A stretch of 36,110 nucleotides of DNA from the NCBI GenBank assembly GCA_016124895.1, contig WGMU01000184.1, forward strand, positions 1 to 36,110, in the 5' to 3' direction. The notes under the pieces were generated by a model. That model saw only the letters and a program-made list of their open reading frames with translations, was not told where the DNA came from and ran no database searches. The translations under genes and the position numbers were made by a program. The DNA comes from a bacterium (GTDB taxonomy: Bacteria > Planctomycetota > Planctomycetia > Planctomycetales > Planctomycetaceae). Numbering within the stretch: position 1 is the first letter of the stretch; every line of letters starts with the position of its first letter. Below are positions 1 through 36,110 of the stretch, piece by piece.

Positions 1-1804
1 CGTCCGGGAACGCCTTCAGGATGGCTCGTTCCATTTGCGTGTTGTACGTGATGGAATCTTCCAGCTCGGTGCCGGCCAGCCGCACGACATTGATGGCCAG
101 TGCGCCTTCCGACAGCTTCGGAACGAACTCTGAGCCGAGATTCGGGGCGACGAAGCCGAACGCCAGCATCAGCACAGACAACGCGAATCCGATCACCGCC
201 GTCTTCTGCCGCATCGTGAAGTGCAGGATCGGGTGATACACGCGCTTGGCGAAGCGGATCAGCAGCGGCTCGCGTTCTTCCAGACGCTTTGGCAGGACGT
301 AGCTGGCCAGTACGGGCATCAGCGTGAGTGACAGAATCATTGAGCCGGCCAGCGCAAAAATGACCGTCAGTGCCATTGGCCGGAACAGTTTGCCTTCGAT
401 GCCTTCCAGAGTGAGGATCGGCAGGTAGACGATCATGATGATCAGCTCGCCGAACATCGTCGGCTTGCGGACTTCGATCGCTGCGTCACGAATGACGTCG
501 AGTTTCGTCTGACCGCGCGGGATGCCGTGCGAGAGTCGTCGCACGCAGTTCTCAACCATGACGACCGAGCTGTCGACGACGAGCCCGAAGTCGATCGAAC
601 CGAGACTCAGCAGGCTTGCCGCAATGCCGAACTGCAGCATCCCGGAGAACGCACACAGCATCGACAGCGGGATGGCCAGCGCGACGATCAGGCCGGCTCG
701 CAGGTTGCCGAGGAAGATGAACAGAATCGCGACGACCAGCAGTCCGCCCTCGAACAGGTTCCTGCGGACGGTGTCGATGACGTGGTCGACGAGTTCAGTG
801 CGATCGTAGACCGTGCGGATTTCGACGCCCGGCGGCAGCGTGGCTTTGATCTCTTCGAGTTTCTCTTTCAGAGCCCACGTGACCTGATGGCTGTTTTCGC
901 CCATCAGCATGAAACCGAGACCGAGCACCGCTTCACCGTTGCCGTCTGCCGTCACGGCTCCCTGCCGGATTTCGTGGCCGATTTGCACGTCGGCGACATC
1001 GCGAATGCGGATCGGGACGCCGTCACGAGCGGTCACGACGATGTTCCCGATCTGCTCGATGTTGACCGTGCGACCCTGACCGTGGACGAGCAGCATGCGC
1101 CCCATGTCGCTGATGTTGCCGCCGCCGACGTTGCGGTTGTTGGCCCGCAGAGCCGTCTCCACTTCGTCAAAAGTCAGCTCGTGACGGATGAGTCGCTGGG
1201 GATCGAGCCGCACCTGAAACTGCTTTTCATAGCCACCCCAACTGTTGACCTCGGCCACTCCGGGAACGCTGCGCAATTGCGGCTTCACCACCCAGTCGTG
1301 GATCATTCGCAGTTCAGTCAGCTCTGCGATGCGCACGTTTTCCGGCAACCTGGAAAGGTCGACACCCCGCTTCGTCAACACGTAATGAAATACTTCGCCG
1401 AGGCCTGTTGAGACCGGTCCCATCTTTGGCCGCTCAATCCCGACCGGCAGTTCGACTGTGCCAATACGTTCGTTGATAAGCTGCCGCGCGAAGTAGATGT
1501 CGGTGCCGTCTTCAAAGATGACAACGACCTGCGAGAGTCCGAATTTCGAGATCGACCGCAGCTTTTCCAGTCCGGGAAGTCCGGCGATGGACTGCTCGAT
1601 GGGAAATGTGAGCTGCCGTTCCACTTCTTCCGGGCTGAGCGACGGCGCGACGGTATTGATCTGCACCATCACCGGCGTCGTGTCCGGAAAGGCATCGACG
1701 TCGAGGAACTGCAGTGAAAACGCACCCGCCACGATGACCGCCAGCACCGCCACAAGGACGATGGCGCGGTTTCGCAGCGAGAAGTCAATCAGCCAGTTCA
1801 GCAT
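1..1804 (-). CDS. CzcA/CusA-type heavy-metal RND efflux pump, N-terminal part (cut by window start)
   Basis: Inner-membrane proton-driven pump of the HME-RND family, which exports divalent or monovalent metal ions through a tripartite complex. The ATG at 1804-1802 opens a frame that stays open to base 1, about 600 residues of the usual 1,030 or so. The protein starts MLNWLIDFSLRNRAIVLV, which is TM1. It has the family segment TFPIEQSIAGLPGLEKLRS and, in TM4, DFGLVVDSSVVMVENC. The Asp-x5-Asp-x6-Glu spacing there matches the CzcA proton-relay triad (D402, D408, E415), so a Zn/Co/Ni-type pump is more likely than a Cu/Ag one; this is inference. The frame leaves the window at GTELEDSITYNTQMERAIL, in the second periplasmic domain. 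It lies 122 bp downstream of its probable adaptor (1927-3555), same strand. Confidence 0.93.
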   Translation of the reverse strand, partial: MLNWLIDFSLRNRAIVLVAVLAVIVAGAFSLQFLDVDAFPDTTPVMVQINTVAPSLSPEEVERQLTFPIEQSIAGLPGLEKLRSISKFGLSQVVVIFEDGTDIYFARQLINERIGTVELPVGIERPKMGPVSTGLGEVFHYVLTKRGVDLSRLPENVRIAELTELRMIHDWVVKPQLRSVPGVAEVNSWGGYEKQFQVRLDPQRLIRHELTFDEVETALRANNRNVGGGNISDMGRMLLVHGQGRTVNIEQIGNIVVTARDGVPIRIRDVADVQIGHEIRQGAVTADGNGEAVLGLGFMLMGENSHQVTWALKEKLEEIKATLPPGVEIRTVYDRTELVDHVIDTVRRNLFEGGLLVVAILFIFLGNLRAGLIVALAIPLSMLCAFSGMLQFGIAASLLSLGSIDFGLVVDSSVVMVENCVRRLSHGIPRGQTKLDVIRDAAIEVRKPTMFGELIIMIVYLPILTLEGIEGKLFRPMALTVIFALAGSMILSLTLMPVLASYVLPKRLEEREPLLIRFAKRVYHPILHFTMRQKTAVIGFALSVLMLAFGFVAPNLGSEFVPKLSEGALAINVVRLAGTELEDSITYNTQMERAILKAFPD

Positions 1805-1926
1805 GGATCAGTCCTGAGTCGAGGGTCCAGAGTCCAGAGCGAAATGAGTGACCAGAGTTGAGAGTTGCTGGAGGTCTCTGGAATCTCGTCTCTCAACTCT
1901 GGACTCGCAGCGACCGACCGGCCGCA

Positions 1927-3555
1927 CTAATGACCACACGTGCATCCCTCGCCGAGGTTGTTCTTGAGCAGTTGCGCCCGCAGTACGTCGCTGCCCACGG
2001 TTGCGATAACTTCTCCGGGGAGGACACCCGCAATGACTTCTGTGACGTCATCGGTCTTCGCGCCGATTCGTACGGAACGCGTGTAGAACAGCTTCGGTGA
2101 CTGCTCCTCGAACCACGCTTTGTCGCGAACAAAGACGACCGAGCAGCTTCCGTCCCACTGCACAGCCTCGTTCGGAACAACGATCGCATCGGGTTCTTCG
2201 CGGAGGGCTACTCGGCCTGAGCCGAAGGCTTCGTTGAGCAACTGCCCGTCGGAATTGTCGACGCTGGCTCGAACCATCAGCGTGCGGGTCCGCTGGTCTG
2301 CCGAAGTGCTTTTCCACTCGATGGTTCCCGCGACTTCCATTGGACTGCCGTCGGGTCGGAACACGATCTTCTGACCAGACGCCACATAAGCAGCGTCTTC
2401 CAAGGGAATGTTGAGCATCAGCCACATGCGGCTGGTGTCGGCAACTTCAAACAGCATCTTTGAGGTATCGACGACCTCACCCGGAACCACGCGGCGGCTG
2501 GCGACCCCGCCGTCAAAGGGAGCAGTCACGGGAAGCAGATTCGATGAAGTTCTGTCCGGGTCCAGTTCCGAGGTCAGTGAACGCGGCAACCCGAGGAATC
2601 GGATCGACCGGGCCAGTTGATCGGCCGGAATGTCGCGCATCTGCTCAATAGACACCGGCAGACCGAAATTGATCAGCGCCTGTGAGGCACTCAAAACGAG
2701 GATGTGCGCTTTGCTGTACTCGGTCTCAGCTTCCTGCGCCTGTCGAGCTGCTGTCACTCCCTGGGCAGCCAGCTTCTGCAACCGCTCATGAGTTTTCTTC
2801 GCCAGGTCCTCCTGAGCCAGGGCCGCCATCAATTCTGCCTTGGCGCGACCGACATCGACGGCGTCCACGATCGCCAGCAGCTCTCCTTTGCGGACTCGGT
2901 CACCGACCTGCTTTTCAACACGCCAGACGGTTCCAGCCGCCTTCGAGGCAAGCTGAGCGACACGGGTCTCGTCGTAACGGATTTCCCCCGTTGCCAGGAC
3001 AGATTCGGTGATCGCCGATCGCATCACCGGCTCGACATCGACGCCGGCCTTCGTGGCCGCATCGCGCGATGCAAACTGAATGCGGCGGCCGGGATTCTGG
3101 CAGGCGAAGTTGTTTTCCGGGCGAGGCCGGAGTTTCAAAGCCCGTTCTGCCCGGTCGAGATCGCGCTGCTCAATTTCCGGAACGGTCTTGAGTTGAGCGA
3201 CATCCGGATGATCTAACGGGCATTCGTGAATCCCGTGGACTTTACACCAGCCATACAGTTCCCGTTTCGGATACTCATCCGGGTTGCATTCGACGCACAT
3301 CGACTCCGGCACGCCGTGCTCTTCGCACCAGTCGTCCGGCAGCGCCGTCGTGTGGCCGGTGACCTCGGAGAACTTCGGCACTGCCCATCCGGAGTGATGT
3401 CCCCACCACCCCAGAGTGGCCAGTATCGCAAGGACGACCGCCGTGGGTACCGAATCGAACAGCCAGCCAGCAAATCGACGAGGTATTGACTTCGCAGGCG
3501 GGGAACCGCCATTCGGCGCAGCGTCCGCGCCGGAAGGAAGAGTGTGTGTACTCAT
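1927..3555 (-). CDS. CusB/CzcB-type periplasmic adaptor with N-terminal Cys/His metal-binding modules
   Basis: Membrane-fusion protein that bridges the RND pump to the outer-membrane channel; 542 residues. A membrane anchor lies at about residues 37-52. Two Cys/His modules follow: C77, H80, C87 and C90, then C104, H107, H110, C112 and H116, which look like metal sites. The rest shows adaptor architecture: barrel-sandwich/lipoyl half (VRKGELLAIVDAVDVG), alpha-helical hairpin, second lipoyl half (VTAPFDGGVASRRVVPGEVV) and beta-barrel. The C-terminus is GEGCTCGH, another possible metal ligand. The start at 3555 was chosen because it leaves a short N-terminus before the anchor. Neither it nor the alternative ATG at 3582 has a strong ribosome site. 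The gene sits between the Cys-rich protein and the truncated RND pump, its likely partner. Confidence 0.9.
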   Translation of the reverse strand: MSTHTLPSGADAAPNGGSPPAKSIPRRFAGWLFDSVPTAVVLAILATLGWWGHHSGWAVPKFSEVTGHTTALPDDWCEEHGVPESMCVECNPDEYPKRELYGWCKVHGIHECPLDHPDVAQLKTVPEIEQRDLDRAERALKLRPRPENNFACQNPGRRIQFASRDAATKAGVDVEPVMRSAITESVLATGEIRYDETRVAQLASKAAGTVWRVEKQVGDRVRKGELLAIVDAVDVGRAKAELMAALAQEDLAKKTHERLQKLAAQGVTAARQAQEAETEYSKAHILVLSASQALINFGLPVSIEQMRDIPADQLARSIRFLGLPRSLTSELDPDRTSSNLLPVTAPFDGGVASRRVVPGEVVDTSKMLFEVADTSRMWLMLNIPLEDAAYVASGQKIVFRPDGSPMEVAGTIEWKSTSADQRTRTLMVRASVDNSDGQLLNEAFGSGRVALREEPDAIVVPNEAVQWDGSCSVVFVRDKAWFEEQSPKLFYTRSVRIGAKTDDVTEVIAGVLPGEVIATVGSDVLRAQLLKNNLGEGCTCGH

Positions 3556-3702
3556 AGCAGAACGTCCACAATTGAGAGCCATCAGCGCGCGGCGGAACCC
3601 AAGCGCAGAAAGAACAACTGGAATCCGAATCAGAGAGCGATCAGCGCATCGACCCGCAAAGCAATGCGGTCAAAGCAGCTCTCTGAAACGAACTGCGGGC
3701 TC

Positions 3703-4134
3703 TCAGAGCAGATAAGTCTGCGTCAGCGCGCAGAGCGACGTCCCCGATATCAGCGGCGGGAAATGCGGACAGCCATCAATCCGGAATTCTTCGGTGGCAA
3801 CAACCAGCAGTCGTGCGTTAGACAGTTCGATGTCGAGCAACGCCAGCAGTTCACCGCCGGCCAGCAGGTCCGGACATACCACCGAATCCGCCTGCACCGC
3901 TCCACCGCATAGGCAATCGAGCGGTCCGGGATTGTCAGGACATTGCGAATCGCGACAGGGGACGGACTCATGCTCGCAAACAGCGGATTCCAACCGGCAA
4001 CAGTCAGCGCAGGCGTCATCGGAAACCGCACACTGGGCCACCGCGCACGCACCTCTGCATTCCCCACAATCAAGGAACGGACAGGCCATCACCTGTGCCA
4101 GCATCAGCAGAGTGACAAACACGCGAGCGGTCAT
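3703..4134 (-). CDS. Small exported Cys-rich protein
   Basis: A 143-residue protein that I do not recognise as a named family. It begins with a hydrophobic signal-like segment (MTARVFVTLLMLAQVMAC). It carries 16 cysteines, 13 of them in the first half, several as CxxC or CC pairs (for example DCGEC and CADCC). This composition, together with the efflux genes on both sides, suggests periplasmic metal sequestration or delivery. That role is an inference from context. The ATG at 4134 is preceded by AAGG at a suitable distance; an in-frame ATG at 4188 would place 18 extra residues before the signal. No His-rich stretch is present, unlike the other two small proteins of the cluster. Confidence 0.65.
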   Translation of the reverse strand: MTARVFVTLLMLAQVMACPFLDCGECRGACAVAQCAVSDDACADCCRLESAVCEHESVPCRDSQCPDNPGPLDCLCGGAVQADSVVCPDLLAGGELLALLDIELSNARLLVVATEEFRIDGCPHFPPLISGTSLCALTQTYLL

Positions 4135-4273
4135 AGGTACCTTGAATCGTGCAGCAGGAACGAGCCTCAAGTCCAAAGAATGTAACATACCAATACAGTC
4201 TGCGCCGAGGCCATCTGCGGTGTGCCCAGAGCGAAGGCCGTCGACACTCGATCTCCGTCCGATCTGACAATCG

Positions 4274-5935
4274 CTACTGAGTCGTGCCGGGATTAAAGAG
4301 GTTCAGACGCGCTCCCTGCTGCTGCTGGAGATTCTGCAGGACACCGCGTCGACGGTCACCGCCTTCTGCTCCACCCTGAATCGCTGTGCCGATGGTGGCC
4401 GGATTCAGACCGCCGGTCAGCAACTGGCCTTCCAGTTCCATCCGTGCCTGTTGCGCCTGACTGCGGGCGTTGAGCCAGGTCATGTTCATTTCGAACAACG
4501 TCTGCCGGGCGTCGAGCACGCGAGGCAGATCAAACTGTCCCTGCTGATACCCCGTCGCGACAAGTTCCAGATTCTGCCTGGCACGCGGCAGAATTTCGTC
4601 CTCCATTCGCTGTGCCTCGTTGCGGGATGTTTCGTAATCGCGATAGGTCAGAGCGAACTGATCTTTGAGCACGAGGCGAGTTCGTTCGACTTCCTGTTCG
4701 GCCCGAGCCGCGTCGTGCCAGGCATTGTAAATCCGGCCCTGATTGCGATCGAACAAGGGCACCGGCAATGCCAGCAGGGTACTGACTGTTGATGAACCGT
4801 TGGTGTGATCGACTTCTCCGACGACCTGCACGGTCACGTCCGGTATCGGCTGGACCTCCTGCCGCTCCAGCGTCTTCCGCGTCACGCCGACCTGGGCCTG
4901 AGTGGACTTCAGCAGACCATTCGTTTCGACCAGTCGCTGCCACAACTGATCGCGATCCAGTTCGGGAAAGTCCTTCGGAAACTCTCCCGCGAGCTGCTCT
5001 GGCGGATGGTCAGGGATTCCGGCCATATCCACTAGATGCTGCCACGTCAGGCGATATGTTTCCTCGGATCGATCGCGAGCTGACTCAAACACCTGAAGCT
5101 GCACTTCGGACTGCAGCACATCCGACAGTGGTGCCTCACCAGCGTCATACAGTCGCTGAGCTGTCTTCACGCCATCGCGTGCCAGGGCGACCAGTTCTTC
5201 GGCAAGTCGCAGCTCCTCCTGAACCGCCAGTGTCGTGTAGTACCTCAGCCGGACATCATTACGGACTCGCTGCACCTGTGCTTCATGTTGCGCGACAGTG
5301 TCCTGGATGCCGAACGTCTCAATCTCGCGATTCAACCGCAGCTTGCCGCCAGTGATCAGCGTCTGCTGGACGAAGGCACCATCGGTGCGGCCACCACCGG
5401 ACGATGCGGCATCTGATCGCAGATAGCCGACCGTCGGGTTGGGATACAGACCGACCTGAGTCCAGTTGCCGCGTTCTTTTTCAATCTCCGCTTCAGCCAT
5501 CCGCAGCGTCGGATTGTTCTGCAGTGCAAGCTGCTCGAACGCTTCGAGAGTCGAAGGAGAGCCCAATGCCGAGCGTCGTGTGTCTGGAACCATTTCCGGA
5601 GACTCCGTTTCCGAATGCTCGATCGAGGCCGCCGGAGCAGGAGCTGGTGGCACCGGATTCGGCTCTGCAGACGTCTCGGCACTCGCCAGTTGCAGGACCG
5701 CAGGCGACGAACCAGAGGCGACCGCATGAACGACCGCGTCGCCTGCCACTGCTGGCGGCTTCCAATGAACGTCGCCGGAAGCCATTGATGCCTCGCGACT
5801 TAAAGCCGTGAGGCTGGCCGACTCAGTTTTCGGCTGAATGGGTGATGTGACGGTGTGACGCGCCGCAGTCTGAGTTGCCGCGCATCCACTGATCAGTGCA
5901 GCAAACAACGCCATCGAACATGCAGAATGTTTCAT
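4274..5935 (-). CDS. TolC/CzcC-type outer-membrane efflux lipoprotein
   Basis: Outer-membrane channel of the tripartite metal exporter; 553 residues. The start at 5935 (MKHSACSMALFAALISGC) gives a lipoprotein signal with lipobox I-S-G-C18 and has GAGG upstream; an ATG at 6082 in the same frame would bury the signal 49 residues in and is rejected. Residues 20-120 are a low-complexity Ala/Pro/Ser linker, longer than usual for the family. Two OEP repeats of helices follow, including LEAFEQLALQNNPTLRMAEAEIEKERGNW and, near the end, LDARQTLFEMNMTWLNARSQ. It is the only outer-membrane factor in the cluster, so both RND/adaptor pairs may share it. Confidence 0.92.
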   Translation of the reverse strand: MKHSACSMALFAALISGCAATQTAARHTVTSPIQPKTESASLTALSREASMASGDVHWKPPAVAGDAVVHAVASGSSPAVLQLASAETSAEPNPVPPAPAPAASIEHSETESPEMVPDTRRSALGSPSTLEAFEQLALQNNPTLRMAEAEIEKERGNWTQVGLYPNPTVGYLRSDAASSGGGRTDGAFVQQTLITGGKLRLNREIETFGIQDTVAQHEAQVQRVRNDVRLRYYTTLAVQEELRLAEELVALARDGVKTAQRLYDAGEAPLSDVLQSEVQLQVFESARDRSEETYRLTWQHLVDMAGIPDHPPEQLAGEFPKDFPELDRDQLWQRLVETNGLLKSTQAQVGVTRKTLERQEVQPIPDVTVQVVGEVDHTNGSSTVSTLLALPVPLFDRNQGRIYNAWHDAARAEQEVERTRLVLKDQFALTYRDYETSRNEAQRMEDEILPRARQNLELVATGYQQGQFDLPRVLDARQTLFEMNMTWLNARSQAQQARMELEGQLLTGGLNPATIGTAIQGGAEGGDRRRGVLQNLQQQQGARLNLFNPGTTQ

Positions 5936-6148
5936 TTTCAGCCTCGACTTCCGTGTCCTGACACATCGAGTATCGACGTGACTCCAAAGAGACTCCAAAC
6001 GGCCACACAGCAGGCAGCGACTCGACGATGATCCGCCGGTTTTCTTCGGCTCAGTTTTCCGCTCCTGCCTGTTTTGACTCAAGTTGGAGTGAGTTGGGAG
6101 GCAGGAGTCACTCCTGCCCCGTCAACTCTTAACGGCTTAACTCTGGAC

Positions 6149-6793
6149 TCAATGCTCGTGATGATCATGTCCGTGATCTTCATGGTTGTGAGCGACTTTG
6201 CCGCGGTACGACTTGCCGTTGATTTGCAGGACCAGCGTGCCCTCGATTTCTTCTTCGTGGAAATGTTCGAGCAGGTCATTGTCGTCTGATGCGAAACGGG
6301 ATGACTTGCCTTCCGGGTCGGTTTCAGTCGGCAGAGCGGTCAGCTTGAACTGTTCCGGTTTCCCGTCGTGGCTGAGGTTCAGAGTGATCTCAGCGACGTC
6401 GATCGCGACGGACTCCTTCGCTGATCCATCCAGGATGTAGATCGTGACTCCCTCATGGTCGGGATCGCCGTGCTCTTCGTGGCCTCCCTTGTGATCGTCG
6501 CCGTCCTTGTGGTCCGCGTGTGCATGGGCGTTGTCATCGTGGTGGTAAGGGTGAACCAGTTCGGCGTGGTATTCCTCGTTGCCGAGTTCGATCAGGTCAC
6601 CGCCGTGCGGGCCTTCGCTCGGGTGCTCGTGGCTGGCTTCGCTGTGATCATGGCCATCGCCTTCGTGATGATCACCGCTCGCGACTGACGATCTGGATGA
6701 TGCCGGCTCGCTGGTCGTCGAGTCCGCGCAGCCAGACAGGACGAATGCAGTCATCGCGAGCGTGGCCACTGAGGTCGTGAGCAGATTCTTCAT
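6149..6793 (-). CDS. His-rich metal-binding lipoprotein
   Basis: Predicted lipoprotein of 214 residues. MKNLLTTSVATLAMTAFVLSGC gives a lipobox L-S-G-C22. From about residue 40 to 125 the chain is dominated by His, Asp and Glu (GDHHEGDGHDHSEASHEH and HADHKDGDDHKGGHEEH), and it ends in another His cluster (HNHEDHGHDHHEH). The region between, about 130-200, looks like a small beta domain (TIYILDGSAKESVAIDVAEITLNL). Such stretches bind Zn, Ni, Cu or Co; the exact metal cannot be read from sequence. The start at 6793 was chosen for the signal peptide; the open frame extends to 6868. It lies between the first RND pump gene and the outer-membrane factor gene, so a periplasmic buffering role is likely. 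Confidence 0.8.
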   Translation of the reverse strand: MKNLLTTSVATLAMTAFVLSGCADSTTSEPASSRSSVASGDHHEGDGHDHSEASHEHPSEGPHGGDLIELGNEEYHAELVHPYHHDDNAHAHADHKDGDDHKGGHEEHGDPDHEGVTIYILDGSAKESVAIDVAEITLNLSHDGKPEQFKLTALPTETDPEGKSSRFASDDNDLLEHFHEEEIEGTLVLQINGKSYRGKVAHNHEDHGHDHHEH

Positions 6794-6858
6794 GACAATC
6801 TCCGTAAGGGTTGAAGACGTTAAGTTGAGAGTTGACTGTTGAGAAACGGAGCCGAGTG

Positions 6859-9800
6859 TCACACACACGCCGGCTCTGGACTTTCGACGCTGGTCTCTGG
6901 ACTCATGCAGTGATCTTCCACGAGTGCAATGTCCGACCGGTCAGCGCTGACAACGCGTTCGGCCTCTTTCATGCCGAACAGCCAGAACAGAGCCGGATGA
7001 ACGAAGAAGTCCAACAGCGTGGAACTGACCAGTCCGCCGAGGATGACGGTTGCGACCGGGTAGAGAATCTCTTTGCCAGGTTCGCCGGCGGCGAGAACCA
7101 GTGGGACCAGTCCGATGCCGGAGGTCAGAGCGGTCATCAGCACCGGAGCCAGGCGTTCGAGACCGGCACGGACGATCATCGATTTCGTCCAGTCTTCGCC
7201 TTCGTACTTCACGAGGTGCAGATAGTGGTTCAGCAGCAGGATGCCGTTGCGGGAAGCGATGCCGGCCAGCGAGATGAAACCCACCATCGCGGCCACCGTC
7301 AGCGTCTGTCCGGTCCAGACGAGAGCAATCACCGAACCAATAAACGCCATCGGCAGCGCAGCCATGACCTGCAGCGACAGATTCACCGAGCGAAACATGG
7401 TGAACAGCACCAGAAACACGCCGATCATCGACACGGCGAACAGCACGGCGATGATCCGCGTTGCTGACTGCTGACTCTCAAACTGGCCGCCGTACTCGAC
7501 GAAATAGCCTTCGTCGAGAGATGCTACGACTGGCGCGACTGCTTTCTGAATGTCCTCAACCACATTCACGACACCGCGTTCGGAAACATTGCACTGCAGC
7601 ACGATTCGACGACGCACGTTTTCGCGGTTGATCGTGTTGGGGCCTCCGGACTCATAAACCTTTGCGACGCTTTCCAGCGGAATTCTGCCACCGTCCGGCA
7701 GATCGATCGTCAGTCGTCGCAGGGCATCAATGTTTTCCCGGTAATTCTCTTCCAGCCGGACGAGCAGATCGAACTGCCGCTGCCCGATGAGCACTTCAGA
7801 GACAACCTGCCCATTCATGGCAGTCGCGATGAACTCGTTGACGTCGTTGGCGGTCAGTCCGTTGAGCAGCAACCTGTCGCGATCAAGTTCGATGCGAAGC
7901 TGAGGAATGATCACCTGCGGTTCGACAAGCAGGTCGGTCACACCCGCGACGTTTTTCATCGCCGTTTCCATCGCGCTGGCCTTGCGGCGCAGCTCATCCA
8001 GATCGTCGCCGTAGATTTTGATACCGATCTGTGCCTTCACGCCGGACAGCATGTGTGAAATCAGATGAGCAATCGGCTGCTCGACGGCGGTGACGATGCC
8101 GGGGATGTCGGCCATTGCCTCACGGATTTCCGTGAGCTGTTGTTCGCGGCCACGCGGAGACTCCGGGTCAAGTTCCAGAATGTACTCGCTCATGTTGACG
8201 CCTTCGGCGTGCTCGTCGAGTTCCGCGCGGCCCGTCCGCCGCACGAACGAATCGATATCGTCGATTTCCAGCAGTCGCTGTTCGACGGTCCGATTGATCT
8301 CGTTGGATGTCGCCAGCGAGGTTCCTGGTGGCAGCACCACGTTGAGCTGCATCGATCCTTCATTGAACGGTGGCAGAAAGTCCCGTTCGAGGTTCACCAC
8401 GAACAGGCTGGCCAGAGCTACAGCAGCGCACGTCGCCAGCAGATTGAACCGTGGAAAGCTCAGGCTGAAGCGGATGATCTTGTCGCCGACGAACTTCAGG
8501 AACCGCAGGAAGAAGCCGTCGTGTTCCTTGTCCATCAGCCGCGACTGGCCCAGCAACCAGTACGACAGGACTGGAGTGACCGTCAGCGACACCAGCAGCG
8601 ATGAGAGAATCGAGACGATGTAGGCCACGCCCAGCGGAGCAAACAGCCGGCCTTCCATGCCGCTCAGTGCGAACAGTGGCACGAACACCAGAATCACAAT
8701 CATCGTGCCGAACACGATCGAGTTTCGGATCTCCGTACTGGCCTGAAACACAACCAGCAGCGGATGCTTCGGATTGGCCGCGTGCCGGTTCTCCTTCAAA
8801 CGCCGGAAAATGTTTTCGACATCGACAATCGCGTCATCGACCAGTTCACCGATCGCGACGGCCAGTCCGCCCAGCGTCATTGTGTTGATCGACAGGCCAA
8901 AGATGGCAAACACCACCGACGTCATCACCAGCGAGAGCGGGATCGCCGTCAGCGTGATAAACGTCGTGCGGAAGTTCATCAGAAAGAGGAACAGAATGAT
9001 GACGACCAGAATTCCGCCGTCGCGGAGAGCTTCGATGACATTGTCGATCGCCCGATCGATGAACGACTTCTGCGAGTAGACCGGAACAATGCGGATGTCC
9101 TGCGGCAGTGAATCCTGCAGGTCCGCGACCGCTTCCAGAATGCGGTCTGTTATCGCCCGCGTGTCCGCACCGGGTTGCTTGTTGATGGTCAGCACGACAG
9201 CAGGACCGCCGGAGAAGCCTTCGCTCGCACGCACAAACGCTGAACTGTCGCCACGCTTTACCTGTGGACCTTCACGGACACTGGCAATCTGGGCCAGCGC
9301 CACAGGGCGACCGGCCCGCATCGTGATGACCACTTTCTGCAGGTCTTCGACAGTCTGAACACGCCCCAGGGCACGGACCAGTAACTCGTTCGGCCCCTGC
9401 TCATCAAGGTAACCACCGGTCGCGTTTTCGTTGCTCTCGACGACCGCCTGTTTGACCTGATGCAGCGTGACGCCGTATCGCAGCATCGCGTCGGGATCGA
9501 CCAGGACCTGAAACTGTTTGCGACCGCCGCCGATCGTGAAGACCTGCGACACTCCGGGAATCGTCAGCAGCCGCTGCCGAACGACCCAGTCACCGAGCGT
9601 TCGTAATTCGACGGGTTCGGTCTGCTGGCCTTCGCTCCACATGCCCAGCATCAGAATCTGGCCCATGATGGACGAGATCGGCGCCAGCGTCGGCTTGATG
9701 CCCGGAGGCAGCCGGTCCTGCACCAGTTGCAGACGTTCCATCACGATCTGGCGGTCGGTGTAGATGTCGGTGCCCCAGTCGAATTCGACATAGATCACCG

Positions 9801-10071
9801 AGATACCAATGCCCGACGAACTGCGTACCGCCTGCACGCCGTTCGCACCGTTCATCGCCGTTTCAATCGGAAACGTGATCAGCGTTTCGACTTCTTCCGG
9901 AGCCAGCCCTGGTGCCTCGGTCATCACGACGACACGCGGACGGTTCAGATCGGGAAAGACGTCGATCTCCATCTGCAGTGCCTGCCAGCTTCCATAGCCG
10001 AGTAGAAACACGGCGACGGCGATGGTCAGCAGCCGCTGCTTGAGAGCGAATCGAATAATCGCATTGAGCAT
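6859..10071 (-). CDS. CusA/CzcA-type heavy-metal RND efflux pump
   Basis: Complete inner-membrane RND metal exporter of 1,070 residues, close to the family norm. TM1 is near residues 13-30. The segment LITFPIETAMNGANGVQAVRS is the family hallmark after it. TM4, near residue 410, reads GELVDDAIVDVENIF, which resembles the CusA Asp/Glu pair (VDAAIVMIEN) more than the CzcA triad, so a monovalent Cu/Ag substrate is possible; this is inference. The start codon follows AGGAGG, which overlaps the stop of the upstream adaptor gene 11 bp away, so the two are translationally linked. The last residues (SPETSVESPEP) are encoded by copies of a GAGTCCAGAG-type spacer repeat, so the C-terminus seems to have been extended by repeat sequence. 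Confidence 0.95.
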   Translation of the reverse strand: MLNAIIRFALKQRLLTIAVAVFLLGYGSWQALQMEIDVFPDLNRPRVVVMTEAPGLAPEEVETLITFPIETAMNGANGVQAVRSSSGIGISVIYVEFDWGTDIYTDRQIVMERLQLVQDRLPPGIKPTLAPISSIMGQILMLGMWSEGQQTEPVELRTLGDWVVRQRLLTIPGVSQVFTIGGGRKQFQVLVDPDAMLRYGVTLHQVKQAVVESNENATGGYLDEQGPNELLVRALGRVQTVEDLQKVVITMRAGRPVALAQIASVREGPQVKRGDSSAFVRASEGFSGGPAVVLTINKQPGADTRAITDRILEAVADLQDSLPQDIRIVPVYSQKSFIDRAIDNVIEALRDGGILVVIILFLFLMNFRTTFITLTAIPLSLVMTSVVFAIFGLSINTMTLGGLAVAIGELVDDAIVDVENIFRRLKENRHAANPKHPLLVVFQASTEIRNSIVFGTMIVILVFVPLFALSGMEGRLFAPLGVAYIVSILSSLLVSLTVTPVLSYWLLGQSRLMDKEHDGFFLRFLKFVGDKIIRFSLSFPRFNLLATCAAVALASLFVVNLERDFLPPFNEGSMQLNVVLPPGTSLATSNEINRTVEQRLLEIDDIDSFVRRTGRAELDEHAEGVNMSEYILELDPESPRGREQQLTEIREAMADIPGIVTAVEQPIAHLISHMLSGVKAQIGIKIYGDDLDELRRKASAMETAMKNVAGVTDLLVEPQVIIPQLRIELDRDRLLLNGLTANDVNEFIATAMNGQVVSEVLIGQRQFDLLVRLEENYRENIDALRRLTIDLPDGGRIPLESVAKVYESGGPNTINRENVRRRIVLQCNVSERGVVNVVEDIQKAVAPVVASLDEGYFVEYGGQFESQQSATRIIAVLFAVSMIGVFLVLFTMFRSVNLSLQVMAALPMAFIGSVIALVWTGQTLTVAAMVGFISLAGIASRNGILLLNHYLHLVKYEGEDWTKSMIVRAGLERLAPVLMTALTSGIGLVPLVLAAGEPGKEILYPVATVILGGLVSSTLLDFFVHPALFWLFGMKEAERVVSADRSDIALVEDHCMSPETSVESPEPACV

Positions 10072-10082
10072 GATTTGCCCTC

Positions 10083-11576
10083 CTAGTGATTGTGTCCGGC
10101 GTGAGGATCAACTCCGCCGCCGGACTTGTTCTTGAGGGCCATCTGCATCTGATGCGCGCCACGCAGTGCTACGACATCGTCGGGGAATAACGTTCCGTCG
10201 TTCGCAATCACGACAGACACCTGGTCCCGGTGCTTCACATGCACCGACACGCGGTCAAAGTGGCTGCCGTTCTGCTGAAAGACGTAGAACTCAGCGCCTT
10301 CTTTAGTCACGGCATCGACCGGCAAAACAATCTGATCCGGCCATTCCTCGACGGGAATCCGCAACTGCAGTCGCTGTCCGGGACGGTAACGCCAGCCTAC
10401 GAAACGATTGCCGTCCACGTTGTCGGTCAGGCTCTCGATCTCGTTGGGCAGTCGCACATAGAACTTCAGCGTCCGCGAGTCAGCATCGACTTCGTTCGAC
10501 AGTCGAACGATCTGCAGACCATCCATCGTTTCGCTGGTGTTACCGGGTTGTTCGATGACCGCAGCGACCGGCCACTTGCGCGATGCAGCAGCGGCGATCG
10601 AGCGGGCGTCCTGCTCAAAGGCCAGACCCTCGATATAGAGGTCGCTGTAGTCCGACAGCACGCAGAGCGTTTCGCCAGCCGCAACGGACTGGCCCTTGTG
10701 AACGTGCAGGTCTGAGATCACCAGAGGTGCTGCCGCCTTATTCTTTGCTTCGCCCGGTGCTGCCGCCTGCCAACCCACGGGACGGATCACCTGTCCGACC
10801 AGTTTGAGTTCGTCGCTCGAGTGCTCATCGGTTGATGGGGCAAAGACCTGTAACTCCCTCAGCAATCGGCGATCGCGCGCAATCTGATCGACCTGAGCCT
10901 CCGAGAGCCCGTGCAGCCGAAGTGCCTCTCGCTGGGCACTGAGCAGAGCTTCCAGTTTGTCCTTTGCGTATTCGCGTTCGAGCAGCCGGGTCCGTGGAAC
11001 GGCTCCACTCTGTGTGACGTCCGTCAGCCGTGCGATCTCACGACGCTCGACGTCCAGTTCTCCGATGGTCTGCAGGAACTGAGTCTGCGCGAGTACCAGG
11101 TCTTCATGTGTCAGACGAATCTGAAACAGCAGCGAACCCGGCTCGACGGCCTCGCCCTCGACAGCATGCACATGCATGACCACACCGGTCATCGGTGTGG
11201 CCACCTGCAGCCGTGTCCGTCCCGGACGCTCGGCCACGACAGCCGGCACGGTAATGCAGCGGCGATACGTCGTGAGTTCGACCGGCTGGACGAACTCCGG
11301 CGTCAACCCGAGATTTCGCAGAGCCTTTTCGGAAAGTTCGAGCGATTCCGCCTCGTTATGCTCGTGCCCATGGCTGCCGTGGTCATGACCGCCCGCTGCC
11401 TCAGCCGCGTGTTCGTCGTGCGATGCGGACGCTCGCTGACCGGCAATCGTGCCTTTGACCCACGCTTCGGTCGCAGGAATCCATGTATCTCGAAGTACGA
11501 AGCCAGTGATGGCGGTCACGATCGCGACCGTCCAGCCGATGACCTTCGGCGGAATTCGGAGAATGTGCAGTTTCAT
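10083..11576 (-). CDS. RND metal-efflux periplasmic adaptor with His-rich tail ends
   Basis: Membrane-fusion protein, 497 residues, partner of the RND pump encoded 11 bp downstream. Residues 13-30 form an N-terminal membrane anchor. Residues 53-73 are rich in His (HDEHAAEAAGGHDHGSHGHEH), and the C-terminus ends VDPHAGHNH; both are likely metal-binding tails that collect periplasmic ions. Between them lie the lipoyl half (MTGVVMHVHAVEGEAVEPGSLLF), a helical hairpin, the second lipoyl half (VHKGQSVAAGETLCVL) and the beta-barrel. The start has no strong ribosome site, but the position immediately before the anchor fits. It is the first large gene of the metal array after the small Cys/His-rich gene. 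Confidence 0.92.
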   Translation of the reverse strand: MKLHILRIPPKVIGWTVAIVTAITGFVLRDTWIPATEAWVKGTIAGQRASASHDEHAAEAAGGHDHGSHGHEHNEAESLELSEKALRNLGLTPEFVQPVELTTYRRCITVPAVVAERPGRTRLQVATPMTGVVMHVHAVEGEAVEPGSLLFQIRLTHEDLVLAQTQFLQTIGELDVERREIARLTDVTQSGAVPRTRLLEREYAKDKLEALLSAQREALRLHGLSEAQVDQIARDRRLLRELQVFAPSTDEHSSDELKLVGQVIRPVGWQAAAPGEAKNKAAAPLVISDLHVHKGQSVAAGETLCVLSDYSDLYIEGLAFEQDARSIAAAASRKWPVAAVIEQPGNTSETMDGLQIVRLSNEVDADSRTLKFYVRLPNEIESLTDNVDGNRFVGWRYRPGQRLQLRIPVEEWPDQIVLPVDAVTKEGAEFYVFQQNGSHFDRVSVHVKHRDQVSVVIANDGTLFPDDVVALRGAHQMQMALKNKSGGGVDPHAGHNH

Positions 11577-11768
11577 GGTTCAGTCCAGAGTCGAGAGACC
11601 AGAGTCCAGCGAAGCCGCAGCACAGCGCAGCCATCACGACCGCGCAGCAGCGAACGGGGAAGGACTCAAGGGATTTGAGCGAGCGGGCTCGGCGGTCCAG
11701 TCATCGGAGCAGGCAGCCAACGCGCAGCGTCAGCCGTCTCTGAACCCTCAACACTGGACTCTCGACTC

Positions 11769-12248
11769 TTACAGCCGCCAGACCTGCGTCATCGGACGGC
11801 AGCAGCACGTCGCGAGCGCATCAGGCGGGCCGGTCTCAGACTGACCGGGAAGCAGTGATCCATTCAGAGCAGAAACAAACTGCTCAACCATCGACAGCGG
11901 AAACCACAGACGTCCGTCAGCCAGAGCAGGCGTCTTGACCTTGGGAGACTGCGTGTACGTGCAATTCCCACCCTGACATTCGTGACCGCAGGGGCCATGC
12001 GGACACTCATGCGACTCGTGGTCGCCATGCCCGTCATCATGGGCAGCCAAGCCATGGTCAGGTTCATCACCATGATGCCGTTGATGGCCATGACAGGCGA
12101 TTTCGCCCTCGTTGCCGTCGTGCCAGGCCGCGCAATTCTCGACTGCATGCCCATGCTCACAGGCATGAGCGTGATGCGAGCAGCATCCGAGAATCGAATG
12201 CAGCAGCATCACCGACACCGTCAGAATGCTGGCCAGGGACTGAAACAT
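11769..12248 (-). CDS. Small exported Cys/His-rich protein
   Basis: Protein of 159 residues, first gene of the metal array. MFQSLASILTVSVMLLHSILGCC is a signal sequence, possibly of lipoprotein type although the residue at -2 is Leu. The middle (about 25-100) is packed with His, Cys, Asp and Glu (CCSHHAHACEHGHAVENC, HGHQRHHGDEPDHG, HESHECPHGPCGHEC); 12 cysteines in total, three in a row near the C-terminus. I do not recognise a named family; a periplasmic metal-binding role is inferred from composition and position. The ATG at 12248 was preferred to 12269 because it starts directly at the signal. A good promoter lies about 80 bp upstream. Confidence 0.7.
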   Translation of the reverse strand: MFQSLASILTVSVMLLHSILGCCSHHAHACEHGHAVENCAAWHDGNEGEIACHGHQRHHGDEPDHGLAAHDDGHGDHESHECPHGPCGHECQGGNCTYTQSPKVKTPALADGRLWFPLSMVEQFVSALNGSLLPGQSETGPPDALATCCCRPMTQVWRL

Positions 12249-12326
12249 GAGGTCTCTACCGCGCTCCAAACACAGTCACGCCATCAGAGAATCACTACGT
12301 CACTTCCTCATATCGGCACAAAACGA

Positions 12327-12354
12327 ATTATCCCTTGAATGCGAAACCGGTCAA
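12327..12354 (-). promoter_or_regulatory. Sigma70-like promoter of the metal-resistance array
   Basis: On the minus strand there is TTGACC (12354-12349), a 16-bp spacer, then GATAAT (12332-12327). Five of six bases match consensus in each box. Transcription would start near 12319, giving a leader of about 70 nt before the ATG at 12248. I see no clear dyad for a MerR- or ArsR-type regulator around it, and no regulator gene lies in the window beside the array. Confidence 0.6.
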
Positions 12355-12625
12355 TCCGGAGTGTTCAGGTTCTGAACTCACTTGCCGACGAGATCTTCGG
12401 GACAAGCCAGAACCATGCCCCGATTGACAGCGATGCGACTGCAATACCTGTCGCGAAAGCCATTCAGAAACTGATCCCCAGTTGCTGCAGAAATGCCTGC
12501 ATGAACTTCCCTAGAATTGGTGGGCGCTGGTTACGGACCAGTCAGTTTGGGGAATTGTTCGTTGTCCTGTCCGTGGAGGATTGGCCTTCGGCGGAGCCAA
12601 TCATTGACTCCGCAATCAGTCGTGA
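12355..12625. other. Intergenic region between the metal array and the 215-residue hypothetical gene
   Basis: No convincing gene. A plus-strand frame (12339-12758) runs through it but overlaps the minus-strand gene and has no recognisable domain. A perfect 7-bp inverted repeat with a 10-nt loop (12579-12602, arms GATTGGC/GCCAATC) lies 24 bp past the stop of the minus-strand gene. It could stop its transcription, although no T-run follows. Confidence 0.4.
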
Positions 12626-13273
12626 TCAGGAGAACGGTTTCAAGATTCTGCGTCTCAGCGGGATGGCTTCAATCGGTATCGTTGAGAATCCAGAGCGTTT
12701 TCGTGTTCGATTGACTGCCCGATGCAGGTTGAGGAGCTGGCGGCGGACGGGGGCGTAGGGCTCGAAGGGGACGCGGTAGAACTGCAGGGCGAGGTTGTCG
12801 GCTGACCGATGTCGTGCAAGTTCCAGCAGGTGGGCTTTGAGTTCCAGGTAGTGGCGGCGTTCGATGGCCACGTGGGCGTGCCATTTGTCGTCGGGCTGGC
12901 CGGACCGTGTTCGGCCGCCTCGGCGGTAGCTGATGGAATACCCCTCGAACTGCAGCGGGATTCGGCGGATGTCCCGGATGGACTCGACTTCGTCATCGAA
13001 GAGCCGGTGCGTACCGTGCGTCGCGAGGATGACGAAGAATCGCTGATAGCGGATGTACTGCAGGTTGGCCTGGCCGAGTTTCTTGCGTCTTGCGCGGGTC
13101 GATTCTGAGACGGCGATGCCGTACTTCTCGATGAGCTTGCGGTCGACGTCTTCTGGAGTCTTGCGGTCAGGAATTCGGCCGGTCACGTAGAACCAGTAGC
13201 CGTCTCTCAGGTAACAGCAGGCGATCTGCTGGACGAAGCCTTCCACCGATGTCGCTTCCGAGCGGTACTGCAT
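12626..13273 (-). CDS. Hypothetical basic protein downstream of a structured noncoding region
   Basis: Protein of 215 residues, rich in Arg and Lys, with no signal peptide or membrane segment. I do not recognise a characterised domain. It starts MQYRSEATSVEGFVQQIACCYLRDGYWFYVTGRIP. Visible blocks include STRARRKKLGQANLQYIRYQRFFVILATHGTHRLF, a Gly/Arg loop SYRRGGRTRSG, and a C-terminal basic stretch VRRQLLNLHRAVNRTRKRSG. The basic charge would suit nucleic-acid binding. The ATG at 13273 has GAGGAG directly upstream, which decides the start over an ATG at 13309. A strong 11-bp hairpin ends 21 bp before the ATG, and about 1 kb of hairpin-rich DNA without genes lies upstream on the same strand. 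The arrangement resembles RNA-plus-protein mobile elements; this is an inference. Confidence 0.65.
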   Translation of the reverse strand: MQYRSEATSVEGFVQQIACCYLRDGYWFYVTGRIPDRKTPEDVDRKLIEKYGIAVSESTRARRKKLGQANLQYIRYQRFFVILATHGTHRLFDDEVESIRDIRRIPLQFEGYSISYRRGGRTRSGQPDDKWHAHVAIERRHYLELKAHLLELARHRSADNLALQFYRVPFEPYAPVRRQLLNLHRAVNRTRKRSGFSTIPIEAIPLRRRILKPFS

Positions 13274-13294
13274 GCTCCTCGACGCACTCAAAGT

Positions 13295-13324
13295 GAGAGG
13301 TCTGATCAATGGCTCAGACCTCTC
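13295..13324 (-). other. Strong hairpin just before the 215-residue gene
   Basis: Perfect inverted repeat with 11-bp arms (GAGAGGTCTGA / TCAGACCTCTC) and an 8-nt loop. On the minus strand it lies between the structured region and the ribosome site of the gene starting at 13273. It has no T-run, so it is not a standard terminator. It could be the 3' terminal stem of an upstream RNA or a translational control element. Confidence 0.7.
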
Positions 13325-14327
13325 GAAAAGCCGGAACGCTCAGGGACAGCAGTCTGCGAATTCGGCGGGAGAACTACATTCAAGAGTTGTTCCCCGCCAA
13401 TCCATACTGCCCGTCACCCAGAAACCTCTGACGGCACTCGGCGTGAGCCAACGCGCACGTCGAGTGTCCGCCGTCAGTCCGCCGCCACGAAAGAAAGACT
13501 CTCCCAAGTCTCTCTCGCGCAGCCGCTTGCGTTCCTCCCGAAAATCGGCGCCGGCTCACGGCCGGCACCGACGCATCGCTTCGACAGATTGCACTCGTGC
13601 AAAATGCCCGTCAGCCCTTTCGTCGTCGTTTGACGTGCGCAGCACCACCTGTCACACACGAACGAGCTGCGACTGCCTTGCCGCAGCATCGCCCGGCCTT
13701 CCGGCCGGCTTCTACTCAGGCCACACTCCCCTTCTACGGCGTTTGAATCACGCGGGTGACCACCCCGCGCACCGGAAACCACTCCGGAAGCCGCAGAAGT
13801 TCCTGCGTTAGTCATGTCCTTCGCATTGCGGGTCACGTCGCTAGCCGGCGTTACCCGGCGGGACCGTAGTCGTATGTCCGTCTCTTCCGAAACGGCACAG
13901 TTTCCATCAGGAATGGCAGCGAGCCACTCACCGATGATTTCTCCGGGTCGAACGTAGAAGCACCCGGTTACCCATCAACGACCATCGTTCACGGTTCGGC
14001 ACCGTCTCCCGCAACACTCACTGGCAAGCCCTTACGGGCCTTTCATGGTTGAGCTATTTGCGCTCCGGGACTTATCCGGATACCCGGACCGGTCAGGTCC
14101 GGACTGGCCGCTCACACGGCTCAGTACTCCCCACGCCAGCCAGGTTGAACGCACCGACTCGCCAGCCACTCTCACGCACTGTGTTCTCGATCTCTCAGCG
14201 TCATTGCACATCGTCATCGAGCAGTGCGGAAAGCAGCCGGGTCTGTCGGCCCGAACCCCCTGGGCAGGATTACGCGGCAGGATCGATTTCGATAACTGCC
14301 GCCTCACCTGCTTTGAAACATGACGGC
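13325..14327 (-). ncRNA. Candidate large structured noncoding RNA region
   Basis: About 1 kb without a credible coding frame but dense in short perfect stem-loops. On the minus strand I see stems at 13550-13566 (GCCGGC arms, loop CGTGA), 13693-13708 (CCGGCC arms, GGAA loop), 13844-13859 (GCCGG arms), 14028-14039 (GCCC/GGGC with GTAA loop), 14064-14080 (TCCGG/CCGGA) and 14084-14102 (CCGGACC/GGTCCGG). The GGAA and GTAA loops are of GNRA type only when read on the minus strand, which favours transcription in the direction of the 215-residue gene. Boundaries are a guess. I found no group II intron domain V and no reverse transcriptase. A decayed coding region of high GC is the main alternative. 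Confidence 0.4.
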
Positions 14328-14354
14328 CTGACTCGGGAATTTTCCCGGAGTCAG
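14328..14354. other. Long hairpin at the edge of the structured region
   Basis: Inverted repeat with 12-bp arms (CTGACTCGGGAA against TTCCCGGAGTCAG with one bulged base) around a tiny loop. It marks the 5' side of the hairpin-rich stretch on the minus strand. No T-run follows on either strand. Confidence 0.6.
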
Positions 14355-14621
14355 GTCTGTCCGCATCGCCCCTGTTCCGCATCTGCCATCGGATAGAATG
14401 CCGGGATTACTCTGCTGTGGAATGTGACTGCGATACGAATGCAGCACGGCAACAGGATTACGCCGACAAGCCTCCGTTGAACTGGACAAGCACGTCTCCG
14501 TGCATCCAGCTCGACGGGCCATCCACCTGATGAGCGGTTAACTTCATCCCCTTAGCCTGACTGGTGAGGTCAGGTTTACCGGGTGTGGATGTCTGTCGAA
14601 GCAAAGCCAGCCTGTCGCCCT

Positions 14622-14633
14622 TTCACCGGTGAA
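14622..14633. promoter_or_regulatory. 12-bp palindrome beside the origin (possible partition or operator site)
   Basis: TTCACCGGTGAA is a perfect palindrome about 115 bp from the first DnaA box. It shares half-sites with chromosomal parS (TTCAC / GTGAA) but has a CG inserted in the centre. With parA-parB 2 kb away it is a candidate ParB or Rep operator, but a single short palindrome is weak evidence. Confidence 0.25.
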
Positions 14634-14748
14634 TTCGCACCGGATTCCTGGACGACGCGGTTGACGTGATCAAAACGGCTGTTGCCGGTCTATCCGAGAC
14701 CCGACAACTTTCGACTCCATACCGTACGGGGCGGAAATGGCAACGGGC

Positions 14749-14873
14749 TGTGGATAACACGAATCAGGGGCGTGTCGGTCGCGTCGCACCGCGCTGAAAG
14801 TGGCGTGTCTGCCGCGTCCCGGATTGCCGTTGGAGACGTGTCTGTCGCGTCCCCGGACTGAGAGTTATCCACA
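14749..14873. other. Replication origin: three iterons between two inverted DnaA boxes
   Basis: A perfect DnaA box lies at each end in opposite orientation: TGTGGATAA at 14749-14757 and TTATCCACA at 14865-14873. Between them are three direct 17-bp repeats, consensus GRCGTGTCKGYCGCGTC, starting at 14769, 14802 and 14835. The spacing is exactly 33 bp, or about three helical turns, so the repeats face the same side of the helix. Iterons with DnaA boxes next to a rep gene are the standard form of a theta-replicating plasmid origin. The initiator gene ends about 240 bp to the right and is transcribed toward this origin. I see no strongly AT-rich unwinding tract; the least GC-rich part is around 14945-15000. 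Confidence 0.8.
14769..14851 (+). repeat. Iteron array (three 17-bp repeats, 33-bp period)
   Basis: Repeat 1 (14769-14785) reads GGCGTGTCGGTCGCGTC, repeat 2 (14802-14818) GGCGTGTCTGCCGCGTC and repeat 3 (14835-14851) GACGTGTCTGTCGCGTC. They differ at three positions in total. They are the likely binding sites of the RepA-like protein encoded at 15111-16430. Confidence 0.8.
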
Positions 14874-15110
14874 GCTACGCGAGACCTGTAAGCGACTGCA
14901 CTGATTCAGGATTCCGGTTGAGTCAGGGTGGGCTGCAGCACCGTCTCTTCAAAGTACTGATCAAAAGAATGTCTGTAAGCAACGCCTCAAGGCTTTGAGA
15001 AATGCAGGTTGAGCCCTGGCGAATGAACGACCTGACTGGCGTGCTAAGGCCAACGTCAGGACCGGGTGATATCACAGACGCGGCAGTCAGCTTTAGAGCG
15101 GCATCACGAA
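14874..15110. other. Spacer between origin and rep
   Basis: No gene that I can support. It holds a relatively AT-rich stretch around 14945-15000 with two TGATCA-like sites, a possible melting region of the origin. Confidence 0.3.
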
Positions 15111-16430
15111 TCAGCATCGGCGCGCGGCAGCGAGATGATCCTTCACAATCTCATGCAGCGTGTCGGGTGACTGCACGAGCACAGTCGGATCGATAGCCCG
15201 TTCCGGTCGCCTGGAATTGCTGCAGCGGTGGCTGTTCTGTTCCTGCGTCTGCAGTTCGTGCCACCAGTCAGGCGGCGTGCGTGTGCCGGCTGCCGCGTGC
15301 CTCACGTTGTCGACGAACCACGCCTGCAGACTCTTCCGGAAGAATCGTTCCCCTTTGTGTTCGCGTGCCGCGAGTGCAATGTCGGCCCATTCCCGCAACA
15401 CAGATACCGGAAATGATTTCACCAGCCAGCGGACGGACCGCAGCTCAAATCCCAGTGACGTCAGTGGTTCAAACAGTGCTGATTCCTGCACAGCCAGACG
15501 AACGGTCCTGCGTCGTCTGCGCTGGAAGTAGCTGCCCCGCTGCAGATGCAGCCTAGACAAGCCACTCCGGCTCGTGCTGAAGAGATCTTCTGCCGATGCG
15601 ACGACGTCAATCTGTTTCAGTCGCCGGATACAGCGAAGCAGCTTCTTCCGCAGGTCTCGGTCGGCGAGTTCTGGTGCAAAGCCCAGTACATCGACCGCCA
15701 GATGCCGCAGCTCAAACCGGGGCGTGCTGGATCGTCGCCAGAACAGCTTGGACAACAGCAGGAACAATCGGCGGCTGGCCGGATCGAGCTGACGATACAC
15801 GTCCAGTTCAAACAGCAGGAACCCGCCGGCCGGCTGGATGAGTTCAAAGAACAGCGGATCCCACGCGAACCGCCAGACGCGGCTGGACTGTGGTTCCAGC
15901 GGCAGACTGTAACTGAAGAACCGCAGACTGACCCGGCGGTGTTCCCGGCGGATCGGGTCATAAAACGCATCGTTCTGATAGGTCACTGTGGACAGCCGCT
16001 GGATGGCGTCAGTGAACTGCCGGTACTGACGTCCGCCGCGGCGCGATTTCTGATCAATCAGGCCGAGCTGCCGCAGGCAGTAATGCGGTGTAGCATAAAG
16101 CTGACCGTCTGAGTCCGGTTGTGCGAGCGTGAGTCCCAGCAGTCCCCACAGATACAGCTCGTCACCGGCCAGCAACCCCAGCGGGCAGGTCACTTGGGCT
16201 CGACCTCGACGCAGATGTCGGTCCGCATCCATGTAAAAGAACTCGCTGTGATGCACCAGATTCGGCTGCAGCGAGCGTTCGGCATGGAGCGGACACAGGC
16301 TGTGTTCCGCCAGCGTCAACTGGCCGGCACCGGTGGCCGTCGACTGCGTGTTGCGTGGTTGAGTTTTCTTCGGGTGGTTCACTCGTCTTTCAGATTCGAT
16401 GTTGCCTTCTGAATCCGTATCACGAGTCAA
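15111..16430 (-). CDS. Plasmid replication initiator, RepA-like (RPA type)
   Basis: Protein of up to 439 residues, probably binding the iterons at 14769-14851 to open the origin. The middle resembles replication initiator protein A families: a segment after about residue 75 (AQVTCPLGLLAGDELYLWGLLGL), a Tyr/Arg-rich helix segment, FFSYSLPLEP, FELDVYRQLDPASRRLFLLLSKLF and FELRHLAVDVLGF, consistent with two winged-helix domains. The C-terminus (DWWHELQTQEQ) is unlike anything I recognise. The longest frame opens with a TTG at 16430; a GTG 16 codons in is also possible, so the start is uncertain. The gene is divergent from parA, with 160 bp between, and points toward the origin. I have not verified the family by search; context (iterons, ParAB) supports it strongly. 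Confidence 0.72.
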   Translation of the reverse strand: MTRDTDSEGNIESERRVNHPKKTQPRNTQSTATGAGQLTLAEHSLCPLHAERSLQPNLVHHSEFFYMDADRHLRRGRAQVTCPLGLLAGDELYLWGLLGLTLAQPDSDGQLYATPHYCLRQLGLIDQKSRRGGRQYRQFTDAIQRLSTVTYQNDAFYDPIRREHRRVSLRFFSYSLPLEPQSSRVWRFAWDPLFFELIQPAGGFLLFELDVYRQLDPASRRLFLLLSKLFWRRSSTPRFELRHLAVDVLGFAPELADRDLRKKLLRCIRRLKQIDVVASAEDLFSTSRSGLSRLHLQRGSYFQRRRRRTVRLAVQESALFEPLTSLGFELRSVRWLVKSFPVSVLREWADIALAAREHKGERFFRKSLQAWFVDNVRHAAAGTRTPPDWWHELQTQEQNSHRCSNSRRPERAIDPTVLVQSPDTLHEIVKDHLAAARRC

Positions 16431-16590
16431 TCCATCGGGAAACCTTTTTCGGCAACGGGGCTGCCTGAGTCAGACGGCCACATTTTTGATTGACGGTTGC
16501 GGTGAATCCGTGAGAGGGTTCTGTGAGTGATCCCGCCGGCTTGCACGGAATTGCCACTGGCAATCGGGCAGCCGAACAACTGAGAGGCCG

Positions 16591-17403
16591 ATGACAACGC
16601 GAATCTGTCTGATCAACCAGAAGGGTGGCTGTGGAAAAAGCTCGCTGTGTTTTCACCTGTCCGGTGCTCTGGCCCGGATGGGACTGAGCGTGCTGCTGAT
16701 CGACTGCGACCCGCAGGGCTCGCTCAGCCAGGGGTTTCTCGGCCCGGCGTTTGTTGAGTCACTCGATGCCAGCGACACTCTGGCTGGTCTGTTTGATGAC
16801 CAAGACCGGGTGACGGCACCACTGCTGCAGCCGATCCTGACTCCGATCCCGATGGTGTCTCTGATTCCGGCCAGTCTGCATCTGGCCCGTTACAATACGC
16901 CCCGCCCGGAAACATCCGGCCTGCTGCAGTTCGCGCTGCGTGAGTTCCTGGAGTCGATTGCTGACTTTGACATCGTGCTGCTGGACTGCCCGCCCAATCT
17001 CTATCAATGCACGTGGAATGCCCTGCTGGCGTCTGATCATGTGCTGATTCCTGTGCCGCCGGAGGACTTCGGAACGCAGGGGCTGGGTGCGGTCCACCAA
17101 GCGGTGTCGAGTGCCCGGCTGCTGCACCCGCATCTGAATCTGCTGGGGCACGTGGTCACGCGCTGCGACCGCCGGCTGTTGATTCATCAGGCTTACGAAC
17201 AGAAGCTGAGACAGCTTTACGGGGAATCCGTACTGAACTGCGTGGTTCCCGAAGCGTCGGCATTCAAAGTCGCCCTGGCGTCGCGGCAGCCAGTAGCCGT
17301 GTTCTGTGCCCGGTCAAAAGCAGCCCATAGCATGAACCTGCTGGCCAGCGAGATCCTGCAGCGGGTTCACCGTACGACTCACCAGCAGCGGACGGTGGCC
17401 TGA
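16591..17403 (+). CDS. parA: ParA-type partition ATPase
   Basis: Deviant Walker-type ATPase of 270 residues that segregates the element with ParB. The deviant Walker A motif is NQKGGCGKSS at residues 9-18, with signature lysine K11 and catalytic-loop lysine K16. Walker A' is LLIDCDPQGSLSQG near residue 35, and Walker B is VLLDCPPN near residue 130. There is no N-terminal HTH extension, so this is the short (type Ib or chromosomal-like) form, which normally does not autorepress through its own DNA-binding domain. GAGAGG lies a few bases before the ATG. The parB start codon is 3 bp past the stop, so the two form an operon. It is divergent from rep. Confidence 0.93.
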   Translation: MTTRICLINQKGGCGKSSLCFHLSGALARMGLSVLLIDCDPQGSLSQGFLGPAFVESLDASDTLAGLFDDQDRVTAPLLQPILTPIPMVSLIPASLHLARYNTPRPETSGLLQFALREFLESIADFDIVLLDCPPNLYQCTWNALLASDHVLIPVPPEDFGTQGLGAVHQAVSSARLLHPHLNLLGHVVTRCDRRLLIHQAYEQKLRQLYGESVLNCVVPEASAFKVALASRQPVAVFCARSKAAHSMNLLASEILQRVHRTTHQQRTVA

Positions 17404-17406
17404 GCG

Positions 17407-18318
17407 ATGGCGACGACCCGTGACCTGCTGAGATCCGCTTCCGCCAACATGGCCGAGTCGACCGGTGTTCGTTCCAGACCCAATGTCGCATTGCCAGTTC
17501 CAGTGGCACAGGCACGCGATGCCGGGCGCCGGCTGGTCCGCAATGTCGGCCGCATCGCCATTGATCGAGTCATTCCGGATCCCGATCAGCCACGTCAGGA
17601 ATTCACGGAGGACGCGCTGAACCGGCTGGCAACAAGCATCCGCAGCCGTGGTCAGTTCAGCCCGATCCGGGTCCGCTGGTCTGAGACGCATGAACGCTGG
17701 GTGATTGTGTTCGGAGAACGCCGCTGGCGGGCGGCTCAACGGGCCGGCCTGACTGAGATCGACTGTGTCTTCACCGACGGGGAACTCACGGCAACAGAGA
17801 TTCTCGAACAGCAGTTGATTGAGAACTGCCTGCGGGAAGACCTGCAGCCGCTGGAGGAAGCCCGTGCGTTTGCGCGGCTGATTGAAGTCAACGGCTGGAC
17901 TGGAAAACAACTCGCAGCCGCTCTGCAGGTGCCGCCATCACGCATCACCCGGACGCTGGCGCTGCTGAAGCTGCCGGCAGACATACAGCAGCAGGTGGCT
18001 GCCGGAGAAATTCCCGCACGGACAGCCTATGAGCTGTCCCGCGTCGGGTCGGAAGCCAGTGTCCGGCGACTGGCACAACAGGCAGCCACTGGCCGGCTCA
18101 CCACTGAGGCTGCCGCTGATGCTGTGCGTCGTCGGCAGCGAAAGCACCGACCGGCTTCGCGCATTCTGCGTCAGACATTCGTCACCGGGTCCGGCTGGCA
18201 GATCACAGCAACCGCGCAGGGGACGGGGACGCACAACTATCACGATCTGGAACAGGCACTGCAGGAAACTCTGGACGAAGTCCGGCACCGCATCGCCAAC
18301 GGCATCCGTCTGTTCTGA
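17407..18318 (+). CDS. parB: ParB-type centromere-binding protein
   Basis: CTP-dependent DNA-clamp partition protein of 303 residues. The N-terminal ParB/Sulfiredoxin domain starts near residue 48 (IAIDRVIPDPDQPRQEF) and includes the CTPase box FGERRWRAAQRAGL near residue 103 and the motif ENCLREDLQPLEEARAFARL. A helix-turn-helix follows (GWTGKQLAAALQVPPSRITRTLALLKLP, about 160-187). The C-terminal region (YHDLEQALQETLDEVRHRI) would dimerise. Directly downstream of parA. I found no classic TGTTTCACGTGAAACA parS in the window; candidates are the palindrome at 14622 and the hairpin cluster at 18442-18596. Confidence 0.93.
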   Translation: MATTRDLLRSASANMAESTGVRSRPNVALPVPVAQARDAGRRLVRNVGRIAIDRVIPDPDQPRQEFTEDALNRLATSIRSRGQFSPIRVRWSETHERWVIVFGERRWRAAQRAGLTEIDCVFTDGELTATEILEQQLIENCLREDLQPLEEARAFARLIEVNGWTGKQLAAALQVPPSRITRTLALLKLPADIQQQVAAGEIPARTAYELSRVGSEASVRRLAQQAATGRLTTEAAADAVRRRQRKHRPASRILRQTFVTGSGWQITATAQGTGTHNYHDLEQALQETLDEVRHRIANGIRLF

Positions 18319-19015
18319 ATCATCCCCGAGTCATCCTGTCAGAAATCTGTGCTGCAGTCTGATCCATGCCATGCGTGAGCGGCCTGACGTCGACCGGCTG
18401 CGCCGGGCCGTTTCTCTGCCCCGCCGCTCCCCTCCACCCCTGGGCGGCTTCGCCGCCGCCCGAACTCGGAATCGCCCGCCGGGCGATCAGACACATCGGG
18501 TCGTCCGCCAGGAATTCACCCGCCTGCGTGAGATTCCGGAACGGACTCCAACTCGCCGCCGGTTTTCCTGGTGCGTTCGCACCGGGAACATCCCGGCCGC
18601 TCGTCCCCACCTATGCCTGCGGTTTCCGCGTCGCGGAACACCTGCGGCAGACCACTCCTGAACTGTTCCGGCAGTGCCGGAGCCTCCCTGTCCGCCTGCG
18701 GCGGTGTGGCTCGCCTGAATGCTCGCCGCCCTGCACGGGCTCCCGCACGCTGACCACGGGTCAGCGGTGCGGTGCGGTCTGCACGACCGCCGGCCTCGCT
18801 GGGCCGCTCGGCCCCGGCCTGACCTGGCTGGGGCCAGGTGCTGGCCGCTTCCGCCTCCGCTGAACGCTCCGGCGGTGAATCGCCTCGATGGAATGAAAGT
18901 CGTGTCAAACGCCAGCGATGAACCCGACAGAGCCCTTCGGGCCGTGACAACCGGCAGTGCGGAACAGGCCGTGTTGTCAGGTTCCGTTCCCTGACACATT
19001 CACCGGGAGACCATC
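18319..19015. other. GC-rich intergenic region with a cluster of perfect hairpins
   Basis: About 700 bp of very high GC without a gene I can support. Open frames exist on both strands, but they overlap each other, are rich in Pro/Arg/Ala and have no recognisable domain. Four compact stem-loops lie within 155 bp: 18442-18461 (GGCGGC/GCCGCC around TTC), 18471-18487 (ATCGCCC/GGGCGAT with 3-nt loop), 18570-18583 (GGTGCG/CGCACC) and 18582-18596 (CCGGGA/TCCCGG with 3-nt loop). Between partition and transfer genes this could be a centromere, a transfer origin or a structured RNA. Confidence 0.5.
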
Positions 19016-20491
19016 GTGACAGAACAGAACGCTGACGAGGATCCGGCACCGATGCTGCCGAGACAGAGAAAAGACAAACGATCGGAGCGCCCTCCGGGGA
19101 CTTCCGGCCGGAACGCTGCGATCGCCCACTTCGCCGTGCTTGTTGCGGTCATTCTTGCGGTCTGGGCTATCGAGTGTGAGATCAGGAAGCAAACCGGCCG
19201 CACGGACGGAATCATTGTCAGGACGGGTGAGCTGTCTGATCAGATCAAGTCGACACAGCAGTCGAACAGAAAGGCTGAGGAATCGGTGAATGCGTTACTG
19301 TCAACGTTGACCGAACGACTCGGGTCGATCGAAGACCAGCTCGCCTCCGCGCGCGACCAACTGCATCTGCTCAAGCAGAGTGCGAGTGACCACCGCGCGA
19401 CGATCGCCATCTCTCACGCTCGTGCTCTGCAGGTGAAGAGTCTGGTCGAGGAGGCCCGACAGACCATCGGAGACTACCGGCGTGATCTGCAGACATACAA
19501 CGCACTGCTGGAGCGTACCAGGAATCGGACGGAACCCGATGCCGAGTCCTTTTCGACTGAAGAGCTGACACTGCTCGACTATCACTTCTCAGAGGTGACG
19601 ACGGACAGAACCGACAACTGGAGTCAGCGGCTCACGACGCTGATGACCCCGGTTGATGACATCCTGACTGCAGACAAACAAGGCATCGACATTCCGGATA
19701 CGACATTGACCGAGGTCAGCGAACTGGCTGCCACCATTCAGCAGCGGCACGACGATTTGAAATCGAAGCTGGAATCTCTGCAGGCATTCACGCGGCGCTT
19801 CGCGGCTCCGGAACCGAAGCGTGCCCGCAGTCTGCAAGATCTGGTCGCGGAACACCGCCTGGCGAAAGCCGCGCGGCACAATGAAACTCTCGTGACCCGC
19901 GTCGCCAGCGAACAGGAGCAGACGGATCAGGCCGTCGAGGACGCTGTAGCTGATTCACTGAGAAAGCTGCGGGATGTCCGGATCGTCGGTGAGCAGTTAC
20001 TCGGATCTCTGCAGGCCGACGCCGCCGAACAGGAACACGCCATTCAGGGGCAGCTCTCACGGGAACAGACCGCAGCCCGGAAGCGGGAGGCCGAGCAGAA
20101 GCAGCGGGACGCTGAACTGCTGGCCGAACAGCAGAAGCAGCAGCGCGAGTACGAAGCGGCCCTGCCGGAGATGCGCCGTCTGCTGGTGCCGTTTCTGTCC
20201 AGCGGACACAAACAGTTGAATGGCACCGCATGGGCCGAAGCTGCGAAGCCGGTCCCACTGTCGTATGCCGGCATCCGGGCCAGTGGTGCGCTGGAGAGCA
20301 GTTCCACCGGACAGCAGGCATTTCTGTGGCTGGCTGGCGGTCCTTACAACGACCGGCCGGACGGCATCTTTCCGCAGTACATCGGCGGGGATGTCTCGTT
20401 CAGCCCCGCGCTGCCATCCATCCGCCGGGGCCAGTCTCTACTGAACGAGTTCGGCGAACTGCTCGTCGCCAACGGCCTGCTGGCTCCCTGA
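19016..20491 (+). CDS. Single-pass membrane protein with long coiled coil
   Basis: Protein of 491 residues, family not recognised. A basic cytoplasmic N-terminus is followed by one membrane segment at about 33-52 (AAIAHFAVLVAVILAVWAIE). Residues 70-150 and 240-390 are long heptad-rich helices. The stretch from about 330 to 385 is very rich in Gln, Glu, Lys and Arg (AARKREAEQKQRDAELLAEQQKQQREYEAALPEM), a typical coiled coil. The last hundred residues look globular (AFLWLAGGPYNDRPDGIFPQYIGGDVSF). It could be a structural or scaffold protein of the transfer apparatus; this is inferred only from its place before the kinase and coupling-protein genes. GGGAGA lies before the ATG. A strong hairpin follows the stop codon. 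Confidence 0.75.
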   Translation: MTEQNADEDPAPMLPRQRKDKRSERPPGTSGRNAAIAHFAVLVAVILAVWAIECEIRKQTGRTDGIIVRTGELSDQIKSTQQSNRKAEESVNALLSTLTERLGSIEDQLASARDQLHLLKQSASDHRATIAISHARALQVKSLVEEARQTIGDYRRDLQTYNALLERTRNRTEPDAESFSTEELTLLDYHFSEVTTDRTDNWSQRLTTLMTPVDDILTADKQGIDIPDTTLTEVSELAATIQQRHDDLKSKLESLQAFTRRFAAPEPKRARSLQDLVAEHRLAKAARHNETLVTRVASEQEQTDQAVEDAVADSLRKLRDVRIVGEQLLGSLQADAAEQEHAIQGQLSREQTAARKREAEQKQRDAELLAEQQKQQREYEAALPEMRRLLVPFLSSGHKQLNGTAWAEAAKPVPLSYAGIRASGALESSSTGQQAFLWLAGGPYNDRPDGIFPQYIGGDVSFSPALPSIRRGQSLLNEFGELLVANGLLAP

Positions 20492-20495
20492 AACC

Positions 20496-20522
20496 GCCGG
20501 CCTGCGCGGCACGCAGGCCGGC
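20496..20522 (+). terminator. Strong hairpin after the coiled-coil gene
   Basis: Perfect 11-bp stem (GCCGGCCTGCG / CGCAGGCCGGC) with a 5-nt loop, 5 bp past the stop codon. No T-run follows, so it is a terminator-like or mRNA-protecting hairpin rather than a clear intrinsic terminator. Confidence 0.5.
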
Positions 20523-20683
20523 ACTCACGCTGACACCATCAGGTGCCGCGCTGCGTGCCGCAACATCTGAGACTGTCAAACGACTTAACAGCGATCTCTG
20601 ACGCAGGTGTGACGTCTGCGTGTCAGCCGACACCCTGGTTCACACTTCATGGCCGTCTGGCATCTGCTGACTGGAACTCTTCC

Positions 20684-21748
20684 ATGACCCGTCCGCATCG
20701 ACAACCTGAACAGCAGGGTCACCGCACTGTGCGGGTCGACGGCCGGACGTATCCCGTGATCGATGAATTCCGGGCTGCGGGACGGACATGGCCGGTGCTG
20801 GAAATCCTGGCAGATGGTCCGCGACGGCAACTCAAAGTCTTCGACCGTTTTGCCGGTCGACGTGGCGGGCTGCGGTCACTGTATCTGCTGCCGGTCTCGC
20901 AGGCATCGTGGCAGCACATCGAAATCCTGCGGCGCGTGTCGGCCACCAGCAGTCATCTGCCGGTTATTCTGGAATGCCGGCGCGAAGGCGAGTGGATCGT
21001 CCTGGTGGTCACCTGGATTCACGGGGCAACACTGCGCGAGTACCTCGACGCGGTACGTGCCGGGAAGCATCCCGCATCCAGTCCCACGGAGTCCGTGCGG
21101 CTGGTCCGTGGTCTGGCGCATGCGCTGGCCCAGTTGTACCGCCACCAGCAGATCGTGCATGGCGATCTGCGTCCGGACAACCTGATTCTGGCCAGACGCC
21201 CGACACGTCTGGTGCTGATTGATTTCGGCAGCACCTGGATGATCGAAGCCGCCGCCCGGTCTCATCCGACCGATGGCTGCGTGCCAGCCTATGCAGCACC
21301 GGAGGCACAGCCAGCGGCTGGCCTGGAACATCGCGACTTCCGCAGTGACCAGTTTTCAACCGGGGTCATTCTGTTCGAGCTGCTCACCGGACAGATCCCC
21401 TATGGAGGAGTCGGCGGCCGCGTGCTGCAATTTGCGGATGCAGACACTGCCCGTCAGCAGTGGAAGCCAGCGAGTCAACTCGCCATCGACCGTCGCCGGA
21501 TCCCTGGTCTCATCTGGAAAGCGATCGACGCGCATTTGTGCCAGGCACTGGCGCTCAAACCTGACGACCGCTTTCCCACCCCCGCCGCATGGCTCGACAG
21601 TCTGGATGCCGTGCAGCTCTGCATCACCCAATCCTCTCACGTCGTCGACAGGTCTGCAGTGATGACCGGGGTGATTGACTGGCTTGCCGATTGTCTGAAG
21701 TCATTCCCGCCGTGGTCCTCAACGGACAGGAGGCGTGGGGATGAATGA
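20684..21748 (+). CDS. Ser/Thr protein kinase (conjugation-region, apparently active)
   Basis: Eukaryotic-type protein kinase of 354 residues, cytosolic, with no membrane segment. Key residues are present: Lys51 in RRQLKVF (the VAIK position), catalytic loop IVHGDLRPDN with D161 and N166 (HRD as HGD), D180-F-G, A205-P-E and SDQFSTGVILFELLTG with structural D222. The glycine-rich loop is not obvious (EFRAAGRTWPVLEILADG). It therefore looks competent for catalysis, unlike the paralogue at 22813-23865. The substrate is unknown; the neighbouring pseudokinase, the membrane Cas4-like protein and the coupling ATPase are candidates by position. The start at 20684 lacks a strong ribosome site, and the frame is open to 20543. 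The stop overlaps the start of the next gene by 8 bp, so they are co-translated. Confidence 0.85.
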   Translation: MTRPHRQPEQQGHRTVRVDGRTYPVIDEFRAAGRTWPVLEILADGPRRQLKVFDRFAGRRGGLRSLYLLPVSQASWQHIEILRRVSATSSHLPVILECRREGEWIVLVVTWIHGATLREYLDAVRAGKHPASSPTESVRLVRGLAHALAQLYRHQQIVHGDLRPDNLILARRPTRLVLIDFGSTWMIEAAARSHPTDGCVPAYAAPEAQPAAGLEHRDFRSDQFSTGVILFELLTGQIPYGGVGGRVLQFADADTARQQWKPASQLAIDRRRIPGLIWKAIDAHLCQALALKPDDRFPTPAAWLDSLDAVQLCITQSSHVVDRSAVMTGVIDWLADCLKSFPPWSSTDRRRGDE

Positions 21749-22799
21749 TGCGGCAACGAATCCTCGAACGGGACTGACACCGGACAGCGGCACGCAGCAG
21801 CACGAACCGCCGTGGCTCGGCGTGCATGAACTCACGGAGTTCCTGTTCTGCCCGCGTGCCGGTCTGCTCTGTTATCGCGAACACCGTGATGACACCGGTC
21901 AGGAGTTCGATGGTCTGCCGCGGCTCGACTACCTGCCGGACTTCGACACGATCGACCTGGAAGTCACGCTCCGGCAGATTGGCACGCAGATGCAGAACTT
22001 CATGGCGGGTACGGTTGCAGGTGCATTCGGTCTGCTGGTGTTTGCGGCGTTCGCGGACTGGCGCCCGGCCGCCGCCATCGCCGCCGCGTATGTGATTCCG
22101 CTGCGGTGGTATGCCGGGCAGTGGCGTCTGGTCCGGAGCCTGGAGGAACAGCTCTGCCAGGCTCGGGCGGCGCGCGCTGACGAGCCGTCCCTGCCGCTGA
22201 CTGAGCAGGTCCGTGTCCACTGGTGGTCGCTGCTCAACGCTGGAATGGTCGCGGTCGAATACGAAGACGCGCATCGTGATCCAGAACTGTGCCTGCAGGG
22301 ACGACCGTGGCGTGTGCTGCATCGGGGCTCCCAGAGGATTCCGGTGTTCCGCAAACGGTCGGGTCCGGCAGAACTGCACGAGCAGCATTTCATCCGCATG
22401 ACGGCCTACTGCCATCTTGTAGAAGCCTGCGAACTGGCCGAAGTGCCCTACTCGGTGGTGCTGTTCGGCGATGGCTATGACGGGATCGCCATTCCGCATC
22501 ACCGCGATGACCGGCAGCCGTTGACTGAGGCCCTCGACCGTGCCCGCGCCGTGATCACGGCAGCACGCACCAGTCCCGTGCCACCGGACGGTCCTGCGCA
22601 CCGGAGCCTGTGCCGCAACTGTCCGTGGGGTCAGCCGCGACGCTGCACAGATGACGAAGCTGTTGAGTCCAGCAATGGACTTCCCGGCGAGCCGTTCCTC
22701 ACGCAAGGACCGGACGGCTGCATCTATCGCAGTCCGTGCGGCGATCTGGCGGGGTGGGTGCCGCCGACGGAACGGGCAGAATGGCTCGGACTCTGTTGA
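21741..22799 (+). CDS. Membrane-spanning Cas4-like Fe-S PD-(D/E)XK-fold protein
   Basis: Protein of 352 residues. It begins with the Cas4-type motif HELTEFLFCPRAGLLCYREH (C37, C44). The C-terminal part has C291-x2-C294-x7-C302 (CRNCPWGQPRRC). One N-terminal Cys plus three C-terminal Cys is the 4Fe-4S arrangement of Cas4 and related RecB-type nucleases. The helix EQHFIRMTAYCHLVEA (Q215, Y223) matches the conserved Q-x-x-x-Y motif IV. The expected E-x-K of motif III is IPVFRKRSG (K205), with the acidic residue not visible, so activity is doubtful. A hydrophobic insert at 88-121 should span the membrane, which is unusual for Cas4. No cas genes or CRISPR array are near. AGGAGG lies 7 bp before the ATG. 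A role in DNA handling at the transfer channel is an inference. Confidence 0.55.
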   Translation: MNDAATNPRTGLTPDSGTQQHEPPWLGVHELTEFLFCPRAGLLCYREHRDDTGQEFDGLPRLDYLPDFDTIDLEVTLRQIGTQMQNFMAGTVAGAFGLLVFAAFADWRPAAAIAAAYVIPLRWYAGQWRLVRSLEEQLCQARAARADEPSLPLTEQVRVHWWSLLNAGMVAVEYEDAHRDPELCLQGRPWRVLHRGSQRIPVFRKRSGPAELHEQHFIRMTAYCHLVEACELAEVPYSVVLFGDGYDGIAIPHHRDDRQPLTEALDRARAVITAARTSPVPPDGPAHRSLCRNCPWGQPRRCTDDEAVESSNGLPGEPFLTQGPDGCIYRSPCGDLAGWVPPTERAEWLGLC

Positions 22800-22812
22800 A
22801 GAAAGGCATCTG

Positions 22813-23865
22813 ATGACCAGACCAGCATCGCATTCCGGACAGTCACTCATCCAGCTTGATCCGGGCCGAGTAGAACACGCACTCCGGCGGCTGACGATGT
22901 CCCGCACCGAATTTGCCGACCGGCTCGATGGCACTGTGTCCCGCAATACGGTGATCCGGGCCTTTGCCGGACATCCCATCCGGATTCGCACGGCACGCGA
23001 TCTGGCAAAGGCGCTGCGCGTGGCATCACTGGAGGAACTGTTGCCAGAGGATGACAGCACGGCAGCCGATCAGCCGGAGTACTGCGGCGAATGGGAAGTC
23101 ACATCCCAGCTCAGTGGCTGGATCACGGAAGCCAACGGACTGCAGTACCGCATCTGCCGTCTGCAGCACCGTTTCATTGCTGACCGGCCGGGACGCGGCA
23201 AGGAATACGACCTGCAGAATCCAGTGACTCGCGAACGGGAGCGGATCGAGCACTACCTGTGCCGACACGCGGCCGTGTCCGAAAAGCTGCGCGGTGATCC
23301 GCACTTCGCCGAAACGCTGAACACGTTCCCCGCCGCAGACCGTCAATCGTGGTGGGTGGTGGACCGGCTGATCGAAGGCACGACGCTGCAGGCACGTCTG
23401 CAGTCCGGACCACTCGCTCGTCCCGAACTCGCCCATGTGATGAAGGGAGTCCTGGACAGTCTGGAGGCCCTGCACCGCGCCGGCATCGTGTTTCGCGAAC
23501 TGGCTCCACGGCGCGTGCTGCTGGCTCAGGCGGATGACCGTGTGCTGCTCACGGATTTTGAACTCGCCCGGCTGCTGGATTCACAGCACAGCGTTTCGAC
23601 ATCGTGGCCGGATGGTCCCTACCGCGCGCCGGAACTCGCCAGTGGTCCCGCCGACTTCCGGGTGGACATCTACAGCTGGGCAAGGCTGCTGCTGGAAGCC
23701 GCCACCGGCTCGCTGCCGCCACCGGGCGGTGATCAGGACGCTCTGCTGATGGCGGGGCTGCCCAAAACCGTGTGGCGTGTGGCTGCCGACTGCCTGTCGC
23801 CGTTTCCCCAGGACCGCCCGCCGTCCGTGGCCAGAGTCCGCCGGGCTCTGTCCCGCTGGCGCTGA
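22813..23865 (+). CDS. HTH-pseudokinase fusion protein
   Basis: Protein of 350 residues. Residues 15-75 look like a Cro/XRE-type helix-turn-helix (VEHALRRLTMSRTEFADRL ... VSRNTVIRAFAG ... TARDLAKALRV). From about 95 to the end the fold is protein kinase-like: LHRAGIVFRELAPRRVLL is the catalytic loop, LTDFELARLL the DFG region and GPYRAPELASG the APE motif. The catalytic Asp is replaced by E229, the metal-binding Asn by V235, and DFG reads D248-F-E. So catalysis is unlikely, and it is probably a pseudokinase that binds DNA or a partner. It follows the Cas4-like gene by 13 bp with AAAGG before the ATG and precedes the coupling ATPase gene by 30 bp, same operon. The pair of active kinase and pseudokinase suggests a regulatory couple. 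Confidence 0.75.
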   Translation: MTRPASHSGQSLIQLDPGRVEHALRRLTMSRTEFADRLDGTVSRNTVIRAFAGHPIRIRTARDLAKALRVASLEELLPEDDSTAADQPEYCGEWEVTSQLSGWITEANGLQYRICRLQHRFIADRPGRGKEYDLQNPVTRERERIEHYLCRHAAVSEKLRGDPHFAETLNTFPAADRQSWWVVDRLIEGTTLQARLQSGPLARPELAHVMKGVLDSLEALHRAGIVFRELAPRRVLLAQADDRVLLTDFELARLLDSQHSVSTSWPDGPYRAPELASGPADFRVDIYSWARLLLEAATGSLPPPGGDQDALLMAGLPKTVWRVAADCLSPFPQDRPPSVARVRRALSRWR

Positions 23866-23895
23866 CCGCATTCCCTGCAGCAACGGAACTCAACG

Positions 23896-26514
23896 ATGGC
23901 ACGAGACATCTACCGTCAGGAAACAGGGAATCCCCTCCAGGTCGACCGGCTGGAGTCGCGTCCCGCAAGACTGGCTTCTTCGTGCGCACCACGTCCGGAG
24001 AAGCTGGATGTCGCCGCAGCCTGGAACGTGGTGATCTGGCTGACTGTCACCAGCAGCCTGCTGCTGGCCGCAACAACGCTGCGCTGGCTGGTGAACCACC
24101 GCTGGGATGTCCCGCTGATGGCGTGGTTCGCCGTATGGATGCTGTATTTCTTCTGCCGCTATGTGGTGGCTGTGCTCAGAGGACGGCCAGAGACGATCCG
24201 CCCGTGGCGGCAACTGTATCTGCTGTTCTCGGCCTCCATTGTGATCATGGTGCTTCCGGTTCCGTTCGAGCTGCAGCTTCTGATAACGGCCGCTCTGCTC
24301 ATCCGGCTCACGTGGCGGTTTGCGGAGCACTGGATCGATCTGTGCCTCACGTCCCCGGTGTCCCGCGACATTGCCGTCCGATTGCGGCAGCAATGGAAAG
24401 AGTACGTGACCATCCGGCTGCTGATCGCCACGACTGTCATCGCGGCAGCGGTTCTGACCCGCAGTGCAGCGTTGTGGTCTCTGACGGCGACGCTTGTGAT
24501 GCTGCAGCTTCTCTGGCCGCTGACGAGGAATCGGCGTCAGACGATCGATGCTGCGCGCGAGATGCTCGTCTCGTGGCTGGCCTACAACCGCAGAGACCGC
24601 CGTATTCCGGGTGTTTACTTCAGCACAGCGGGTGGCTACCGCGACCGCTTCCGGCTGACCGGTGCGGCCATCTGCATGATGTCCATCACGCTGGCCCGCT
24701 GGCCTGTGGAATGGCTTCCGGGGTTTCAGGAATTCAGTCCCGTACCGTTCTTCGGTCTTGCCACTTACCTGCTGGATCTTGTGATTCCCGGCGACGGATT
24801 TCAGTTGTCGATCCTGTCCGTCGTGGTCTGGCTCCTGGGATACATACTGCTGCTGGCCTCACCCACGATCATTGTGCTGCTGTTTCCGCTGCTGCTCGCT
24901 TACGGCCCGTTGCGGGAAGCCTGCCGCTATCGGACACAGCAGATCACCGCCGAGCACTGGAAGCCGCTCATCGAACAGATGCGCTGTTCGATCCACCGGA
25001 TTGAACGCGACAGTCTGTATATGGGCCGGATCCTGTCAGACGGCAGCCCGCTGCTGATCCTGCGCGACGTGTTCCGCGAACACGCCCATTTCCTGGGTGA
25101 CAGCGGTTCCGGCAAAACCTCGATGGGACTGAATCCCTGGCTGGAACAGATCATCGGCGGTCCTGAGTGCAGCGTGATCATCGTTGATCTCAAGGCCGAC
25201 TCGCTGGAACTGCTGGCCACCGCCTCCCTGGCGGCTCAGGAGCGTGCCCATCGGACCGGCCAGCCGATGCCCGTCCGGTACTTCAGCAATCAGGCCGGAC
25301 GCAGCACGTTCGCGTTCAATCCGCTGACACAGTCCTGGTTTCAGTCGATGGACCATTACGTGCGGACAGACATTCTGTGCGGCGCTCTGGGTCTGACCTA
25401 CGGCAGCGACTACGGCGAAGGTTACTACAGCTCGGCGAATTCGGCCGTGCTGTCCCATACCATCAGGAAGTTTCCGGACACGCAGACCTTCCGCGACCTC
25501 GCCCGGCGTATCGGAGAAATTGCGATCTCCGCTGACCGCCGGGAACTGCATCCCGAGATCCGCAAGGCGGGCGTGCATGTGCAGACTGTGCTCGACCGGC
25601 TGGGTTCGTTTGACGCGCTGAATGTCACCGGCGCAACGCACTCCCGAGACGTCGTCGATGCGGCCATTGATTTCCGTGACGTCTTCGTGCGTCCGCAGGT
25701 GCTCTACTTTCACCTGTCGTCCACACTGGGACCGGGATCATCGCCGGAGATTGCCCGGCTCGTCGCCTATTCGCTGCTGGCCGCTTCCACGCAGACAGAA
25801 CGCAGGCATCAGGTCTATCTGGTGATTGACGAGTTCCAGCGCATGGTGGCGCAGAACATCGAATACATGCTGCAGCTTGCCCGCAGCATGGGTGTGGGCG
25901 TCATCATCGCCAACCAGTCGATGCAGGATCTCAGGACCGCCCGGGCCGACCTGATTCCGACGATCGAGGCCAACTGCCGCTACCGCCAGTGGTTTGCAGT
26001 CTCGGCACTTGAGGACCGTCAGCGGCTGGTGCAGTCCAGTGGCAAAACCGTCGACATGCTGGAAGGCAAGTCCATCACACAGACGCAGCGGGGGCCACTG
26101 CCCACCACGCAGTGGTCGCAGTTCATTGATGATCGCCTCACCGTCAACGACGTCCTGCTGGCGAGCGACAGCCCGTACCTGAGTATTGTGAAACTGTCAC
26201 GCGGCGCCGGATACGCGCAGTACGGCGGGATGAGTGTCGTGGTGGAATCGAACTACCACATCACGCGGGACGAGTTTGACCGGCGGCGGAACTTCGCCTG
26301 GCCGGGAGTCACCGCTGGAGCCTTTCTTCCCGGAACCCGGACTGCCGTCCCGGCACCCCCACCACGCCCGAGCGGCCCGGTCACATCTACCGAAGTCATC
26401 GGTGGCACAGACGAAACAGCACCCGACAGCGGCAGCATTCTCGACTCATGGATGCAGGATCGGCAGCAGACAGCCCCGCCACGACCGCGTCGCAGGCGGC
26501 ACGGCGGCGACTGA
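23896..26514 (+). CDS. VirD4/TraG-type coupling ATPase with about seven membrane segments
   Basis: Hexameric DNA-pumping ATPase of the type IV coupling family, 872 residues. Walker A is GDSGSGKTS at 401-409, with IIVDLKADSLELL just after. Walker B is VYLVIDEFQRMV near 641-652, followed by MGVGVIIANQSMQDL. It delivers DNA to a conjugation channel. The N-terminal 340 residues contain roughly seven hydrophobic segments (about 43-63, 76-95, 106-122, 125-140, 171-188, 193-210, 305-335); canonical coupling proteins have two. The C-terminal 80 residues are Pro/Arg-rich, probably disordered. It is the last gene of the kinase operon; the low-GC cargo follows. No VirB4 or other channel genes are in the window. 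Confidence 0.88.
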   Translation: MARDIYRQETGNPLQVDRLESRPARLASSCAPRPEKLDVAAAWNVVIWLTVTSSLLLAATTLRWLVNHRWDVPLMAWFAVWMLYFFCRYVVAVLRGRPETIRPWRQLYLLFSASIVIMVLPVPFELQLLITAALLIRLTWRFAEHWIDLCLTSPVSRDIAVRLRQQWKEYVTIRLLIATTVIAAAVLTRSAALWSLTATLVMLQLLWPLTRNRRQTIDAAREMLVSWLAYNRRDRRIPGVYFSTAGGYRDRFRLTGAAICMMSITLARWPVEWLPGFQEFSPVPFFGLATYLLDLVIPGDGFQLSILSVVVWLLGYILLLASPTIIVLLFPLLLAYGPLREACRYRTQQITAEHWKPLIEQMRCSIHRIERDSLYMGRILSDGSPLLILRDVFREHAHFLGDSGSGKTSMGLNPWLEQIIGGPECSVIIVDLKADSLELLATASLAAQERAHRTGQPMPVRYFSNQAGRSTFAFNPLTQSWFQSMDHYVRTDILCGALGLTYGSDYGEGYYSSANSAVLSHTIRKFPDTQTFRDLARRIGEIAISADRRELHPEIRKAGVHVQTVLDRLGSFDALNVTGATHSRDVVDAAIDFRDVFVRPQVLYFHLSSTLGPGSSPEIARLVAYSLLAASTQTERRHQVYLVIDEFQRMVAQNIEYMLQLARSMGVGVIIANQSMQDLRTARADLIPTIEANCRYRQWFAVSALEDRQRLVQSSGKTVDMLEGKSITQTQRGPLPTTQWSQFIDDRLTVNDVLLASDSPYLSIVKLSRGAGYAQYGGMSVVVESNYHITRDEFDRRRNFAWPGVTAGAFLPGTRTAVPAPPPRPSGPVTSTEVIGGTDETAPDSGSILDSWMQDRQQTAPPRPRRRRHGGD

Positions 26515-26593
26515 ATTGCCAACGCCAGTGACCAGGGCGATGAGAGAACTGAAAAGTGTGCGAAACAGCCGACGATATTTCGACCGTCGCAAC

Positions 26594-26887
26594 CTATGAC
26601 AGACGTTCGACAACGCGACGGAACGCCCCAATCAGAGATTGCAGGTCCGTTTCCCATCCCGCTCCGATGGATGCAACCTCGTCAAGTGGAGAGCCGTTCG
26701 GATGCACGACGGCGGAATGCTCGATAATTCGGGCGTCGTATTTCTGCTTCGACGGCAGAAACGTGGTCTCAATCCTGCAGTCGTATCCGACCCGTCGTAG
26801 AGCTTCTTGGATCAGTGGCTCATCGGCTTTTTTGAAACCAGCAAGTCCGACAACGATTACAGTCTTGCCCATCAAAGTTCTCTTCAT
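26594..26887 (-). CDS. Small hypothetical protein of the cargo insert
   Basis: Protein of 97 residues, family not recognised. It starts MKRTLMGKTVIVVGLAGFKKADEPLIQEALRRVGYDC, a beta strand with a Gly turn and a helix as in nucleotide-binding or Rossmann-like folds. It continues ETTFLPSKQKYDARIIEHSAVVHPNGSPLDEVASIG. A clear AGGAG six bases before the ATG at 26887 decides the start over 26932. It is divergent from the DeoR-like gene, with 255 bp between, and both are lower in GC than the plasmid backbone on either side. The pair was probably acquired together; a joint function is inferred only from this arrangement. Confidence 0.6.
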   Translation of the reverse strand: MKRTLMGKTVIVVGLAGFKKADEPLIQEALRRVGYDCRIETTFLPSKQKYDARIIEHSAVVHPNGSPLDEVASIGAGWETDLQSLIGAFRRVVERLS

Positions 26888-27142
26888 TGGTTGACTCCTC
26901 ATGCGTTTCATGGCTGCGACATCCGTGGTCAACCCTCACGTCCTGCGAAGAATACTTGCAACTGTTAGCAATGCAGGCAAGACTGTTTGACGTCGATTAG
27001 AAGATACTTCCTGCATACAGCAACAAAGTTTCCGTTCCTTCCAACGAATGTGCATACAACTGTGATATGAGTCTCACCTGAGACACAAATATCAGATGTT
27101 CTGCACAAAACTGCGGCCTGTTTCTTGCGTGGAGTTTTTTTG

Positions 27143-28141
27143 ATGGCTCGGCAGCAAAAGACGAAAGCTCGAATCAACGCTCTTTGGGAGCACCTGAAGC
27201 AAACACCAGATCTAGAGCAATCTCTTGACTCACTTGTGTCATCTCTAAACGAACGAGCCGATACCGACGACGTCAATTCCCGAGCTGTTCACCGCATGCT
27301 GAAGCTGATGGCCGACGATCCACCCTGGGGGATGCAGCTTGAATTCGATTCGAAACACGCGAAGCTTGTTTCGCTTGAACAGACCGTCCTGGATCGCCGA
27401 AGCAAGGAGCGTCCTGAAGCTAAGCATCAACTCGGACGACTCGTATGGCATGTCCTATTTGGCGTACCGACTGCCGGGCATATCTCCCTCGATCGCTGGC
27501 AACCCAGAGATGAATTGTCTCGCAAGTTGCACCGGCTTCGTCAGAAGTCGACGGTGACATTGCTCGTAGACGCTGGAACTACGACGCGTGCAGCGATTGA
27601 GCAGCTTCTTGAACTGAACGCCATGCCATTGAAACTGGCTGACTCAGGTCGATTCCTCACGCCCAGCATTGTGACGAACTCGCCTCAAATCGCAGATATT
27701 GTTCAGAGGTCGCGTTTTCGTCGTCATATCGGAATTCGCATCATCGGTGGCGATGTCCGAATCGAGCGAGGCAGCATATGCGGAATGGCTGCACAAATCT
27801 GTTTGGATGCCTGGAGGTTAACTGGTGACGTCGCACTGATTGGATCCACTGGATATCGTGAAGACGAAATTGGACAGCCGGCAGTGGGCTGCGATTCGCT
27901 TGAGGAAAGCCGTCTCAAATCGTCGTTCATCGATCGTGCTTGGATACGCGTCCTGCTGTTTGACAGCAGCAAATTACAGCATCCAGATGTGTCTCAGATA
28001 TTCGCTCCGATCGATGGGCAAGTTATTGATCTCGTCATCACAGACAGTGGTGAAACCAAAGAGCAGCGCAACGCTGTCGCCCAATTCCGCAAGATCGCGA
28101 GAGATGCTGGTGTCGATGTAGCTGTGCTGAAAAAAGCGTGA
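27143..28141 (+). CDS. DeoR-type sensor-domain protein without the usual HTH
   Basis: Protein of 332 residues. From about residue 130 it matches the DeoR C-terminal effector domain, which binds phosphosugars or nucleotide-like ligands: VTLLVDAGTTTRAAIEQL, PSIVTNSPQIADIV, IRIIGGDVR, DVALIGSTGYREDEIG, RVLLFDSSKL and IDLVITDSGE. The first 125 residues are helical, and I do not recognise the DeoR winged-helix there (usual start R..I...L.....v.v..LA). So it may sense a ligand without binding DNA in the normal way, or carry a novel effector domain. GGAG lies 8 bases before the ATG at 27143. Lower GC than the backbone and divergent from the small gene at 26594, so it is cargo. A defence or stress-sensing role is speculative. 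Confidence 0.7.
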   Translation: MARQQKTKARINALWEHLKQTPDLEQSLDSLVSSLNERADTDDVNSRAVHRMLKLMADDPPWGMQLEFDSKHAKLVSLEQTVLDRRSKERPEAKHQLGRLVWHVLFGVPTAGHISLDRWQPRDELSRKLHRLRQKSTVTLLVDAGTTTRAAIEQLLELNAMPLKLADSGRFLTPSIVTNSPQIADIVQRSRFRRHIGIRIIGGDVRIERGSICGMAAQICLDAWRLTGDVALIGSTGYREDEIGQPAVGCDSLEESRLKSSFIDRAWIRVLLFDSSKLQHPDVSQIFAPIDGQVIDLVITDSGETKEQRNAVAQFRKIARDAGVDVAVLKKA

Positions 28142-28390
28142 TCCAATGCAATGGACTGGGACTCTGGTTCAGTGATGGCTGCCAGACTGCTCGGCAAGCT
28201 ACAGCAACGATCCCGCGAAAGGCCTTCGCGAGGTGGCTGTTCCAATTCGGTTCCGCAAATACTCTGAGTTGCGCGCAGATTGTGCAGAGAATGGCAGGCA
28301 GTTGAGTTCCCGTCTGTGTCTACTGCTCCCCACTGACGCCGGTTGATTCTGGTTCCGGCGACGCCTGACAGATTCGCAGGGGAGCACACG

Positions 28391-28765
28391 ATGGCCAGAG
28401 GAATTCAATGGTTCATGGAGCGGATGGCCGAACGTGTCGTGCCGATCATCGCTTCTGCCTTCACCAGCACCGTGCAGACGATGGACGCACTCGGCCGGGC
28501 CGAGCAGCAGGGCCGGCTGGAAGAAGCCGCCCGCCACTATGAAGCCGACGGTCAGCCGGCTGTGGCTGAATCGCTGCGACGCAAAGCACTGGAACTCGAT
28601 TCCGCCAACCCCGGCAGCAGTGCCGTGGTGATCTTTGAAAACGTCGCCCGCGATGAATCGCGCATGCTGCCGCCGGCTCTGGAGTCACAGCCGCTCGCCG
28701 GCACACACCGGTCGTCGTCGAAGTCGAAGCAGCGACGCCGGCTGACCGAATCCGATGGTGACTGA
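28391..28765 (+). CDS. Small hypothetical backbone protein
   Basis: Protein of 124 residues, family not recognised. MARGIQWFMERMAERVVPIIASAFTSTVQTMDALGRAEQQGRLEEAARHYEADGQPAVAESLRRKALEL reads as a helical protein with a TPR-like helix pair (residues 35-70). A Ser/Lys/Arg-rich tail follows (SSSKSKQRRRLTE). GGGGAG lies just before the ATG at 28391; the frame extends upstream to 28343 without support. High GC returns here, so this gene resumes the transfer backbone after the cargo insert. The next gene follows after 46 bp. Confidence 0.6.
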   Translation: MARGIQWFMERMAERVVPIIASAFTSTVQTMDALGRAEQQGRLEEAARHYEADGQPAVAESLRRKALELDSANPGSSAVVIFENVARDESRMLPPALESQPLAGTHRSSSKSKQRRRLTESDGD

Positions 28766-28811
28766 TGAAACAACGAATCTGCCGCGAACCAAGTCCGGAG
28801 GATACGAACCG

Positions 28812-29453
28812 ATGCCGAAATCACGCATGGTCACCGACCGCGATTATGAAATCGTCGTGGCACTGACGCAGAAAGTCAGGCTGTTCAGCCTGCGGCAGAT
28901 TGCGGCAGCGTGGTGGGACGGGGAACTGGCCAACACACGCCGCCGGCTCAACGTGCTGGTTGCGGTGCGGCTCGTGCAGCGAATCTCCGTCCGTGCCAGA
29001 ACGCTGCCGGTGCTGACAGCGCCGATCGCCGTCTGGCAGCCGTCTCAGCCCGCACCGGACTTCGGTCACGTGGCGCACCGACTGCAGGACCGCTGGGTCC
29101 GCAAGGCTGTGCGCACCGTCACGGCCTTCATCGCCACCGAGCGCGCTGCCCGGCTGGTTGGTGGTACGGCTCGAGCCTCACTCAAGCAGCCGACTCAGGC
29201 CACTCATGATCTGGGCGTGGCTCAGGTCTGGCTGCACTTCCGCAGCGACTGCCCGGCACGAGCCGACGCCTGGCGCAGTGAAGACCTGATGGCCGACACG
29301 CGCCGCGGGCAGAAGCTGCCCGATGCGTTTCTGGTGGATGCCGCCGGTCACACCGTGGCTGTGATCGAATTCGGTGGCAGTTACGACGCCCGCCGTGTGC
29401 GGGACTTTCACAACGACTGCGCCGTGCGCAACCTTCCCTGGCAGATGTGGTGA
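28812..29453 (+). CDS. Replication-relaxation family protein, type A copy 1
   Basis: Protein of 213 residues resembling the replication-relaxation (Replic_Relax) family of mobile elements, which has been linked to plasmid replication and DNA relaxation. The N-terminal winged-helix-like part is VTDRDYEIVVALTQKVRLFSLRQIAAAWW followed by RRRLNVLVAVRLVQRI (the T-x-R-D ... L ... R-L pattern). The C-terminal half has an EFGG motif in a strand (AVIEFGGSYDARRVRDFHNDCAVRNLPWQMW) and ends like its paralogue at 30170-30856 (RNLPYELW). GGAGG ten bases before the ATG at 28812 was preferred to the ATG at 28755, which overlaps the previous gene. The type B gene follows after 6 bp. Confidence 0.65.
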   Translation: MPKSRMVTDRDYEIVVALTQKVRLFSLRQIAAAWWDGELANTRRRLNVLVAVRLVQRISVRARTLPVLTAPIAVWQPSQPAPDFGHVAHRLQDRWVRKAVRTVTAFIATERAARLVGGTARASLKQPTQATHDLGVAQVWLHFRSDCPARADAWRSEDLMADTRRGQKLPDAFLVDAAGHTVAVIEFGGSYDARRVRDFHNDCAVRNLPWQMW

Positions 29454-29459
29454 CTGCTC

Positions 29460-30173
29460 ATGCCTCCTTCCGAAACCAGCCGTACTGTTGACCTGTCGGC
29501 ACGCGACGTCGTGATCCTCGATCACATCGCACGCTACCGGATCTCAACACCGGAAGTCCTGCACCGTCTGTTCTTTGACGGCAGCCGGGCGAACGCCGTC
29601 ACGAAGGTCACGTCCCGGCTGTGCGATATCCAGCACCTCCGCCGGTTCCCGCTTTATCATCCCAGGACTTATTTCACACTGGGACCGGAAGCCGCGAAGC
29701 GACTGGGACTGCCGGTATCCCGCACTCGTCCACTCGGGCCACAGTCACTGCCGCTGGAATATGGAGTGCTGTCCTGTGCCACGCGCGGCCAGCATCATCA
29801 TCAGCGACTGACGACCCGCGAACTGCTGGAACTGTGCCCGGACCTGCCGGCCGGTCTGACCGAGCAGCCGTGCTGTCTGGACGACTCCGTCACTCCACCA
29901 CGGCTGGAACTGATCCGCGTGGATCTCGGTGGCCGACCCGACCATGTCGCCCGCAAGTGTCAGGCCGACGTGCGCTCCCGCAGCGATGTGGCGTCGATTC
30001 AGCAGCTCATGGCTGCGGGCCGGTTCCGGCTGTTCGTGGTGACCGGGACGCTCGCCAAAGCCGGCTCCATCACCGACTCCCTGCAGCAGCACGCCTGGCC
30101 GGAAGGGTTTCTGATCCAGATGTTTGTTGTGTCGGACCTGCTGCCCCTCATTGCCGGAGTCTCAGACACATGA
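29460..30173 (+). CDS. Replication-relaxation family protein, type B copy 1
   Basis: Protein of 237 residues. The N-terminal winged helix LSARDVVILDHIARYRISTPEVLHRLFF followed by SRLCDIQHLRRFPLYHPRTYFTL fits the replication-relaxation pattern. The C-terminal half (PPRLELIRVDLGGRPDHVARK ... FRLFVVTGTLAKAGSITDSL) matches its paralogue at 30864-31541 (RPRLEFLRVDTAGHGRWDRI ... FCVTILTATLPKAVRIEETL). Its stop overlaps the start of the type A copy 2 gene (ATGA), so they are translationally coupled. A role with the coupling ATPase in preparing DNA for transfer is inferred. A nuclease or relaxase active site is not visible to me. Confidence 0.7.
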   Translation: MPPSETSRTVDLSARDVVILDHIARYRISTPEVLHRLFFDGSRANAVTKVTSRLCDIQHLRRFPLYHPRTYFTLGPEAAKRLGLPVSRTRPLGPQSLPLEYGVLSCATRGQHHHQRLTTRELLELCPDLPAGLTEQPCCLDDSVTPPRLELIRVDLGGRPDHVARKCQADVRSRSDVASIQQLMAAGRFRLFVVTGTLAKAGSITDSLQQHAWPEGFLIQMFVVSDLLPLIAGVSDT

Positions 30174-30856
30174 ACCGTTCAGCTCATCCCGCAGCCACTG
30201 ACGGACTCACGAAGCAGGTGAGACACAGCATGTGGACGCAACGCGACATCGCGATTGTGGAAACACTGACCAGCCGCGTCCGCGTGCTGTCGCTCGCACA
30301 GATCACGACGCTCTGGTGGTCAGCCGATGGTTCAGGACGTGTGGTCCGCCGAAGACTGCGCCGGCTGATCGACGGCGGGCTGCTCGTCTCCACAACAATC
30401 AACTCCATTCCGTTTCCCCAGGTCGAACGGCCGCTGATTGACTGGCATCCCGGTGATCGCGACCCGGACTGTGAACAGGTCGCAGCGTGTGCCCGGTCAC
30501 GGTTCGACTGTGCGACGAGGCCGACCGAGGTGTATCTCGCGTCACGCCGGGCAGCGAATCTCTTCGGCAGTACGTCCGGTCGTCTGCCGCGGTTCGACCA
30601 CATCAATCAGAACCTGCTGCTGTCAGAAGTCTACGTCCTGTATTCGCGCTGCCGGCCGCAGGACGCCGCACTGTGGGTCGGTGGGGAATCTCTGGCCCGG
30701 TGCAGTGACCGTATCCAGACCCCGGATGCGTGTCTCGTCTCCAGCGAGGGCCAAACGACGCGCCTCATCGAATCAGCCGGCGTCCGTGAACCACAGCAGC
30801 TTGAACGATTCCATGAGCACTGCCTCGAACGCAACCTGCCCTATGAACTCTGGTGA
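30170..30856 (+). CDS. Replication-relaxation family protein, type A copy 2
   Basis: Protein of 228 residues, paralogue of the one at 28812-29453. The N-terminal part MWTQRDIAIVETLTSRVRVLSLAQITTLWW aligns with VTDRDYEIVVALTQKVRLFSLRQIAAAWW. RRRLRRLIDGGLLVSTTI is the recognition region. The C-terminus ERFHEHCLERNLPYELW aligns with RDFHNDCAVRNLPWQMW. The strand corresponding to VIEFGG in copy 1 reads LIESAGVREPQQ, so the Gly-Gly is lost, suggesting divergence after duplication. The start overlaps the stop of the preceding gene by 4 bp. The type B copy 2 gene follows after 7 bp. Confidence 0.65.
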   Translation: MNRSAHPAATDGLTKQVRHSMWTQRDIAIVETLTSRVRVLSLAQITTLWWSADGSGRVVRRRLRRLIDGGLLVSTTINSIPFPQVERPLIDWHPGDRDPDCEQVAACARSRFDCATRPTEVYLASRRAANLFGSTSGRLPRFDHINQNLLLSEVYVLYSRCRPQDAALWVGGESLARCSDRIQTPDACLVSSEGQTTRLIESAGVREPQQLERFHEHCLERNLPYELW

Positions 30857-30863
30857 GGCCGTC

Positions 30864-31541
30864 ATGATCAGCACAGCACAATCGCATTCGAGCTTCATCC
30901 GACAGACGATTCTGGAGCATCTGGATCGCTACCGGCTGACCACGCTGCCGATTCTGGAGCGTCTTGACGCACTGCAATCGACCCGCCGGACGACCTGGTG
31001 CCAGCAGCTCCACCATCTGCGCCGATCCGGCCGGATCGGCACCGCACCACTGTTCCACAACCGCGACTACTTCTATCCGGCCGCGACCGATCGGCCGCAC
31101 AGTGAGATCTCCAAAATCCGCCACTATGCGATGGCAGCATTCTGCTGTCTGGGCAGCGTGCCACGCGAACGCCTCACAGCCGCTGACTTTCAGCAGCACT
31201 TTCCCGATCTGTATCGGCCGGAAGGGAGGCTGTCCTACTGCATGGAGATCACCAGCGGTCGGCCGCGTCTGGAATTCCTGCGCGTCGACACCGCTGGTCA
31301 TGGCCGCTGGGACCGCATCATCGCCACTGCCCGCAGTGACGTATCCAGTCACCGTGAGCACGCCGCCTTTCAGCGGCTGATCCAGGCCGGCCAGTTCTGC
31401 GTCACGATCCTGACCGCCACGCTGCCGAAAGCCGTGCGGATTGAAGAAACACTGCGCAGCGGCACGCATCCGTCCGACGCGGCGATCCGTGTCACGGCGA
31501 TTCCCGAACTGCTGTATCTGCTGGCTCCGCCGCCAGCCTGA
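30864..31541 (+). CDS. Replication-relaxation family protein, type B copy 2
   Basis: Protein of 225 residues, paralogue of the one at 29460-30173. SSFIRQTILEHLDRYRLTTLPILERLDAL is the N-terminal winged helix, and LHHLRRSGRIGTAPLFHNRDYFY follows it. The C-terminal half reads RPRLEFLRVDTAGHGRWDRIIATARSDVSSHREHAAFQRLIQAGQFCVTILTATLPKA. It is the last gene of the A-B-A-B block. GAGG lies a few bases before the ATG at 30864. The frame is open upstream to 30438 through the previous gene, which is not meaningful. The block is tight (gaps of -4 to 7 bp) and should be one transcript. Confidence 0.65.
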   Translation: MISTAQSHSSFIRQTILEHLDRYRLTTLPILERLDALQSTRRTTWCQQLHHLRRSGRIGTAPLFHNRDYFYPAATDRPHSEISKIRHYAMAAFCCLGSVPRERLTAADFQQHFPDLYRPEGRLSYCMEITSGRPRLEFLRVDTAGHGRWDRIIATARSDVSSHREHAAFQRLIQAGQFCVTILTATLPKAVRIEETLRSGTHPSDAAIRVTAIPELLYLLAPPPA

Positions 31542-31675
31542 ATCCATTTCTGAGTCAGTGCAGGAGTTTTGTTTTGTTGCGCTCCCCTGTCCCGAGGAGC
31601 ACGGAAAAACCAGCGGGACAACAGTTTTATGAACGTAGGCCACCGTGGAGTGGCCGAATAGCTGAGGAAACAGCT

Positions 31676-32053
31676 ATGCGAAAGAAAACCAGAAGACGCA
31701 GGGATCGTCGTCACTGGTGGGTGCGGATCAGAAGTCCGCGACCGAAAGTGGATGAGCGCTTCTGCCCGAAGTGCCAGCAGCCCTACCAGAAGGGGCCAAC
31801 ACCGGCCCCTGTGGCAGACTTTATTCACGGAAACACCGGCGCCTTCATTTACCCGGCAGGGAAATGGAAACGCGACGGAGTCGTCGTGAGGGTGGGACGC
31901 TGGAAGGCTTACCGCCAGCGTGAATTCTACCTGTCCGAGTACTTCGAGTTCGAAGAACTCCGCGACCTGCTGCTGGCGATCATTGATGCCTACCGGTACC
32001 TCAAGAAACTGAGGGCGCAGAAACGGCGGCTTCGCGATCGTCAACCGGGCTGA
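31676..32053 (+). CDS. Small basic protein with a CxxC zinc-knuckle
   Basis: Protein of 125 residues, not recognised. The N-terminus is strongly basic (MRKKTRRRRDRRHWWVRIRSPRPK). FCPKCQQPY is a CxxC pair that could hold a metal with other ligands or through dimerisation. The second half (GVVVRVGRWKAYRQREFYLSEYFEFEELRDLLLAIIDAYRYLKKLRAQKRRLRDR) is a beta segment and a long charged helix. It may bind nucleic acid. GAGGAAA before the ATG at 31676 fixes the start. A hairpin terminator follows at 32068, so it ends a unit. Confidence 0.6.
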   Translation: MRKKTRRRRDRRHWWVRIRSPRPKVDERFCPKCQQPYQKGPTPAPVADFIHGNTGAFIYPAGKWKRDGVVVRVGRWKAYRQREFYLSEYFEFEELRDLLLAIIDAYRYLKKLRAQKRRLRDRQPG

Positions 32054-32067
32054 TCATTCACCTCTGT

Positions 32068-32089
32068 GAGGCCGTCTTCGGACGGCCTC
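32068..32089 (+). terminator. Intrinsic terminator-like hairpin after the CxxC protein gene
   Basis: Perfect 9-bp GC-rich stem (GAGGCCGTC / GACGGCCTC) capped by the stable TTCG tetraloop, 15 bp past the stop codon. The following bases are CTGTTCG, a weak T-tract. Confidence 0.65.
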
Positions 32090-32189
32090 CTGTTCGCACT
32101 GTCAGGGATCGACACTGCGGGGACAACAACGGGTACGAGCACGCACTGAGGAACGATGCCGTGCCCTTAACAACAGGAAAGGACTGCTT

Positions 32190-32459
32190 ATGGAAAAGAA
32201 TAAGCCAGTCAAAACGTTTCGCCACGGCCGTGTGACGGTTGCGGTATGGTTAAACCGGAATGAGCAGGGAGATACCTGGTATACATATACCATTACCCGC
32301 TCATACCAGGACGGTGACACTTGGAAGAATACCGAGAGCTACCGGGGTTTAGACCTGCCGTCCATCGTGATTCTGGTGATCATGGCCTGTTTCTGGGAGA
32401 TGGACCGGAAGATCAAGGATCATCCAGAACCACAGAACGGGGATGAGGCAGACGCTTAA
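32190..32459 (+). CDS. Small plasmid-type hypothetical protein
   Basis: Protein of 89 residues, function unknown. FRHGRVTVAVWLNRNEQGDTWYTYTITRSYQDGDTWKNTESYRGLDLPSIVILV predicts an antiparallel beta sheet followed by a helix. The pattern R-x-G ... W ... R-x-[YF]-x-[DN]-G-D-x-W ... D-L-P is shared with the gene at 33043-33285, so the two are paralogues or at least the same fold. GGAAAGGA lies ahead of the ATG. The gene is less GC-rich than its neighbours and lies alone between two terminators, so it is its own unit. Confidence 0.65.
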   Translation: MEKNKPVKTFRHGRVTVAVWLNRNEQGDTWYTYTITRSYQDGDTWKNTESYRGLDLPSIVILVIMACFWEMDRKIKDHPEPQNGDEADA

Positions 32460-32478
32460 GGGAATAACAACCAGTCGT

Positions 32479-32508
32479 CGGTCGGGTGCAACCCGGCCGG
32501 CGCCTTTT
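32479..32508 (+). terminator. Intrinsic terminator
   Basis: Nine-pair stem (CGGTCGGGT against ACCCGGCCG, one G-T pair) with a GCA loop at 32479-32499, followed by GCGCCTTTT. It lies 20 bp past the stop of the 89-residue gene. Confidence 0.6.
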
Positions 32509-32524
32509 CAGGGAGGATCAACTC

Positions 32525-32809
32525 ATGTCACCAGAAAAGCTGAGAGCGAAGTTCCCGCTGGGAAGGCTTCTGATTACGCCAGGAGCCTCCAGCCGGCTGA
32601 CGACCAATGATGTGCTGACAGCACTCGCCCGCCATTTCGATGGCGACTGGGGCGACATCTGTGAGACCGATCGCGTTTTGAACAACGCGGCACTCGTTGA
32701 CGGAGGGCAACTGCTGTCCGTCTACCACTCACGGAATGGAACCGCGTTTCAGGTCATCAGCGAAGGGGACCGGTCGGTCACGACCATTCTGCTGCCCGAA
32801 GAATACTGA
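32525..32809 (+). CDS. Plasmid-related small protein (GDWG...LLPEEY family)
   Basis: Protein of 94 residues belonging to a family common on plasmids and integrative elements of many bacteria, recognisable by FPLGRLLITPGA, HFDGDWGDICETDRVLNNAAL, GGQLLSVYHSRNGTAFQVISEGDRSVTTILLPEEY. Its function is not established as far as I know. Small, soluble and acidic at its end. GGGAGG before the ATG at 32525 fixes the start over 32486. Flanked by terminators on both sides, so it is expressed alone. Its presence supports the view that the backbone is a plasmid or integrative element. Confidence 0.8.
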   Translation: MSPEKLRAKFPLGRLLITPGASSRLTTNDVLTALARHFDGDWGDICETDRVLNNAALVDGGQLLSVYHSRNGTAFQVISEGDRSVTTILLPEEY

Positions 32810-32850
32810 GCAGCAGTGGCTGGCTTGAGTGTCTGAAGAAGGTGTGGTGG

Positions 32851-32887
32851 GTTGCCGGGGAACATTGTGTTCCCCGGCAACATTTCT
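32851..32887 (+). terminator. Strong intrinsic terminator
   Basis: Perfect 14-bp stem (GTTGCCGGGGAACA / TGTTCCCCGGCAAC) with a TTG loop at 32851-32881, followed by CATTTCT. About 40 bp after the stop of the 94-residue gene. Confidence 0.75.
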
Positions 32888-33042
32888 GATTGCGGTTCCA
32901 CGTCAGTCTCCGGCGCAGCAAAAACGGATTGACTCACCGCAATTGTGATCTGCAGCGAACTGCCAGCAAAGACGCCGGCGTGACCAGTGATCGCTGCACC
33001 TTCCGTCATCCGACCGCGTCACTGAACACAGAGAGAACACAC

Positions 33043-33285
33043 ATGTCAAAGCCCGTTCACGAGATTCGACTGGGGCTGATCAAGGCCCGCATCTGGCAGA
33101 AACGCACGCGATCGGGTCTGCGACACACCGTTGGTGTCGTCCGACTGTTCCGCAACGGCGACCGCTGGCAGGAATCCACCCGCTTCGGACTCGATGACCT
33201 GCCTGTCGTCCGGATGGTCCTCGACCGCGCGCATTTCTGGATCTACGCCGCCACGACGGAATCGCAGGAATCAACATCGCATTAA
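33043..33285 (+). CDS. Small plasmid-type hypothetical protein, paralogue of the 89-residue one
   Basis: Protein of 80 residues, function unknown. IRLGLIKARIWQKRTRSGLRHTVGVVRLFRNGDRWQESTRFGLDDLPVVRMVLDRAHFWIY matches the arrangement of the protein at 32190-32459: R-x-G start, Trp, then R-x-F-x-N-G-D-x-W and D-L-P before a helix. GAGAG lies before the ATG at 33043; the frame extends upstream to 32890 through a terminator and is rejected there. It precedes the methyltransferase gene by 37 bp and may be co-transcribed with it. Confidence 0.62.
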   Translation: MSKPVHEIRLGLIKARIWQKRTRSGLRHTVGVVRLFRNGDRWQESTRFGLDDLPVVRMVLDRAHFWIYAATTESQESTSH

Positions 33286-33322
33286 GCCGATGACACATCG
33301 CTGCTGATAAACGGAACGCTCG

Positions 33323-33934
33323 ATGCCTGACGATCCCTGTCCATTTCCTGATTCTGAAATGCTGCCTGACGGCGGTCTCGAACTGCCGGGCGTCACCCGG
33401 GATCTGGGCTCACTGATTCAGGCCGGCCTGAAGTATTCGACCATCTACGCGGATCCGCCGTGGCGCTATTCCAACGTGGCTTCCCGCGCCGCAGCCGAAA
33501 ACCACTACCGCACATTGTCACTGGAAGAGATCTGCAGCGAACCGGTGAGCCGGCTGTCCGCCGACGTCGCCCACCTGCATCTCTGGACAACGAATGCGTT
33601 TCTGCGTGAAGCGTTCGATGTCATTGACGCCTGGGGATTTGACTACAAGTCCTGTCTGGTCTGGATCAAGCCACAGCTCGGCATGGGTAACTACTGGCGA
33701 GTCTCGCACGAATTCCTGCTGCTGGGAGTCCGCGGATCGCTGCCGTTTCACGACCGCACCTGCCGGAGCTGGGTGCTGGAACGCCGCTCGGTCCACAGTC
33801 GCAAGCCATATCAGGTCCGGGAGCTGATCGAGCGAGTCAGTCCCGGACCGTATCTCGAACTCTACGGCCGCGCCGAAATCCCACGATCGCAATGGACGGT
33901 CTACGGCAATCAGGTCGAACGTCGTCTGTTCTGA
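33323..33934 (+). CDS. MT-A70 family adenine-N6 methyltransferase
   Basis: Protein of 203 residues. The catalytic motif DPPW is at 44-47 (YSTIYADPPWRYSNVASR). ENHYRTLSLEEICSEPVSRL, HLHLWTTNAFLREAFDVIDAWGF, SCLVWIKPQLGMGNYWRVSHEFLLLGVRGSLPF and LYGRAEIPRSQW are the other family blocks. Such proteins methylate adenine in DNA (phage and plasmid members) or RNA (eukaryotic members); here DNA is likely. It is solitary: no restriction endonuclease is near, so self-protection against host restriction or regulation is more likely than a restriction-modification pair. It lies 34 bp before the excisionase-like gene. Confidence 0.88.
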   Translation: MPDDPCPFPDSEMLPDGGLELPGVTRDLGSLIQAGLKYSTIYADPPWRYSNVASRAAAENHYRTLSLEEICSEPVSRLSADVAHLHLWTTNAFLREAFDVIDAWGFDYKSCLVWIKPQLGMGNYWRVSHEFLLLGVRGSLPFHDRTCRSWVLERRSVHSRKPYQVRELIERVSPGPYLELYGRAEIPRSQWTVYGNQVERRLF

Positions 33935-33965
33935 GGCAACCTGATTCAGAGGCACACGAAAGAAG

Positions 33966-34295
33966 ATGATGGCCAAGGGGCAGAACCAGACTCTCGAATC
34001 ATTCTCTGTCGGCCAGCTCGCCAGACGCTGGGGAGTCAGCCCAGATCGTGTTCGACGACTCATTGATGCAGGTCACATTCCCAGAGCGTTCCGCATCCCG
34101 TCCGCCGGCTGCTTCGGTACGACACTGAAGATTCCCAGAACCGTCATTGAACAACTCGAAGCTGACTGGCAGGTATCGCCCGAGCAACCCAAACGCCGTC
34201 GCGCGCCGAAGCCCGTTCTGGAATTGCGGCACCTGACCGGCATCATGACTGATCCTGAATCCGGCGCTGAATGTCCCGGAGACGGTCATGGTTGA
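33966..34295 (+). CDS. Excisionase-like MerR/HTH_17 DNA-binding protein
   Basis: Protein of 109 residues (or 108 from the next ATG at 33969). FSVGQLARRWGVSPDRVRRLIDAGHIPRAFRIPSAGCFGTTLKIPRTVIEQLEADW (residues 13-68) is a winged helix of the MerR/excisionase type: helix-turn-helix, then a wing with the I-P-x-x-V pattern. Its last 53 bp overlap the 3' end of the convergent integrase gene (34243-35295). Convergent overlap with an integrase suits an excisionase (recombination directionality factor), which bends att DNA for excision. The overlap may also let antisense transcription balance the two. A transcription regulator is the alternative. Confidence 0.7.
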   Translation: MMAKGQNQTLESFSVGQLARRWGVSPDRVRRLIDAGHIPRAFRIPSAGCFGTTLKIPRTVIEQLEADWQVSPEQPKRRRAPKPVLELRHLTGIMTDPESGAECPGDGHG

Positions 34296-35295
34296 GATGC
34301 ACATACCGTCTGGTCGTCCGGGTGTCCGTGTGCCCCATGACTTCAGCCAGTTCGATGTCCGTGACTTTGCCGGCAGCATTCGTCCCGAACGTGTGACGGT
34401 TGCTGTAAAGCACGAGCGACTCTCCAGCTTTTGTCCTGATTCCAACCTTGCGTCTGAGCCGTGCAAACTTACGACAGAAACAGTCTTTCGAATATGGCTT
34501 CCCTTGAGTATTCAGAAAGACATGGTCGTCTGGCGTCTGCGGCTCAGCATTCAGTCGCTCACAAAGCCTGAGAATCGGGGCGGGCAACGGGATGATGCGT
34601 GGTCGCGGATTCCGCTGCTGCGTGATGGTCTTGTGGTCCGGAAGAATCCAGAGGCCACTGTCCAGGTCCACCCACTCCCAGATGAGCGTTCGGACTTCTT
34701 TGGGCCGACAGCCCGTCAACCGCAGGGCCAGCAGCACACGACGAAATCGAACATCTGCTCCACGGAGCAGACTCTGGAACTCGTTCGGGGTAACGATGCG
34801 AGTCCGTTCCCGAGCCGCCGGCTTTTCGTAGTCGCGAATCGGGTTGTCCGTCAGATACTCGTTCCTGCAGGCCCAACTGAAGACCGTCTGCAATGTCGCA
34901 ATGGTGTCCCGGATCGTGGTCGGGCTGTATTTCCCCGAACTGTTGAGGACGCGATCGATCTTCGAGAGGTGCCGTTTGGTGACTTCACTGACTCTCGGCT
35001 GGACATCCAGAGATCGCAAGGCCCGAGTGAGACGACTGCGATAGCCGGTGTAGGTCGCTTCCGTCTTGCGAGCCTGAATGTCGTCGAGAAACTCGTCGCA
35101 GAGTTGAGCAAGCGAGGCGTCAAGCCATTCGCTGCTGGCAGACTTTCCAGCCTGCTGCTCGCGAAGAATCTTCGTGAGCTTCTTCTTCGCGGCGGTGTAA
35201 TCCTGGTCGAGGTAATGGAGCTTTCCTCGGACCTTCTTGCACCAGAATCCGCTGGCCTGATGCAGCCACGGTTCATTCGACTTTTTCTTTGGCAT
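34243..35295 (-). CDS. Tyrosine-type site-specific integrase
   Basis: Site-specific recombinase of 350 residues. The N-terminal arm- and core-binding domains (about 5-155) precede the catalytic domain. Catalytic residues: R197 (TGCRPKEV), K222 (DHKTI), R300 in LVLYSNRHTFGT, H322 (GHTD) and nucleophile Y331 (RRYVHL). The first His of the H-x-x-R box is replaced by Tyr297 (YSNR). AGGAGA lies 7 bp before the ATG at 35295, which decides the start over 35328. The gene ends overlapping the excisionase-like gene and begins about 130 bp from the tRNA-Pro 3' fragment (35429-35470), its likely attachment core. Confidence 0.93.
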   Translation of the reverse strand: MPKKKSNEPWLHQASGFWCKKVRGKLHYLDQDYTAAKKKLTKILREQQAGKSASSEWLDASLAQLCDEFLDDIQARKTEATYTGYRSRLTRALRSLDVQPRVSEVTKRHLSKIDRVLNSSGKYSPTTIRDTIATLQTVFSWACRNEYLTDNPIRDYEKPAARERTRIVTPNEFQSLLRGADVRFRRVLLALRLTGCRPKEVRTLIWEWVDLDSGLWILPDHKTITQQRNPRPRIIPLPAPILRLCERLNAEPQTPDDHVFLNTQGKPYSKDCFCRKFARLRRKVGIRTKAGESLVLYSNRHTFGTNAAGKVTDIELAEVMGHTDTRTTRRYVHLNHDRLRDIQRRIQDQS

Positions 35296-35346
35296 TGGTT
35301 TCTCCTGACCGGGGGAATCAAGAAGCAACCAATGCGGGAGGGCTGG

Positions 35347-35383
35347 CCGGCATCTCCAAGGGAGTATGAGGGGAGTATGCCGG
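35347..35383. repeat. Direct and inverted repeats between integrase and attachment core
   Basis: GGGAGTATG occurs twice in direct orientation, at 35360-35368 and 35371-35379, 11 bp apart. The pair is enclosed by CCGGCAT (35347-35353) and ATGCCGG (35377-35383). Spacing of one helical turn close to the core is typical of arm-type sites for integrase or excisionase. Confidence 0.45.
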
Positions 35384-35428
35384 TCAGTCTCTCGTACCAG
35401 AATCGACGTAAGTCCTTATCTGGCAAGG

Positions 35429-35470
35429 TCGGGATGACAGGATTTGAACCTGCGACCTCTGCGTCCCGAA
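35429..35470 (-). other. Attachment core: 3' part of a tRNA-Pro(CGG) gene
   Basis: On the minus strand the 42 bp read as tRNA-Pro from the anticodon loop (TTCGGGA, anticodon CGG) through the 3' anticodon strand CGCAG, variable loop AGGTC, T arm (GCAGG TTCAAAT CCTGT), acceptor strand CATCCCG and discriminator A. CCA is not encoded (CCT follows). No D arm or 5' acceptor strand is present on the 5' side, so this is a fragment. Integrases of this class recombine at such 3' segments to keep the target tRNA intact. The integrase gene lies on the 3' side. Confidence 0.8.
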
Positions 35471-35971
35471 AGTTTCGCAGGCATCAAGAGAAATGCCGCA
35501 AACCCTTTAATTTCAGTCCGTTGTCGCACACGCGACCAACGGATGTTCTCCACAGAATCGCAGGATTTCCAGCCCTTTTGACTCGTTTCTCTGCAAAAAC
35601 TCTGCAATTGCAGAGACGAATCGCTGTCCAGTCGCAATCACACGCGAACCCACCGGCAGGCCTCGGATAGACCGTCGGTTCCGAAGGCCAGAATTCGGCA
35701 GGAACTTGCCAGCTCAATACTTGCTGTAACCGCCTGAATCTCTGCGATTTACAGCCTCAACGCTCCCGTACTGGCCTGCTCCAACTCCACACAGTTTAGA
35801 CGGTATTTAGCCTCGTTCCAGGAATTCCGTGCCGGATTCCGTGCCACGACAGTCAACCAATATGTGCCGTTCTGATAGACCGTCTGTTCCGGAGACTGCA
35901 TTGGCGCTCTCGGTCGCCTCACCGAACGAAGATTCTCGACGACGTTTTAGGCGAAAGCCTGACAGACCAAA
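35471..35971. other. Intergenic arm beyond the attachment core
   Basis: About 500 bp without a supportable gene. It contains a perfect 16-bp palindrome CTCTGCAATTGCAGAG (35600-35615), whose first half CTCTGCAA is repeated at 35589-35596, again 11 bp apart. An 18-bp motif starting GATAGACCGTC is present at 35666-35683 and 35874-35891 with one mismatch. Tandem ATTCCGTGCC copies lie at 35824-35833 and 35836-35845. These could be integrase arm sites on the far side of the core. Confidence 0.45.
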
Positions 35972-36110
35972 GTAAGCGCCAGACGAACTACAGGTTTCCC
36001 TTTCGGGCTCGTTCTTCTTTTCTGTGGTCGGCGATGGTCCAGCGATGCTGGGGGTTGGTCTGGAGCCAGACGTCGGGGAGCAGGGATTCGAGGTCTGCTC
36101 CTCGGGGGAG
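35972..36110 (-). mobile_element. IS66-family insertion sequence, end cut by the window
   Basis: The outer end starts GTAAGCGCCAGACGAAC at 35972, matching the GTAAGCG terminal inverted repeat of IS66-type elements. The adjoining open frame is a transposase C-terminus running to the window edge. IS66 elements duplicate 8 bp of target; the 8 bp outside would be 35964-35971. The rest of the element lies beyond base 36110. Confidence 0.65.
35988..36110 (-). CDS. IS66-type transposase, C-terminal 40 residues (partial)
   Basis: The frame enters from beyond the window and ends at TAG (35990-35988). The visible residues include LPRGADLESLLPDVWLQTNP and end RKEERARKGNL. A LLP-x-x-W motif near the end is typical of the IS66 transposase C-terminal element. 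The stop is only 16 bp from the terminal repeat, as expected for the last gene of such an element. Confidence 0.6.
   Translation of the reverse strand, partial: LPRGADLESLLPDVWLQTNPQHRWTIADHRKEERARKGNL

Follow-up and report, generated by a model that had tools for sequence, protein, structure and literature searches.

Why would two kinase-fold proteins and a Cas4-like protein be encoded beside a VirD4/TraG-like ATPase? The question is raised by a planctomycete contig (WGMU01000184.1), the whole of which, 36,110 nucleotides, is called the window here. To our knowledge, conjugation in planctomycetes has been little studied. The initial annotation described four genes on the forward strand with gaps of -8, 13 and 30 bp, a description that holds at the coordinates given below, and proposed that phosphorylation gates DNA transfer. 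The features concerned are as follows.

15111-16430, - strand: putative replication initiator, RepA-like by our own reading; family in 7 loci, no match in Pfam or NCBIfam
16591-17403, + strand: ParA (AAA_31, Pfam, 9.5e-31)
17407-18318, + strand: ParB (ParB_N, Pfam, 9e-22)
19016-20491, + strand: coiled-coil protein with a single N-terminal hydrophobic segment; family in 19 loci
20684-21748, + strand: Kin, a kinase-fold protein with no transmembrane segment predicted by hydropathy (Pkinase, Pfam, 2.6e-18)
21741-22799, + strand: Cas4-like protein, RecB/Cas4 fold with inserted hydrophobic helices (profiles, predicted fold, hydropathy)
22813-23865, + strand: HTHpk, fusion of a Cro/C1-type HTH and a pseudokinase (Pkinase, Pfam, 4.2e-17; predicted fold)
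23896-26514, + strand: ATPase, VirD4/TraG-like motor with a polytopic N-terminus (TraG-D_C, hydropathy, alignments)
28333-28346, no strand: weak operator-like CTGAC-N4-GTTGA with imperfect arms, read by eye, 45-58 bp 5' of small140
28391-28765, + strand: small140, a small conserved protein that usually opens the pump operon (family in 29 loci, alignment)
28755-29453, + strand: RR1, Replic_Relax-type (PF13814, 1.1e-5) with a PDA...EFGG motif
29460-30173, + strand: RR2, a paralogous protein without a family match of its own (locus comparison)
30156-30856, + strand, start approximate: RR1', an RR1-like paralogue (RR1 model, 91 bits)
30876-31541, + strand, start approximate: RR4, an RR2-like paralogue (family comparison across loci)
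34243-35328, - strand: tyrosine recombinase (Phage_integrase, 1.2e-17), with relatives in L028, L032, L074 and L078

The window is one member of a family of mobile elements that are plasmid-like or integrating. ParB is present in 15 loci, ParA in 14, the RepA-like protein in 7 and a serine recombinase family, one member of which was typed by Pfam, in 11. Nearly all named records of the element family are planctomycetes, and a second element of the same genome also carries all four genes. Loci L015 and L017 come from the cultured strain TBK1r and L028 from K23_9. The window ATPase as query matched two of 199 genomes in an even sample of the phylum, G000 among them, and had no match in plasmids or in genome contigs; alignment A1 as query brought 35 loci. 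No match was found for the ATPase of locus L017 in plasmids, nor for the ATPase in viral contigs. The HTHpk of L017 matched 150 plasmid records, and the ten matches listed are weak (23-27% identity). Where annotated, these listed matches are mostly Ser/Thr kinases. A single weak match to HTHpk was found in viral contigs (L162).

The four genes do form a conserved neighborhood. Kin, the Cas4-like protein and HTHpk (the trio) are all present in 16/16 loci with an ATPase match of at least 600 bits and at least 5.5 kb upstream; L079, L081, L084 and L087 among these were fetched via HTHpk, and the count without them is 12/12, the window included. The initial annotation would have been refuted by kinase homologues found mostly without the coupling gene or by a set private to one genome, and neither is the case. 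The ATPase is visible in 26 of 34 HTHpk loci, whereas on the contigs of the other eight (3.4-12.3 kb) the sequence stops within or beside the block, and HTHpk and ATPase occur together in 23 genomes. Among 397 genomes of the class, HTHpk was found in 26, which span nine families, the ATPase in 44, and the Cas4-like protein in 25, every one of them also an HTHpk genome. The ATPase occurs in 23 of the 26 HTHpk genomes against 2.9 expected (Fisher 4e-22, which treats genomes as independent although they are not). Mean pairwise identity of the trio proteins is 33-40%. Locus counts leave out L010, L013, L016, L019, L027, L144, L151, L160 and L161, which were fetched twice, and L093 and L094, the rest of contig C182; near-identical yet distinct loci (e.g. 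L015, L018) are kept.

The tight codirectional operon does not carry over as a general feature, being the window's own layout (1/37 loci). The layout seen most often is Kin> <Cas4 <HTHpk / >small140 >RR1 >RR2 >ATPase. HTHpk lies 5' of Cas4 on the same strand, at most 700 bp away, in 44/46 loci, and RR2 is directly 5' of the ATPase in most relatives. By our own count 29 loci have the arrangement Kin> <Cas4 <HTHpk, and HTHpk faces the pump genes in 23 of them; in L036, L145, L150 and L155 it is Kin, rather than HTHpk, that faces RR1-RR2-ATPase.

Two linked modules emerge from distance correlations over 21 loci. The trio is one (Kin-Cas4 0.92, Kin-HTHpk 0.92, Cas4-HTHpk 0.90) and the pump genes are the other (ATPase-RR1 0.96, ATPase-RR2 0.95, RR1-RR2 0.93). 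Correlations between the modules are 0.76-0.83, with permutation maxima of 0.23-0.35. Of ten remoter ATPase loci, eight lack every trio gene, even at E 10 when scanned with the family models; L092, one of the two that do, was fetched via HTHpk. In L006, L023 and L025, which are trio-less, a relative of the coiled-coil protein lies 3' of the ATPase.

This structure bears on the proposal that transfer is gated post-translationally through phosphorylation of the ATPase or an accessory protein by Kin, with HTHpk as an allosteric partner. The joint occurrence of trio and ATPase and the high correlation that persists between the modules are in its favor. However, co-variation is tighter within the trio than between trio and ATPase, and the remoter loci show that the ATPase can occur without it.

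The residues of Kin point both ways as well. H159, D161, P164, N166, D180 and G182 are kept in 27/27 homologues (residue counts), which favors gating; the Phe of DFG is replaced by Tyr in 7/27. The initial annotation had read K51, D161, N166 and DFG as intact. The Asp, the Asn and the Asp and Gly of DFG stand, but K51 was rejected as the catalytic lysine: it is Lys in 4/27 homologues and lies on beta2 by the StkP alignment. With the beta3 register taken from that alignment, the beta3 (VAIK) lysine is found in 0/27 homologues (Q 11, H 6, L 6, Y 2, E 1, M 1), which counts against gating. Kin may be an active kinase; however, since it lacks the beta3 lysine, catalysis is not to be assumed. WNK proteins are kinases without this lysine. 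R47 of Kin, kept in 24/27 homologues, is presumably close to the position of the substitute lysine of WNK1, but is Arg rather than Lys.

HTHpk qualifies as a pseudokinase by its predicted kinase fold and its lost catalytic residues. Its model superposes on Stk1 (9ymt) with Z 25.8 and rmsd 2.5 over 243 aligned residues. The beta3 lysine (K130 in the window) is kept in 33/34 homologues. The HRD Asp is replaced by Glu in 33/34 (E229), and the Gly of DFG is Glu or Asp in all 34 (DFE in the window). The catalytic Asn is present in 0/34; the window has R234 there in the alignment, so that of the Glu, Val, DFE and HTH described at first, all but the Val were recovered. The losses in the two kinases are complementary, the beta3 lysine in Kin and the catalytic Asp and Asn in HTHpk. 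Among 16 HTHpk members scanned against Pfam, HTH_31 was matched in nine and HTH_3 in eight; the window protein has no Pfam HTH match, and its model has four helices at the N-terminus. HTHpk has no hydrophobic segment by hydropathy. An HTH in at least 9/16 members is a further point against gating by Kin. Phosphorylation gating thus retains the conserved neighborhood and is weakened by the module structure, the HTH, the missing Kin lysine, and the polytopic ATPase and scarce VirB4 described below; we consider it improbable.

The third member of the trio was initially described as a membrane Cas4-like Fe-S protein. The Cas4 fold, four cysteines and hydrophobic helices were found; the Fe-S cluster is putative. 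The protein matches TIGR00372 at 5.6e-4, under the model's cut-off, and the PADLOC Cas4d model at 2.4e-5; its profile had no match among sequences of solved structures. Its predicted fold aligns with 7mi5_A (Z 15.8, rmsd 2.7, 168 aligned) and 8d3l_I (Z 13.1, rmsd 3.8, 178 aligned). The cysteines are conserved (C36 33/33, C290 30/31, C293 29/31, C332 29/30) and may carry a cluster. With the Asp, Glu and Lys positions assigned by motif rather than by residue-level structure alignment, the RecB Asp position holds W 26, R 4, F 3 and V 1, and the ExK motif has Glu in 0/31 and Lys in 12/31, the window protein included. This pattern suggests that the protein is nuclease-dead.

These losses also weigh on the reading of the trio as a defense or exclusion module, similar to PD-T4-6 or the MADS kinases and merely linked to the pump. 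PD-T4-6 is the best PADLOC match of both window kinases, with mad6 among the matches, and the ATPase matches PADLOC mad8 at 2.3e-10; PADLOC matches come without cut-offs. MAD6 is the top NCBIfam match of both kinases, but at 100 and 73 bits against a cut-off of 460. In addition, the trio behaves as element backbone rather than variable cargo, and the Cas4 catalytic Asp and Glu are gone. We regard a defense role as very improbable.

The identification of a VirD4/TraG-type motor is upheld. The window ATPase matches TraG-D_C (4.3e-6) and TrwB_AAD_bind (3.4e-5) in Pfam and has the Walker A motif GDSGSGKT and the Walker B motif IDEFQ; 21/21 homologues match TraG-D_C and 3/21 match T4SS-DNA_transf. 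The ATPase profile had no match among sequences of solved structures. VirD4 has two transmembrane helices. The ATPase looks polytopic, with 6 or 7 hydrophobic N-terminal peaks by hydropathy in 15/21 proteins. Of its neighbors, RR1 belongs to a family in which 14/25 members match PF13814. RR1 was considered as an active nuclease and rejected; PDA...E is present without a Lys after it.

VirB4 (PF03135) was found in 0/10 element-bearing genomes and in 2/387 genomes of the class, TrbI/VirB10 in 0/11 element-bearing genomes and relaxase PF03432 in 0/10. A TrwC-type relaxase (PF08751) is present in 7/11, in G000 on another contig. A canonical VirD4 gene of its own lies near TrwC in the three loci inspected (of 12 places), and no VirB4 was found in the genomes of these three, so a missing PF03135 match does not exclude conjugation here. 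One of the two VirB4 genomes, G261, also has the ATPase and an HTHpk fragment.

The apparently polytopic build of the ATPase and the rarity of VirB4 in the class make it doubtful that this protein is the "coupling protein" of a VirB-type channel. Nevertheless, the ATPase could be an ordinary coupling protein that uses the channel and relaxase of other elements and is regulated by the trio. The TraG-D_C domain in all homologues, the TrwC-type relaxases, the canonical VirD4 genes near TrwC despite no detected VirB4, and G261 argue for this. The scarcity of VirB4 against an ATPase in 44/397 genomes, the missing TrbI/VirB10 and the hydrophobic peaks argue against it, and we hold it to be possible but on the unlikely side. 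A more far-reaching idea is a planctomycete DNA-transfer apparatus independent of VirB, in which the polytopic VirD4-family pump would be governed by the kinase/pseudokinase pair together with a nuclease-dead membrane Cas4 sensor. The VirD4 genes beside TrwC in genomes without detected VirB4, together with the VirB4 of G261, lowered this idea and raised that of an ordinary coupling protein; we think a VirB-independent apparatus unlikely.

The intergenic regions between HTHpk and the pump genes contain candidate control sites. In one group a palindrome with a gap of 4 and arms of at least 5 occurs in 8/12 regions, a count reached by 0/300 shuffles, which keep base content only; other gap sizes give 2-5/12. 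A recurrent core is in place in six of the eight, the match in L087 being another sequence and those in L083 lying elsewhere. A 7/15 figure omits L148 and the window, neither of which has a perfect palindrome, and the p-value given with it is post hoc. Although HTHpk is not divergent in L077, such a palindrome begins 35 bp 5' of small140 there as well. In another group, nine regions share the block GAGATTG...CAGTCCGATTC (a raw count with no null). The related loci L014, L015, L018 and L028 are not independent. In the window neither a perfect palindrome nor the first half of this block was found, its inverted repeats before Kin and small140 include no site like those of its relatives, and the weak CTGAC-N4-GTTGA was not picked up by the palindrome scan. 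The last 11 bases of the block, with at most two mismatches, have 24 matches in the window against a mean of 14 (0/100 shuffles had as many). These matches are scattered, none at the relevant promoters, and were not used as operator sites.

We propose that the trio regulates this family of planctomycete mobile elements and that HTHpk controls the pump operon through the operator-like sites, a proposal to which we assign roughly even chances. It builds on observed gene content, conservation, co-variation, residue patterns and conserved intergenic sites, and on fold predictions for HTHpk and the Cas4-like protein. The pump module would comprise small140-RR1-RR2-ATPase plus RR1'-RR4, and its polytopic VirD4-type motor probably moves the element's DNA, which may be transferred. 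The trio would set when the module is expressed. Sites 5' of the pump operon would be bound by HTHpk, whose pseudokinase half may read a signal: either nucleotide at the kept lysine, or Kin, which would touch or phosphorylate it. The gene for the membrane Cas4-like protein usually comes directly 3' of that for HTHpk, and the protein may anchor or tune HTHpk. Control at the level of transcription, and not by phosphorylating the pump, is suggested by the HTH domain, by its position next to the pump operon and by the operator-like sites. HTHpk may bind these sites; RR1, RR2 and their paralogues may also be DNA-binding and could own them.

With a VirD4-like motor in 44/397 genomes of the class against VirB4 in 2/387, this family of elements may provide a notable route for gene transfer. 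The complementary kinase losses, together with a Cas4 fold without catalytic Asp and Glu, offer a testable case of degenerate-kinase signaling. If a VirB-independent apparatus did exist, kinase-fold signaling would be wired into the decision of a mobile element to move.

No description of this gene set was found among the listed results of searches in an open-licence library, which does not cover subscription journals and preprints. The ATPase shares its motor domain with VirD4/TraG coupling proteins, but differs in the N-terminal hydrophobic peaks and in its setting, a class from which VirB4 is nearly missing. MADS (MAD6, MAD8) and PD-T4-6 also have kinase-fold proteins, and mad8 is the best PADLOC match of the ATPase; this likeness rests on profile models, the scores are far under the cut-off where one is given, and the trio is mobile-element backbone. 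The Cas4 family includes solo-Cas4 and MGE-Cas4 (PMC5704561), and an inactivated Cas4 serves as the nucleocapsid protein TP1 (PMC4625639). The fold, the four cysteines and the existence of mobile-element and inactivated forms are shared; in PMC5704561 the strings 'planctomyc' and 'kinase' have 0 occurrences. The protein described here differs in its inserted hydrophobic helices, in the family-wide loss of Asp and Glu and in the tie of its gene to that of a pseudokinase. The pseudokinase fold itself is known from transfer systems, in TraF of the conjugative plasmid pIP501 and in EssB/YukC of type VII secretion, and there too the system includes a VirD4-like coupling protein (PMC13037476). TraF and YukC, however, belong to the secretion complex as membrane-bound pseudokinases, whereas HTHpk has no hydrophobic segment, carries an HTH and is accompanied by Kin and the Cas4-like protein.

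The four genes are found where the initial annotation placed them, and the intergenic gaps of -8, 13 and 30 bp are confirmed. They form two parts of the window:

20684-23865, forward strand: the trio, comprising Kin (kinase fold), a Cas4-like membrane protein and HTHpk (an HTH-pseudokinase)
23896-26514, forward strand: a VirD4/TraG-like ATPase, part of the pump

The window corresponds to the entire contig C58, and no overlap pointing to circularity was found between the two contig ends. Genome G000, to which it belongs, measures 8.13 Mb and is placed among the planctomycetes through its named relatives. Homologues of all four genes (34-41% identity) are present on another contig of this genome, C182, in a layout unlike that of the window: Kin> <Cas4 <HTHpk >small140 >RR1 >RR2 >ATPase >RR1' >RR4. 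Here small140 is a small conserved protein and the RR proteins are paralogues belonging to the pump. The second element of G000 also carries, at L005:4781-6553 on the reverse strand, the reverse transcriptase/maturase of a group II intron (RVT_1, 5.1e-34).

The "one tight operon" of the initial annotation is not borne out as a family feature. The order Kin> <Cas4 <HTHpk occurs in 29 of the 37 loci holding a complete trio, and the window's order in one. HTHpk precedes Cas4 on the same strand within 700 bp in 44/46 loci, the exceptions being the window and L159. The tight four-gene operon is therefore a local variant of the window. Between its ATPase and small140 lie a DeoR-like gene and other sequence of lower GC3. 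Locus maps of the 29 loci place HTHpk facing the pump genes in 23 and Kin in 4; two contigs stop short of showing this.

As a neighbourhood the four genes are conserved: all recur on C182, and in a class sample of 397 genomes the ATPase is present in 23 of the 26 HTHpk genomes versus 2.9 expected. Within this sample 44 genomes have the ATPase, and the 25 with the Cas4-like protein all belong to the 26 with HTHpk. The three HTHpk genomes lacking the ATPase (G432, G500 and G515) have contigs that stop at or within the block. HTHpk spreads over nine families of the class; within the window's family it scores at least 170 bits in 16/170 genomes, the next score being 96 bits. A thinner phylum sample, searched with a single-sequence query, gave 2/199 genomes, one of them G000. 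An alignment of three ATPases retrieved 35 loci from a collection with one genome per species. Planctomycetes are named for 30, three are labelled 'bacterium' only, L022 is from Bdellovibrionales and L041, a weak match, from Bacillota.

The trio and the pump behave as two modules. All 16 loci with an ATPase of at least 600 bits and 5.5 kb upstream contain the trio (12/12 excluding four fetched via HTHpk). Among ten remoter ATPase loci with 5.5 kb upstream, two contain it (L036 and L092, the latter fetched via HTHpk). The other eight yielded no trio gene when searched with family models, and seven of these retain RR1 or RR2. Distance-matrix correlations across 21 loci are 0.90-0.92 within the trio and 0.93-0.96 among ATPase, RR1 and RR2, versus 0.76-0.83 between the two (permutation maxima 0.23-0.35); common ancestry inflates every value, and the contrast between modules is what is informative.

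The best-supported reading is that the trio controls a pump operon carried by a family of mobile elements. Pump and trio are accompanied by recombinases, ParA/ParB and a RepA-like gene, and in one locus tested also by an ArdC-type protein. Candidate control sites lie between HTHpk and small140. The candidate block GAGATTG...TGGAGC...TAAT...CAGTCCGATTC is conserved in nine such regions. In another group, for which shuffles served as the null, 8/12 regions contain a gap-4 palindrome with arms of at least 5; the 300 shuffles gave 2.8 on average and never more than 7. The recurrent core, GAC-N4-GTC or close to it, is found in six of these eight regions, no further than about 80 bp from small140. 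A shorter one is present in L024 and another in L077, and the window has only an imperfect operator candidate. Further genes noted in the window and in related loci are:

L015:2367-3650, forward strand: ArdC-type antirestriction protein (PF08401, 8.1e-9), encoded between ParB and Kin; six loci have a member of its family
L008:1815-3329, forward strand: 505-aa protein between ParB and Kin, no Pfam match; family in eight loci
window 12626-13309, reverse strand: conserved 227-aa protein near the RepA-like gene, no Pfam or NCBIfam match; six loci including the window
window 32070-33282, forward strand: two recurrent families of small proteins, encoded downstream of the pump operon (27 and 22 loci)
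window 33323-33934, forward strand: MT-A70 methyltransferase (2.8e-18); family in 18 loci
window 1927-11576, reverse strand: RND efflux cluster, which we take to be of the heavy-metal type, with an ACR_tran pump (2e-261), an OEP outer-membrane factor (1.7e-35) and an HlyD-type fusion protein (3.7e-36)

Kin had been described as having K51, D161, N166 and DFG intact. D161, N166, D180 and G182 are indeed kept in 27/27 sequences, as are H159 and P164, and this part stands; K51 is Lys in just 4/27. With the register set by alignment to StkP, Lys occupies the beta3 position in 0/27, its place being taken by Q, H, L, Y, E or M; R47 is conserved in 24/27. The Glu and DFE reported for HTHpk hold across the family (HRD Asp replaced by Glu in 33/34, DFG Gly by Glu or Asp in 34/34). 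HTHpk retains K130 in 33/34, on the strand preceding the long N-lobe helix of the predicted model. The two proteins show complementary losses, Kin lacking the beta3 Lys and keeping the catalytic Asp and the Asp and Gly of DFG, and HTHpk keeping its Lys and losing the HRD Asp and the DFG Gly. Gating of DNA transfer by phosphorylation, as first proposed, and a role in defence remain rivals to control of the pump operon.

The Cas4-like family keeps four Cys, and the predicted model (pLDDT 83) matches Cas4 with Z 15.8 over 168 residues. At the nuclease-motif positions Asp and Glu occur in none, and Lys in 12/31, the window included. Two hydrophobic peaks at about residues 65-135 are seen in 27/31 full-length members; the window protein has one.

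TraG-D_C matches 21/21 pump ATPases and T4SS-DNA_transf three. Residues 1-420 have 3 to 7 hydrophobic peaks (6 or 7 in 15/21), as counted by Kyte-Doolittle hydropathy rather than dedicated topology prediction. Searches found VirB4 in 0/10 element-bearing genomes and TrbI in 0/11, and VirB4 in 2/387 class genomes, one of which, G261, also has the ATPase and an HTHpk fragment. TrwC relaxases were found in 7/11 genomes. A canonical VirD4-type gene (PF02534 or PF10412) lies near each of three TrwC loci inspected (L163, G000:C56; L164, G204:C32; L165, G207:C4), in genomes where VirB4 was sought and none found; conjugation without a recognised VirB4 is therefore not peculiar to this element. Both G261 and the TrwC/VirD4 loci count against a VirB-free reading of the pump, and ordinary mobilisation remains a rival.

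No description of this gene set in any conjugation system was found in searches of an open-licence library, which agrees with the initial annotation and is weak evidence of absence. The closest precedent found for a pseudokinase within a transfer system is TraF of pIP501 (PMC13037476).
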